This document shows positions 1 through 64,000 of a stretch of DNA of 64,000 bases, one piece after another. This DNA comes from Heliocidaris erythrogramma (Eukaryota > Echinodermata > Echinoidea > Camarodonta > Echinometridae). The translations under genes and the position numbers were made by a program. Numbering within the stretch: position 1 is the first letter of the stretch; every line of letters begins with the position of its first letter. The stretch lies in the NCBI GenBank assembly GCA_025617745.1, contig CM046856.1, positions 40,794,888 to 40,858,887 of the forward strand. Direction: 5' to 3'. The notes beneath the pieces are model-generated. The model worked only from the letters and a program-made list of their open reading frames with translations. It did no database searches and had not been told where the DNA came from.

Positions 1-2045
1 GAACGAAGTTGCCCGCCCTAGTGGGAGAGGTTTCAAGCGATTGTCTTCCTAGCTCAATCTCTTCGTCTCTTACGTCGAGTTCGGGCAGGCCGGTGGCTCC
101 ATTTCTTGGGCCACTTATCGAGCCTTGTGGATGTCCTCCAAGACTGTCGGCTTCATATGAGGCCATTCCAACTTCATCTGAAGTTTATCAAAGCCCAGTG
201 TAGACTCTCTCGCGGTGTGGATTCCTCTCACGAGGGAATCAAACGCCGGTTTTTCCCCCTGGCCAAAAGAGTTGTTCCTTCTTTAAGGCAAGTCTCTTCG
301 CACGCCCCTTCCATCAGTCACCGTCTAGACGGATGCCTCACTTCTGGGGTGAGGCGGCCCTTGTTCGGGCCAGGTTGGTCTCGGGGCTCCGGTCACACCT
401 GTGCACCTTGCCCCACATCAATGGAGTTCATGGCAGTCTTCATGTCTCCCGTTTTTCGGAAACATGATTGTAGGTCGCTCCGTCCTGTTTTGGACGGACA
501 ACACCTCTGTTGCTGCCTACTCCAACCACAAAGGCGGGTCTCGTTCCGTTCGCTGAACAATCTGACCGCTAAGCTTGGAGGTGGTGTCGGCCTCTCCGAG
601 TTTTTCCGATCGCCTCTTATGCTCCCGGCCAGGACAATCCTATTGCATTTTTCTGTCCCGGGGCATGTGTCTCCTCTCCGAGTGGACACTGAATCAAGAG
701 GTCCTTGGCTACCTCAGTTTAGTCTGCGCCCCTCTAGAGATAGACCTGTTTGCAGCTCTCTTCAGTGGAAGAACTTCCGGGGTTACGTTTTTCCGCCGGT
801 CTCCTTAATTCCTCGGGTCCTGGGGAAGATTCAGGGGGATCAGGCGTGGTTTCTGCTCATAGCACCTTGCTGGCCGAGGAGACCTTGGTTTTCCTCTTCT
901 TCTGTCTCTGCTGGACGGTCGGCCTCTCTCCCTTCCCCGGAGAGCAGACCTCATAGCTCAGCCCCTATCGGGGATCCTCCACCATCGCCCGGCAGCTCTA
1001 TATTTGACCGCCTGGCCTCTATCGGGGAGGATGCGAGGACGGCAGGACACTCAGAGAGAGCCTCCCAGTTCATAGTCCAGAGCAGAAGAGATTCTACCCG
1101 GGCTGTTTACAACTCGAGGTTAGAAGCCTTCCATGCTTGGTGTGGGGAGAAGGGATTTTCTTCCTGTTTCTGCCCCGGTAGGTGCTATTGCGGATTTCCT
1201 TATCGCCCTTTTCGATAAGGGCAGGTCCCTCTCTACCATTCGTGGTTACCGGTCCGCTATTGCAGCGGTTCACCTTGGTTTTTCTGATGGTTCGGGAGTT
1301 TCAAACTCTCCCTTCTTGACTCATTTGCTGAGGTTGTTCTTTTTGAAACGGCCAGCAAATCGCCAGATGACTCCTGCATGGAGCCTTCCCTTGGTTTTGG
1401 ACGCCTTGGCCAAACCGCCCTTTGAGCCGTTGTGCAAAGCGTCGTTACACCATCTCTCGATTAAGACTGCCTTTCTCGTCGCTATTGCTTCTGGGCAGAG
1501 GAGAAGCACTATTCAGGCTCTCTCTACGGCGCCCGGACATGTCAGATGGGAAAGGCAAGGTGTACGTCTTGTCCCTCGACCTTCGTTTATTGCTAAGAAT
1601 CAGAGATTCTTCTGGCTCAATCGAAGTGTTCTTGAGTCCTCTATCAGAATTCTCTTCTGTCAAGGAGGATAAATCTTGGTGCCCTGTTCGGGCTCTCAAA
1701 TGGTACTTGGATAGGACTAAGGTTTTTCGTAAGGATGATCAGCTCTTTCTCATTTCCCGTCACCCTTATTCCCCAGCATCACGGGAGACTATCTCCCGGT
1801 GGATTGTCGAGGCTATCCAAGCTGGGGGTTCGGAGGCTCTCCTGTCTGAGAATCCTCCAAGAGCGCATGATACTAGGAGTGTTTCTACCTCCTGGGCGCT
1901 TTTTCAGGGTCTTCCTTTGGAAGGCATTTTGAGGGCCACCTTTTGGCGTTCCCCTACTTCCTTCACATCCTTCTATCTTAAGGATGTTCTTTCGGGTGAG
2001 GTTAGATTTGCAACCTCTGGGTTGAGAGCTGCTTCGTCGTGTTAA
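1..2045 (+). mobile_element. DIRS-type retrotransposon fossil A (end of RT, RNase H and tyrosine recombinase)
   Basis: The first 140 bases match the reverse-transcriptase region at 46094-46230, so this copy belongs to the same family as element E. Order of parts: end of RT and connection, an RNase H-like region (about 100-900), then a tyrosine recombinase (about 1075-2043). The recombinase shows the family's conserved positions: an Arg box (ASGQRRST), an H-x-x-R box (AHDTRS) and a closing FYLKDV with the candidate Tyr. DIRS elements integrate circular cDNA with this enzyme and make no target-site duplication. The copy is cut on the left by the window edge. No 3' inverted repeat is seen after 2045. 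It is broken in several places and looks moderately old. Confidence 0.9.
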
Positions 2046-2513
2046 AGACCTGAGCCTGACCCAAAACAACCATATATTGATGTAAAGCTTAGTAAACAAA
2101 GAATATAATTACCCTGGGTATTCATAAATTTTCGTCTCCGTTTATCCATAAAAAATAAAAAAGATAATTTTTTTTGGTCCGCCCCCTCCCTATGGCGTAA
2201 CAACAGAGGAAACTGCAGGGGGTCGCTAGACATGTGACGACATGTCATGTATACAGCTCCGAGTGCGTCTACACGATATGTCGTCATCAAATTCCCCCCC
2301 CCCCCCCCCCCCCCCCGCAAAGTAGCGTTCCTCAGAGACGGGGCCCTCGTCAGAAAAACCACCGGGGCTCAACATTCGGGACGCTGTTACTCATTCCACA
2401 GGAAACGGAATCTCATGAAGTTGGTTTCAATTTGTTCAGAAAATATTTAGCCCCTGTGGATGAATAAAGGGTATATTTCAAAATTCGGTCAGGCTGAGGT
2501 CCTTAACAGTATT
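2046..2513. other. Unassigned spacer with poly-C tract
   Basis: No gene is recognised. A run of about 23 C lies at 2294-2316. Proline-rich reading frames across it are products of the homopolymer. Confidence 0.6.
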
Positions 2514-3112
2514 TTGTCACCTCCAAGACAATTTTTTTTGTTTTTATTATATCCTACATTAATCTATTGGAAATTCTCACTTTCTGTTGTCATATTAGGA
2601 TTCTCATCCAAAGGGATTTCTGTCAATTGGACAATATTTAACAAAAGTGTTGTCTGTAAGAAATTATCAGATATTATACACTTGTTGTTTCGGAGGTGAC
2701 GGTTGTTTTAGAGGTGACAAGTGTTAACGGAAATGTGTAAATTGCCCCAAAATGAAAACAGCAGGCTCTCTTTCTATTTCTTTCCTTCGTAGATAGTGTT
2801 AGGGAAGATGTTACATTTTTTTTTAAAATGTAATGTATAATTGATGTCAAGAATATAAAATCAAAATTTAATGTATAAAACTGTTGTTTCGAAGGTGACA
2901 TAAAAGTTAACGGAAAAGTTAACATAAATTTATAAATGCTGAAAAAAGAAAACAAACTTATTTAAATGAAATAATCTTTTGACCAAAGTAAAGTTAGATC
3001 GATTACTTTTCTGTTTTGATAGTAATTAACAAAGTTCACTGTTATTAATTATGAACAAGAGCTTACTCAAAAGAGGGGTTAATTGTTAACGGAAAATGTC
3101 ACCTCCGAAACG
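2514..3112. repeat. Dispersed motif array 1 (TTTCGGAGGTGAC / GTTAACGGAAA)
   Basis: A 13-base word, TTTCGGAGGTGAC, or a close variant occurs near 2515 (reverse), 2688, 2707, 2887 and 3099 (reverse). A second word, GTTAACGGAAA, lies near 2722, 2909 and 3087, usually within 35 bases of the first. The sequence between is AT-rich and unrelated. The array is therefore not a simple tandem repeat; it resembles the subterminal protein-binding words of a non-autonomous DNA transposon. The family is not recognised. Confidence 0.6.
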
Positions 3113-3712
3113 TAACGTTTGAACAATTTCAGTCTTGAAAGAAGACAAAGCAGAACCTGGAAAACATAATGCCATTTAATATTGGATAGTTGTCTATCAA
3201 ACAAAAATAATGGAAAGGAATAAACAATTTGAAATGCTGGCTCTGACAAAAAAAAACGAGTACATCAAAAGTGTCTGATTTGAAGCACGCAAGTGTCCGT
3301 CACATCTGAAAGAAAAACTAAGAGAAGTTTCTTAAGGTACCCAAGGTAGACACTACGGAGGGTAAGTTTATGGAAAAAATAATGCACATCAATGTATATG
3401 AAAGTTCTACACCAATTAGTGCCAATACTGTGTTTTACACCACTGATTGTAAAATTGGCCATATATGCTGCGGTTTTGTAATTTTGGAATATTGGATATC
3501 TGCACTATCCTCCGGTCAAGTAATTTGGTCTGGAAACAGTGTTGTAGCTACAGCATTTTTAGTGGCTGGTGCAACCTCATGAACCTCGCGACTATCAACC
3601 AGGGGTCCCGGGACAACGCCGCAGTGGGGGTTCAGGGGGCAGCACACCTAAGCTTTTGCCTTATACAACATTTAAGGCCCACAATCCCAATTTATAGATA
3701 CGGTCAATTCCA
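3113..3712. other. Unassigned AT-rich sequence
   Basis: No gene, terminal repeat or RNA is recognised. The short reading frames present have no visible family features. Confidence 0.5.
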
Positions 3713-5410
3713 GCGTAACGGACATGACATTCAGACAGTTTTTTGTAATTCAAAACATCACACAATAGAATTGGCAGTCTCCAAACAATTTTTATTGAGT
3801 TTATCAAACACATTTGACTATCAGGGATATACTCATGAAATTTCACATCATTTTATTGAACGGTTGTGGAGAAAATGCACTCGTTGTGAGCGTAACGGAC
3901 ATGACACAAAATGGACAAGGCTTTTTAACCTACTTTTTATTATGAAAATTCCTGTGAGTTTTGGGATAGAATGAACCTGGTTTGGGTATTAATTAAAACT
4001 TAAAGTCATGCTGTAATCATAAATTCATGTTTGAGATTAGTTTTACATTGCATTCTTTTTTTATAGCTCAGAATGTAGCGTAACGGACATGACGCATTGA
4101 GCGTAACGGACATGACAGTTTTGTCCACTTTTTGTGAGCGGACATATTTGTTTTATTACGAGATATGGCAGATATTTTATTGTTCATATAGTAAGGTTGA
4201 AAGATAGGGACACACATCATAACTGGTATTCTGTACTATCTCATATATTTCTGTAATTTTAGAAGGGTTGGTTTTTCAATGTTTACACAAGATATAAAAA
4301 ATAAAGCAAACTTGCTTCTGCACCAGCTAGCTACAATTTATGATACATTTTAGTTAATACTACCCTCCATACCAAAACAGAACAAATTATTAGTTGATGC
4401 TATGGTGTTTTCTCCTTTATAGGCTAATATTTCTCAGATAGTATTAATATGCTAGCGTAACGGACATGACACCCTTGTGAAGTGAACCATATCTTCACTT
4501 CTTTCTTTCAAAAAAACATTTGGCATAAAAAAGCCAAAACTAACAGCTCAGTACTACTACCAAATGTTAAATAGTAACAAATCTAAGTTCTTTTTTGCAG
4601 GTTTTAGTGATCTAACAACTATACTACAATGCATGGAATATAATGCTTAGAGTACCACAACAACATACAACAAAGTAGAGCACGTCTCAAGCTTTGAGGC
4701 AAAGAAAACTTAATGAACCAGACCTGATCAAAAGTTTGAACATATCATGAAAATGTCCTGAATGATTCACATCAGTTTTAAAGAAAGAAAGTTAACTACA
4801 TGTATCTGCAACATGCACTAAAGCAGTTCCACAAAACCAGTGTCATTATGAAATGAGGTCTAAGTTATCATGGAAAAGTGCTAGGGAGATGGCCAATAGT
4901 GGAACTGCATTGTCTTGGCTTCAGTAATCCACTATGTAAATAAACAGTGACGTACCTGCTGCTGCATGTTGGTCATCAATCATGATCAAGATGCTGGAAT
5001 GGGATTACATAACAGGGCTAGCAAGATCATCTGAACTCTACAGACTTCCATGGGTAAACTGGAAAATCTGCTTGTTGTTGTGTCTTAAATATAAGCAGAT
5101 TTATATTTATGAGTCACTAGTATCTAGAAACATCCCACTATCCTCAAGCAATTGAAAATAATAATCAATCTATTAAATGGAGCCCACAATGTGGTTTCTG
5201 CCACTTGTCGTATATAAAGTGTCATGTCCGTTACGCAAAGTGTCATGTCCGTTACGCCATTTGCTTGAAAACTGACAGAGGTAAGGAAAAATGGTTGCTA
5301 CACATGTAAGGGGATTTAGTACTAACATAGAAACTGAATTTACAGTAACCAAATACAAATTTCCTGTTGGCTATGAAAACTTTAAGTGAAAAACGTAACG
5401 GACATGACAC
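3713..5410. repeat. Dispersed motif array 2 (GCGTAACGGACATGACA)
   Basis: The 16-17-base word GCGTAACGGACATGACA is present eight times, near-identically, in 1.7 kb: + strand near 3713, 3890, 4078, 4101, 4455 and 5394, and reverse near 5221 and 5242. The sequence between copies is unrelated AT-rich DNA. Two copies are spaced 23 bases apart (4078/4101) and two 21 bases apart (5221/5242). Such conservation of a long CpG-containing word in unconserved DNA suggests a protein-binding site. The likeliest explanation is transposase-binding words near the ends of a non-autonomous DNA transposon. The family is not recognised. Confidence 0.7.
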
Positions 5411-6169
5411 TTCTTATGATAAAGAAATCACACAATTTTGAGGATCAATGCCTCGAAAATTGATGAATGATATAAACATTCATTGTGATTTTCTGTTGAT
5501 ATGTACACTGAACTACTGTTTAAAAGTTGAAGGAGACCTCCAGTAGATTTTAGGCCTTCATTAGAGACAGGAAGAATAAACTCTTCAAAAATAGCCACAT
5601 TTTTGTGTTATTGCGATACATCATATTAGATTTTCACTGGTGGAAAAAAATACGAAAATTTGTCAGTTTAATGATTTGTCTATTGGAAAATGAACATTTA
5701 TACATTACTTTTCAAGAATATTTGAGAGTTTAAGTGCAATTGCAAACTTCATTTTTTTACTAAAGTGAACATTTTTCATGGAATTGCCCATACCCAAATG
5801 ACTTAAAGGAGTCACACATAAATGGCTGTAATTGAAAAAAAATTCATACTGCATTAGTTAGTAGATCTATATAATTATAACAGTACATTGTACTGAATAA
5901 AATGTATGAAATGGATAATAAATCAAATGCAATAAAAACAAAGAGCTGTGTTGTTTCATTCATTCAGCTGTACTACTTAGTACTTACTTACCCAAGTCAG
6001 CTTCACTTTCACTTTGTAAAGCCTTTCCTTTTTTGTGCCCACAACTTGACCACACCACAAGGGGCAGGTATATTTGTGACAATTTTCAGAATTTGAGTGT
6101 TCATGCTTAAATCTACCAACTAATTGTACTGATATCCACTTCAAAACACCCTTTCCTTTGTCTTTACAG
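5411..6169 (+). other. Sequence upstream of first visible ABHD13 exon (intron, splice acceptor at its end)
   Basis: A pyrimidine-rich stretch ending CTTTACAG runs to 6169 and is the acceptor of the first visible ABHD13 exon. The expected upstream exon encodes a short cytosolic N-terminus and a transmembrane segment. I could not find it between 2046 and 6169; it may lie before this window. Confidence 0.6.
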
Positions 6170-6401
6170 CTGTGGTCTACAATATGCAAGATTTTCTTCT
6201 CTACTTCCCCGACAACCCCAAAATGTCTACAGTCTTTGTTCCTTCGGCTGCCGTTTTGGAACTTCCGTACGAGAACCTGACAATAAAGACTTCCGACAGG
6301 GTCAAAATTAGTGCTGTTTTACTCAAACAGCCTCCAGAGAGAGTAGCAAGATCACCTACAGTTCTTTTTCTTCATGGCAATGCTGGAAACTTAGGACATA
6401 G
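6170..6401 (+). CDS. ABHD13: ABHD13, first visible exon (start of the hydrolase domain)
   Basis: ABHD13 is a predicted membrane-anchored serine hydrolase of the alpha/beta-hydrolase fold (BEM46-like group). Its physiological substrate is not well established. This exon encodes the segment after the N-terminal membrane anchor: NMQDFLLYFPDN aligns with the vertebrate YKFQDVLLYFPEQ, and FLHGNAGNLGHR is the HGNAGNxGHR oxyanion-hole signature. The acceptor is CTTTACAG at 6162-6169. The donor follows 6401 (AG|GTAGTG), leaving two bases of the Arg codon that the next exon completes, so the phases agree. The first codon is split with a missing upstream exon, so no start Met is assigned; the 50-60 N-terminal residues with the membrane helix are absent from the window or unrecognised. 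Introns follow, unlike the single coding exon of vertebrate ABHD13. Confidence 0.93.
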
Positions 6402-7992
6402 GTAGTGCTTTTTTGTCTATATTACACATTAAAGGATACTTTTTGAAACTGTTATATCTGCCTTCTATATTTTTCTAGAATACATTTTTGTTATACTGAT
6501 ATACATGTATAAGCTATAATTCAACTAATGAGAGAGAGAGATTCACTTTGCATTCAGTTTTGTGATGTTTCTAAATATCAGTTCTGTATTTTCTTTGTGG
6601 GTGTGTTTTTTTTTCTTTAATCATGATTTATCATACCCCCGCCAAACGAAGTTTGAAGGGGGTATACTGGAATCAGTCGATGGTTGGGCGGTCGGTCGGG
6701 CGGTCGGTCGGTCGGTCCGTTGCAAATCTTGCGGATCGAACTACTTCCTCATTTTTTGACCGAAAGTCATGAAATTTGCTACACACATTGGTCTTGGTGG
6801 GAAGATGTGCAAGACATATTTTTTGGATCAGTCGGAATCTGCGTTGCCATGGTAACGGCATATTTATGGCAGAAAATCAAGGAAAACAGCTTGCGGATCG
6901 AACTACTTCCTCAGTCAGTTTTTGACCGAAAGTCATGAAATTTGGTACACACATTGGTCTTGGTGGGAAGATGTGCAAGACATATTTTTCGGATGAGCCG
7001 GAATCTGCGTTGCCATGGTAACAGCATATTTATGGCAGAAAATCAAGGAAACACATTGCGGATCAAACTACTTCCTCAGTTTTTGACCGAAAGTTATGAA
7101 ATTTGGTACACACATTGGTCTTGGTGGGAAGATGTGCAAGACATATTTTTTGGATGAGTCGGAATCTGCGTTGCCATGGTAACGGCATATTTATGGCAGA
7201 AAATCAAGGAAACGCCTTGCGGATCGAACTGAATCCTACGTTTTTGACCGAAAGTCATGAAATTTGGTACACACATTGGTCTTACTGGGAAGATGTGTAC
7301 AACATATTTTTTTGATGTGTCGGAAGCTGTGTTTCCATGGAAACGGCATATCTATGGCAGTAAATCGGGGAAAAAAAAATCTTGCGGATCGAAATACTTC
7401 CTCAGTTTTCGACCAAAAGTCAAGAAAGGCTGTTCTTACGGGGCGGGGGTATTAATCATCATCTTCAGTGATATTTCTAGTTTATTTAGATGTAGATATT
7501 CATCATAAGCTAATTTTATAATCCATGATTGAGATATCACTACTGTATTTGAAGGTCAAATTTCTAAGATCAACATACATGTAATAGCTTTTTGCTTTTT
7601 TAAATTTTGCTAACTGTACAAACTTTACCAAGTAAATATATGCATTGTTCTATGAAGGAATTAGGTATGGGGAGAAATATCTGTACTGTAAAACCAGAAA
7701 TTGTCACATGCACTTTATGTTTGCAAATTTTGCGAGTGGTTCAGATTCACAAAAGTTTCATGCCACAAAATCATTGAATCATAATAGACATTACACTAAT
7801 TTTGCAAATCACAAAAAATTCTTGCTGTGAAAATTGATGCTGTTTACAATTGGCGAAAGTTTCATGTCATGAAAGTATCTGGCTCTAGAGTATACTGATA
7901 CGTCGTGAACAGACATTGGGTTAATGGAACTCATCATATGTCGTTATAATCCGCTTGCTGCACTCATTTTTAATTTTTTCTCTTTCTGGCAG
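6402..7992 (+). other. ABHD13 intron
   Basis: The intron runs from GTAGTG at 6402 to TTTCTGGCAG at 7992. It contains the tandem element at 6633-7452; the rest is unassigned AT-rich DNA. Confidence 0.85.
6633..7452. repeat. Tandem-unit element with short terminal inverted repeats (ATACCCCCGCC)
   Basis: The ends are ATACCCCCGCC (6633-6643) and GGCGGGGGTAT (7442-7452), exact inverted complements. Inside are five copies of a unit of about 161-166 bases starting with CTTGCGGATCGAACTAC (near 6728, 6890, 7055, 7216 and 7381), each carrying TTGGTCTT and GTTGCCATGGTAAC words. The left part holds a short CGGT/CGGTCGGTC iteration. It is probably a non-autonomous DNA element that grew by tandem duplication. 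No clear target-site duplication was found. Confidence 0.75.
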
Positions 7993-8093
7993 ATTATTCA
8001 ATGCTAAGATGTTGTATACTATATGCCATTGCAATGTCCTATTACTGGACTATAGAGGATATGGAAGAAGTGAAGGAACACCTTCAGAATCAG
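7993..8093 (+). CDS. ABHD13: ABHD13, second visible exon
   Basis: The exon starts after TTTCTGGCAG and completes the split Arg codon. It encodes LFNAKMLYTICHCNVLLLDY and then RGYGRSEGTPSESG. The LLLDYRGYGxSEG block is highly diagnostic of ABHD13/BEM46-like hydrolases and aligns with vertebrate LLLVDYRGYGKSEG. The exon ends TCA G|GTGAGT, leaving one base that the exon at 37021 completes to Gly. It is 101 bases long with no internal disruption. The intron that follows is about 28.9 kb. Confidence 0.93.
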
Positions 8094-9402
8094 GTGAGTG
8101 AATTATAAATAGAATCTGTTGGCATTCATTAGTTCTGATTCATACAGATTTAGTAATCATATCGTTCATGATCTACATTAACTTATTTATTCAAGCATTC
8201 AGTTATAATGCATTTATCAACAGTATGTTTGTGCATTTTTCAGATGGTCTCAATAAATGCAAAATATGCAGAAAGAATTGAAGTTTTATCAAGGAATTCA
8301 TAATAATTGAAGATTTTATTCATGCAGATCCATTATGTTTCAGTTTAAGCATAATTTATTTTTCTGATTAACGGTAAGATTTTTCAAGTGATTTTCAATT
8401 ATACCTTTTATTAATGGAGAGAATAACATAGTTTGTAAGCTGTGGGGGGGGGGGGGGGGGGGGGGGGGTATCCGCGTCCGTGACTTTCTGAAAAGCACCC
8501 TAAACAAGGATTTTAGTGGAAGATATTTGATACCCTATTCAGGGAAACCCGCGACGATTTTTAGATCCTTAAGAGGGATTTTTTTAGACTTTGCAAAGTA
8601 TTGTACACCCTATTCGAGGATTGGTTCTTCTTGGCCCATATTTTGTTGAAAAGGAAGAGTAAAAGGCAAATATTTACTTTGGAAACGGGCTTACAGAACG
8701 ATGTTTTTATTGAATAATAGAAAAGAACCTCTTCGGATTAATGAAAAAAATCCACGAGAAGATTTTCAGATGCTGCTTATTTTGCTAAGTTATGCCCCCC
8801 CCCCCCCACCCCAGGGAGCAAAGAGACCGTGCAGCCAATTTTACAATTTTTAACCCTAAAAACCACAATATCTTGTGCATTTTACCCAGGAAATTTTGCA
8901 GTTGACCACCGCATTGAGCGGTATAGAAGGTCAAATGTTATACATTGATACATTGGCGGATCCAGGGGGGGCACTTCCGGCCCGTGCCCCCCCCTTTTTT
9001 GGAAGAAAAGTATGCATTTTGACCATAGACGATCCGCCATTTCTCGATTGTGCCCCCCTTTTAGACTGAAGATTTTTTTTTTTTTGAGCGAATTTTGAAG
9101 GTCTGGGGAGACAAAAAACATACGGGTCTACCTTTTCCAAAAATTGACAAACCTGCATTTGTGTGCCCCCTCTTTTACTCAATCCTGGATCCACCCCTGC
9201 ATTGATTAACGGTTTTCTATATTCACTCACTTCTACAATTGGGAGCAAAACTAACAAAAGCCCTATATAGGCTTGAGAAAGAGTCAAGAAATACAGCAAG
9301 GCTACCTACAGTTGATATTTCTTTCAAAAGTTTAACCTTTCCAAATGCTGTTTCACTTTATCCTATATTGGGGGCGCAATATTTAGCAGGAGTCATTTGA
9401 AA
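8094..9402 (+). other. Start of the 29-kb ABHD13 intron, with poly-G and poly-C tracts
   Basis: The donor GTGAGT is at 8094. A run of about 26 G lies at 8443-8468 and a C-rich run at about 8796-8812. A MITE is listed separately at 8956-9199. Otherwise no gene is recognised. Confidence 0.75.
8956..9199. repeat. MITE with GGATCCAGG ends
   Basis: Inverted ends GCGGATCCAGG and CCTGGATCCACCCC bound a 244-base non-coding element rich in short C/G runs. CATTG at 8951-8955 and 9200-9204 is a candidate 5-bp target-site duplication. A similar end appears at about 32610 (GGGGCGGATCCAGG). Confidence 0.6.
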
Positions 9403-12400
9403 TTTACTGCAATAAATCATATATACCTACCTATTATGCTAGTAGTCTTGACTACGTGACCCCTTCGAGAACTTAACACAAATGAGTCACAATATTGTGT
9501 GCACCCCCCGTAATCCTATTGTTCCCCTTCGCCACTCACGCGCGGCAACACGCAACGGCCATCTTCCTCTTTCTTGCTCGCCCCCGACGAGTTAGGATGT
9601 CAAGTCATGGCGCTCCTGAAATCAGGTCTTTTTGTATCTTAAAAGCGCTTTCCGGTACTTATATTCGTCTAGATTATAGTACTCTTGTGTTTTGTTAGTC
9701 ACTTTTGCCGATTGCTAGGGATTTTTTATTCCTTTTCTTGGCAATTATTTTTCACTTTTACGGTTAGCCCCACGTAGTTATATCTGTGTGTTTGCGGGTG
9801 TTTCCGTTTGGCACCGAGCCTTTGGGTTCGGTGTTTGTTGTCACAGTTTTTTGCTGTGAAATTTGTTGTGCGTATCTCCAAATTTATTATTATTATTACC
9901 TGCACTCAGTCAAAGTATTTCATATTTTGTTATACTTTATTGTCTGTTTTATTGCAGTGTTCGGAAGAAGAAGCAGCTAGGTCGCGGAGACCTGCTTCTT
10001 CCGAAGAGTCGTCTAGCAAGACGACTCGGCCCTCCAGAACTCTCCCGAGTACTTCGCTACATGGGGGAAGGAGGAGGGCTGCAGGTAAGTTGCCCAGTGG
10101 TGTTTCCCTGCAGGGTTTTGCCAGCCTCGGAGCTTGCAGCTTCGGGGCGGGTGGCGTTAGTTGAGCTTGGGACGTCAACTCCGAAGCCGAAACCGAATAA
10201 ACGCTCTAAAAAGCGAGTTTCGGCTTCGGCTCTTGTTGAGCCAGCCAAAAAGAAGCCTAAGAAAGGGGCTAAAAGAGGCAAGGCTTTGCCTGCCTGTTGC
10301 CCGTCGGGTTTGGCTAACCCACTGGCCTCTCAAGCTGAGATGTTCGGCATGATGCGGGCTTTTGCCCAGACTAAGGGTTGGTCCCTTGTACCGGGCACCA
10401 CATCCCCTGCTTCTGGGGTCCGAACGAAACCGAATAAACGCTCTAAAAAGCGAGTTTCGGCTTCGGCTCTTGTTGAGCCAGCCAAAAAGAAGCCTAAGAA
10501 AGGGGCTAAAAGAGGCAAGGCTTTGTACCGGGCACCACATCCCCTGCTTCTGTCCCTATTTTAGGGTCGGACATTGAGACTAATCAGCCTTTTATAGTTG
10601 ATTCTTGTTTGTCTGAGATGGGATCACATGCGTCTCCTATTCTCGCAGCCCTTGGGGCTCTGCCGGGTGAGGAGACTTATGGTGGTCCATGGGAGGATCC
10701 GACTGTTTCGGCCTTTGTTCGTGATCCTGTGTCACGATCAATTCAGGTGGAACGAGATTTAGAGGCGGACTCTCAAGCTTCGGTTTCCGAATCGCTGGGG
10801 CAGGCAGAGCCTCAGTCACTCTCCCTTTGTGGGGTAGAAGCGATTGCTTTGTTGTCCTAATATCTCCCTGATTTTCAGTCAGCCCGCGCGCAGAATTCGA
10901 CTTCGCGTTGGTTCAGGCAGCAGGATTCCTCCGAGGGTATTTCTCTTGCGGAGGATTTCAAGCTGGAGTTTGACTGCATTGAAGCGGTGCTTCTAATTAA
11001 GCGTCCTGTTTAGTTTGCAGTGGTCACAGCTTTCCACTGTAGCTGCCTCGGTCATGTACCATCGCAGAGTCTTGGTTCTTACGGCCCTTGGGGTTAAGGA
11101 GTCGGACATCGCACCGCTTCTCCGGGATGTTCAGTCTCGGGGTCCTTCGCTTTTTGGCGGTCAATTTGCTACGGTTTTTCAAAGAGAAATCGATGCCCGA
11201 AAACAGGTCTTTGTCTTGATTACGCAGTTTCGCGCTCACTCTAAGTCGATGCGGGCCTCTGTCCGCGACTTGGTAGATGGCCGTCTTCGTTCCTTTCTCC
11301 CCACTTGGGAGGCCATCTCCGGGGACGCTTTTGTTCTCTTTGTCGGGCGAGACCGATTCTTCATAGATCTGTCCGCCCCGCTCCCCGGAGGGGCTATAAG
11401 AACTCGGGCACCTCACATGTCTGCCCTCGCTCGTTCTCATGCCTCATCGGAGATCGAATCTCTGTTGAAAAAGAGGGCTATAGAAAGGGTAAGAGACTGG
11501 CTGTCTTTTTCCCTTTCTCCGACTTTTGTTATTCCCAAGCGCTTGGGAAAACTTCGTTTGATACTGAACTTGAAAAGAATAAACAAATTCATTCCTTCAG
11601 TACATTTTCGGATGGAGACTCTCGCCTCCATTCTCCTGTTGATCAAGAGGAAGGACTACGCGGTCTCGATAGATTTCAAAGGTGCGTATTTCCATATTCC
11701 CATTCATCGCACTTCGGCGATCTTCTAGGGTTTTCCTTCCTCTCAGAGACTTTTCGCTTTCGCACTCTTCCCTTCGGGCTGCGCCCAGCCCCTCGGGTTT
11801 TTACTCGGGTTGTAGCCGTGCTGGCAGCCTCACTGAGGCGACGCGGCCTTCGGCTATTTTACTACTTGGACGATTGGCTTCTAGCGGAGTCGCGCGATCA
11901 TTTTTTAGACGAGACTTGTTTGCTCGTCAATCTTACTCAAGACTTGGGTTTCCTAATAAATTGGGAAAAGTCATAGTTCCTACTCCCAGCCCAGTTTTTC
12001 CGGGGGCTGTGTGAGACATTCGGAATCAGTTGACTCGGCCCAGTCGAGACAGGATTCTCACCATTGTCTCGGCGGCTCGCAAGCTCATGCTGGCAAGAAA
12101 GGTCAAGGCCAGACAGTGGCCTCAGTTCTTGGGATATCTAGCCAGTCTAGTCGATGTTCTGGAGGATTGCCGGCTCTCTATGAGACCGTTTCAGAGACAT
12201 CTCCTCAGGTTTTACAAGCCGGGCAAGGATTCTCTGTTGGTCTGGTTTCCAGTACCAATAGGAATCAAGTCTCTTCTCTCTCGTTGGACGAACGAGGAGT
12301 TTCTCGCGCGAGGCAAGTCCTTCCGTACCCCTCTTCCGTCGATCTCGGTTTCGACGGACGCCTCTCGGTTGGGGTGGGGAGGACATTGCAATGGCAGCAC

Positions 12401-13064
12401 GGTCGCGGGGGATTGGTCTCATCTTGGGACTCTTCCCCATATCAATGTCCTGGAGTTTATGGCAGTTCTGTTAACCCTGCTCCATTTCAGAAGTCGACTT
12501 CTCAGTCGTTCAGTTCTGATCCTCACGGACAATGTCACTGTGGCGGTTTATATCAATCGGGGCAGGTGTCTTCCATCAGAATGGATGCTCCATCCAGAGG
12601 TCTTTTGCCGCATTCGCAGTTGCCTGGGTCCACTGGAAGTGGATCTTTTTGCGTCGGTCCTAAACCACCAACTTCCGAAATATTGCTCCCGTGTTCGCGA
12701 TCAGGGAGCTTGGGCTCTCGATGCTTTCTCTCTCAGTTGGGAGAATCTTCGAGGATTCGCCTTTCCTCCCTTTCAGCTGATTCCGCGAGTCTTGCGGAAG
12801 ATCAGGGAAGATCGGGCTCGGGTGCTTGTGATAGCTCCCTTTTGGCCCAGGAGGAGTTGGTTTTCCGGAGCTAATGAGCCTTCTGGCGGCTCAACAGTTC
12901 CTTCTTCCGTTAAGAACGGATCTGGTGTTGCAGCCCCTCTCGGGGATTCTTCACCACAGTCCGGAGTCCCTTCATTTGACTGGTTGGCCCCTATCGGGGA
13001 ATCTGCAAGACAGTCGGGTCTCTCTGATAGAGCCGCGGACTTTTTAACCCATTCGCGACATTGA
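9403..13064 (+). mobile_element. DIRS-type fossil B, 5' part (terminal repeat, gag-like, RT, RNase H)
   Basis: The left end TTTACTGCAATAAATCAT is the family terminal repeat, shared with C (15949) and with the C-type segments at 25749 and 27961. Parts in order: leader; a 127-nt exon-like cassette (9958-10084); a gag-like region with a Lys-rich nuclear-localisation-like stretch; RT with the catalytic YLDD at about 11860-11880; and RNase H (VLEFMAVLLTLLHF, ILTDNVTVA). Its recombinase end is at 15490-15922, separated from this part by 2.4 kb of other DNA. Sequence is close to C, so it is fairly young. It is broken, with several disruptions. An internal direct duplication of about 237 bases lies around 10190-10530. 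Confidence 0.9.
9958..10084 (+). other. Exon-like cassette of DIRS B (127 nt)
   Basis: It lies between the acceptor TTTTATTGCAG (ends 9957) and the donor CAG|GTAAGT (10085-10090). The same arrangement is found in C, D and E. It carries the hairpins GAAGAAGCAG/CTGCTTCTTC and GAGTCGTC/GACGACTC. Confidence 0.6.
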
Positions 13065-15489
13065 TTTTCTAAAAATGGATCATGACGACCACTCTTCAAA
13101 GACGGCAACAAGCGCAGTACATGCTCTTGCAAGTCTAGGAACACGACACTCACCAAAAGGGACATGCAGTTTGAGAGGGACTGTTCCCAAGCTAAATATG
13201 CCTGTGATTTACACCATTCAATTGAAATGAAATCTTTATGAAAGCTATCATTTAGTAAAGTAATCTGTTATATTCTGAAATAGTGATACAATGTACTTTT
13301 TATATTTTTATTTATTTTCGTTTGTCTGTCATTCTTGAAAGTGCATGCCCATTTCAAAGTGGAATCATCTATTCTAGTCATTCATGCTGGCACAGCGTGA
13401 TTTTGGATTCGTCGACTCTGTACAGGGGGGTTGAAAAATGACACCCCGAGCAGTAAGGGATCGAGTCGGATAAAGTCACAAAATGAGAGAAGTAATATCT
13501 TTACTTACATGCAGAATCTGAAAAGTTTCGTATTATTAGCAAACTGACCTTGCTAAAAAAAATTTATGAGTCTGTGATTTTGTCCCCAATTTATCATTCA
13601 TCCTGTCCCAAAATGGTATAGCTACTCGAAGGACCACAACTATCGATAGCTTGTGTTATTTTTAGCCCAAGGAAAAAATAGCGTGGGAATTGGAAAGGGA
13701 GGTATGCCAGGAATGTGATTCATCGCGCAGTGCAGTACAGAGCCAGTGTGTGTACTGTGCAATAGTCTGTCATCTAGTCATTCATTTGGAAATTCTTGAA
13801 AATAGTTCTTTGATTATCAGATTGAACGTGTTGGAGTTGAATATAATGGTGTTATATTATGTAGCAATAATAACAATTGAATGTTTGAACTACCAGAAAC
13901 CTTATATTACAACAGAAAATACAAGCAAAAAATAAATATAGTATTACCCAGGACTGGTAATTCTAAACTACTGCAGCCCACTGGTAAACGTTGCCTAGTG
14001 ACCAAGAATGACTCATTTACTCAACAACCCTTTCTCGGTAATGTAAACAATAACACTGTTGGAAATTGATAATATTATGCTGAATCGAGGAGTTATCACA
14101 GACCTCCTTGCTTGGCTGAATAATGACCCCAAAGCACAAGATTTACGTTGGTGAATAAATTAAATTGTAGCTCTTACTTGATTATTCTTGAAACTGTAGA
14201 AATAAATATTTTTACTGGTTGGTTGGTTCCCCTAACTGCCTAAGCAGTAGCAGTGGCCATTCAAAGGGGATATCAAGAGGCACATCTCCCCCAATAAATT
14301 TTGCCATATCCAGGTCATAACTTTGTGTGTCCCCACCCTTGAAAAAATTCTTCTAAAAAAAATATTTTATTATTGAAACATCCCTCCCCGAAAACTTGAT
14401 TAGACGTGTCAGAGAGCGTTGCGTGGTGAGGAAAAAAAATGTTAGCAATTTGTATTCAGTGTTCAGTCAAGTCAGTGTTAGTAAATGTATTCATGTTCTT
14501 TCTTTACATTGCAATTGTTTTTTTTTCTTTTTCATCGGGCTTGGATAAAATAAAAATGACAAAATAAATTGGATCTCGACTTCAAAATGACATGCATGCG
14601 AGGCACAGAGCTAACTCAACCGCGCTCATATTCGGCATGCATCACAGTCACACAACAAAGTCACACTCAAACTTATACTGGCGTACATTCGGCGAGCCTC
14701 AGCCACCAGACAAATTTTGCAAATCCACACGAATATTTAAAAAAAATACATACAGTTGTTGTATATATTTTACAACTCCGAAACCCACTCAAACAGACAT
14801 GAATGAGTTATAAACTAACTCAAAGCTCAAATGACAGGACCGTAAGTAACCCAAAGAAAAAAGTTCAACGAAAATCAAATGACAGGCATATGACTACCGT
14901 ACGGTAGTCCGTATTCACAACAACATAGACAAATGCCATTCACAACACACGCGAACACTTGCGAGCGCGATAGACTCACTCACGTCGAACAAACTCACCA
15001 AATTTTCACCGAAAAGAATTAAAATTACGTACTACACGTCCACCAGGATAAAATAAATGACAAAAACTTCCACAACAAAGTGCACAAAACCGGGGAAATA
15101 AACAGAAATGCACAGAAGATAAGAAATAGATGGGAAATTAGACGTGCTAGGCTAGCCTGAATCTAACTGAAAAGTCTGAAGTTGTAGATAAAAAAAAAGG
15201 ATCGCGATAGCCGCTATCGATTTCCCCTTGTTGCTAGGATACATTGGCTAGGAACAATAGATATGAATATTCATTGCAGGCTCGTACAGATTTGAAGTGA
15301 AATGTCCAATAATGGGTCTTCTAAAATTCATAAACCTGAAATAGATTTTTGGTGAGACGAAGTAAGGAGTGTTCTGATTGGCCAAAATATTTCTGCATCG
15401 GCAGGCGAAGTTTGGGGTCACAAAACGTTCTAGTTTTCTTGTAAACAAGGCAAACCACATAATGTGGTCACTCTGTCGCGAATGGGTTA
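13065..15489. other. Non-DIRS segment between the two parts of DIRS B
   Basis: This 2.4-kb stretch has no DIRS features. A short open stretch near 13078-13230 begins MDHDDHSSKTATSAV and is not recognised. Elsewhere it is AT-rich, with no RNA gene or terminal repeats identified. It may be an insertion or a rearrangement product. Confidence 0.6.
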
Positions 15490-15922
15490 ATTTGTATTAA
15501 AGTCTTATCGTAAGGATGATCAGTTGTTCCTGATCACTTGAGAGCCGTTTTCTCCTGCTTCTCTTGATTCCATTTCTAGATGGATTGTCGAGGCTATTAG
15601 AGCTGCTGGCACAGAGGCTCTTTTATCTGACAGTAAGCCTCGTGCTCATGACACTCGTAGTGTCAGCACTTCCTGGGCTCTGTTTCAAGGTGTGGCGCTT
15701 GATGATATTTTGAAGGCTGCTTATTGGCGTTCGTCCAATTCCTTCATTTCTTGCTACCTTAGGGATGTCCCTGCAGGTGAGGCTATTTTTGCATCAGCCA
15801 CCTTGAAGGCCGCTGTGTTTTCTTTGTAATCCTATTCCCTTCTGCTTGAAACATGCCTCCCGGTCTTTGAGTTGGCGTGGTCTAGCATAATAGGTAGGTA
15901 TATATGATTTATTGCAGTAAAT
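15490..15922 (+). mobile_element. DIRS-type fossil B, 3' part (end of tyrosine recombinase and 3' terminal repeat)
   Basis: It encodes the C-terminal recombinase features AHDTRSVSTSWALFQG (H-x-x-R box) and a closing SCYLRDV tyrosine block. A short untranslated tail follows, then the inverted terminal repeat CATAATAGGTAGGTATATAT to GCAGTAAAT. It is very similar to the 3' end of C (20970-21215). Confidence 0.85.
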
Positions 15923-15984
15923 TTGTAAAATCAGCACTGATTTTCTTATTTACTGCAATAAATCATATATACCTACCTATTATG
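15886..15984. repeat. Palindromic junction joining DIRS B and C head to tail
   Basis: The 3' terminal repeat of B (CATAATAGGTAGGTATATAT ... GCAGTAAAT) and the 5' terminal repeat of C (its inverse) flank a 26-base centre that is itself nearly palindromic (AAAATCAG-CA-CTGATTTT). Together they form an inverted repeat of about 99 bases. The same centre recurs at about 21210-21232, 21500 and 21790. Confidence 0.85.
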
Positions 15985-16518
15985 CCAGTAGTCTTGACTA
16001 CGGGACCCCTTCGAGAATTTAACACAAATGAGTCACAATATTGTGCGCACCCCCGTAATCCTATTGTCCCCTTCGCCACTCACGCGCGTCAACACGCCAC
16101 GGCCATCTTCCTCTTTCTTGCTCGACCCCGACGAGTTAGGATGTCGAGTTACGGCGCTCCTGAAATCAGGTCTTTTTGTATCTTTTCGGCGCGCTTTTTC
16201 GCATCGTAAAAGCACTTTTCGGTACTTATATTTGTTTAGATTAAAGTACTCTTGTGTTTTGTTAGTCACTTTTGCCGATTGCAAGGGATTTTGATTCCTT
16301 TTCTTGGCAATTAGTTTTCATTTTCACGGTTAGCCCTACGTAGTTATATCTGTGTGTTTGAGGGTGTTTGCGTTTGGCACCGAGCCTTTGGGTTTGGTGT
16401 CTGTTCTTACGGTTTTTTGCTGTGAAAATTTGTTGTGCATATCTCCCAAATTTTTGATATTTTTATCTGCACTCAGTATTTCATATTTTGGTTTACTTTA
16501 TTGTCTGTTTTATTGCAG

Positions 16519-16652
16519 TGTTATAAATTCGGAAGAAGAAGCAGCTAGGTCGCGGAGACCTGCTTCTTCCGAAGAGTCGTCTAGCAAGACGACTCGGCCC
16601 TCCAGAACTCTCCCGAGTACTTTGGTACATGGGGGAGGGAGGAGGGCTGCAG
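16519..16652 (+). other. Exon-like cassette of DIRS C (134 nt)
   Basis: The acceptor TCTGTTTTATTGCAG ends at 16518 and the donor CAG|GTAAGT is at 16653. The cassette holds three hairpins in a row: GAAGAAGCAG/CTGCTTCTTC, GAGTCGTC/GACGACTC, and CTCCC-GTAC/GTAC-GGGAG. Splice use is inferred from the site consensus and from conservation in four families. Confidence 0.6.
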
Positions 16653-17480
16653 GTAAGTTGCCTAGTGGTGTTTCCCTGCAGAGTTTGCCAGTCTCGGAGC
16701 TTGCGGCTTCGGGATGGGTGGCGTTAACTGTTCCTGGGACGTCAACTCCGAGGCCCGTGGCTTTGGGGTGGGTGGCGTCAGGCTCTAGTGGTTTGGATAT
16801 CTCGAATCCAACCCCAGAGGGGGGGCGGTCGTTTCCCGCACGGTAGCGTTCACTCGCTTAAATCCGTTAGGGGAGACTCGTCCCACTACTGCCGTCAGGT
16901 TCAGGTGGTTTGGATATCTCGAATCCAATCCCCCGGTCGTCAAGACCAGAAGGGGGGGCGGCTGTTTCCCGCACGGTAGCGTTCACTCGCTTAAATCCGT
17001 TGGGGGAGACGCGTCCCACTACTGCAGGGCAGCCCATGGGCTTAGTCCATGTTGGTCTGGGTTCTCAAACCCTAGCCCCCGGCCGATGCCATATGGGGGA
17101 ACGAGTACTTCCCGGGCTGTCTACATTGCCAGCTGATGGGAATGCTCGAGCTAACAATTATGGACGCTCTTCGGAGCAACAGGTGTTTTCACCTGAGTGC
17201 GTGACTACTAGTGCTCTCCTATTGCCGCTCCCTAGCGGTTCAATAGCGGGTTCACACGCCTCTAGTAGTCAACGGGCACATACCGAGTCATCTCGGTCCG
17301 CCCCCGCACTGGGTGATTTCAGCACCCAGCCCATGGCTATCGCATCTTTTTGCTCAGCCAATATGGGTAATTTGTGCGAGACTTTGGGTTCATACCCTCA
17401 GCGCACTACTCCCTTTGAGGGAGGTGAGCGTCCCTCCACAGAGGGTTCGGTTCGTGTTTCCGAAGCGGCTTCGGGGATCC
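16531..17480 (+). other. Hairpin chain in the gag-like region of DIRS C
   Basis: Successive short stems are read directly: GGGTT-ctca-AACCC (about 17060); GCTC-TTCG-GAGC (17166-17177, a UUCG tetraloop); CAGGTG-tttt-CACCTG (17180-17195); GACTACTAG/CTAGTAGTC (17203-17270) enclosing CTATTG-GCT/AGC-CAATAG (17219-17246); CCGAG-tcat-CTCGG (17283-17296); CTGGGTG/CACCCAG (17309-17329); CTCCCT/AGGGAG (about 17408); CCCTC-caca-GAGGG (about 17431); CCGAAG-cgg-CTTCGG (about 17460). The chain overlaps an open protein-coding frame. Comparison with D shows conserved and compensated pairs. Confidence 0.7.
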
Positions 17481-20400
17481 GAACGAATCCGAATAAGCGC
17501 TCTAAGAAAAGGGTTTCGGCTACGACTCTTGTCGAGCCAGCCAAGAAGAAGGCCAAGAAAAAGGCAAAAAGGGGCAATGTTTTGCCGGCCTCTTGCCCGT
17601 CTGGCCTGGCTAACCCGGCTAGTTCCTCTCAAGCTGAAATGTTCAGCATGATGCGGGCTTTCGCTCAGAATTAGGGTTGGTCCCTTGTACCGGGTACTTC
17701 AACCCTTGCTTCTGCCCCTATTCCGGGGTCTGACTTTGAGACTATTCAACCTTTTGTGATCGAGTCTTCTTTGTCTGAGTCGGGTTCGCATGCGCCTCCT
17801 ATTCCCGCGGCCCTCGGGGCTCCGCCGGGCGAGGAGACTTATGTTGATCCATGGGAGGGTCCGCCTGCTGCGTCCTTTGTTGGCGGTCCTTTGTTCCATT
17901 CCACTCGGGTGGAACCAGAGTTAGAGGCGGCCTCTCGAGCTTCGGTTTCTGAATCGCTTGGGCAGGCGGAGCCTCAATCGCTCGCCCTGTGCAGGGTGGA
18001 AGCGATTGCTTTGTTGTCTAAATATCTCCCTGAATTTCAGTCAACCCGCGCGCAGGGTTCGACTTCGCGTTGGTTCAGGCAGCAGGATTCCTCCGAGGGT
18101 ATTTCTCTCGAGGAGGATTTTATGCTGGAGTATGACCGCATCGTGGCTGCTTTTTCAGGTTTTCTCTCCGACCTCAGGTCTAGGGCGGAGGAGTTGAATG
18201 TCACTGATGGTGACAAGCTGGTTATTGATGACCTGTTGCATACTCTCTTTAGTTTGCAGTGGTCACAGCTTTCTTCTGCGGCCGCTTCGGTTACGTACCG
18301 TCGCAGAGTCTTGGCTCTTTCGGCCCTTGGGGTTAAGGAGTCGGACATCGCGCAGCTTCTCCGGGATGTTCCGTCTTGGGGTCCCTCGCTTTTTGGTGGT
18401 CAATTTGCTACGGTTTTTCAGAGAGAGATTGATGCGCGTAAGCAGGTCTTTGACATGACTACGCAGTTTCACACTCACTCTAAGCCGACGCGGGCCCCTG
18501 TCCGTCGGAGGCCTGCTGGTCCTGCTTCGGGTCAACACAGCAGTGTTTCTGGGGTCCTGCCTACTGAGTCTCAGCCAGCTCCTTCTCGCGGGAGAGGTGG
18601 ACGTGGCAGAGGCTCTTCAAGAGGTTCTCGTGGCAAGGCGACGGCTTCGCATAAGGCCAAGCCTAGGCTTTGATGGTCTTCCCCGAGCGCTTGTTCTTTC
18701 CGACATGGTAGGTGGCCGACTTTGTTTCTTTCTCCCCGCTTGGGAGGCCTTTTCCGGGGACGCTTTTGTGCTCTCCGTCGTGCGAGACGGATTCTTCATA
18801 GATCTATCCGCTTCGCTCCCCGGAGGGGCTATAAGAACTCGGTCACCTCCCTTGTCTGCCCTGGCTCGATCTCATGCTTAAAAAGAGATTGAGTCTTTGT
18901 TGCAAAAGAGGGCTAATCTCCAATCTTTGTCATTCCCAAGCGCTAGGGAAAACTTCGTTTGATACTGAATTTGAAAAGAATAAACAAATTCATTCCTTCG
19001 GTACATTTTCGGATGGAGACTCTCGCCTCCATTCTCCCGTTGATCAAGAGGAAGGACTACGCAATCTCGATAGATCTCAAAGATGCGTATTTCCATATTC
19101 CCATTCATCGCGCTTCGCGCGATCTTCTAGGGTTTTCCTTCCTCTCAGAGACTTTTCGCTTTCGCGCTCTTCCCTTCGGGCTGCGCCCAGCCCCTCAGGT
19201 TTTTACTCAGGTCGTAGCCGTGCTGGCAGTCTCACTGAGGCGACGCAACCTTCTGCGATTTTCCTACCTGGACGATTGGCTTCTCCTAGCGGAGTCTCGC
19301 GATCGTTTGTTGGACGAGACTCGTTTGCTCGTCAATCTTACTCAAGACTTGGGTTTCCTAATAAATTGGGAAAAGTCAGAGTTAGTTCCTACTCGCAGCC
19401 CAGTTTTTCTGGGGGCTGTGTTGGACATTTGGAATCAGTTGGCTCGGCCCAGTCGAGACAGGATTCTCACCATTGTCTCGGCAGCTCGCAAGCTCATGCT
19501 GGCCAGAAAGGTCAAGGCCAGACAGTGGCTTCAGTTCTTGGGGTATCTAGCCAGTCTAGTCGATGTTCTGGAGGATTGCCGGCTCTTTATGAGACCGTTT
19601 CAGAGACATCTCCTTAAGTTTTACAAGCCGGGCAAGGATTCTCTGTTGGTCTGGGTTCCAGTACCAATAGGAATCAAGTCTCTTCTCTCTCGTTAGAAGA
19701 ACGAGGAGTTTCTTGCGCGAGGCAAGTCCTTCCGTACCCCCCTTCCGTCGATCTCGGTTTCGACGGACGCCTCTCGGTTGGGGTGGGGAGGACATTGCAA
19801 TGGCAGCACGGTCGCGGGGGATTGGTCTCATCTTGGGACTCTTCCCCATATCAATGTCCTGGAGTTTATGGCGGTTCTTTTAACCCTGCTTCATTTCAGA
19901 AGTCGACTTTTCAGTCGTTCAGTTCTGATCCTCACGGACAATGTCACTGTGGCGGCTTATGTCAATCGGCAGGGAGGCACTCGTTCTGCTATCCTGAATG
20001 CCCTAGCAGCACAGCTGTGGAGGTGGTGTTGTCGCATGGCGATCACACCCGTGGCCTCTTTCATCCCCGGTCAGGAAAACCTCATTGCGGATTTTCTGTC
20101 TCGGGGCAGGTGTCTTCCATCGGAATGGATGCTCCATCCAGAGGTCTTTTGCCGCATTAGCAGTTCCCTGGGTCCACTGGAAGTGGATCTTTTTGCGTCG
20201 GTTCTAAACCACCTACTTCCGATATATATTGCTCCTGTGCGCACGATCGGGGAGCTTGGGCTCTCGATGCTTTCTCTCTCAGTTGGGAGAATCTTCGAGG
20301 ATTTGCCTTTCCTCCCTTCCAGCTGATTCCGCGAGTCTTGCGGAAGATCGGGCTCGGGTGCTTGTGATAGCTCCCTTTTGGCCCAGGAGGAGTTGGTTTC

Positions 20401-21174
20401 CGGAGCTAATGAGCCTTCTGGCGGCTCAACCGTTCCTTCTTCCGTTAAGAGTGGATCTGGTGTTGCAGCCCCTCTCGGGGATTCTTCACCACAATCCAGA
20501 GTCCCTTCATTTGACTGCTTGGCCATTCATTCGAGTTTCTCAGATGGTTCGGGGATTTCCAATTCCCCGCTGTTAAGTGGTTTGATTCGGTCGTTCTTTC
20601 TGAAACGACCTCCTTGTTCTAGGTTAGTGCCGTCTTGGAGTCTGCCTAAGGTCCTGGAGGCCTTGGCGAAACCTCCTTTCGAACCGTTAGGTGAAGCTTC
20701 GCTTCATCATCTTACGGTTAAGATGCTCTTTTTGGTAGCTATTGCCTCTGGGCAGAGGCGCAGTACTCTTCATGCTCTCTGCCTTACTCCTGGTCATGTT
20801 CGCTGGGAGAGAAAAGGCGTTAGATTGATTCCTAAGGCTTCTTTTATTGCCAAGAATCAGACAGCTGCCTCTGGCCCTGTTGAGATTTTTCTTTGTCTGC
20901 TTTCTGGGTTTTCGTCAGTGCGCGAGGACAAAGTTTGGTGTCCTGTTAGGGCTCTCAAATGGTATATCGCTTGATGATATTTTGAAGGCTGCTTATTGGC
21001 GTTCGCCAAATTCCTTCATTTCTTGCTACCTTAGGGATGTTCCCGCAGGTGAGGCTATGTTTGCGTCAGCCACCTTGAAGGCCGCTGTGTCTTCTTTGTA
21101 ATCTTCGGTGTAATCCTATTCCCTTCTGCTTGAAACATGCCTCCCGGTCTTTGAGTTGGCGCTGGTCTGGCATA

Positions 21175-21800
21175 ATAGGTAGGTATATATGATTTATTGC
21201 AGTAAATTTGTAAAATCAGCACTGATTTTCTTATTTACTATATAAATCTATATACCTACCTATGACCCTCCCTCCTTCCCCTCACCTTGCAAGCAACATG
21301 TTTCTACTTGGGGTTCCTTGCAAAAGAGGAAGATGGCCGTGGCGTGTTGACGCGCGTGAGTGGCGAAGGGGACAATAGGATTACGGGGGGTGCGCACAAT
21401 ATTGTGACTCATTTGTGTTAAATTCTCGAAGGGGTCCCGTAGTCAAGACTACTGGCATAATAGGTAGGTATATAGATTTATATAGTAAATAAGAAAATCA
21501 GTGCTGATTTTACAAATTTACTATATAAATCTATATACCTACCTATGACCCTCCGTCCTTCCCCTCACCTTGCAAGCAACATGTTTCTACTTGGGGTTGC
21601 TCGCAAAAGAGGAAGATGGCCGTGGCGTGTTGACGCGCGTGAGTGGCGAAGGGGACAATAGGATTACAGGGGGGGCGCACAATATTGTGACTCATTTGTG
21701 TTAAATTCTCGAAGGGGTCCCGTAGTCAAGACTACTGGCATAATAGGTAGGTATATAGATTTATATAGTAAATAAGAAAATCAGTGCTGATTTTACAAAT
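21175..21800. repeat. Tandemly repeated terminal/internal complementary region of DIRS C
   Basis: Each unit contains the inverse of the element's first ~200 bases (for example the inverse of GTCACAATATTGTGCGCACC) bounded by TATATACCTACCTATGACC and CATAATAGGTAGGTATATAG. The units repeat with a 283-base period (TATGACCCTC at 21261 and 21544). In DIRS elements this inverted region pairs the cDNA ends for circle formation; one copy is normal and two are unusual. Confidence 0.85.
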
Positions 21801-22195
21801 TTTTACAGGATAGCAATGAATGGATGTTCTTTTGTTAACCAGTCCAATTGTGAAGGGTACAATGAGGAGCTGCATAAATTGTCCGCTTCTTTGTTCGTCA
21901 TGTTCATAGTTTTAGATTCTGTGGCAAAAATCAGGATCCTGCTGCAGAACTGATAACCAATCAGATCCCCCAGTTATGCAAATACCAACCAATCACATCA
22001 CAAACAAGAAATCCCTCCAAATACTATGCAAATGAATAAAACCAGACTGTATTTGGATCTCATAGACATGCAGGCTTCCTTAACCTTCCCTTTGTTGTCA
22101 GAGAATATAATTTAAACCAAAAATGATAACGATCACCCTTTGAGGTATGAGATCCAAAGTTGACAAACCATATATAAGATCTTATACCCCGTTTA
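21801..22195. other. Intron sequence, nothing recognised
   Basis: No gene, terminal repeat or RNA is recognised. Confidence 0.5.
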
Positions 22196-22417
22196 CAGTG
22201 AAGAATGAGGCCGAGCCAAGCCGCGGCTCGGCCCGGCCTTTTCTCACGATAAACCCTCAAAAGGCCAAATGCATTGCATTGGCCAAGCTCTAGAGGTAGT
22301 CCGGGCCCAGCCGCGGCTCGGCCCGGCCTTTTTTCACTTTAAATGCAAACTGTAAACGCACGAAATCGGGATGCCGAGTACTGCAGTTTAGGCCGGGCCC
22401 TGCACTATTAACAGGGT
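22196..22417. repeat. GC-rich MITE with ACCCCGTT / AACAGGGT ends
   Basis: Ends ACCCCGTTTACAGTG and AACAGGGT enclose two copies of a hairpin-forming block containing CCGCGGCTCGGCCCGGCC. CTTA flanks both sides as a possible target-site duplication. It is non-coding. Confidence 0.55.
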
Positions 22418-22519
22418 CTTAGAGTCATAAGGAGCCCAGAGAGAGAGACACCAAGTGTCAAAAATAAAAATTTCAATCTTCCGTTTCTTTTCCAGATTCA
22501 AAATGTAGAAAAGTTCTTC

Positions 22520-23035
22520 ATGACATTACTATAATGGATGGTCCTATATGTGGGTAACATACTGGGGGAGAGATGCTGCCAGGGAAAAGGAATGATCAGT
22601 CAAAAAAAAAAAAATTTCAAACATTCTTCTTCTCCAGATCCAGAAGTTTATCTAGATATTTTGTGTGTTATATACATCTTGAAGATGAATAAAAAAAAGT
22701 TGTTCATGACATTCTCAGGGTGGCCCCATAGGGGTCCTGCGAGGGCGAGGTTAATATGCAGAAGGGGAAATGTACATTCTTTGCATGATTTGTTGTATGA
22801 TTCAACCACACTTGGTGGGAATCATCCTTAGATGTAGGAGATTTAAATAATACATGACATTGTAGACCATGTGGTGGGGGGGGGGGAATTATGTTTATTT
22901 TAACATCATCTCATGTACATCCTCCTAGTTGTTTCAATTTCTAACATATCTCCTGGTGGTGCTAGAGAAAACATGCACCAGATGTGAATTGATCCACCTT
23001 AGGTGAGCGTCGTGCCCCCTGGGGCTCTTGTTTTT
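22520..23035 (-). repeat. Dispersed repeat family (GAGCCCC ... CTCACCTGAG end), reverse copy
   Basis: It is a reverse-orientation copy of the family seen at 40121-41726 and 51262-51788. It ends GGTGAGCGTCGTGCCCCCTG-GGGCTCTTG. Shared blocks include GGCCCCATAGGGGTCCTGCG and GTGAATTGATCCACC. It is non-coding and carries a G-run typical of the family. Confidence 0.75.
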
Positions 23036-23271
23036 TGTTTACTTCGCTTTACAAAGTATGTTAATACTGACTTAGATTTTGGCTGAATTCGAGTAACTTA
23101 TATAGAGAGGAAAAGTGCCCGTTCTTCCGAGTTGGAGGACTTTTCTGAGCCATGCAGATACGAACTCTGATTTATCAGACCCCGAAGGCAATGCAGCTCG
23201 AGTGGCAAGGGGAAATTCAACCATATTACGGTATATGTTTGAACCCCTCGCATTATACAGTGAAGGGCCGT

Positions 23272-23411
23272 GGTTGAAGTAACTCCAGGGAACTTGAACG
23301 CGTTGGAGCTCCCTGGAGTTACGGGTGAAGTAGACCGAAAATGCTGTCTCTCGTTCGTTAGGTCGTCTTAGCTAACGAACGAGAGACATAAGTTTCGGTC
23401 TACGGGTGAAG
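23272..23411. repeat. Two adjacent foldback hairpins separated by GGGTGAAG
   Basis: GGTTGAAG (23272-23279), hairpin 1 (23280-23322; TAACTCCAGGGA/TCCCTGGAGTTA), GGGTGAAG (23323-23330), hairpin 2 (23331-23403; TAGACCGAAA/TTTCGGTCTA and TGTCTCTCGTTCGTTAG with its inverse), then GGGTGAAG (23404-23411). The two exact 8-base repeats around hairpin 2 look like a target-site duplication around a 73-base foldback. Confidence 0.7.
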
Positions 23412-24542
23412 CTGCTGCAGCTGCTGTCATTGAAAAACAGATTGGAAGACTGGACTCTGAGTCTGATCTTTAATAGCTGAATCTTTTATTTTAGCTAGCT
23501 TATCCTTCTCTTCATGCCAAATTCGGAATACAGGCCAGGATACTCAAAATCGTCTTCGGCAAAGTGATCGTTGCAGATTGTACTCCACTCACTTGGCCGG
23601 CCCTTGCCACTCTGCCCGCGTGAGCTTTACATTTGCGACCCACAATTTCCGTAGATTTTCATCTTTAGGAAAATGATGTAGGTTTAGGGGTCTTTAGGGG
23701 TCTTGCTACAGCCCGCAACTATGCACCAATTAGGCATTATTGATGAAACTGTGTCCCAAAATCAAATTTATTGTGAGGAATTAAACACATGAAAATACGC
23801 AATGCAAATGGTCGATGCGGTGAATATCATGCTCGGCACCGGGCTGGGCCTGCCGGGGGCCTCCGGACGTTTTTTTACTCCCCTCCAAGTTCCGCCCAGG
23901 GCACGTGCCCTCTGCCCCCTTAGATGCGCCACAGAGGGGAGGGTGTGCTGGATACCCCTCCCAGCACACTTGACAATAATAGCTAGCTTTACAGTGCGAT
24001 ATATAATTTATAATTATTCGGGATAGAACAGTACAGCTATGTTTTACCAGGTTTGTGACGCGATTTCAATATTTTTTCCCCCTTTTCCTTATTTTCTGGT
24101 CCAGTCTGCCGTGAGTTTGCTTCAATAAATGGATAAATATACTTACAAAGTCAGATAACTTAACCAGTTTGTGGACGGCAGAAGGGCAATATGAAATCTG
24201 TAGGCTTATCGTATGTTCGTTCACAAAACCATAGCACAAAACCCCAAACCGCGAAAATACCGCCAAAAACCGGGGCGAAAACCCGCGTAAATTATACAAA
24301 ACTATTTCATGGAATTCAAGTGAAAAAAGCCCAATCCCACGGAAAATAGACCAAACAGACCACTGATAATGAAGATTCCCGAGATTATTGACAGCCGACA
24401 GCTGTTCGTTGGGCTCCTGACCCGTTCCCGAATACTGTCAAATTCAAAATTTGCTACCCTTTTCGAGAATCTTTTCTCATCACCCGTGAATTTGATACCC
24501 TTTTTTTCAGAATTTTCCTGTTTTTGATCCCCTAAACGAGAT
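23412..24542. other. Intron sequence, nothing recognised
   Basis: No gene is recognised. The stretch near 24440-24540 belongs to a dispersed family also seen at 8470-8600 (CCCTATTC, GATACCC words), which is the target into which the 24543-35544 foldback is inserted. Confidence 0.5.
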
Positions 24543-26328
24543 GGGGTCATCCCTATAGCTAGAAGGTCCGATAGTTAGCGGGTCCGATAGACCGACACCC
24601 AATAGATAGAAGGTTCGATAGACCGAATGTACGAGAGGGTCCAGTAGACAGAAGGTTCTATAGACCAAATTCGGCAGGAAGGTCCAATAGTCCGAAGGTT
24701 CTATAGATCGAATGACCAACGGGTCCGATAGTCAGAAGGTCCGATAGACCGACAATAAATACGTAAAAAGGGTAAATAGTGGATAAAATGAAAAGTGGGT
24801 AAAAAATAAGTGGTTAAAATAAGTGGGGGAGTTATGTTTTCAGATGTTTTCAAATGTGGGGAGGGGGCGGGAATACCCTCCCCTCCCACTTTTCATGCCT
24901 GAAAAGGGGGTTCCAACCAAAGAAAAAGCAAAAAATGAAGAGGTTGAAAAGGAAAGAAGGAAAGAAGGAAAGAAAAGAAAGCTAGGGAAAGAAGAGAAAA
25001 AGAAAAGAAATCAGAAAGGAAAGAGAAGAAAAGAAAAATTCGAAAACTTTGCTCTATAGCATTATTAGGGTTATTTACCAATGCCCATTATATTTTCATT
25101 ATTGATATTAGTTATTAAATATAATCGCCATATTTATGTATATATAAACCAATGCCAATTATATTAATAAGTCATATGCTTATGGAAGTTATTTGGTTTG
25201 CATCTTGAATCTCTAGCTAATATTATGCTATTTTTCTACTCAAAGAATGCTAGCAACATAACTGAAAGGAACCGAGTAGCAAGGGGCTAAAGAGATGAAT
25301 TTTCAGAAATAATGGCCTGTGACAATAGACTCTTCCCAATATGAGAACGGAATAACTATACGCTAGAACATATTCTCAGGATACAAAATTCTTTTTTTCT
25401 CTCTCTCTCTCGTTCGCTCGCTTTGCTCGCTCATACAATCAAGAAACTAGGCCTAGATTATTTACTACAATAAATCAATGTACCTAGTACCTATTTGCTA
25501 GTCTTCCGACTACGCAAGCCATTTGAGTAATTAAAGTCACGACAGTGCATATACCCCCCCTAGGATCACGCCTTCCTCTCTGCACGTACGCATGACGCGC
25601 GCACACAATCCTCCTCTTTCCTTCTCGCAGCCTAAAGAGTTGCAGCTAAGTCACTATCTTGCGCAAAAATTCAGAGTTTGCTACTCTTTTAGCGCGTTTT
25701 GGGGTGACTTTTGCCAATATTTCCGTCCTAGACTTGTTTATTATCTGATTTACTGCAATAAATCATATATACCTACCTATTATGCCTGTAGTCTTGACTA
25801 CGGGACCCCTTCGAGAATTTAACACACATGAGTCACAATATTGTGCGCACCCCCCGTAATCCTATTGTCCCCTTCGCCACTCACGCGCGTCAACACGCTA
25901 CGGCCATCTTCCTCTTTCTTGCCCCCGACGAGATAGGACGTATAGTCACAGCGCTCCTGAAATCAGGTCGTATAGTATCTTTTAGGTGCGCTTTTTCGCA
26001 CATTTAAAGCACTTTTAGGTACCTATATTCGCTTAGATTATAGTACTGTGTGTTTTAGTAGTCACTTTTGCCGATTGCAAGGGATTTTTGATATCCTTTT
26101 CTTGGCATTTATTTTTCCCTTTCACGGTCAGCCCCACGTAGATATTTCTGTGTGTTTGCGGGTGTTTCCGTTTGTCACCGAGCCTTTGGGTTCGGTGTTT
26201 GTTCTTACGGTTTTTTGGCTGTGAAAATCTTTTGTACGTATCTCCCAAATAAATTTTACTCTTATTTTACTGCATTCAGTTGAAGTATTTCTTATTTCGA
26301 AAAGTATACTTTGTCTGTTTTATTGCAG

Positions 26329-26459
26329 TGGTATGAATTCGGAAGAAGCAGCTAGGTCACGGAGACCTGCTTCTTCCGAAGAGTCGTCTAGCAAGACGAC
26401 TCGGCCTTCCAGAACTCTCCCGAGTACTTCGGTACATGGGGGAGGGAGGAGGGCTAAGG
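26329..26459 (+). other. Exon-like cassette in the C-type 5' region of D (131 nt; second copy 28541-28671)
   Basis: The acceptor TCTGTTTTATTGCAG ends at 26328 and the donor AAGG|GTAAGT is at 26460-26465. ATG at 26333 begins the gag-like frame. Hairpins: GGAAGAAGCAG/CTGCTTCTTCC (26341-26377), GAGTCGTC/GACGACTC (26381-26402), and CTCCC-GTAC-TTCG-GTAC-GGGAG (26417-26444). Confidence 0.65.
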
Positions 26460-26865
26460 GTAAGTTGCCTAGTGGTGTTTCCTTGCAGAGTTTGCCAGTC
26501 TCGGAGCTTGCGGCTTCGGGACGGGTGGCGTTAACTGAATCGGGATTGTCAACTCCGAAGCCCGTGGTTTCGGGGTGGGTGGCATCAGATTCTAGTGGTT
26601 TGGATATCTAACGAATCCAATCCCCCGGTCGCTGAGACCAGAGGGGGGGGGGGCGGTTGTTTCCCGTACGGTAATGTCACTCGCTCTGATCCGTTAGGGG
26701 AGACGCGCCCCACTACTGCAGGGCAACCCACGGGCTTAGTCCATGTTGGTCTGGGTTCTCAAACCCTAGCCCCCGGCAAACGCCATATGGGGGAACGAGT
26801 ACTTCCTGGGCTGTCTACATTGCCAGCTAATGGGAATGCTCGAGCTAACAATTATGGACGCTCTT

Positions 26866-27180
26866 CGGAGCAACAGGTGTTTTCACCTGAGTGCGTGACT
26901 ACTAGTGCTCCCCTATTGCTGCTTTCGAGCGGTCCAATAGCGGGTTCACACGCCTTTAGTAGTCATCGGGCACATACCGAGTCATCTCGGTCTGCCCACG
27001 CACTGGGAGCTTTTAGCTCCCAACCCATGGCTACTGCATCTTCTTGCTTAGCCAATATGGGTGATTTGGGCGATTCTCTAGGCTTACGCCATGAGCGCTC
27101 CAATCCCTTTTTGGGAAGTGAACGTCCCTCCGCGGAGGGATCGGTTCGTGTTTCCGAAGTGGCTTCGGAGATCCGAACGA
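26866..27180 (+). other. Hairpin chain in the gag-like region of D (second copy 29078-29392)
   Basis: Same order of stems as C. GCTC-TTCG-GAGC, CAGGTG-tttt-CACCTG and CCGAG-tcat-CTCGG are unchanged. CTATTG-CTGCT-ttcg-AGCGG-CAATAG has a G:T pair where C has G:C. TGGGAGC/GCTCCCA (27004-27022) replaces C's TGGGTG/CACCCA with paired changes. TCCCTCCGCGGAGGGA is a longer perfect palindrome than in C. CCGAAG-tgg-CTTCGG is kept. Confidence 0.7.
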
Positions 27181-30100
27181 ATCCGATTAAGCGTTCTAAC
27201 AAAAGGGTTTCGGCTACGACTCTTGTCGAGCCAGCCAAGAAAAAGGCCAAGAAGAGGGCAAAAAGTGGCAAGGCTTTGCCGGCCTCTTGCCCGTCTGGCC
27301 TGGCTAACCCAGCTAGCTCCTCTCAAGCTGACATGTTCAGCATGATGCGGGCTTTTGCTCAGAATGCCAATTATATTAATAAGTCATATGCTTATGGAAG
27401 TTATTTGGTTTGCATCTTGAATCTCTAGCTAATATTATGCTATTTTTCTACTCAAAGAATGCTAGCAACATAACTGAAAGGAACCGAGTAGCAAGGGGCT
27501 AAAGAGATGAATTTTCAGAAATAATGGCCTGTGACAATAGACTCTTCCCAATATGAGAACGGAATAACTATACGCTAGAACATATTCTCAGGATACAAAA
27601 TTCTTTTTTTCTCTCTCTCTCTCGTTCACTCGCTTTGCTCGCTCATACAATCAAGAAACTAGGCCTAGATTATTTACTACAATAAATCAATGTACCTAGT
27701 ACCTATTTGCTAGTCTTCCGACTACGCAAGCCATTTGAGTAATTAAAGTCACGACAGTGCATATACCCCCCCTAGGATCACGCCTTCCTCTCTGCACGTA
27801 CGCATGACGCGCGCACACAATCCTCCTCTTTCCTTCTCGCAGCCTAAAGAGTTGCAGCTAAGTCACTATCTTGCGCAAAAATTCAGAGTTTGCTACTCTT
27901 TTAGCGCGTTTTGGGGTGACTTTTGCCAATATTTCCGTCCTAGACTTGTTTATTATCTGATTTACTGCAATAAATCATATATACCTACCTATTATGCCTG
28001 TAGTCTTGACTACGGGACCCCTTCGAGAATTTAACACACATGAGTCACAATATTGTGCGCACCCCCCGTAATCCTATTGTCCCCTTCGCCACTCACGCGC
28101 GTCAACACGCTACGGCCATCTTCCTCTTTCTTGCCCCCGACGAGATAGGACGTATAGTCACAGCGCTCCTGAAATCAGGTCGTATAGTATCTTTTAGGTG
28201 CGCTTTTTCGCACATTTAAAGCACTTTTAGGTACCTATATTCGCTTAGATTATAGTACTGTGTGTTTTAGTAGTCACTTTTGCCGATTGCAAGGGATTTT
28301 TGATATCCTTTTCTTGGCATTTATTTTTCCCTTTCACGGTCAGCCCCACGTAGATATTTCTGTGTGTTTGCGGGTGTTTCCGTTTGTCACCGAGCCTTTG
28401 GGTTCGGTGTTTGTTCTTACGGTTTTTTGGCTGTGAAAATCTTTTGTGCGTATCTCCCAAATAAATTTTACTCTTATTTTACTGCATTCAGTTGAAGTAT
28501 TTCTTATTTCGAAAAGTATACTTTGTCTGTTTTATTGCAGTGGTATGAATTCGGAAGAAGCAGCTAGGTCACGGAGACCTGCTTCTTCCGAAGAGTCGTC
28601 TAGCAAGACGACTCGGCCTTCCAGAACTCTCCCGAGTACTTCGGTACATGGGGGAGGGAGGAGGGCTAAGGGTAAGTTGCCTAGTGGTGTTTCCTTGCAG
28701 AGTTTGCCAGTCTCGGAGCTTGCGGCTTCGGGACGGGTGGCGTTAACTGAATCGGGATTGTCAACTCCGAAGCCCGTGGTTTCGGGGTGGGTGGCATCAG
28801 ATTCTAGTGGTTTGGATATCTAACGAATCCAATCCCCCGGTCGCTGAGACCAGAGGGGGGGGGGGCGGTTGTTTCCCGTACGGTAATGTCACTCGCTCTG
28901 ATCCGTTAGGGGAGACGCGCCCCACTACTGCAGGGCAACCCACGGGCTTAGTCCATGTTGGTCTGGGTTCTCAAACCCTAGCCCCCGGCAAACGCCATAT
29001 GGGGGAACGAGTACTTCCTGGGCTGTCTACATTGCCAGCTAATGGGAATGCTCGAGCTAACAATTATGGACGCTCTTCGGAGCAACAGGTGTTTTCACCT
29101 GAGTGCGTGACTACTAGTGCTCCCCTATTGCTGCTTTCGAGCGGTCCAATAGCGGGTTCACACGCCTTTAGTAGTCATCGGGCACATACCGAGTCATCTC
29201 GGTCTGCCCACGCACTGGGAGCTTTTAGCTCCCAACCCATGGCTACTGCATCTTCTTGCTTAGCCAATATGGGTGATTTGGGCGATTCTCTAGGCTTACG
29301 CCATGAGCGCTCCAATCCCTTTTTGGGAAGTGAACGTCCCTCCGCGGAGGGATCGGTTCGTGTTTCCGAAGTGGCTTCGGAGATCCGAACGAATCCGATT
29401 AAGCGTTCTAACAAAAGGGTTTCGGCTACGACTCTTGTCGAGCCAGCCAAGAAAAAGGCCAAGAAGAGGGCAAAAAGTGGCAAGGCTTTGCCGGCCTCTT
29501 GCCCGTCTGGCCTGGCTAACCCAGCTAGCTCCTCTCAAGCTGACATGTTCAGCATGATGCGGGCTTTTGCTCAGAATCAGGGTTGGTCCTTGTACTGGTA
29601 CTTCAACCCTGACTTCTGTCCCTATTCAGGGGTCTGACTTTGAGACTAATCAGCCTTTTGTGTTGGAATCGTCTTTGTCTGAGTCGGTTTCGCACGTGCC
29701 TCCTATTCCCGCGGCCCTTGGGGCACCGCTGGGCGAGGAGACTTTCGTTGAACCATGCGGGGCTCTGCCTGCTGAGGCCTTTGTTAGCGTTCCTTTGTCT
29801 CTTTCCACTCGGGTGGAACCAGATTTGGAGGTGGCCTCTCAAGCTTCGTTTTTGAATCGCTTGGGCAGGCGGAGTCTCAATCGCTCGCCCTCTGTGGGGT
29901 GGAAGCGATTGCTTTGTTATCCAGATATCTCTCTGAATTTTAGTCATCCAAGGGTAGATCGATTTCAACCATACGTGGCTATCGTTCGGCTATTGCCGCC
30001 GTCCACGTTGGTTTTGCTGATGGTTCGGGAGTCTCCAACTCCCCTCTTTTGGCTAGGTTGACTCGCTCCTTCTTCTTACAGCGTCCATCAACTCGTAGCC

Positions 30101-31251
30101 TGACTCCATCTTGGAGTCTACCCAAGGTCCTTGACGTGCTTGCGAAGCCACCTTTTGAACCTTTGGGTAAAGCGTCCTTTCACCATGGTACACCGTCGCT
30201 TGGTCTTCCACCACTTGGTCTAATTACCAGTTCGTCGAACTTCAAGTGGTCTAACTTCATTTTGTCTACAACCAGTTTGTCTACTTACCATTTCGTCCAA
30301 TTTCCATTTGGCCTAATAACCAATTCGTCTAATACCCAGTTTGGCTAACCCCATTTAGTCTAAAACCCATTTGGGCTAATTTTCACTTCGGCTAATTTTC
30401 ACTTCGTCTAATTCCGAATAGTCTGTCATTTTGTCTACAAGCCACATAGTCTAATATCCATTTGGGCTACACCTACTTTGGCTCATACCATATGGTCTAC
30501 CTATCATTTGGCCCAATTCCATTTAGTCTAACAACCAGTTGGGCTACTTATCATTTAGTCTAACTGTCATATGGTCTAATGACCATTTGGTATAATATCC
30601 AATTCGTATAATAATCAGTTAGGCTACTAATCTTTTGGTCTAATTTCATATAGTCTAATGACCATTTGGTCTAATTACTTTTTATTCTTCTGGCCATTTA
30701 GTAGCAAGTTGAGAAAGGAAATTTTAAAACAGATGAAAATTCAAAGAGGTCATCTACGTAAATGTGCATTAAAAGAGTTATTCACCTTGCTGTTGCTTAT
30801 ATCTATATCAAGATCAGATCAGTATCCCTACATTTTATATATTAATTATTTAATTTATTAAAATCAATTATTTAGTATTATTTTTTTAGTAATCAAAACA
30901 TTCATATAGGTCCCCTCTTCCTTTCATGACTTAAGTAGAAGAACGTGATTTTGTATTGCACTTTGAATTATGTTTGTTGGGTTGATAATCTGTTAATATT
31001 CATGTTTCTTATTTGATATATGATCGGTGGCGTAGCTAGGATTTTTTTACAAGAGGGGCAAATTCTGCTTGAAGACTGAGATCCGTATTTATTTCTTCTC
31101 GCCAGCCCTCCGAAACTGTTTCCCCAGGTCTCGCCAAGTTCCTACTCAAAGGTGTAACGCTGTTGTCATATCAAGAACTAAATATTCTGTCATTAAGCTT
31201 CTCTGATTCTTTTGAGCTATGCAAGCTGCTATTTTCAGGGGCGGCGTTACA

Positions 31252-31253
<2 letters not shown>

Positions 31254-31290
<37 letters not shown>
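31254..31290. repeat. Poly-G tract
   Basis: A run of about 37 G inside the second foldback element. Proline-rich frames read from the other strand here are not genes. Confidence 0.9.
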
Positions 31291-31292
<2 letters not shown>

Positions 31293-31395
31293 GCCCGCTA
31301 TGATATTTCAAGTGACGTAAAAGAGAGATAGACAGTTTGAGAGAGAATAAAAATGAAAAAGATAAGGAGAAGAAGAAAGAAAAAGAAAGAAAAGT

Positions 31396-31456
31396 ATGCA
31401 ACTACTACTATTATTATTATCATTATTATTATTATTATCATTATTATTATTAATAT
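31396..31456. repeat. ATT/ATC microsatellite
   Basis: Tandem TTA/CTA/TCA trinucleotides over about 60 bases. Confidence 0.9.
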
Positions 31457-31607
31457 TTGTTCATCTAAAACTTAAAATCAACTCGCTCGTTGGCTGGGGG
31501 CACAATGCCCCCACCTTTCCAAGTACCCAAAAATTTTCTCCTGCTTCCCACAAAAATGCGCTCTTTATACTTCACTGCCTTCTTTTTCTTCTTTTAAAGG
31601 GATCGAC

Positions 31608-31923
31608 AAGTCGCAATCTATGGGGGCTTTTACAGTTGGCTGCTCCTTTCTCTGGATCAAAGGTCAAAGCGACTTCAATTTATCGTGCGCAGCGAATAAA
31701 AGTTCGCACAGTGACCCAAATTTGAGTAAACAAGATCGCCCGTTCTTTATTCCAGTATTTGAATCTCATTGGTCGGTTGCGTATGGAGGGATTCGAGTTA
31801 ACGATCGCGCGAGGAATCCTGCAATAACATTCATTCGGTAGCGCACGATTGGACCTGATTGTATCCGAATTTGCCCGAGTCAGGCCAACTGGTCAGGCCC
31901 ATGGATTACGACTTGCCACTCCC
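31608..31923. repeat. TTAA-type MITE, decayed copy
   Basis: It matches the MITE at 62583-62909 over its length. The left end is TTAA|AGGGATCGACAAGTCGCAATC; the right end ATTACGACTTGCCACTCCC has lost its TTAA. It lies inside foldback element 30187-33534. Confidence 0.8.
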
Positions 31924-34506
31924 AATTGCAACTTTAAGGCAGTGGCGTATCTAGGTATTTTATGACGCCCTGGGCAAACAGTAAATTTGCGCCACCTAGT
32001 CAAGTCAAATTATGTTATGCGAGGAAGCGAAGGGACCGAGCAGTAATATATTTTTTTAATTATTTTTTTTTTACCCTCCCACATGGTTCCTTTATTCATC
32101 ATCAACATAACAATTTTTACAAAAGATCGTGTATATATATATATATATATGTTGTTTTTTCCATGATTTGTACTGTAAATACTTAAAACAATAAAGTATA
32201 CCATAATATAACAAAATATGCAGCCGCACAGCGGTGATAGTTTGACAAAATATATGTTGTGTACAAGAATAATATATTACGTACAAAACAGGCAAAGAGA
32301 ACATAAACCTTCAGAATCATTGGCAGAAATTAAACCATTTTTTATCTTCTTCAAGATTTATCTTTATACTTTTCCATATATCATAATATGTTTTGATAGC
32401 TGTCTAAACTTCTTCAAACCTTGGTAATTGACTTTTACATTTAGCTGAAAATATTTCTTTTTTTTACAACGATTGAGATACAGTTAAAAGCGTTATTATG
32501 ACTTCCATTCAATCCAAACAATTTATTTTGGTGTGTGAGTTTGTTATATATCGGTTTTCAGGGGCGAATCTACCGTTTTTCCAGGGGGGGGGGGGTTGGG
32601 TTGACTCAACCAGGGGCGGATCCAGGATTGGAAAAATTCGCTCAGTGGGGGGGGGGGGGTCCAGTTTCCCTCCATAATTCCCTGACAAGCCAAAAAAAGT
32701 CCACAAGCCGGCGATGTCCGCGAGCCGCGTAGCCGATTTTTTTTTTGGTTGCTATTTTGAACCCCCGTAAGTGATGATTTCCTGGCATCTACTAACGCAA
32801 TGGAGACCATAAAAAGCAGTCCTGTGATATAGGAACATACTGTGTGGGTCTGGATATATCATGATGGGGTTTTTCTATGGACATTAAATTTTTACTTGGC
32901 AGCCGAAGGGGGGGGGGGGGGGGCAAATGCTCCCATGCCCCCTTGGTGCAGCCACTGCCCCCTAGGCCCTTTCAAAAAGCTCTGGCCAGGATTAACCTGT
33001 CCAGGGATGGCCAAAAAAATGACGCACAGTGTTGTTGGTAGGCGCGTAGACGAAAAGGGAATAGCCCAACAGGCACTTAGCCTTAGTGATAATTAGACAA
33101 AATGATGTTTAGACAAATTGGCATTTAGACCAACTGACAATTAGACTAAATGGGAAATGGACTAAATGAAAGTTAGACCAACTGCACATTAGACCATATA
33201 AATGCCATGTAGACCAAATGGATACTAGACCAAGTGGATTTGAGACAAAATGCATGTAGACGAACTAGTTTTAGACTGACTGGGAATTAGACAAACTGAC
33301 ATTAGACAAACTGGTAGTAGACCAAGTGACAACAAAATAAAGTAGACGAAATGGTAATTAGACCAAATGATAATTAGACCAAGTGATAATTAGCCGAAGT
33401 GGCCATTAGACCTTCTGGTTATTAGACCAAGTACAAATTAGACCAAATGAAGAGTGGACCAAAAGGGTTTAGCCCGAATGAAGGTAGCCCATCTGGAAAT
33501 TAGACCAAGTGGTTTTAGCCCAAGCGTGCATAAACCTTTCACCATTTAACGGTCAAGACGCTATTTTTAGTCGCTATTGCATCGGCACAGAGGAGGAGTA
33601 CTCTTCATGCTCTGTGTATAACACCGGGTCACATCCGTTGGGAAAACCATGGTGTGCGACTTATACCCAAGCCCTCCTTTATTGCAAAAAATCAGACTGC
33701 TTCCTCTGGACCAGTTGAGATTTTTCTTAGACCGCTGGCGGACCATTCCTCAGTGCAGGAGGATAAGGTCTGGTGTCTGGTGAGGGCCTTGAAATGGTAT
33801 TTAGATAGGACTAAGACTCTTCGTAAGAGTGATCAGCTTTTTGTCATCACTCGAGAGCCCTTTCCCCCGCTTCCAGAGAATCCATTTCTAGATGGATAGT
33901 CGAAGCGATCCAGGCAGCTGGGCCGGAGGCCCTATTGAGTGATGGGAAGCCCCGTGCTCACGATACCAGGGGCATCAGTGCCTCTTGGGCTCTTTTCCAA
34001 GGGGTGCCCCCTAGTGGACATTATGAGGGCAGCCTACTGGCGCTCCTCCACGTCCTTCACATCTTTTTATTTAAAAGATGTTCTGTCTGAAGAGTCTTTT
34101 TCTAACAAGACGTTGCAAGCTGCAACGTCATCCTTGGGTTCCTGTTGACCTTCCTCTTGGGACATGCCCCCCATTTGAATCTGTGCTGGTCTAGCAAATA
34201 GGTAGGTACATTGATTTATTGTAGTAAATCAGTAAAATCAGAATTGATTTTATTATTTGCTAGATAAATCTATGTACCTACCTATGTCCCACCCTCCTAC
34301 CCAACTCCTTGCGTAGCAACATGTCAAAGTTTGTCTGAGGCTGCTCGTAAAGAGGAGGATTGTGTGCGCGCGTCATGCGTACGTGCACAGAGGAAGGCGT
34401 GATCCTAGGGGGGGTATATGCACTGTTGTGACTTTAATTACTCGAATGGCTTGCGTAGTCGGAAGACTAGCAAATAGGTAGATACATAGATTTATCTAGC
34501 AAATAA

Positions 34507-35239
34507 TAAAATCAATTCTGATTTTACTGGTTTCTTGGAGCAAGCACCTCTTACGTCCTGCAGCAACAAGAAGCCAGAATATCATAATATTCGGGCAGTG
34601 AGGTATCCGACTATTCTCGAATTATCAAAATATCACCTGACAACCCTAAAAAAAATATGGAAACACCCCCCCCCCCCTCCCCTCCCAAGAAGGTGGTAGG
34701 GCATAATTGAAACAATTTCATTTTTATTGGTCAGAATCTTTTGTTGTCAGAATCTTATCTTTGGTTACTTTTAATGAAAATTCAACTATAAAGTGTGCAC
34801 CCCATTTCTTTGTTTAAAGCTGCCCTTTCCTCAGCTTGCTCCACTAGAAAAAAAATACTTCGGGCATGATGGGCCTCGGGGCTTTAGTGTGCACCATATA
34901 ATTAGATTTCCATGTTTCAAAAAATGGTCAGCGTTCCCCATTGCCAATACATCGGTTTAGTGGCAAAATTAACCGGGGGCTGAGCTGCATGGGTGGACCA
35001 CCCCCGCCCCACAGTGATGATGATGATGCTCTGATAAAAATACTTTTAACATGTTGAAAATGTATAAAACAAAACTTTAAAATAAGTTCCCCATTTTTTT
35101 TTGGGGGGGGGGGAGGGTGGGCCTACAGGCCTAGCATCGGTTTATTACAATACACATATAAGAAGATAAGGCATTACCCTTTTCCTTTTATGAGATAAAA
35201 CTATTAAAAACTTATTGTATCCACTTATTTTACCTTTTT
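34507..35239. other. Interior of foldback 24543-35544, right side
   Basis: No gene is recognised. It contains short C- and G-runs near 34670 and 35105. Confidence 0.5.
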
Positions 35240-35845
35240 TTACGTTATTGTCGGTCTGTCGGACCTTCTAACTATCGGACCCCTACTGAACCTTCGGACT
35301 ATTGGACCCTTTTGCCGATTCGGTCTATCGAACCTTCTATCTATCGGACCTTCTGACTATCGGACCCCGCTTGACATTTGATCTATAGAACCTTCGGAAT
35401 ATCGGACTCTCCGCTGATTCGGTCTATAGAACCGTCTGTCTATTGGACCCTCTCGTACATTCGGTCTATCGAACCTTCTATCTATAGGGTGTCGGTCTAT
35501 CGGACCCGCTAACTATCGGACCTTCTAGCTATAGGGCTGTAACCAAACGAGATACCCGGTTACCCGTCTGGTGTTGAAAAAACAACCCTTTTTACTTGTT
35601 TTCATGGACGCGGATACCGTACAGGCCTCAATAAGACATCCCCCCCACCCCCCCCCCTCCCCCGCCTGGGATCATTCCTGTAGATTTCAAGTATTTATAA
35701 TATTGTTAACCGGGTTATCTGGTAAAGTTCTCCCTTTTCCAAGGTGTGCATGGTGTCCTAGGTGAGTTAGTGCAATGCATGTACTATAGTTTACATCACT
35801 CACTGCCACCCTATAGTTACGTTGTGTATAAAGTAGGGTTTTGAG

Positions 35846-36727
35846 TAAGCCTGAGTCGAATCGATTGGTTAGCCCGTGTTCGATCGAAGACATCGAATCC
35901 CGAATTTGTTTTGGCAAATACGGTGCATCGATTTGTAGTCCCCCAGATTTTGGACTACCTTTGCCACCATGAAAAAAGCAACTGAAAAAAGAAACTCAGT
36001 AACGTACAGCATATATACTAGCAGAGAACGTGAAGGTGACTTCAAAGTTCAAACTGTTGGCTAACTTTCGCTAATTCGCTCGCGGAGGACGTCGCGCATT
36101 ACCTGTGCTTTCTCTATGGAAAATTGTTTTGTCGTTACGAACTGAAGTTTACGATAATATTCTTGCACTCTCTCTGCATTGTCAATTTGACAATTGTATA
36201 ATTGAACATGATAAATACGGGCATGAGTACGAGTACAAAAACTAATATCACACTCTCAACAAATTGGCAATTACTTCTGAATGATATCTGAAGCTGAATG
36301 AAGTCGAGTCATATGAGCGACGAAAAGTTTATTTTGTGGCTTTTTTTTTTGCATCAAACAAACGTGTTCCATTCAGTTCTCCACAGACGGAGTAAGATTA
36401 TTAATTCTTTGAATTTGAATCATTGTCGGGTGTGTCGATAATGAGCATCGCTTCGTGCGACACTAGAGTGATATTTTGGCTAGCCATACGGACTAGAAAC
36501 TTAAGATTTTGGCTCGTCCGCTGTGATTATCGTTAATGTCGAGCAGCGAGAGCCCATACATATGTCCGCGATGCCAGCGGACCGGTCACCGGTGCATGGT
36601 GCATACACTGCGTGCAACTGTGTGCAACTCTGTTTTCACCGCCCATCATTTATCGATGCACCGGTATTCGATTGAATCAAAGCCTTTGAATCCCGGATTA
36701 TGAAATATTCGATATGACTCATGCTTA
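35846..36727. repeat. hAT-like non-autonomous element (882 bp)
   Basis: GTTTTGAG flanks it at 35838-35845 and 36728-36735, an exact 8-bp direct repeat typical of hAT transposons. The ends TAAGCCTGAGTCGAATCGA and, inverted, TAAGCATGAGTCATATCGA are terminal inverted repeats. Longer arms share CGGTGCATCGAT. No transposase frame is seen. It lies in the ABHD13 intron. Confidence 0.75.
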
Positions 36728-36735
36728 GTTTTGAG

Positions 36736-37020
36736 CATATTGTCAACCAGCAGCTGCTAAACATTTGGCTCTGCCTTTCAAGTTTCAAGAGGTCACAAAT
36801 ATTGTTAATGCACCAGTAATAAATTTCTCTGTACTACGAATCACACCAGCAGTCACAGTAAGTGATCATATTTAATAAAAACTGAATGTCCTGTAGTTTA
36901 CAGTATTCTAGAATTTGCAACATTCAGCCCGTGAAACAGTTCTTTTTGTTTATTTTTTAAACTCCACTTACAAAATTGCCAAGTATCTTTACTTTGAAAC
37001 TTCTCTCTTTTTTTTTTCAG
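36736..37020 (+). other. End of the 29-kb ABHD13 intron
   Basis: No repeats are recognised. A strong polypyrimidine tract ends TTTTTTTCAG at 37020. Confidence 0.8.
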
Positions 37021-37270
37021 GTCTATACACAGATGCTCAATCAACCCTGGACTACCTCCACACAAGGCGCGACATAGACACTACGCAGCTCTTTCTGTTT
37101 GGTCGATCGCTGGTGGCGCTGTGGCAATCCATATAGCATCGCAGAAGATAAATACCGGGAGATTAAAGGGGCTGATAATAGAAAACACCTTCACCTCAAT
37201 ACAACAAATGGGCAGCCATTTGTTTTCAGGGGCAGTGAGCTGGATTCCTCTGTGTCTAGTCAAGAACAAG
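37021..37270 (+). CDS. ABHD13: ABHD13, exon with the catalytic serine; one base short
   Basis: The exon completes the split Gly codon and encodes [20 protein letters not shown], then FLFGRSL, then [19 protein letters not shown] and [19 protein letters not shown], ending VKNK|GTTTGT. It aligns throughout with vertebrate ABHD13 (IFLFGRSLGGAVAIHLAS, ENTFLSI, YKNK). The nucleophile elbow should read GRSLGG with the catalytic Ser; the DNA at about 37107-37117 has CTGGTGGC where CTGGGTGGC is expected, so one G is missing and the frame shifts right after the catalytic Ser-Leu. The downstream codons are otherwise intact, and both splice phases require the missing base. This is either a sequencing/assembly error or a recent disabling mutation. 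Confidence 0.9.
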
Positions 37271-38231
37271 GTTTGTTTAAAAAAAATAATTTGTGTGAAG
37301 TTAGAGGGCACGTCAAATAAACTTTAGAGTAGGGTTAAAGAATAGAAAATCCTGTGTATGGAAGAAATACCCTTATTTATCTTAAACATGTTACAATAAT
37401 TGCGACCCCCTTGGGCAAAGATTTTTTTGCAGCAGTTTCATAGCTTATTGTCATGATGATTATCATTGGTGTATGGCACACTTAGCCCAAATATAGACTT
37501 AAGAGATCTTGAGCAAAAATTTTGACACTTTAATAATTGTAAATATAAATTTTGTCATCAAAATATAGATAAGATTAAAGGGGTAAACCGCGTAGAACTC
37601 ATGGGAAAAGGCATGGCAATTTCGGATGAGAGAGGAGAATGCAGTCGGAGCTTTGAGTCATTTTCATACAAGGACTTCCACCGCACATACCATGACATGT
37701 GATTTATACTAGACCACCTCCGAGACGTTTTCTGTGGAAGATTGCCCTGTGTAATCAAACATCTAGTCACATGGAAGAGCAATTACAGGGCCACCTCTCT
37801 GGGAGAGCCTGGGGATTGTTACGCAATTGTGATGATGACGCGTTGCGGAGGGCAATAAAGAGCAATGGCTTGACTAACCAACCAGAGGTTAAACGGTTGT
37901 TTTTGTATTTTGAAATGTTCTAGCATTACACTATACTATATGTTCCTTCGGGTGAACAATGATGAGACCCGTAGGACTTGGGATTGGTAAAAAAATCACG
38001 AAGTATTCGACTAGCCTGTGTATAAGTAAACAAGGCTTTTGCAACTTCCGTAGGATTCCATTCCCCGTGAGTTCCTAGTTGACTTTAAACTACAGACTAC
38101 CTATGAGGTGGCAGTAGCCTGAATATTGGTCATTTTAAAATCTCCCCTCCTCCACCTTGTCCAAGTGTGATGATGATTATTGTGCATGGATTTGTATTTC
38201 AAAATTATGTTACTTTTATTTTTCTTCTCAG
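37271..38231 (+). other. ABHD13 intron
   Basis: From GTTTGT at 37271 to TTCTTCTCAG at 38231. No repeat or RNA is recognised. Confidence 0.8.
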
Positions 38232-38336
38232 TTTTTATCAAATAGGAAGGTTTCATCTATTCACACCCCAACCATGTTTTTAGCTGGTACTGCAGATGAG
38301 CTAGTGCCTCCTAAGATGATGAAAGATTTATTTATG
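38232..38336 (+). CDS. ABHD13: ABHD13, exon with the catalytic aspartate
   Basis: A phase-0 exon of exactly 35 codons, between TTCTTCTCAG and ATG|GTAAGA. It encodes FLSNRKVSSIHTPTMFLAG followed by TADELVPPKMMKDLFM. It aligns with vertebrate FLSYRKISQCRMPSLFISG and SDQLIPPVMMKQLYE. The Asp in TADELVPP is at the position of the acidic member of the hydrolase triad. No disruption is seen. Confidence 0.92.
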
Positions 38337-39810
38337 GTAAGAAAATCAAATCAATCCTTGTACTTTTCAGTTAATAATGGATTATTTTAAAGAAATCAGG
38401 AGCAATTTGCATGTGATTTATGATGCCTGATTGCTACATTTACTCATCTTATAATGCAACTGTGGCCAGAGGGTATGGAATATTGTAATGTGGCATTTAG
38501 AAATTGTAAGAGTACTTCTTCTGAAGCTGTGTCGAAACTGCATATAGTGTATGTTTCCAAATGACTTTATGTTGAACTGGCTTGAGGTGACTTTCTTTCA
38601 AACTTGCTGTCATTGAGGATTAATAAAGACCTTGGCCCTGTTTTATTAAACTTGTTCTTCATAACAAGTTGCAATAATTGTTATAAGCTACTGAAATCCT
38701 TGAATCTCATTGGCTGAGAGGAAATTTGTCAGAGAAATCGGGCAGTTATTGACAAGTTTTATGAAACAGGGCCCTAATGTGTGTCCTCAGTCCTCGTACT
38801 CTACTTTGAACTTGATGACCCATTTTCATAAAAGTAGACTATGTTGTAGGACTGTAGCTCACAACCCAAAATCCTGGTCAGGTCGGGCTCGTTAATTTGT
38901 AATAATCCTTACCCGATTGTGGATTTTGGACCAGTTCGGTATCTCGTTAAGAAACACAGTAATATCTATGATCAAAATACTTAAACAAAAGAATGTCTGT
39001 TTTTTTCCTTAGAGGGCTTTTGTAACAGATATTATAATACACTTTTGGTAGAAATTTACATAAACACGAATATAATAGAAAAAGATCACTTTCTGAAAGT
39101 GATAAGAGATGACAAAAAGTGAGCTTTTTCACAATTTCTTTCTACTAGACCTCTTGTTACTGAGTTGACCCGATTTAAGTTTTATTTTGGGTCGTGTCTG
39201 GCTTGGCTCAAAACCTCCAGTCTGGCGAGTTTAAGACCAGTTCTGGTTCCGAGCTACAGCACTATACTAACCCAGTTTAACTGATTTATGGAGTTTAAGT
39301 GTTTACCATGCTGTATTAATAACTGTATAAATTGTGTGAGAAAACAATGAATTAATAAAATGAGTTGAGTCCTGAAATGAAAATAAAAAATTGTTTTCAT
39401 GATTACGCAATAGTATGTATATTCATTTATATATTTAGGTACAGAATTATAAGGATTTTTTAAGGATGAAGAGGTCGACACTGTACTACATAAATTAGTG
39501 AACCACTTCTACACTCCACAACCAAGTTTGAAACCTGGACAAAATTTAGCCCTCTTTGGTGATTACTGATCACTGTTCACATGTGGTTTAAGCTCCTACC
39601 AACATAAAAATTAAGTAGGCGAGCTGCCATTACTCTTCAGACTCGGTCAAGCCAAATTATTTCTCCATGCAGTTTCTTACTGCCTGCTGTGTGTAGATGA
39701 CTGGGCAAAGATAGGCTACAGTGTGTATCCAGAGTCCCTATTCAGTGTAGGATTAATTGTTTCAATCCAGTGGTCTCTTTCACCAATCAGAGATGTTTGT
39801 CTTTTTACAG
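38337..39810 (+). other. ABHD13 intron
   Basis: From GTAAGA to TCTTTTTACAG at 39810. It contains a MITE at 38634-38773; otherwise unassigned. Confidence 0.8.
38634..38773. repeat. MITE with GGCCCTGTTT ends
   Basis: The inverted ends GGCCCTGTTTTATTAAACTT and the inverse of AAGTTTTATGAAACAGGGCC enclose 140 bases. The interior (TACTGAAATCCTTG ... ATTGGCTGAGA) recurs at about 63355-63420. Confidence 0.75.
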
Positions 39811-39918
39811 AGATGCAGAGCACCAAAGAAGTCCATGTATTGCTTTACTGGAGGGTCCCATAACGAGACATGGCATTGCGATAATTACTTCCAAACCATC
39901 AGAGACTATTTATGGAAA
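39811..39918 (+). CDS. ABHD13: ABHD13, exon with the catalytic histidine
   Basis: A phase-0 exon of 36 codons, between CTTTTTACAG and AAA|GTAAGT. It encodes RCRAPKKSMYCFTGG, SHNETWHCDNYF, then QTIRDYLWK. GGSHNETW aligns with vertebrate DGTHNDTW, where the His completes the Ser-Asp-His triad. It is the last exon with clear similarity to vertebrate ABHD13. The next in-phase coding exon found is 13 kb downstream. Confidence 0.92.
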
Positions 39919-40120
39919 GTAAGTAGGTGATTTCATTAGTGCTCCAACACATTCTCAGGCTACAATTGATCTGGGCTTTATTTCATCATAGATATAGGGT
40001 TAGGGTAAGGGTCATAGTCAATGTTTGATCTAGCGATGAAGTTAGTATGGGACATTGACTACAGAGCACTTGTCCCTGAGCATGTGTCATACAAGCATTA
40101 CATTACAATGCCATTGATAA
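39919..40120 (+). other. Start of the 13-kb terminal ABHD13 intron
   Basis: The donor GTAAGT is at 39919. No repeat is recognised before 40121. Confidence 0.7.
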
Positions 40121-41726
40121 CAAGAGCCCCAGGGGGCACGACGCTCACCTGAGGTGGATCAATTCACATCTGGTGCATGTTCTCTCTAGCACCACCAGGA
40201 GATATGTTAGAAATTGAAAAAACTAGGAGGATGTACATGAGATGATGTTAGAAATTAACATAATTCCCCCCCCCCCAACCCCATGGTCTACAATGTCATG
40301 TATTATTTGAAAGTGTGGTTGAATCATACAACAAATCATGCAAAGAATGTACATTTCCCCTCCTGCATATTAACCTCGCCCTCGCAGGACCCCTATGGGG
40401 CCACCCTGAGAATGTCATGAACAACATTCATTCTTCATCTATAGAGGTATATCCATACACAATACCAAGTCTGTGCTATGCCTGGTTCTGGAGAAGATGA
40501 TGTTTGAAATTTACATAGCTTTTACAATTGGGGGCCCTCCCCCTGGGCCCCCTCCCCCTGGGCCCCCTGGGGGCCACATGTACCATTTTAGCAACTTTGG
40601 GTCCCCTACCCCTAAGGATGATTCCTACCAAGTTTGGTTGAATTCCGATCATGTGTTTTGGAGAAGAAGATCAGAATGTACATTTTGCCTGGCAGCGCCC
40701 CCCCCCCTTCCAGTATGTTACCCCCACAGGGCCCCTATAGGGCCACTCAGAGAAATTTCATGAACAACATTCATTCTTCATTTATAGAGGTATCTCCATA
40801 CACAATACCAAGTCTGAGCTATACCTGGTTCTGGAGAAGAAGATGTTTGAAATTTACATAGCTTTTACAATTGGGGGCCCTCCCCCTGGGCCCCCCTGGG
40901 GGCCACATGTACCATTTTAGCAACTTTGGGTCCCCTACCCCTAAGGATGATTCCTACCAAGTTTGGTTGAATTCCGATCATGTGTTTTGGAGAAGAAGAT
41001 CAGAATGTACATTTTGCCTGGCAGCGCCCCCCCCCCCCCCCCCCCTTCCAGTATGTTACCCCCACAGGGCCCCTATAGGGCCACTCAGAGAAATTTCATG
41101 AACAACATTCATTCTTCATTTATAGAGGTATCTCCATACACAATACCAAGTCTGAGCTATACCTGGTTCTGGAGAAGAAGATGTTTGAAATTTACATAGC
41201 TTTTACAATTGGGGGCCCTCATGTACCATTTTAGCAACTTTGGGTCCCCTACCCCTAAGGATGATTCCTACAAAGTTTGGTTGAATTCCGATCATGTGTT
41301 TTGGAGAAGAAGATCAGAATGTACATTTTGCCTGGCAGCGCCCCCCCCCCCCCAGTATGTTACCCCCACAGGCCCCTATAGGGCCACTCAGAGAAATTTC
41401 ATGAACAACATTCATTCTTCATCTATAGAGGTATCTCCATACACAATACCAAGTCTGAGCTATGCCTGGTTCTGGAGAAGAAGATGTTTGAAATTAACAT
41501 AGCTTTTACAATTGGGGGCCCTCCCCCTGGGGCCCCCTGGGGGCCACATTTACCATTTTAGCAACTTTGGGTCCCCTACCCCTAAGGATGATTCCTACCA
41601 AGTTTGGTTGAATTCCGATCATGGGTTTTGGAGAAGAAGATGTAAATGTAAAAAGTTAACGGACGACGGACGACGGACAAATTTCCATCGCAATAGCTCA
41701 CTCGAGCCTTAGGCTCAGGTGAGCTA
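40121..41726. repeat. Dispersed repeat with 300-340-bp internal tandem units
   Basis: The left end is CAAGAGCCCCAGGGGGCACG and CTCACCTGAGGTGGATCAAT. The right end is CGGACAAATTTCCATCG, CAATAGCTCACTCG and AGGCTCAGGTGAGCT. Inside, a unit starting TTGGGGGCCCTC recurs at 40528, 40871, 41209 and 41512 (spacings 343, 338 and 303). Each unit carries CCTACCCCTAAGGATGATTC and a C-run. Short proline-rich frames in each unit are by-products. Reverse copies lie at 22520-23035 and about 47363-51788. Confidence 0.8.
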
Positions 41727-41835
41727 ATAAAAAGCTCATGTACAATTCTGATAAAGAAAGGGAGAAAAAATTAGTTCATGAATAGCAAGATTCTCACAAA
41801 TTATTATTTCTGTGAACTTGATTTAAAAAATATGG

Positions 41836-41938
41836 GCGGTATTCTGAGTTCATTTTATCTCAGATAAAATCTGAGATTTTAAGTCGGTGAAATAAAATAC
41901 CCTTAAAATTTTTTACAATCGGTATTCTGAGAACTGTA
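41836..41938. repeat. Piece of a GGTATTCTGAG MITE next to DIRS E
   Basis: GGTATTCTGAG occurs at 41840 and 41931, with ATCTCAGATAAAATCTGAGAT between. Related sequence resumes after E (46444, GATTTTATCTCATCT) and at about 52610-52665. DIRS E appears inserted in this repeat. Confidence 0.6.
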
Positions 41939-42330
41939 TTTACAGCAATAAATCAATGTATCTACCTACATGTATTTGCTAGTTTCCCAAACTATGCCGT
42001 CATTCGAGAAAAACTAAGTCAGAAACGTGCATGCCCCTGCCCGCACGCGCGCTCCCCGTCCACCAATAAAAAATCGCGCAGCCGCCATGCTCTTCCTCTT
42101 CCTTTCTCGCCCGTCAGAGAAGTGACATCTATGAGCTAAGTCTTAGCCTAAATTGCGAGATTTTTACCTCCAAAAGCGTTTTTGGTTGCTATTCGCAATA
42201 AAAATCCCGTTCACCAAGTTTTCACACTCATTTTGGTGTATCAGATTTTTCCTGAGTCAACCTCCTTCACGGTATTTTAATCAAATTATTTTGCCGTTTT
42301 TCTTCCCCTTCTGGGCATTACTCACAGACG

Positions 42331-43465
42331 GTGTACTAGTACACTGTGTCGGGCTCTTCCCCCGTGTCTGTAGGTGGTTGATTCAACGCGCTTAGACAAG
42401 CGGTTTTATCAGAACGTTGTGTTCTCCGTAATGGGAGTTTATTCCCACTCCGTATTGTGAGTTGGTTGTTACCTTATATATAGTTCTATATTTGTTTGCT
42501 TGTCTTTCTTTTCAGCCATGTCGAAGTCTCCGTCTCTTACGGCTGGTGTTCCCCAGTAAATATAAGGGGACTCGCCTAGCCTTGGGAGGGTTGGCTGCGA
42601 CAGATTTATCTCGCACCAATGTTATCTTCCCCGGAGCTTCGACTAAGGTAAGTTAGGGCCTACCTCGTGTACGGCTCACCCCGTGATGAGTTCGTCGTCT
42701 GTTTTGACGACCAACTCATGCGGGATAAACCGGGAGAGTGAGTGCCGCACTAGGCCAATACCTCTCTTGGGAATAGAGACTTGTATAACGGGGAGAGTGA
42801 GTGCCTCACTAGGCCAATACCTCTCACCGATAAAACTGCGGGCAGTACCCCAGCCCGCAGTTCGTCTCGTCGAGTGACACTTCTCGCTCTCTAGCCATAG
42901 ATGTGTTCACTCAGGGGTTGGCTCCTTTTGTCTCTCTGCACGCTTCTAATCCAAGCAAGGCGGGTAAGAGTAAAAGGAGTCGTGATCTTCCTAGTGTACC
43001 CAGTGCAGGGCTAACTACGGAAGCGGCGCCCGTTTCAGAAGGGTAAAGGGAGCGGTAATCATGCTCGCCTGCCCAAGAAACGTAAGCGCCAGGGTCCTGC
43101 CCAGCCGGCCGGCGGGGCGGACTCTCTCCCCTCGACATCGACCGAGTCTTCACCAACTGTGTCAGGGGAGGCCAAGAAGAAGCGGGTTAGCCCTCCGAGG
43201 GCGACTACTTCTGAGTCGGGCGTCTCCCATGCACTTCTGAATTATCTGAAGATTATTGTGGAGAAGAGTGGTTAGTCGGACTCTATGTCCGTACCCCCCA
43301 CCACGCCTGACTCCAACCCCTCCCCCCCTGGGGGAAGGGATACGTGTACCCTCCCAGGGCCGGATCCGGTTCGGCTACCGGTTTTCCGGTGCCCGGATCC
43401 GGTTTTACCGGTTATCTGGCTAGGAACGCTGGTTTCCCTTGGTTATCCACCACTGTTTTCAGTGG
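42331..43465 (+). other. Hairpin chain in the leader and gag-like region of DIRS E
   Basis: GTGTACTAGTACAC (42331-42344, perfect palindrome); TGGGA/TCCCA (42432-42447); ATGAGTT-GTCGTC/GACGAC-AACTCAT (42686-42719, 13 pairs with one mismatch); AGTG-ccg-CACT and AGTG-cct-CACT in two tandem copies of a ~58-base block (about 42728-42835); ACTGCGGGC/GCCCGCAGT (42835-42861, 9 pairs); CCACTG-tttt-CAGTGG (43450-43465, repeated in the duplicated copy). The sequence is unrelated to the C/D chain. Confidence 0.7.
42516..42647 (+). other. Exon-like cassette of DIRS E (132 nt)
   Basis: The acceptor TCTTTCTTTTCAG ends at 42515, ATG is at 42518, and the donor AAG|GTAAGT is at 42648. Length and position match the cassettes of B, C and D although the sequence is unrelated. 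Confidence 0.65.
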
Positions 43466-44260
43466 ATTGGGATCCGGTTCCTCTGCTCAGGTATCCGGCT
43501 CAGTGCTGTTGGGTTCCAACACACATGAGTCTTGCCGCCCCTCTTCGGGCGTCTCCCGACCACGTTCAGCCTCGCTCTCTAGCCATAGATGTGTTCACTC
43601 AGGGGTTGGCTCCTTTTGTCTCTCTGCACGCTTCTAATCCAAGCAAGGCGGGTAAGAGTAAACGGAGTCGTGATCTTCCTAGTGTACCCAGTGCAGGGCT
43701 AACTACGGAAGCGGCGCCCGTTTCAGAAGGGTAAAGGGAGCGGTAATCATGCTCGCCTGCCCAAGAAACGTAAGCGCCAGGGTCCTGCCCAGCCGGCCGG
43801 CGGGGCGGACTCTCTCCCCTCGACATCGACCGAGTCTTCACCAACTGTGTCAGGGGAGGCCAAGAAGAAGCGGGTTAGCCCTCCGAGGGCGACTACTTCT
43901 GAGTCGGGCGTCTCCCATGCACTTCTGAATTATCTGAAGATTATTGTGGAGAAGAGTGGTTAGTCGGACTCTATGTCCGTACCCCCCACCACGTCTGACT
44001 CCAACCCCTCCCCCCCTGGGGGAAGGGGGATACCTGTACCCTCCCAGGGCCGGATCCGGTTCGGATACCGGTTTTCCGGTGCCCGGATCCGGTTTTACCG
44101 GTTATCTGGCTAGGAACGCTGGTTTCCCTTGGTTATCCACCACTGTTTTCAGTGGATTGGGATCCGGTTCCTCTGCTCAGGTATCCGGCTCAGTGCTGTT
44201 GGGTTCCAACACACATGAGTCTTGCCGCCCCTCTTCGGGCGTCTCCCGACCACGTTCAGC
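42883..44260 (+). repeat. 688-bp tandem duplication inside DIRS E
   Basis: CTCGCTCTCTAGCCATAG starts both copies (42883 and 43571). The copies differ at only a few positions plus a 2-base length difference in a G-run near 44025, so the duplication is recent relative to the insertion. Confidence 0.9.
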
Positions 44261-46437
44261 TTTGATCGTCCGGTCGGGGCTGCTCCCCTTCCAGCGGCAC
44301 TTGGTGCTCCGTCTGGGGAGGAATCCTGGGACTGCCTAAACCGCCCTTCTTGGGATCAGGCTTCGCAGTCGGGATTCTCGGAGGATGATGCCTCTTCACA
44401 GGCTGAGGTTACGTCCCAGACCTTTCGGGCCCTGGCGGTAGATACTCAAGCCCTGCTGGAGAAATATCTTCCCAGCACTTTTTGCTGTGTCGGGTCGATT
44501 CGAGACATCCGTCTATTTTTCAAAAGTGAGCGTCCCTCCAAGGGCATCCCTCTTACGGAGGGCTTTAAGCGAGTCTACAATGACTTTGCTTCTCAGCCTC
44601 CTTCCCTTTTTGGTAAGGCTCGTCCCTTGGCCAGGGATTTCACCTTCTCCCAGCGAGACACTCTCGATTCTTTACGAGAAAGTCTTGTTCCAGTGACCTC
44701 ATACATGAGGTGGAAGGTTTGGTGTCAACTTACAAGTTACACCAAAGCGGAGAAGTTCCCACATTCCAGGTGTGGCCTGAGACTGACTACCTAATTGGGT
44801 ACGCTCCTTTCCCTTCGGGCTAGGGGCCAGGAACTCCAGATGTCTGATTCGGACATTCTGTTGTTAGAGGGACATAACTGCCCTTTTGGTCAGTGTTCGG
44901 TCAACACCTCTTTGGAGGTAGGGTGACAGAGGTGATAAAACTTGAAAGTTGAATCACGCAATCAGGTGGCGGAACTTCCAAACGCCTTAAATCCTCGGCT
45001 CCGAAGTAACAGGCCCAGGCTAACGTTCCACCTCCTAGACGCGGTGTCACTTCCGGCTATCAGCCCACTCGTGCACCGCTAGTTCAGCCCAGTGCTCCAC
45101 GTTCGTTTGGAGCCAAGGCGGAGCCTTCTCGTGGAAGGAAGAAGGCCCGAGGTCGCGGTCGGGGCCTTGATACTTCTTCCCGCCTGGGAAGAAATTACTG
45201 ACAAGTTCGTGCTCTCCTTCATGCGAGGAGGCTTCTGCATAAAGCTCGCAGAGCCCCTCCCACACGGAGCCTTCCGCTGCAACCCTCCTACACTCTCGCC
45301 CCCTTTTCTAGAGCACATCTCCTCAGAGATTCAAGAGCTGCTGGAAAAGGGCACGATTGAAAGGGTACAAGACACCTTCATCTGTGTCTCTCCCCTATCC
45401 TTGTATTTCCCAAACGCTTGGGGAAACTCACATTGATCTGGATATGAAGGTCATGAATACCTTCATACCTAGGGAGCGTTTCCGCTTGGAAACCTTGGCC
45501 TCGATTCTTCCGGCTATCGCCGTCAGACGTGGTCATTACGGTGAACTTGAAAGATGCTTACTTTCATATACATGTTATATTCATGTTATATTCAGTTACA
45601 TGCTAGGTTTCACCTTTTAAGGAGAAACTTTCCGGTTCAGAACCTTACCTTTCGGACTGAAACCCTCACCTCGAGTTTTTACTCCAGTAGTCTCTGCCCT
45701 AGCCGCTTTCCTCAGGTATTGCGGTCTGAGACTTCGTCTTCTCTCCTGCCCCGCGTTCGTTCTTCCCGTCCTGTGACATGCCACCCGGGTTTTTATCTGT
45801 GCTATTCTAGCAGATAGGTAGGTACATTGATTTATTGCTGTAAATCAAGAAAATTATAACTAATTTTGTTATTTACTAGATAAATCAATGTATCTACCTA
45901 TGTTCCTCCCTCCAGCCCCTCGCCTTGTCTGGACGACTGGCTCCTGGTGGCGAGCTCTGTGTCCGTCCTTCAGTCTCACATGGACCTACTTCTCCGTACT
46001 CACAGAGAGTAGGGTTCATAGTCCACTGGGACAAGTCGGAGTTGACTCCTACCCGCAGGCCCATTTACCTGGGTGAGGAATTAGACATCGTGAACCAAGT
46101 TGCCCGCCCTGTCGGGAGAGGGTTCAAGCGATTGTCTTACTAGCTCGATCTCTTCGTCTCTTACGTCGAGTTCGGGCAGGCCGATGGCTTCATTTCTTGG
46201 GCCACTTATCGAGCCTTGTGGATGTCCTCCAAGACATGTCCTAGATTCTGTTTCCGACTGCTCGGAAGAGGAAGAGCTTTGCGGCTGCGCGATCTTATAT
46301 TGGGGAGCGTGCGCGCGGGCAGGGGCATGCGCGTTTCTGACTTAGTTTTTCTTGAATGACGGCATAGTTTGGGAAACTAGCAAATAGGTAGATACATAGA
46401 TTTATCTAGTAAATAACAAAATTAGTTATAATTTTCT

Positions 46438-46889
46438 TGTTTAGCGAGATTTTATCTCATCTAAGACATGCCCATTTATGATGCCTTAACCAATAAGAAA
46501 TGTGTTTAGATTTTACTTTCATCATGCTTGGCCAATAGAATTGCTCTCTGCCAGTCTCAGGGGCAAAAGAGCACGAATGCACTGTTTTTACAATTTTAAT
46601 AAGTGTGCCTCAAAGCGCAAATGCGCTTTTTGCTCGGATTTTATTTGAAAATGACTGAGGTACTTTCTGAGGTTTTAGAAGACCATCACAATCATTATTG
46701 CAAGTGTGATATTAGTTGGCAAAAATCCTGAATTAGAATTTGATAATCACATGAGAATGTTGCTTGAGAAATATAGTCAGTACTTAGTATCTTTTTGTTT
46801 ATTTTGATCGCACAGCTAGCACCATACTTGTCCAAAAATATCACACTCACTGTGCATCCCAAAGATAAAATAGCCTCTACCCTATTAAC
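46438..46889. other. Terminal intron, unassigned
   Basis: The left edge continues the GGTATTCTGAG-type MITE (46444-46520). No gene is recognised. Confidence 0.5.
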
Positions 46890-47362
46890 ATTTTTATTGT
46901 ATCCCCCGACAAAATGCCGGAGGATACTTTGGATTCAGCAGCGTCATATATTTTGTACAACTCTTTGTACACTCTGCCACATTCCATGGCGGATTTCTTT
47001 GGAATTTTGTATGGAGGCGCATCTTGGTATAACCTACACAACTATAATTTCTGGTGATGCTGTTCCCCAGTGTTCTGTCTTTTAAAAGGGTAAAAGGAAA
47101 TATATTTGTGTACTGTTTGTGTGCGCTCTAGCGGTCTCATTTCTCAATGGATTTTGTTCAAATTTTGCATGAAGGTGTCTCTTGGCCTACTCTAGAAGCT
47201 TGTAGATTTTGGTGATGCTGCCTCCTGTGTTCAGTCTTTTATAGGGTCAAAGGTCATATTTTGATAGATGTCTTGTGTGCACTCTTGTGTGCAGTCTAAA
47301 TGCCACACTTCAAATTTTGTACGGAAGTGTATCTTGCTAAAGGCTACGCACCTATAATTTTT
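46890..47362. repeat. Dispersed repeat with ~110-150-bp internal units (GGAGGATACTTTGGATTCAG family)
   Basis: GCCGGAGGATACTTTGGATT begins it near 46916; the same block begins the copy at 54330. Internal units alternate TTTCTNNATGGATTT, TTGTATGGAGG, TTTGGTGATGCTG and TTTTATAGGGTCAAAGGTCA. More units lie at 51790-52190. Confidence 0.7.
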
Positions 47363-48150
47363 AGCTCACCTGAGCCTAAGGTTTGAGTGAGCTATTGCGA
47401 TGGAAATTTGTCCGTCGTGCGTCGTCCGTTAACTTTTTATGCCTCCGCCCACCGAAGGTGGGTGCCGGAGGCATTATGTTTTCGGGTTGTCCGTCCGTCC
47501 GTCACACTTCTCGTTACCGCGATATCTGAAGAATCATTTCAGGTAGGAACCTCAAACTTGGTACTAGTATGTATCCTCATACGAAGATGAACTGATTAGA
47601 TTTTGGGGTAAGTAGGTCAAAGGTCAGAGGTCAATTTACATGAAATTACATGAAATTTTTGGTGTTTAGCACCGTTACCGCGATTTCTGAAGAACTGTTT
47701 GAGGTAAGAACTTCAAACTTGGTACCAGTATGTATCCCCATAGAAAGAGGAACTGATTAGATTTTGGGGTAAGTAGGTCAAAGGTCAGAGGTCAATATAC
47801 ATGAAATTACATGAAATTACTGGTTTTTAGCCTCGTTACTGTGATATCTCAAGAACTGTTTGAGGTAAGAACTTCAAACTTGGTACTTGTATGTATAATA
47901 TCTCAAGAACTGTTAAAGCTCGGAACATCAAACTTCGTACCAGCATGTACTACCATAGGAAAATGAACTGATTAGAATTTGGGAGTAAGGAGGTCAAAGG
48001 TCACAGGTTGCAGGTCTTAGCGGCCAATTTACATGATATTAATACAGTTTTTGGCTACATTTCCACGATATCTCAAGAACAACTGATTATATTGCTTTAT
48101 AGTCAGAGGTCAATTAGTAATATAGGATTTTTAATTAGTGTTTTAAATCA
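47363..48150. repeat. Two abutting dispersed repeats (AGCTCACCTGAG end; CCTCCGCCCACCG family)
   Basis: 47363-47450 is the reverse right end of the 40121 family (AGCTCACCTGAGCCTAAGG, GGAAATTTGTCCG). From 47440 a different family starts, TATGCCTCCGCCCACCG...GGAGGCATTATGTTTTCGGG, with internal units containing AACTTCAAACTTGGTAC and GTAGGTCAAAGGTCAGAGG. Its 5' end also lies at 63953-64000. Confidence 0.7.
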
Positions 48151-49661
48151 CAATTTCGCGATAACCATTTGATGAATGCGCATCAACTATATTATAGTTG
48201 TAGGTGATCAGGAATTATCTGAATACAAGTGGAGGCATATTGAAGACGCAGTCGTATCTTTTGCTTGTTACATTTTCATCTTCTCCAAAACCCATGATCG
48301 GAATTCAACCAAACTTGGTAGGGGACCCAAAGTTGCTAAAATGGTACATGTCCCCAGGGGGAGGGCCCCAAATTATAAAAGCTATGTAAATTTCAAACAT
48401 CTTCTTCTCCAGAAGCAGGCATAGCTTAGACTTGGTATTGTGTATGGAGATACCTCTATAGATGAAGAATGAATGTTGTTCATGAAATTTCTCTGAGTGG
48501 CCCTATAGCCCTATATGCTTGTTCCCTCCCTTTGAAAGCACCCCCCTATCTCAGGGCTGCCAAAATTTCTGAACCCCTCTATCGCAGGCTTTTCCTCCCT
48601 AAATTCAGAACACTGCTCAATGTACCCCCATATCTCAGGTGAGCTCTCATTCCAAACCCATATCTCGGGTGAGCTCTCATTCCAAACCCATATCTTGGGA
48701 CAGACACCAACCCCCCTCCCAAGTAAGCTGTCGTTACAATACCTTCGAAGAGATGTTTTTTATGTTCAAAATGGTATCTCAGAACTCAATGGAGTCATAA
48801 GAAACCAAACAAAAATGAAAATCTCATGACATAAAAGTTTTTTTAATGGTAAGATATTTCATAACCCCCCTTTTATAATTTCTCAGGTTTCGAAGAGCGA
48901 AGAGAGAGAGAGAGAGAAAGAAAGAAAAGCACCCCCTTTTTTAATGAAATCTCTGGGTGAAAGATAAAAAACACCCCCTTTTTTTACAATTCACGGGCCG
49001 GATTGTGTCGCCCAAAAAATACCCCTTTACCAGAGATTTTGGGAATACGCATGCAGTCCCTTCGACCTCCGAGTGGGGGGGGGGGGGCCGGGCCCTATAG
49101 GGGCCCTGTGGGAGTAACATACTGGAGGAGGGGGGGGGGGGAGGTGCTGCCAGGCAAAATGTACATTGTGATCTTCTTCTCCAAAACACATCGGAATTCA
49201 ACCAAACTTGGTAGGAATCATCCTTGGGGTAGGGGACCCAAAGTTGCTAAAATGGTACATGTGGCCCCCAATTGTAAAAGCTATGTAAATTTCTAGCATC
49301 TTCTCCAGAACCAGGCATAGCTCAGACTTGGTATTGTGTATGGAGATACTTCTATAGAAGAAGATTGAATGTTGTTCATGAAATTTCTCTGAGTGGCCCT
49401 ATAGGGGCCCTGGGGGGGGGGGGGGGGGCGCTGTGTATGGAGATACCTCTATAAATGAAGAATGAAAGTTGTTCATGAATTTTTTCTGGGTGGCCCTATA
49501 GGGGGTCTGTGGGGGTAACATACTGGAGGGGGGGGGGGTGGGGCAAGTTGTCCGCCATCCATAAACTTTTTACATTTTCAGCTTTTTCTCCGAAACCCAT
49601 GATTGGAATTTAACCGAACTTGGTAGGAAGCTCAGACTTGGTATTGTATATAGAGATACCT
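48151..49661 (-). repeat. Reverse-orientation units of the 40121 family
   Basis: Repeated blocks CAAACTTGGTAGG, GGGGACCCAAAGTTGCTAAA, TGGCCCTATAGGGGCCCTG and TTGGTATTGTGTATGGAGAT occur with G-runs near 49075-49140, 49410 and 49530. Lower-complexity stretches (48500-49000) carry short tandem words such as CATATCTCGGGTGAGCTC. Confidence 0.65.
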
Positions 49662-51261
49662 ATTAGTAATAAACTTGATAAATCAACTGATATATTATCA
49701 AGATGAAGGAAGAACAACTGTTGGTATTTTCATTGATTTTGCGAAAGCTTTTGATACTATCAATCACACTATATTATTATCTAAACTACAGAATTATGGT
49801 GTTCGTGGATTCGCATTGAAATGGTTTAGAGATTACTTGCATTGTCGGTCTCAATATGTACACCACAATGGTGTAACTTCCTCGCCTTCACCAATTGTAT
49901 GTGGGGTTCCTCAAGGATCTGTCTTGGGACCAACTCTGTTCTTAATATACATTAATGACTTACCTAAATCATCTGCCTATTTTAATTTCAGACTATTTGC
50001 AGATGATTCAAATATTTTCCATGCATTTCCCTCCAATCAAGTAAACATTGATTTATCAGACATTACCAAAAATTTGACTTATATATAAGTGATTGGTGTG
50101 ATGCAAATAAAATAACAATAAATATCAATAAAACAAATTATATGGTGATTAAATCCAAAAGAAAACGGGTAAATACGGAAGGTTTGATCAAAATGAAGGG
50201 CCACATTCTGAATGAGGTTGAAGTTGCATCCTTTGTTGGGATTCACATTGATAATTATTTAACCTGGAAGAATCATATAAATAGAACATGTACAGTGCTC
50301 TGCAAAAAAAGTTGGAATTATGTATCGGTTGAGGCACTTTGTTCCACGTTACATACTATTATTGTTGTATCATTCTTTTGTTCAGCGACACATTTCCTAT
50401 GGCCTTGAAGTATGGGGATGTGCATATAGTTCATTTGTTGACAGAATATTCATTATACAGAAAATGATTGTTAGGGCTATTACCTTTAGTAGATTATTTC
50501 TCGCTTTGAAAATCTTAGATATTTACAAGTTTCACAGGTTTCAAACAGCTACCTTCATGTATAAGTTAATACATCAACAACTTCCCCATTCTGTATATGA
50601 ATATTGCCAGTTTTTGATCACAGGTATCATACGAGACAAAAAGATAGCAAAAGTCTCATTTTAGCAAAAGTAAAGACTGAGCATGGAAAGAGGTCAAATT
50701 TCATTCTACGGTTCTAGAATATGGAATTCATATGCCCTTAGATATTAAAGAGAAACAGTCTGTCAAAATATTTTGTAGGAGGTTAAGAGAAATGATGCTA
50801 ATGGAATATCTAGAGTGATGTATCACTTTTTTTTTTCTTTTTTTTTTGTGTGTGTTTTGTTTTGTTTGCCCCCCCCCCCCCCCCCCCCCCCCCCCCGCCC
50901 TTGGTATTTGTGAATATATAACCTATAGTTTTATAGGTTAATTCAAACGAGGTCATAGATACAGGTATTTTGTTTATACTAAATGAACAAACTTTTGTTT
51001 TTGCTTTTATTGATGTTCCAGTATTTACTGATTATTGTAAGATCTTAATTGGTAGAGTATTTGTATTCTTAAAATTTAATTAGTGTTTTACGTAGTCTTT
51101 AATTATATCACATTTACATAATTTTTGTCAGGGAACCACATATTCATTAGCCATTTCAGCTATTTCGTGGTCTCCCATTACCATTCACATTTGTAAATGC
51201 CTTGTAAATATGTTTCATATATTGTTTTAGAAATGGTAATAAATTCAAATTCATTCAATTC
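49662..51261 (+). mobile_element. 5'-truncated LINE (jockey/CR1/L2-like non-LTR reverse transcriptase)
   Basis: It encodes an RT palm with [40 protein letters not shown] and [11 protein letters not shown], the D...FADD core of non-LTR retrotransposons. The frame stops at 50088 and related coding continues in other frames at 50142-50664 (FVGIHIDNYLTWKNHI, LEVWG), so it is dead. The 3' end is AAATTCAAATTCATTCAATT. ATACCT at 49656-49661 and 51262-51267 is a short target-site duplication, and the repeat unit it interrupts continues across it. Insertion is into a unit of the 40121 family. Confidence 0.88.
50871..50896. repeat. Poly-C tract within LINE 3' part
   Basis: A run of about 26 C. Confidence 0.9.
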
Positions 51262-51788
51262 ATACCTCTGAAGAATGAAAGTTGTTTATGAAATTTTTCT
51301 GGGTGGCCTTACTATAATGGATGGTCCTATATGTGGGTAACATACTGGGGGAGAGGTGCTGCCAGGGAAAAGGAATGATCAGTCAAAAAAAATTTTCAAA
51401 CATTCTTCTTCTCGAGATCCAGAAGTTTATCTAGATATTTTGTGTGTTATATACATCTTGAAGATGACATTCTCAGGGTGGCCCCATAGGGGTCCTGCGA
51501 GGGCGAGGTTGAGGTTAATATGCAGGAGGGGAAATGTACATTCTTTGCATGATTTGCTGTATGATTCAACCACAGTTGGTGGGAATCATCCTTAGATGTA
51601 GGAGATTCAAATAATACATGACATGGGTGGGGGGGGGGGGGGAATTATGTTAATTTCTAACATCATCTCATGTACATCCCCCTAGTTGTTTCAATTTCTA
51701 ACATATCTCCTGGTGGTGCTAGAGAGAAATTGCACCAGATGTGAATTGATCCACCTCAGGTGAGCGTCATGCCCCCTGGGGCTCTTGT
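51262..51788 (-). repeat. Reverse copy of the 40121 family, terminal part
   Basis: It continues the unit interrupted by the LINE and ends CTCAGGTGAGCGTCATGCCC and CCTGGGGCTCTTG. Close similarity to 22520-23035, including GGGAGAGNTGCTGCCAGGGA. Confidence 0.8.
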
Positions 51789-52219
51789 TAGTGATGTTGC
51801 CACCAGTGTCTTGCTTTTATAGGGTGAAAGGTCATACTTTGGAGGATGGCATGAGTGCAAACTGCAGGACACATTTCTTGATGGATTTCTTATACTTTTT
51901 GATAATGCTGCCCTCAATTTTCCATCCTTTATAGGGTTGCTCTAATTGCCACATTTCATGACAGATTTCTTTCAAATTTTATATGGAGGTGTGTCTTAGT
52001 AAAATCTAGGCCTACACATCTTGAGTGTTTGCTGATACTGCCCCCGGTGTTCCGCATTTTATCAGGTCAAATATCATATTTTGGTTGCAGTCTTGCATGC
52101 ACTCTGGCGGTCACATTTGTGGACTGATTTCTTTCAGATTTTGTATAGAGATGCATTATACTCTAATCTACACACATTGTTTTGGTGATGCTGCTCTTTG
52201 TGTTCACAATTTTAGTCCA
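51789..52219. repeat. More units of the 46890 family
   Basis: Units with TTTTATAGGGTGAAAGGTCA, GATGCTGCCC and TTTCTTTCAAATTTTATATG. Non-coding. Confidence 0.6.
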
Positions 52220-52390
52220 GGGGGGTGTTTCATAAAGCTGTTCGTAAAGTTACGAATGACTTTACAAACAACTGGAACATGTTCTTGGGTGCTATACTAA
52301 TCAGATTCTCAATCATTTAGCACAAGAACTGATCACCAGTCATGCGTAAAGTCGTGCGTAACTTACGAACAGCTTTATGAAACACCCCCC
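52220..52390. repeat. MITE with GGGGGGTGTTTCATAAAGC ends
   Basis: Terminal inverted repeats GGGGTGTTTCATAAAGCTG and its inverse, followed by TTCGTAAGTTACG-like inner arms; 171 bases. Confidence 0.85.
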
Positions 52391-53069
52391 ACATCATCCT
52401 TTTGTTTGAGGGAGGGGAGCAGGGAGGTTCTTTGTCCCTCTTTCGAACAAAAGGATGATGCAAAATCGTTGCCAGTGCCAGGGGATACATTCGCATTACG
52501 CGGCAATGGACATTCTAGTTTTATCTTTCCCACAAATATGATTGGCATAAGCGTTTAAAGCTGCGCGTATTATGTGTGTAGAACATGAATAGGCACGCAA
52601 GAGGTAGGAGACTGAGATAAACTATGAGATAAAATCTGAGATAAAAAGGTCTCAGAATACCCATTTTTTTTTAAAGATAGAATTAAAAAATTTAGAGATA
52701 AAATGGTGCTCAGAATAACATTAGACATTAGTAACAAGTTCAATCCGTGGCAGGCCATAAACCTGTTTGGCGGGGAGGGCTATGGACTTAGCACTCACAC
52801 ACACACAAAAAGAAAAAGAAAATGTAAAGGCTTTTTCTTTATCTGAGTGGAAAAAAAAAATCATCCCTCAGAATGAGCAAGTACATTGATACTCATCTAA
52901 ACATTATGATGAAACAACTTTTGTGATACTTTTCACAAAGTACATGAATTTTAGGGATTTTGAGTATTGCAGGTCTTGTACTATAGGTCGCACTCTTCAT
53001 CATGAGTTGCATTGTTACATCAATACATTTCTTCGTAATATTCTTGATTATATTTGTTTACCAATCCAG
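52391..53069 (+). other. End of the terminal ABHD13 intron
   Basis: It includes a (CA)n-like stretch near 52795-52810 and a TCTCAGAATAC MITE piece (about 52610-52665). The acceptor TTTACCAATCCAG ends at 53069. Confidence 0.65.
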
Positions 53070-53216
53070 GGCCCAGGCAGTAGGAGAGCAGACAGTAGCT
53101 ACTCTCATCCACTCTCAACCCATCCTCATCATCACCACCAATATCACCATCATCCTCATCATCCCTATGCAGGAGCTGCAGGAGCACCAAGTGCATCAGC
53201 AGTGTTTAATGCATGA
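53070..53216 (+). CDS. ABHD13: ABHD13, terminal exon with a His-rich tail
   Basis: In phase 0 with the exon ending at 39918, and preceded by TTGTTTACCAATCCAG. It encodes GPGSRRADSSYSHPL, then STHPHHHHQYHHHPHHPYAG, then AAGAPSASAVFNA and a TGA at 53214-53216. The length would give a hydrolase domain close to vertebrate size. The His/Pro-rich tail is unlike the vertebrate ABHD13 C-terminus (KSHSPEEMAKTSS-type). A competing acceptor 11 bases downstream would start with a stop codon. Assignment rests on phase, acceptor quality and position, not on homology; other exons could lie in the intron. Confidence 0.6.
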   Translation, partial: GPGSRRADSSYSHPLSTHPHHHHQYHHHPHHPYAGAAGAPSASAVFNA

Positions 53217-53784
53217 TGAGCCACAGTTTTCCATGGTGCTACAAACCCCTCAAGTCAGGGGTAATGTGTCCACAGACAAGAGATCTTACATTGTCCTCGC
53301 TGACTCAGCGAGCTAAACATTCTGATACTTCCGAAAATGAAAAGATGCAACTGATTTGCAATGTCAGTCCAGTTGTGCCCTTTTAATTATATTCATCAAC
53401 TGCATAAAGGCATGAATTGCAATTTAAAGAGGTTACACAACGAAAAACGAACGTCTGAGTGTCACAGTTATTTATGAAGCATTTGGAGCCAATAGGAAGG
53501 CTTTTCTCAATTTGATGATCCATATTGGATATGTCTGCAGTCAAACCTGTCTCTCAAGATCACTCAAGGATACTGGTCTTTGTTTACAGGTTTCCTTTGA
53601 GACATGTTTCCATGGGAGACCCTTTTTAGACAGGTGGTCTTTTTGTACAGATTTCGCTACAGCCGGATTGACTGCATTACGCCCATACCTACTTCTACAT
53701 TAAACCATATACCGGTATGAGCTTAGATTTTGCATCTTGTAAAACGCACTCAGCTTCATAACCATTTTATCAGTTGAACCTCTC
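53217..53784 (+). other. Downstream of ABHD13 stop (presumed 3' UTR and flank)
   Basis: No repeat or poly(A) signal is clearly assignable. Presumed untranslated by position. Confidence 0.4.
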
Positions 53785-53999
53785 GGCCCGAATTCACATT
53801 AAGGAGGTTTGGTTTAAACCATGGTTTAAACCCCCTCCTGGGGTTTTTAAGCGTATGTGCGCATGGAATCCGATCCAATCATATATTTTCTTTCAGCGCG
53901 CACATGGGCAATGTGCGCTTATTTATGCCTATTTCAGTACGCTTTATACGGAGGTTTAAACCATGGTTTAGGTTTAAACCTCCTTTGTGAATTTGGGCC
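53785..53999. repeat. MITE with GGCCCGAATTCAC ends and GGTTTAAACC arms
   Basis: The ends GGCCCGAATTCACATTAAGG-AGGTTT and, inverted, GGCCCAAATTCACAAAGGAGG-TTT bound 215 bases. The inner arms hold GGTTTAAACCATGGTTTAAA palindromes. A right end of the same family is at 63893-63925. Confidence 0.85.
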
Positions 54000-54289
54000 G
54001 TCATGTTTGGTTTTAGATGTGCAAAAAATTAAACAGAAAAATAAAATTAAAAAATCACCAAATCCATGATTTGTTACCTCTTATTTATAAGAACCCATAA
54101 TATAGTCGCCTACATGTAACTATGTAATTTTTTTTATTGAATAGATACCGATAGTGTAGGGTAGTGGATTCTAGACACAGATTTAACATATTAATTTTTT
54201 TTTGTAGGTAGATTATATCACCATCCTTTGAGATACTGTAAAACCAGAAACTTTTGCGACATACTTTCACCAATTCTTAATGACAGCCA
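54000..54289. other. Unassigned AT-rich sequence
   Basis: Nothing recognised. Confidence 0.5.
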
Positions 54290-54840
54290 ATTTTGCAGCC
54301 AGAAAGTTAATGTTATTGTGCCACCTGGCGGAATACCGGAGGATACTTTGGATTCAGCAGCGTTCCGCCGCCGCGTCACGTTCTTGTGTGCCCTCTAGCG
54401 ATCACATTTCTCGACATATTTTTTTCAAACTTTGTATGGAGGTGTATCTTGGTAAAATCTGGACACCTATAATTTCTGGTGGTGCTGTCCCCAGTGTTAC
54501 GTCTTTTATAGGGTAAAAGGCTATATGTTTGGGGATAGTTTGTGTGCGCTCTAGTGGTCACATTTCTCAACGGATTTTGTTCAAATTTTGCACGAAGGTG
54601 TCTCTTGGTGTAAACTAAAAACCCTATAGTTTTTGGTGATGCTGCCACCAGTATCCCGTCTTTTATATGGTCAAAGGTCATACGTTGGAGAATGGTTGAG
54701 TGCACTCTGTAGGTCACATTTCTTTCAAATTTTCCATGGAGATGTAATTGGTATAATCTACACATCCTTACTTTTTGGTGATGCTGCCCTCATTGTTCCA
54801 TCCTTTATAGGGTCAAAGGTCATATTTTTTTGTGCGCTGT
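54290..54840. repeat. Copy of the GGAGGATACTTTGGATTCAG family
   Basis: Shares CCGGAGGATACTTTGGATTC with 46916 and repeated units TTTTATAGGGTCAAAGGTCA, TTTGGTGATGCTGCC and CACATTTCTC. Non-coding. Confidence 0.7.
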
Positions 54841-56022
54841 AACTTCAGAATGTAAAACATGTACTTGACAAAAAGAAGTATGCGTAGCTTCCGTGAAATT
54901 AACAAGATATAGGTGTACGCAAAGCTAAAGAGTTTAGGGCACTAAATTGAAGGTCAAGGTACTGGTTACATGTACGTACTAGACAATTTACATTTCAGTC
55001 AAAACAAATACAAGTCCCTACACTCTTACAGATGTTTATCACTTCAGAGTTTGGTACAATATCTTTAGAACCAATCCAGGTTGTCTGTTTATGGGTAGTT
55101 CTTTATTTATACATAATTTTCACATGTATATTCTTTGAAGTTTAATGTAAAAAGGTGCAATGAAATATCAGGTAAATTTTGACATTTAGTTTGCAAAGAG
55201 TTCTGAACTGCATGAAAATATGAGACCAGTAAATTACTTGAAGTGGTCAAATCTTGAATGCTTAAACCTCTCTACATATACACCTTATATTTTAAAAGTT
55301 GATTGTTGTAAGTTATGATATTTGATAGACAAGGTGCCATTGGCACTGAAATGGGTATGGTTTCATTAATTCTTTACTGGCTATGGTCGACCAGTGGAAC
55401 AAACAGTGAATTTCCAAGAAATAAGACTTTATGTCCTTGTGCAAGATATTTTATCTAGTACATTACTCCTCTCCACCCAGTTGTTAAATGTGCACCTGGT
55501 AGGATGCGAACGTCATTTTGGCTGGAATAGTATATGTGCACCTAAAATGCCCACCATACTGGAATGCTCCAAAGTGGAGTGGAGTGCATTATAAGTGCAG
55601 AATCATAAATGGATCCAATGCCCGGGGTACTAATACACTGTAGAGCGAAGGCACAACATAAAAACAGAAATAATCAAAATTTAATGATTATGATACATGG
55701 CAAATTTCAGGACTGTAGATACTCTCAAAGCACTTAAAATATTCCCTATAACAAAAATCAAAATAGTGTCATCATCATTGCCATTTCCATTCATTGGTAC
55801 ATTTTATTCCAAAACTGTGGACTTGGATGTTGAATTTTGTAAGTGGCTGTATTCCTTGCAGACTGGTCCGACTTATACATATGGTAAGCAAGGTTTGTGG
55901 TTGAGTTGTGATTGGTTTTTAGTTTAGGGCGAGGTTGGGTCCAGGGCTGAAGTTAAGAATTTGGTTTAATGTACAGAATTTGATGGCAGAGCACATTTTG
56001 GCAGGAGCATGAGTTGTACAAC
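54841..56022. other. Unassigned sequence
   Basis: No gene, RNA or terminal repeat is recognised. The short reading frames here show no family features. Confidence 0.5.
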
Positions 56023-57380
56023 TACAGTCAACCTCGCCTAAGTCGATGATGATGGGACTGAGTAAAATGCGTCGACCTAGGCGATTTTCAACTTGTGCGA
56101 AAGTTGAAGAAAATCCGACTTACGTGTGTACGTGTATAAATAACACGGGGATGCTGCGGTGCAGACTGTGGGCGGCTGCCTGACGGTTTGATCGATTGGG
56201 AGTTCTCATCACATAATGTACCATGATTTATATTGTGCCAACATCAAGAAAATATATGTACCCAGTATATTACTTCACACTCCTGTTACAAGTTGGACAA
56301 TAAAGAATAAAACCAGACACGTCCAGTGATTAATTTCAATGTATTAAATGCTCCCTTACATCCCTTTATATGCACATGGCCATGAAGGCAATAAAAATGA
56401 ATGCATGCAGGTACGGCGTCCGTAGGGCCGGCCAGCCGTGCAAACATGACTAACGCGTGACATCGCAAGAGAGTGCGCGAGAGAGTACGTGGAGATTGCG
56501 CCAGCAAGTCTGGGAATTTTTGTAAACAAAATCGGCGTGTGGCAGTTTCGACGGTGATTTCACATCGCCGTCCAGTTCGACTTAAGCGGTGAAAATTTAA
56601 TGTTTTTTCATGGTATTGTTCTGAGAATTTGATCAATTTAGGCGAGTATTTGACCTACAAAAATCGACTTGTATAAAGGATTAACACACGTAAGTCTATG
56701 AGGACTTTTTATTTTCATTGACTTGAGCGACTATTCGACACATGCGATGTCGACTTAAGCAGGTTTGACTGTAAATACTGTAACACAGGGATGCCGCGGT
56801 GCAGACTGGCCGGTGGCCCGGTAGTTTGAACAGTTGGGAGTTCTCATCACATAATGTAAAGTACCATGATTTATATTGTGCCGACATTGAGAACGTAAGA
56901 ACTTTCATGTACCCAGTATATTACTTCACACTCTTGTTACAAGTTGGACAATAAAGAATAAAACCAGACACATCCAGTGATTAATTTCAATCTATTAAAT
57001 CCTCCCTTACATCCCTTTTTATGCACATGTACAGCCATGAAGGCAATAAAACTGCATGCAGTGCATGCAGGTACGGCGTCCGGCCAGTCGTGCAAACATG
57101 ACTAACACATGACATTTTGTTCTTCACATCAGCGCGCGAGAGAGGACGTGGAGATCACGCCAGCAAGTCTGGGAATTTTTGTAAACAAAATCTGTGTGCG
57201 GCAGTTTCGACAATGCTTGATTTCACATCGATTTAGGCGAATATTTGACCTACAAAAGTTCACTTTTGTAGGTCAAATAACACACTTAAGTCTATGAGGA
57301 TAAATTGGGACTTTTTATTTTCATCGTCCTGAGCGACTATTCGACACATGCGATGTCAACTTAAGCGGGGTTGACTGTAG
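56023..57380. repeat. pogo/Tigger-like MITE with an internal tandem duplication
   Basis: The left end is TACAGTCAACCTCGCCTAAG. Matching inverted ends, CTTAAGCAGGTTTGACTGTA (near 56754-56773) and CTTAAGCGGGGTTGACTGTA (57360-57379), close two tandem units. The units repeat with a period of about 640 (GGGATGCTGCGGTGCAGACT near 56151, GGGATGCCGCGGTGCAGACT near 56788) and share a TTGGACAATAAAGAATAAAA block. CAGTCAACC-type ends suggest a mariner/pogo relative. Non-coding. Confidence 0.7.
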
Positions 57381-57412
57381 TTTGGCATGTTTAAGACATG
57401 TTTGTACCCTCT

Positions 57413-60400
57413 GTATTTTATTCGTATCCTTGTCTCAATAAATCATGACGAAGAATGTCGCCACTGCGCATGCGCTCAACCATATCGCCGGCGCCATTTT
57501 TGTTGGATTGCATCTAACTTTTCTGCACTCGATTTAACCATAAAAATCCTCCTTAATCGGAACTATCTTGGAGTTATCTCGGAATATTGCTAGTTTATTT
57601 TGGATGTCTCGTTTTTTTCTATATTTGTGACGATTTTTACAATGCAGAAGTCGTCGCAAAATTCGGATTCTTCCGCTGAAAAATCGAAGAGATCGAACGG
57701 CGTGGGATCCGCTCAGAAGAATGGGAACGCTCCCGTTGCGGCTGCCGAGGCTAGCCCGGCGGCGAAGCCGAGCCCCGCTCCTCCCGCTGCGGCGGTGGAG
57801 CGGAAGATTGTGAAGCCGGGAAAATTCACCACTAAAGCAACGCCTCATAAAGATACGGAGGATGTGCTAGCCCGGATGGATAAACTTGAGCAAGCTGTCA
57901 CGAAGCTGGTGGAAACTCAGACTTCACTTTTTGCCCACGGGGCAGCCAATAAAATTTCTAACGCCCACGGGGCAAACTCTGATCCCGGATCAGTTGCAAG
58001 TAGTAGCAAATACGCCACGGGCGAGTGCTCAACAGCTACCTCTTTGGAGGATGCCATCGAGCTACACAGTGAGGATAATGATCAAATTATGTACTCTGAC
58101 ACTGATGATGATGGGGGCCTGACCAGCCCCTACGCCGCCCTGCCAATCATGGACAAGGGCAAAAAAAATCCCTATGATGGCGGCCAGATTTGCCTCCCCC
58201 TCGGGGGTTGGGGACTCAATTGATGAAGACATTGCTGAGACAATTAACTTCATGATGGGGCAGAAGCTCGATGAAAAAGCTCTGAAGGAGACAAATGAAA
58301 AATATGCTTGTCCTGCAAACACAGAATTTGCTCTTATCGTCCCCAAAGTCAACCCCGAAATCTGGGAAATGACATCTTCTGCTGTTAAAACGAGGGACCT
58401 TCGTTTACAAAGCTTACAAAAATCTCTCGTAAAAGGGATTTCGGCGTTTGCCCAGAACTTGTCCTCGGACAATATGACCGAAGCGCAGCAGGATGGCTTG
58501 GCTCTCCTCTGCGATGCCAGCTTCCAGTTATGTGCCATTCGTCGAGAAGGATCAAACCAGATTTGGGGCAGTTCGGACGGAAGCTCTGCAAATGCCCAGT
58601 GAACTCTTCCAATTTCTTGTTTGAGTGTTTGCCCCAAATCATCCCCAAAGAACTAAAAGATGAGAGAAAAGCAATGGAGGGGATGATGAAGCCACCTCAT
58701 ACTCATAGCCATAGCTCCCAATACCATCCCTATAAGCGCACGGGTGACATGCGCCAAAAGCAATCGACTCCAAAGAATGCAGGCTGGACCCCTCGGGATT
58801 TCAGCGCAGGTTCAAAGCAAACGGGAGGATATGGCAAGCCTTTTTTAGGACAGTGGAAGGGGCACCACAAGGAATGGCCCCGATCAAGCGACCCGTCGCC
58901 CGCCAGAATGGACGACCAGAGGACAAAGGCCAAGGGCCAGCCCCAACGCCACGGGCAGGGGAGAAAGTAACTGGAGCCTCACAAGCAATCATTCAACTAG
59001 GGAATTATCAAATGCAGTCGGAGGTCGACTGAAGTTATATTACAAAGACTGGTGTGCTCTTACATCGGATCCCTTCATTCTTCAGGCCGTTAGAGGGTAT
59101 AAAATTGAATTTAACCCTGCCAAATTTCCTCCTCAGCGGAGCAGACCCCTTTACCCATACAAAAGGGATAAAGCTGAAATGGCAAAGATTGATGAAGAAA
59201 CTGCTCGTTTACAGGAGAAAGGGGTCATTGAGCGATGCCTCCCTGAGGCTGGTGAATTCATTTCAGAAATTTTTACTCGGCCAAAGAAAAATGGAGGGAT
59301 CCGCTTAATTTTAGATCTGTCAGAGCTGAATAACTCTGTTGATTACCAACACTTCAAGATGGACAATATTTTGTCCATTAAAGCCCTTCTTTCATGGCTT
59401 CAGTAGACCTCTGTGACGCATATTACACAATTCCTATACACTCAGAGTCAAGAAAGTATCTCCGCTTCAAATGGGCAGGGCAACTGTGGCAGTTCAAGGC
59501 CCTCCCCAATGGCTTAACCTCTGCCCCAAGACTGTTCACAAAAGTACTAAAACCAATACTTGCCTCTTTGAGACACTCTGGGCATCTTGTTCTCGCCTAC
59601 CTAGATGATACTATCATCATTGGGAAATCCAGAACAGCCACTCAAAAGGCTGTGCAAGCTACAGTCGAAATATTCTCCAAACTCGGCTTTGTTATCCACC
59701 CGGACAAGTCGGTTCTGGATCCTACTCAGGATATTGAATTTTTGGGTTACAGACTCAACACCGTTTCCATGAAAATCACACTCCCTGAGAACAAGATTAC
59801 TGATATCAAGGAGGCATGTATTGACTTGATTTCTGACAAGAAACCCTCTATTCGTAAAGTAGCTAGAGTAATAGGGAAAATCATAGCCACTTTCCCTGCA
59901 GCCCAGTATGGGCCACTGCACTATCGGGCCATGGAGGTTGAAAAGATCAATGCATTAAAACAGAGGGGCCATTTTGATCGCCCTATGTATCTGATAAAGC
60001 AAAGTCTGACCTTCAGTGGTGGATCGAGAACGTGGCTATGGTTTGGAACCCAATCTGGCGTAAAAACCCCACTGTTGAGCTGCGGACCGATGCTAGTGGC
60101 CAGGGGTGGGGCGCTACGAACCTAACCTCGCAAACAGGGGGCAGATGGAATGCGCAAGAATTGGAACGTGCCAAATCAAATGAGATTAATTACTTGGAAA
60201 CCCTCGCGGCAGGGTTCGGGCTGAAAGCTTTTTGCTCCCAGATTCGGAATACTCATGTGCTTATGCGCCTTGATAATTCTACTGCAGTCGCTTACCTGAA
60301 TAATATGGGGGGTGTCAAATCTGCATCTTGTAATGAAATGGCACTTCAGATTTGGGACTGGTGCAGCAGGCGTGATATCTGGATAACGGCTGCGCATCTG

Positions 60401-62280
60401 CCTGGGTCACAAAATGTTGAGGCTGACCTCATGTCCAGAAAATTTAATGACAATACCGAGTGGATGTTGGATAGAGGGCTCTTTCAGGAAATTTGCAAGA
60501 AATTTGGTACGCCCAAAGTTGACCTATTTGCATCTAGGCTTAATACGCAGCTCCCGATCTACGTGTCATGGTTACCAGATCCGTATGCCTGGGCAGTGGA
60601 TGCTTTCACGCTAGACTGGGGTCCCCTTCAGTTTTATGCCTTTCCACCATTTTGCCTCATCGCCAAGTGTCTCCAGAAGGTCAGGCAAGATAAGGCACAA
60701 GGATTGTTGGTGGTCCCCTGCTGGCCGACACAAGCGTGGTTTCCACTCTTACAGGATATGTTACTGGAGGCACCATGGCACATTAGGGATTGTAGTTGTC
60801 TAGTTAGGCAACCAGTGTCGGGTACCCCCCACCCACTTACAAATCTCTCTCTTTTTATTTGCAGGCTTGGAGCCAGCAACTTCACTCACAAGGCCTCACC
60901 ACAAGAACTGTGAACATTATTGGAGCCTCATGGAGGGACTCTACTAAGCGTCAATATAACGTTTATTTGTCAAAGTGGATGAAATTTTGTGAGGAAAAGA
61001 ATTGGATTTGGACCCATACTAAAGCGGGATATGTGCTGCAATTCTTTGATTCGCTTTTCTACGGGCAACATGCAAACTACAACGTGATTAACTCTGCTCG
61101 TAGCGCTTTATCTTCAGTAGTGAGCTTAGAAGGGGGCTTATACTCTATTGGAACGCACCCCCTGATTTGTAGGTACTTAAAAGGTGTTTTCCAACTTAGA
61201 CCCCCCGTTCCCAGATACAGGTGTATTTGGGATGTGAGCAAAGTCTTAAATTATCTTAGGAAACAGTCGCCAGCTCACAAACTGACTTTGAAGAATTTAT
61301 CACTTAAAGTTTGCACCTTGTTTGCACTGGTTTCGGCTCAACGGGTACAGACGCTGTATGAGATATCTTTGGATAGCTTGAAGTTTTCTTCGGACCGTGT
61401 GGATATCAATATTGATTCGCTACTCAAGCAGAGTAGGCCTGGGAATGTGGGAATAAATTTGTCGTTTGGAGCTTTCTCTGCAGACAAGAGATTGTGCATC
61501 CTACACTACCTCAGGCATTATAAGAGTAGAACACAGGAGATTAGGGGTCAGGAGCAAGGCCTCTTTATTACTTTTAAGAGACCCTTCCATAGGGCTACGA
61601 AACAAACTATCAGTCGATGGATTAAAGTTACTCTACAACAGGCTGGAGTCGACACAAATAAGTATTCTGCCCATTCGACAAGGGCAGCGTCGACATCTTT
61701 TGCCAGTCGTCATGACATTCCACTCGCCTCAATTCTCAAGCAGGCTGGGTGGAAGGGAGAAAAAACATTTAAGGACTTCTATTTGAAGCCACTTGAAGAG
61801 GGACAGCCTTCGTTCTCACAAGCTGTCCTTGAGAGTCAGTGAAGCACATTTTTTGTTGATGGGTAAGGGTGTTTTTCAGTGTTCGATAAACACCCGTGTT
61901 TGGAACGGCTTTCGTGCCCGTTGCGAGGGCTTTAAAATCTTCGTCATGATTTATTGAGACGAGGATACGAATAAAATACATGTAGACTAATTAAACGAAA
62001 ACTTACCAAGTTTGAAGCTTTAATTACTATTTTCATAGTATCCGGAGGCGAGATAAATCATGCCCTCCTCTCCCTCCCTTTTTCATCTAGCTTCAGTTTT
62101 TCGTTGTTAGTCTTAATTTTATTTGTATCTTTTTCCTCGCGTCGGGCACGACGGCTTTGAATTATGGTTGAGCGCATGCGCAGTTGCGGCATTCTTCGTC
62201 ATGATTTATCTCGCCTCCGGATACTATGAAAATAGTAATTAAAGCTTCAAACTTGGTAAGTTTTCGTTTAATTACTAGTC
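57413..62280 (+). mobile_element. DIRS-type retrotransposon fossil F, nearly complete, separate lineage
   Basis: The left inverted repeat (57413-57455, GTATTTTATTCGTATCC ... AATCATGACGAAG) matches the inverse at 61939-61979. Parts: gag-like region (57640-58970) beginning MQKSSQNSDSSAEKSKR, Ala/Pro-rich then acidic; RT (about 59080-59960) with LILDLSELNN, SVDLCDAYYTIPIHS and AYLDDTIIIG; RNase H (60060-60450) with ELRTDASGQGWGA and VLMRLDNSTAVAYLNNMGG; tyrosine recombinase (60859-61842, 327 codons) with an Arg box (SAQRVQTLYE), H-x-x-R (AHSTRAASTS) and a Tyr block (FKDFYLKPL). RNase H and recombinase frames overlap, as is common in this family. It looks close to whole, with roughly four to six breaks, and is comparatively young. 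Confidence 0.93.
61984..62280. repeat. 3' terminal complex of DIRS F: 80-bp inverted arms plus internal complementary region
   Basis: Arms 61984-62062 and 62200-62280 are near-perfect inverses (GACTAATTAAACGAAAACTT ... GGAGGCGAGATAAATCATG). Between them, 62160-62200 is the inverse of element bases 57445-57485 (GGTTGAGCGCATGCGCAGTT). This is the DIRS arrangement that aligns cDNA ends for circle closure. Confidence 0.85.
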
Positions 62281-62582
62281 TATTAAATGTTAACCCTAAT
62301 TCTTTCTTAAAATGTTAATTTATGAAAGGTATTATGAATTGGCAAAGTAAAATAATTTGAATTTTTTGTTAGCAATGCGAATCTAAAGGCCGATTCAGAC
62401 AAGAGGTGGCAAATCGCCTCCGAAGACCACCACAAGGTAGTCCTGTCGAGGCTCTGCTCCACGCCTTTCACTTTGCAGCGAAATGAGTTTTTTTTTAAGC
62501 ATGCATGTACATGTACGTGTGTGCGGCATCCAATCCAATCGCATATTTTCTTTGAGCTCACATACGGGTATTGTGCTCTTAA

Positions 62583-62909
62583 AGGGAGCCACAAGTCGCA
62601 ATCTATGGGCGGTTTTACAGTTGGCTGCTCCTTTCTCTGGATCAAAGTTCAAAGCGACTTCAATTTATCGCGCGCAGCTAATAAAAGTTCGCACATTGAC
62701 CCAAATTTGAGTAAACAAGATCGCGCGTTCTTTATTCCAGTATTTGAATCTCATTGGTCGGTTACGTATGTAGGGATTCGAGTTAACGATCACGTGAGGA
62801 ATTCGGCAATAACATTCCTTCGGTAGCGCACGATTGGACCTGATTGTACCCGAATTTCCCCGAGTCAGGCCAGCTAGTCAGGCCCATGGATTACGACTTG
62901 CCACTCCCT
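62583..62909. repeat. TTAA-flanked MITE (Kolobok/piggyBac-like), complete
   Basis: TTAA at 62579-62582 and 62910-62913 flanks ends AGGGAGCCACAAGTCGCAAT and, inverted, AGGGAGTGGCAAGTCGTAAT. It is 327 bases and non-coding. The AGGG tips with TTAA duplication suggest Kolobok more than piggyBac. A decayed copy is at 31608-31923. Confidence 0.82.
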
Positions 62910-62913
62910 TTAA

Positions 62914-63892
62914 CAGGCGCGGCTCTACACCCCAATTAACGTCTTTGTAAAGTCGTCAAAGCTTTTGAATTCCTAACGGCTATCGAAGCCCTCCGCTGAG
63001 CGAGGAGCAGAAATCCTCAAATTCACATTCTCGTATCTCCCCCATTCGGGCCTTAAATATCATGAAAATTCCAGTGTAGATAGGAAGTGAGTATATTATG
63101 CTTCATATTAATTTTCACTGAAAACGGAGGAGTATTTTTTGAGATACAAGTATTTTTCTGTTTCAGAGGGCCGAGAAATGAGGTACCGTTTTGTTTTTTT
63201 CCCCGACACAAGTCTGGGACGAAATGAATATGCAAACAAATAACATATTGCTAAACTTTAAACTCCAGTCTCACTCCCTGGGCAGTTGCAAGTTTGCACA
63301 GTTAGTAGTTTTGTGTAAAACTGCCATCAAAAATCGAAGACTTAACATAAAAAAATACTGAAATCCTTGCAATCTGATTGGCTGAGAACAAATTTGTCGG
63401 TAACAATCACTGACAAGACACGCCCCCTGTTTAGCATACACTCGAGTTGAAACCATGCACCGTTATGCATGGGACTACACGCGAAGAACGGTAGAGGGTT
63501 CATGAATGCATTGCCTTCTATTTTTTCCCCGACATCATAATTGATTATGAAAAGATATTTCGAGGATCCCCTCAATATACTTTTGATCTTGCACAATGAG
63601 AGCAAATATGAAAAATAATGCTACATTTTCAGACTTAAAAAAGAAAAATATGGCTCCTCATTTCTTCAAGTTTTCACAAATCAAAAAATGATTTAACTCT
63701 TATTCTGGAATTTGACGTTTAGTTCATTTCATTTGGTTGTTTCTAGGGCGAGATTTCACAATTTAGCTGAGACTCTTCGGTAGCGGTTTTACGTAAACAA
63801 CTTGTTTATTTTATGCAAATTAAGCAGGAAGGAGCGAAAGCTTTTGGGCACTTAATCGCAGTGGAGAGCCGCGACTGTTAATAGTACACTTA
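62914..63892. other. Unassigned sequence with a MITE piece
   Basis: The stretch at about 63355-63420 matches the interior of the MITE at 38634-38773. No gene is recognised. Confidence 0.5.
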
Positions 63893-63925
63893 GGGAGGCT
63901 TAAACCTCCTTTGTGAATTCAGGCC
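63893..63925. repeat. Right end of the GGCCCGAATTCAC MITE family
   Basis: CTTAAACCTCCTTTGTGAAT followed by TCAGGCC matches the right end of 53785-53999. A diverged left end may lie near 62390-62580, where the sequence shares CATCCAATCCAATCGCATAT with 53865-53890. Confidence 0.6.
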
Positions 63926-63952
63926 AGAGTAAGGTTGTGGGCAATAATTTTT

Positions 63953-64000
63953 ATGCCTCCGCCCGCCGTAGGCCAGAGGCATTATGTTTTCGGGTCGTCT
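63953..64000. repeat. Start of a CCTCCGCC...GGAGGCATTATGTTTTCGGG repeat, cut by window end
   Basis: TATGCCTCCGCCCGCCG and GAGGCATTATGTTTTCGGG match the family start at 47440-47490. Confidence 0.75.

Follow-up and report, generated by a model that had tools for sequence, protein, structure and literature searches.

By what means DIRS elements pick out the RNA to be copied is, to our knowledge, not known. The question arises at a locus of the echinoid Heliocidaris erythrogramma (assembly GCA_025617745.1, contig CM046856.1, positions 40,794,888 to 40,858,887 of the forward strand), a stretch of 64,000 nucleotides that was analysed as a whole and is called the window here. A preliminary description, made from the letters alone, had reported a chain of short hairpins through the gag-like frame of a DIRS copy at 16531-17480 and had proposed that selection maintains a folded RNA or single-stranded DNA there. 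This raises the questions of whether a fold is maintained, which molecule carries it, and what it might do for the element.

A DIRS1-like element and its copies

The window holds the DIRS copies B (about 9400-13000), C (about 15890-21546), D (25740-27365, cut) and E (27952-29985), and their relatives A (1-2045), G (42000-46400) and F (57600-61842). Copies D and E are borne by a 2212-base tandem duplication with 2 differences (25151-29574) and were counted once because the domain discussed below is identical in both. Since copy B is also devoid of a counterpart of about C 16756-17477, the domain comparison has two independent members, C and D, and covariation was assessed on these two sequences by substitution-placement and shift nulls. 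Scans of IMG/VR with the reverse transcriptase, with the downstream part of gag (17756-18673), with an alignment of the reverse transcriptase and with an exact pattern of 51 bases taken from the domain turned up no confirmed relative, nor did a scan of GTDB genomes with the reverse transcriptase. In G+C content the DIRS copies exceed most of the window, reaching about 52-53% in C 16001-20000 (2-kb steps).

Copy C has the reverse transcriptase (18959-19693, plus strand; Pfam RVT_1, 1e-18) and the inverted terminal repeats of a DIRS1-like element, the left repeat at 15890-16116 (plus strand) pairing with the right repeat at 21323-21546 (minus strand) at 96% identity. It likely encodes an RNase H and a recombinase as well. 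The RNase H is suggested by a weak Pfam RT_RNaseH match (0.0074; 16.9 bits at a cut-off of 24.8), and C 19745-20233 is similar to the corresponding region of F (7.6e-42), which itself has no RNase H match. For the recombinase, C 20555-20785 resembles that of F (5e-7), which matches Phage_integrase (5e-8); two pieces of C gave no Pfam match on their own. The stretch 21167-21263 is inverse complementary to 15890-15988 (88%) and is a candidate internal complementary region. A methyltransferase domain had no match in the scanned pieces of C, the pol region having been scanned in pieces.

By eye, a possible first gag exon of 29 bases lies at 16141-16169 (ATG to CAG, then GT at 16170), and a possible 3' splice site, TTATTGCAG, ends at 16518, upstream of 16519-16534. 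Joined, they would continue without a shift into the gag frame at 16535, which suggests a 349-base intron (16170-16518). Inside the gag of C, a consensus-like 5' splice site, CAGGTAAGT, is found at 16650-16658, and its GTAAGT is kept in D. The same frame also has an internal partial duplication (16773-16892 and 16890-17025, 82% alike) that is absent from D and whose first copy is interrupted by stops in that frame. A further stop at 17672-17674 interrupts the gag frame of C, and copy E is open at the same place.

A structured domain in the gag frame

Hairpin density was compared with dicodon shuffles, which preserve protein, codon counts and dinucleotides, counting non-overlapping perfect hairpins (stem of 5 or more, loop of 3-10). 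In C 16910-17671, 14 such hairpins with 80 bp were found, and shuffles gave 5.1 +/- 2.0 hairpins and 27.0 +/- 11.2 bp and reached 80 bp in 0/60. The counterpart in D has 10 hairpins with 59 bp, a value likewise reached in 0/60 shuffles. The mean 80-base fold energy of this interval lies 6.1 sd (C) and 7.2 sd (D) below the dicodon null. The chain of successive hairpins, denser than codon-preserving shuffles produce, was thus borne out for 16910-17671, and it did not extend over the whole of the interval first described: 16535-16801 is not denser in perfect hairpins (C 14 bp, as high in 7/60 shuffles; D 19 bp, in 6/60). This upstream stretch nevertheless has a fold energy below 60/60 dicodon shuffles (plus-strand z about -4.0 to -4.2 in C and -3.2 to -3.8 in D), and broken pairs are not significantly depleted in it. 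In a plain hairpin scan with dinucleotide shuffles, 17001-17500 ranked 13 of 255 and was not the densest interval of the window.

The structured domain proper spans C 17147-17507 (inside the gag frame), D 26841-27201 and E 29053-29413, all three on the plus strand; the E copy is identical to D and not independent. On 80-base fold energy the domain alone has dicodon z-scores of -4.2 (C) and -6.6 (D), with 0/80 shuffles as low for each, and as a whole RNA fold dinucleotide z-scores of -6.8 and -10.5 (0/100 each). Rfam 15 gave 0 matches at gathering score in the window, and in lax searches of stretches of C, D and B every match scored far under the cut-off. Two covariance models built from C and D found full-length matches only in C, D and E (in E at 29102-29217 and 29330-29412); the first model also gave three partial minus-strand matches (E-values of 0.25-0.98), all on one same stem. 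A hairpin ribozyme (RF04190) was considered for a full-length, sub-threshold match upstream, on the minus strand of 16648-16748 (25.3 bits, gathering 40), and rejected: its loop B resembles the family, and its loop A, by eye, departs from the consensus. A similar match in B (10080-10194, minus strand) scored 24.6 bits, and none was listed for D.

From its 5' end, the domain starts with a run free of C/D substitutions (17147-17216; P 0.0015 for a run that long). The UUCG tetraloop hairpin of the preliminary description is present here (17166-17177, GCTC TTCG GAGC) and goes unused in local and global minimum-energy folds. A 6-bp hairpin with a TTTT loop (17180-17195), identical in C and D, is followed by a branched arm (17196-17311) in the RNAalifold consensus of both copies, with stems 17196-17201/17305-17310 and 17202-17210/17263-17271, an inner hairpin (17211-17255) and a hairpin at 17274-17303. 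The second of these stems is the nine-pair outer stem around an inner hairpin that had been seen earlier. At 17309-17329 stands the compensated stem, corresponding to D 27003-27023 (27004-27022 in the preliminary description), where T-A became A-T at 17314/17324, the encoded residues changed from Asp to Ala and from Thr to Ser, as first noted, and the outer pair 17309/17329 was lost in D. A stem-loop at 17374-17406 has two pairs kept through two-sided changes (17375/17405 and 17389/17394) and one broken pair (17386/17397). Finally, a three-way junction (17424-17506) comprises an outer helix with G-C to A-T at 17428/17500, a hairpin (17432-17445) and a long stem with T-A to A-T at 17446/17493. 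This junction is supported by the consensus of the 83-base piece, and unconstrained whole-domain folds pick a different closing helix. C and D disagree in seven of the ten hairpin loops; therefore, most loops cannot be fixed recognition sites. A candidate self-complementary loop at 17437-17440 is not conserved either, reading CACA in C and CGCG in D.

The alignment of the domain between C and D covers 361 bases without gaps and has 46 substitutions, which fell on 19/236 paired (8%) versus 27/125 unpaired (22%) bases (Fisher P 0.0004). Among the 118 pairs of the local fold of C, 106 were unchanged in D, 3 were kept with a one-sided change, 5 were kept with a two-sided change and 4 were broken. 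Base-matched random placement expects 9.6, 0.8 and 17.0 +/- 2.5 for the last three classes, and cyclic shifts expect 8.1, 1.0 and 18.6; as few as 4 broken pairs occurred in 0/2000 placements and 0/360 shifts. One-sided kept changes were also rarer than expected (3 versus 9.6). On the fold of D (123 pairs), 5 pairs were kept one-sided, 4 two-sided and 7 were broken, with no shift as low in broken pairs. For two-sided kept pairs the shift P was 0.003 on the C fold and 0.019 on the D fold. The named structure, with 98.3% of cells paired, contains all five (17314/17324, 17375/17405, 17389/17394, 17428/17500 and 17446/17493), against 0 in six slid versions; the RNAalifold consensus retains 3, the global fold of C 3 (5 broken) and the global fold of D 2 (9 broken). 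Two of the five fall in the junction, for which unconstrained folds choose a different closing helix, and a letter-dealing control was weaker, as 3' letters dealt anew reached 5 two-sided changes in 13/500. Copy B, which lacks the 5' arms, has the letters of C at the 3' arms 17493 and 17500, and both changes therefore look derived on the D branch, which amounts to half a polarisation. In the adjoining 164-base blocks (16983-17146 and 17508-17671) no significant pair preservation was found.

Simulated drift led to the same picture. When the 46 changes were placed at random on C, the fold energy of -154.1 rose to -123.9 on average (sd 5.8), a cost of about 30 kcal/mol, versus -167.6 for the real D; the reverse simulation from D ended at -128.8 versus -154.1 for the real C. 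The real energy was reached in 0/120 simulations in both directions. Maintenance of the fold, as the preliminary description had proposed, is thus supported by the codon-preserving shuffles, the depletion of pair-breaking changes, the two-sided changes and the drift simulation. We infer that selection for the fold in C 17147-17507 is the cause; it is the best reading and, with two independent copies, one that we hold to be quite probable. Folding by chance from base composition alone, to which the higher G+C of the DIRS copies might lend itself, is already contradicted by the codon- and dinucleotide-preserving shuffles and by the drift simulation, and has hardly any probability left.

The protein encoded by the domain is under weak constraint. 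Substitutions by codon position were 13/16/17 in 17147-17507 and 0/2/8 in 17508-17671, and dN/dS between C and D was 0.70 in 17147-17485 and 0.33 in 17486-17671. Elsewhere, dN/dS was 0.74 in the reverse transcriptase of C/B and 0.77 in the gagC segment of C/E; as the domain is not above these values, a weakly constrained protein does not distinguish it. In this respect the domain stands out only by how its codon positions contrast with those of the next block. Bases in pairs are guarded where the protein barely is, weak protein constraint being common in these copies.

Folding tendency, copying errors and strand

An unlikely reading, though one with evidence in its favour, is that the whole transcript folds for stability or for escape from small RNAs or sensors of double-stranded RNA, and that the domain has no site-specific role. 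In an energy scan with 120-base windows, the average fold z was low along the copies B, C, D and E and along G. Stretches of these elements had mean plus-strand z-scores of -1.3 to -2.6, versus -0.32 in 361 non-DIRS windows. With dicodon shuffles, z-scores in C were -4.1 in gagC (-2.1 and -1.7 for its halves taken alone), -2.2 in the reverse transcriptase and -1.6 in the RNase H-like part. The recombinase (YR) part of A had -1.7, and F had -2.4 in gag (0/60), -0.2 in the reverse transcriptase, 0.1 in the RNase H-like part and -1.1 in YR. In B, the RNase H-like part had -2.4, but the gagC and reverse transcriptase segments were near null (-0.7 and -1.1), which speaks against folding of the transcript as a whole. 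The gag-like region of G has a hairpin-rich block (43311-43634, plus strand; z -4.5, 0/80) and a duplicate block of the same kind (43938-44336, plus strand; z -5.7, 0/80), both in stop-free stretches taken as putative frames; over 22 overlapping stop-free stretches of G in three putative frames, plus-strand z ranged from -5.7 to +0.9. The duplicated block (43317-43577 and 44007-44267) is 98% identical and had no sequence match to the domain of C in the comparisons run. This region lies in a 688-base tandem duplication (42883-44267) with GGATCC/CCGG-rich palindromes. In the plain hairpin scan, the highest z of the window was seen in the RNase H/recombinase part of C at 20251-21000 (5.3 and 7.0 in two overlapping 500-base windows), a part without consistent pair preservation versus A or a 33.5-kb fragment.

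Pair preservation outside the domain was assessed in two control sets. In the first (17 segment pairs, two strands, two directions, domain left out), P(broken) was below 0.01 in 2/68 cases (C/B RH-YR and G duplicate, each for the minus strand and in one direction), and P(both) was below 0.01 in 2/68 (C/B RH-YR, minus; X15/X33, plus). In the second (10 pairs, two directions), P(broken) was below 0.01 in 3/20 (C/D leader, C/B leader and X15/A, each in one direction) and P(both) in 1/20 (X15/X33, with 0.99 in the reverse direction). Drift simulations matched the stability of the real partner in 7 and 3/200 for gagA, 0 and 13/120 for gagC, 145 and 6/200 for gagC2, 1 and 23/200 for the adjoining downstream block and 133 and 19/200 for the upstream one, so that gagA and gagC resist simulated drift to some degree. 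These mixed control and drift results make some folding pressure outside the domain possible. Against general folding as the full account, preservation is sharp at 17147-17507, is not significant in the adjoining blocks and is not consistent in gagC, reverse transcriptase or YR. We read this as a shared folding tendency among the copies plus one sharply preserved domain in C and D.

The main non-selective explanation, which we regard as improbable, is mutational. Template switching of a polymerase or reverse transcriptase between near-complementary arms (quasi-palindrome correction) would change both sides of a pair together without selection. A part of template switching in both the creation and the upkeep of RNA hairpins has been proposed, with the authors calling its role in the upkeep of short stems less clear (PMC8794818). 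The strand-neutral folding excess within the domain would fit such an origin, and the internal duplications in C and G indicate that copying errors do occur. However, 0/7 differing loops are the reverse complement of their counterpart, and, by eye, copying one C arm once at 17309-17329 does not yield D. Moreover, two co-changed pairs have their partners 47 and 72 bases apart with other hairpins in between, and the control stretches, including hairpin-rich ones, show no consistent preservation.

Less probable still is a fold that acts as single-stranded DNA, in the minus-strand cDNA or in a circular intermediate, for instance at the start of the second strand or in protection of the circle. We know of no link between the position of the domain and circle closure, which counts against this reading. 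DIRS models do include a circular intermediate (PMC3266345), and the minus strand folds well as DNA (z -8.2). Whole-fold z-scores for the plus versus the minus strand were -6.9 versus -5.5 in C and -10.4 versus -8.5 in D, and under dicodon shuffles the strands of the domain were nearly equal (C -4.28 and -4.20; D -6.65 and -6.59). At 17217/17249 and 17226/17237, C-G in one copy and U-G in the other are paired on the plus strand and would be A.C on the minus strand; 17309/17329, 17278/17299 and 17339/17355 are the reverse case, and hence the wobble count does not decide the strand. The G:C to G:T change of the preliminary description corresponds to 17211/17262, which is paired in the minus-strand fold only, and to the C-G to U-G change at 17226/17237. 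Numbers of G.T and A.C mismatches in near-perfect hairpins were too few to tell the strand in gagB of C (1 and 0) and in D (0 and 0); in G they were 2 and 13, an imbalance possibly due to its duplicated block. In contrast to the domain, the upstream stretch 16535-16801 prefers the plus strand (minus-strand z -2.5 in C and -1.7 in D), which argues against a DNA role. The domain is strand-neutral under codon shuffles; plus-strand RNA as the molecule that would do the work is our choice rather than a finding.

Proposed role and relation to known systems

According to the explanation that we favour, C 17147-17507 would be a folded part of the genomic RNA that works in cis and shares its bases with a stretch of gag under weak constraint. 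Its base pairs would be under stronger selection than the residues or, in its 3' half, the letters of the loops, and the domain would mark the full-length RNA to be bound by Gag, dimerised or packaged. For this explanation as a whole we estimate a probability of roughly 0.4. Taken by itself, recognition or packaging of the genomic RNA would be the likeliest job of the domain, a view held at a little under even odds; it is suggested by where the domain lies, in the 5' part of gag, and by its form, a cluster of stem-loops over a few hundred bases, to which pairing conserved in two copies may be added. Frame choice, which the preliminary description had put forward next to packaging and template switching as the circle forms, finds no support in the sequence, since one and the same gag frame spans the domain. 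More tentatively, and with some doubt, tyrosine-recombinase retrotransposons of this clade may have an undescribed cis-acting RNA domain in gag for RNA recognition or dimerisation, built anew from unrelated sequence in two or more families (C and G).

If this wider reading is true, the domain would be the first non-terminal cis signal for DIRS elements. The domain would also be a coding region whose base pairs are guarded more strictly than its amino acids. As a defined candidate of 360 bases, it makes RNA selection in DIRS elements testable by probing and binding assays.

RNA viruses have genome-scale ordered RNA structure. Likewise, folding exceeds shuffles over much of the DIRS element, whereas individual pairs are preserved in one interval of C/D. 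With DIRS1-like retrotransposons, copy C shares the reverse transcriptase and the inverted terminal repeats. The cis features that the overview PMC3266345 describes for DIRS elements are terminal repeats (ITRs) and internal complementary regions (ICRs), and the terms "secondary structure" and "hairpin" are absent, by word search, from the main text of that overview, as they are from PMC9210276 and PMC2685390. Among the matches listed in a literature search, outside of which most subscription papers lay, no paper dealt with an RNA domain in the gag of DIRS elements. The domain differs from a retroviral psi in that it is known from sequence alone and that 7/10 loops differ between C and D; a psi has, like the domain, multiple stem-loops, which at times extend into gag (PMC5454406).

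Ty1 is an LTR retrotransposon, whereas DIRS elements are tyrosine-recombinase elements with inverted repeats. The DIRS domain, unlike the Ty1 region, begins roughly 1 kb in from the left repeat; its description comprises stem-loops and a junction, and neither kissing loops nor a pseudoknot. In Ty1, the 5' UTR and 327 nt of GAG work in cis (PMC5454406), and a preferential interaction of Ty1 Gag with RNA carrying the packaging signal has been reported (PMC8396678). Like the domain in copy C, the TIPIRT/packaging region of Ty1 consists of several hundred bases of stem-loops that reach into the 5' part of gag (PMC5454406).
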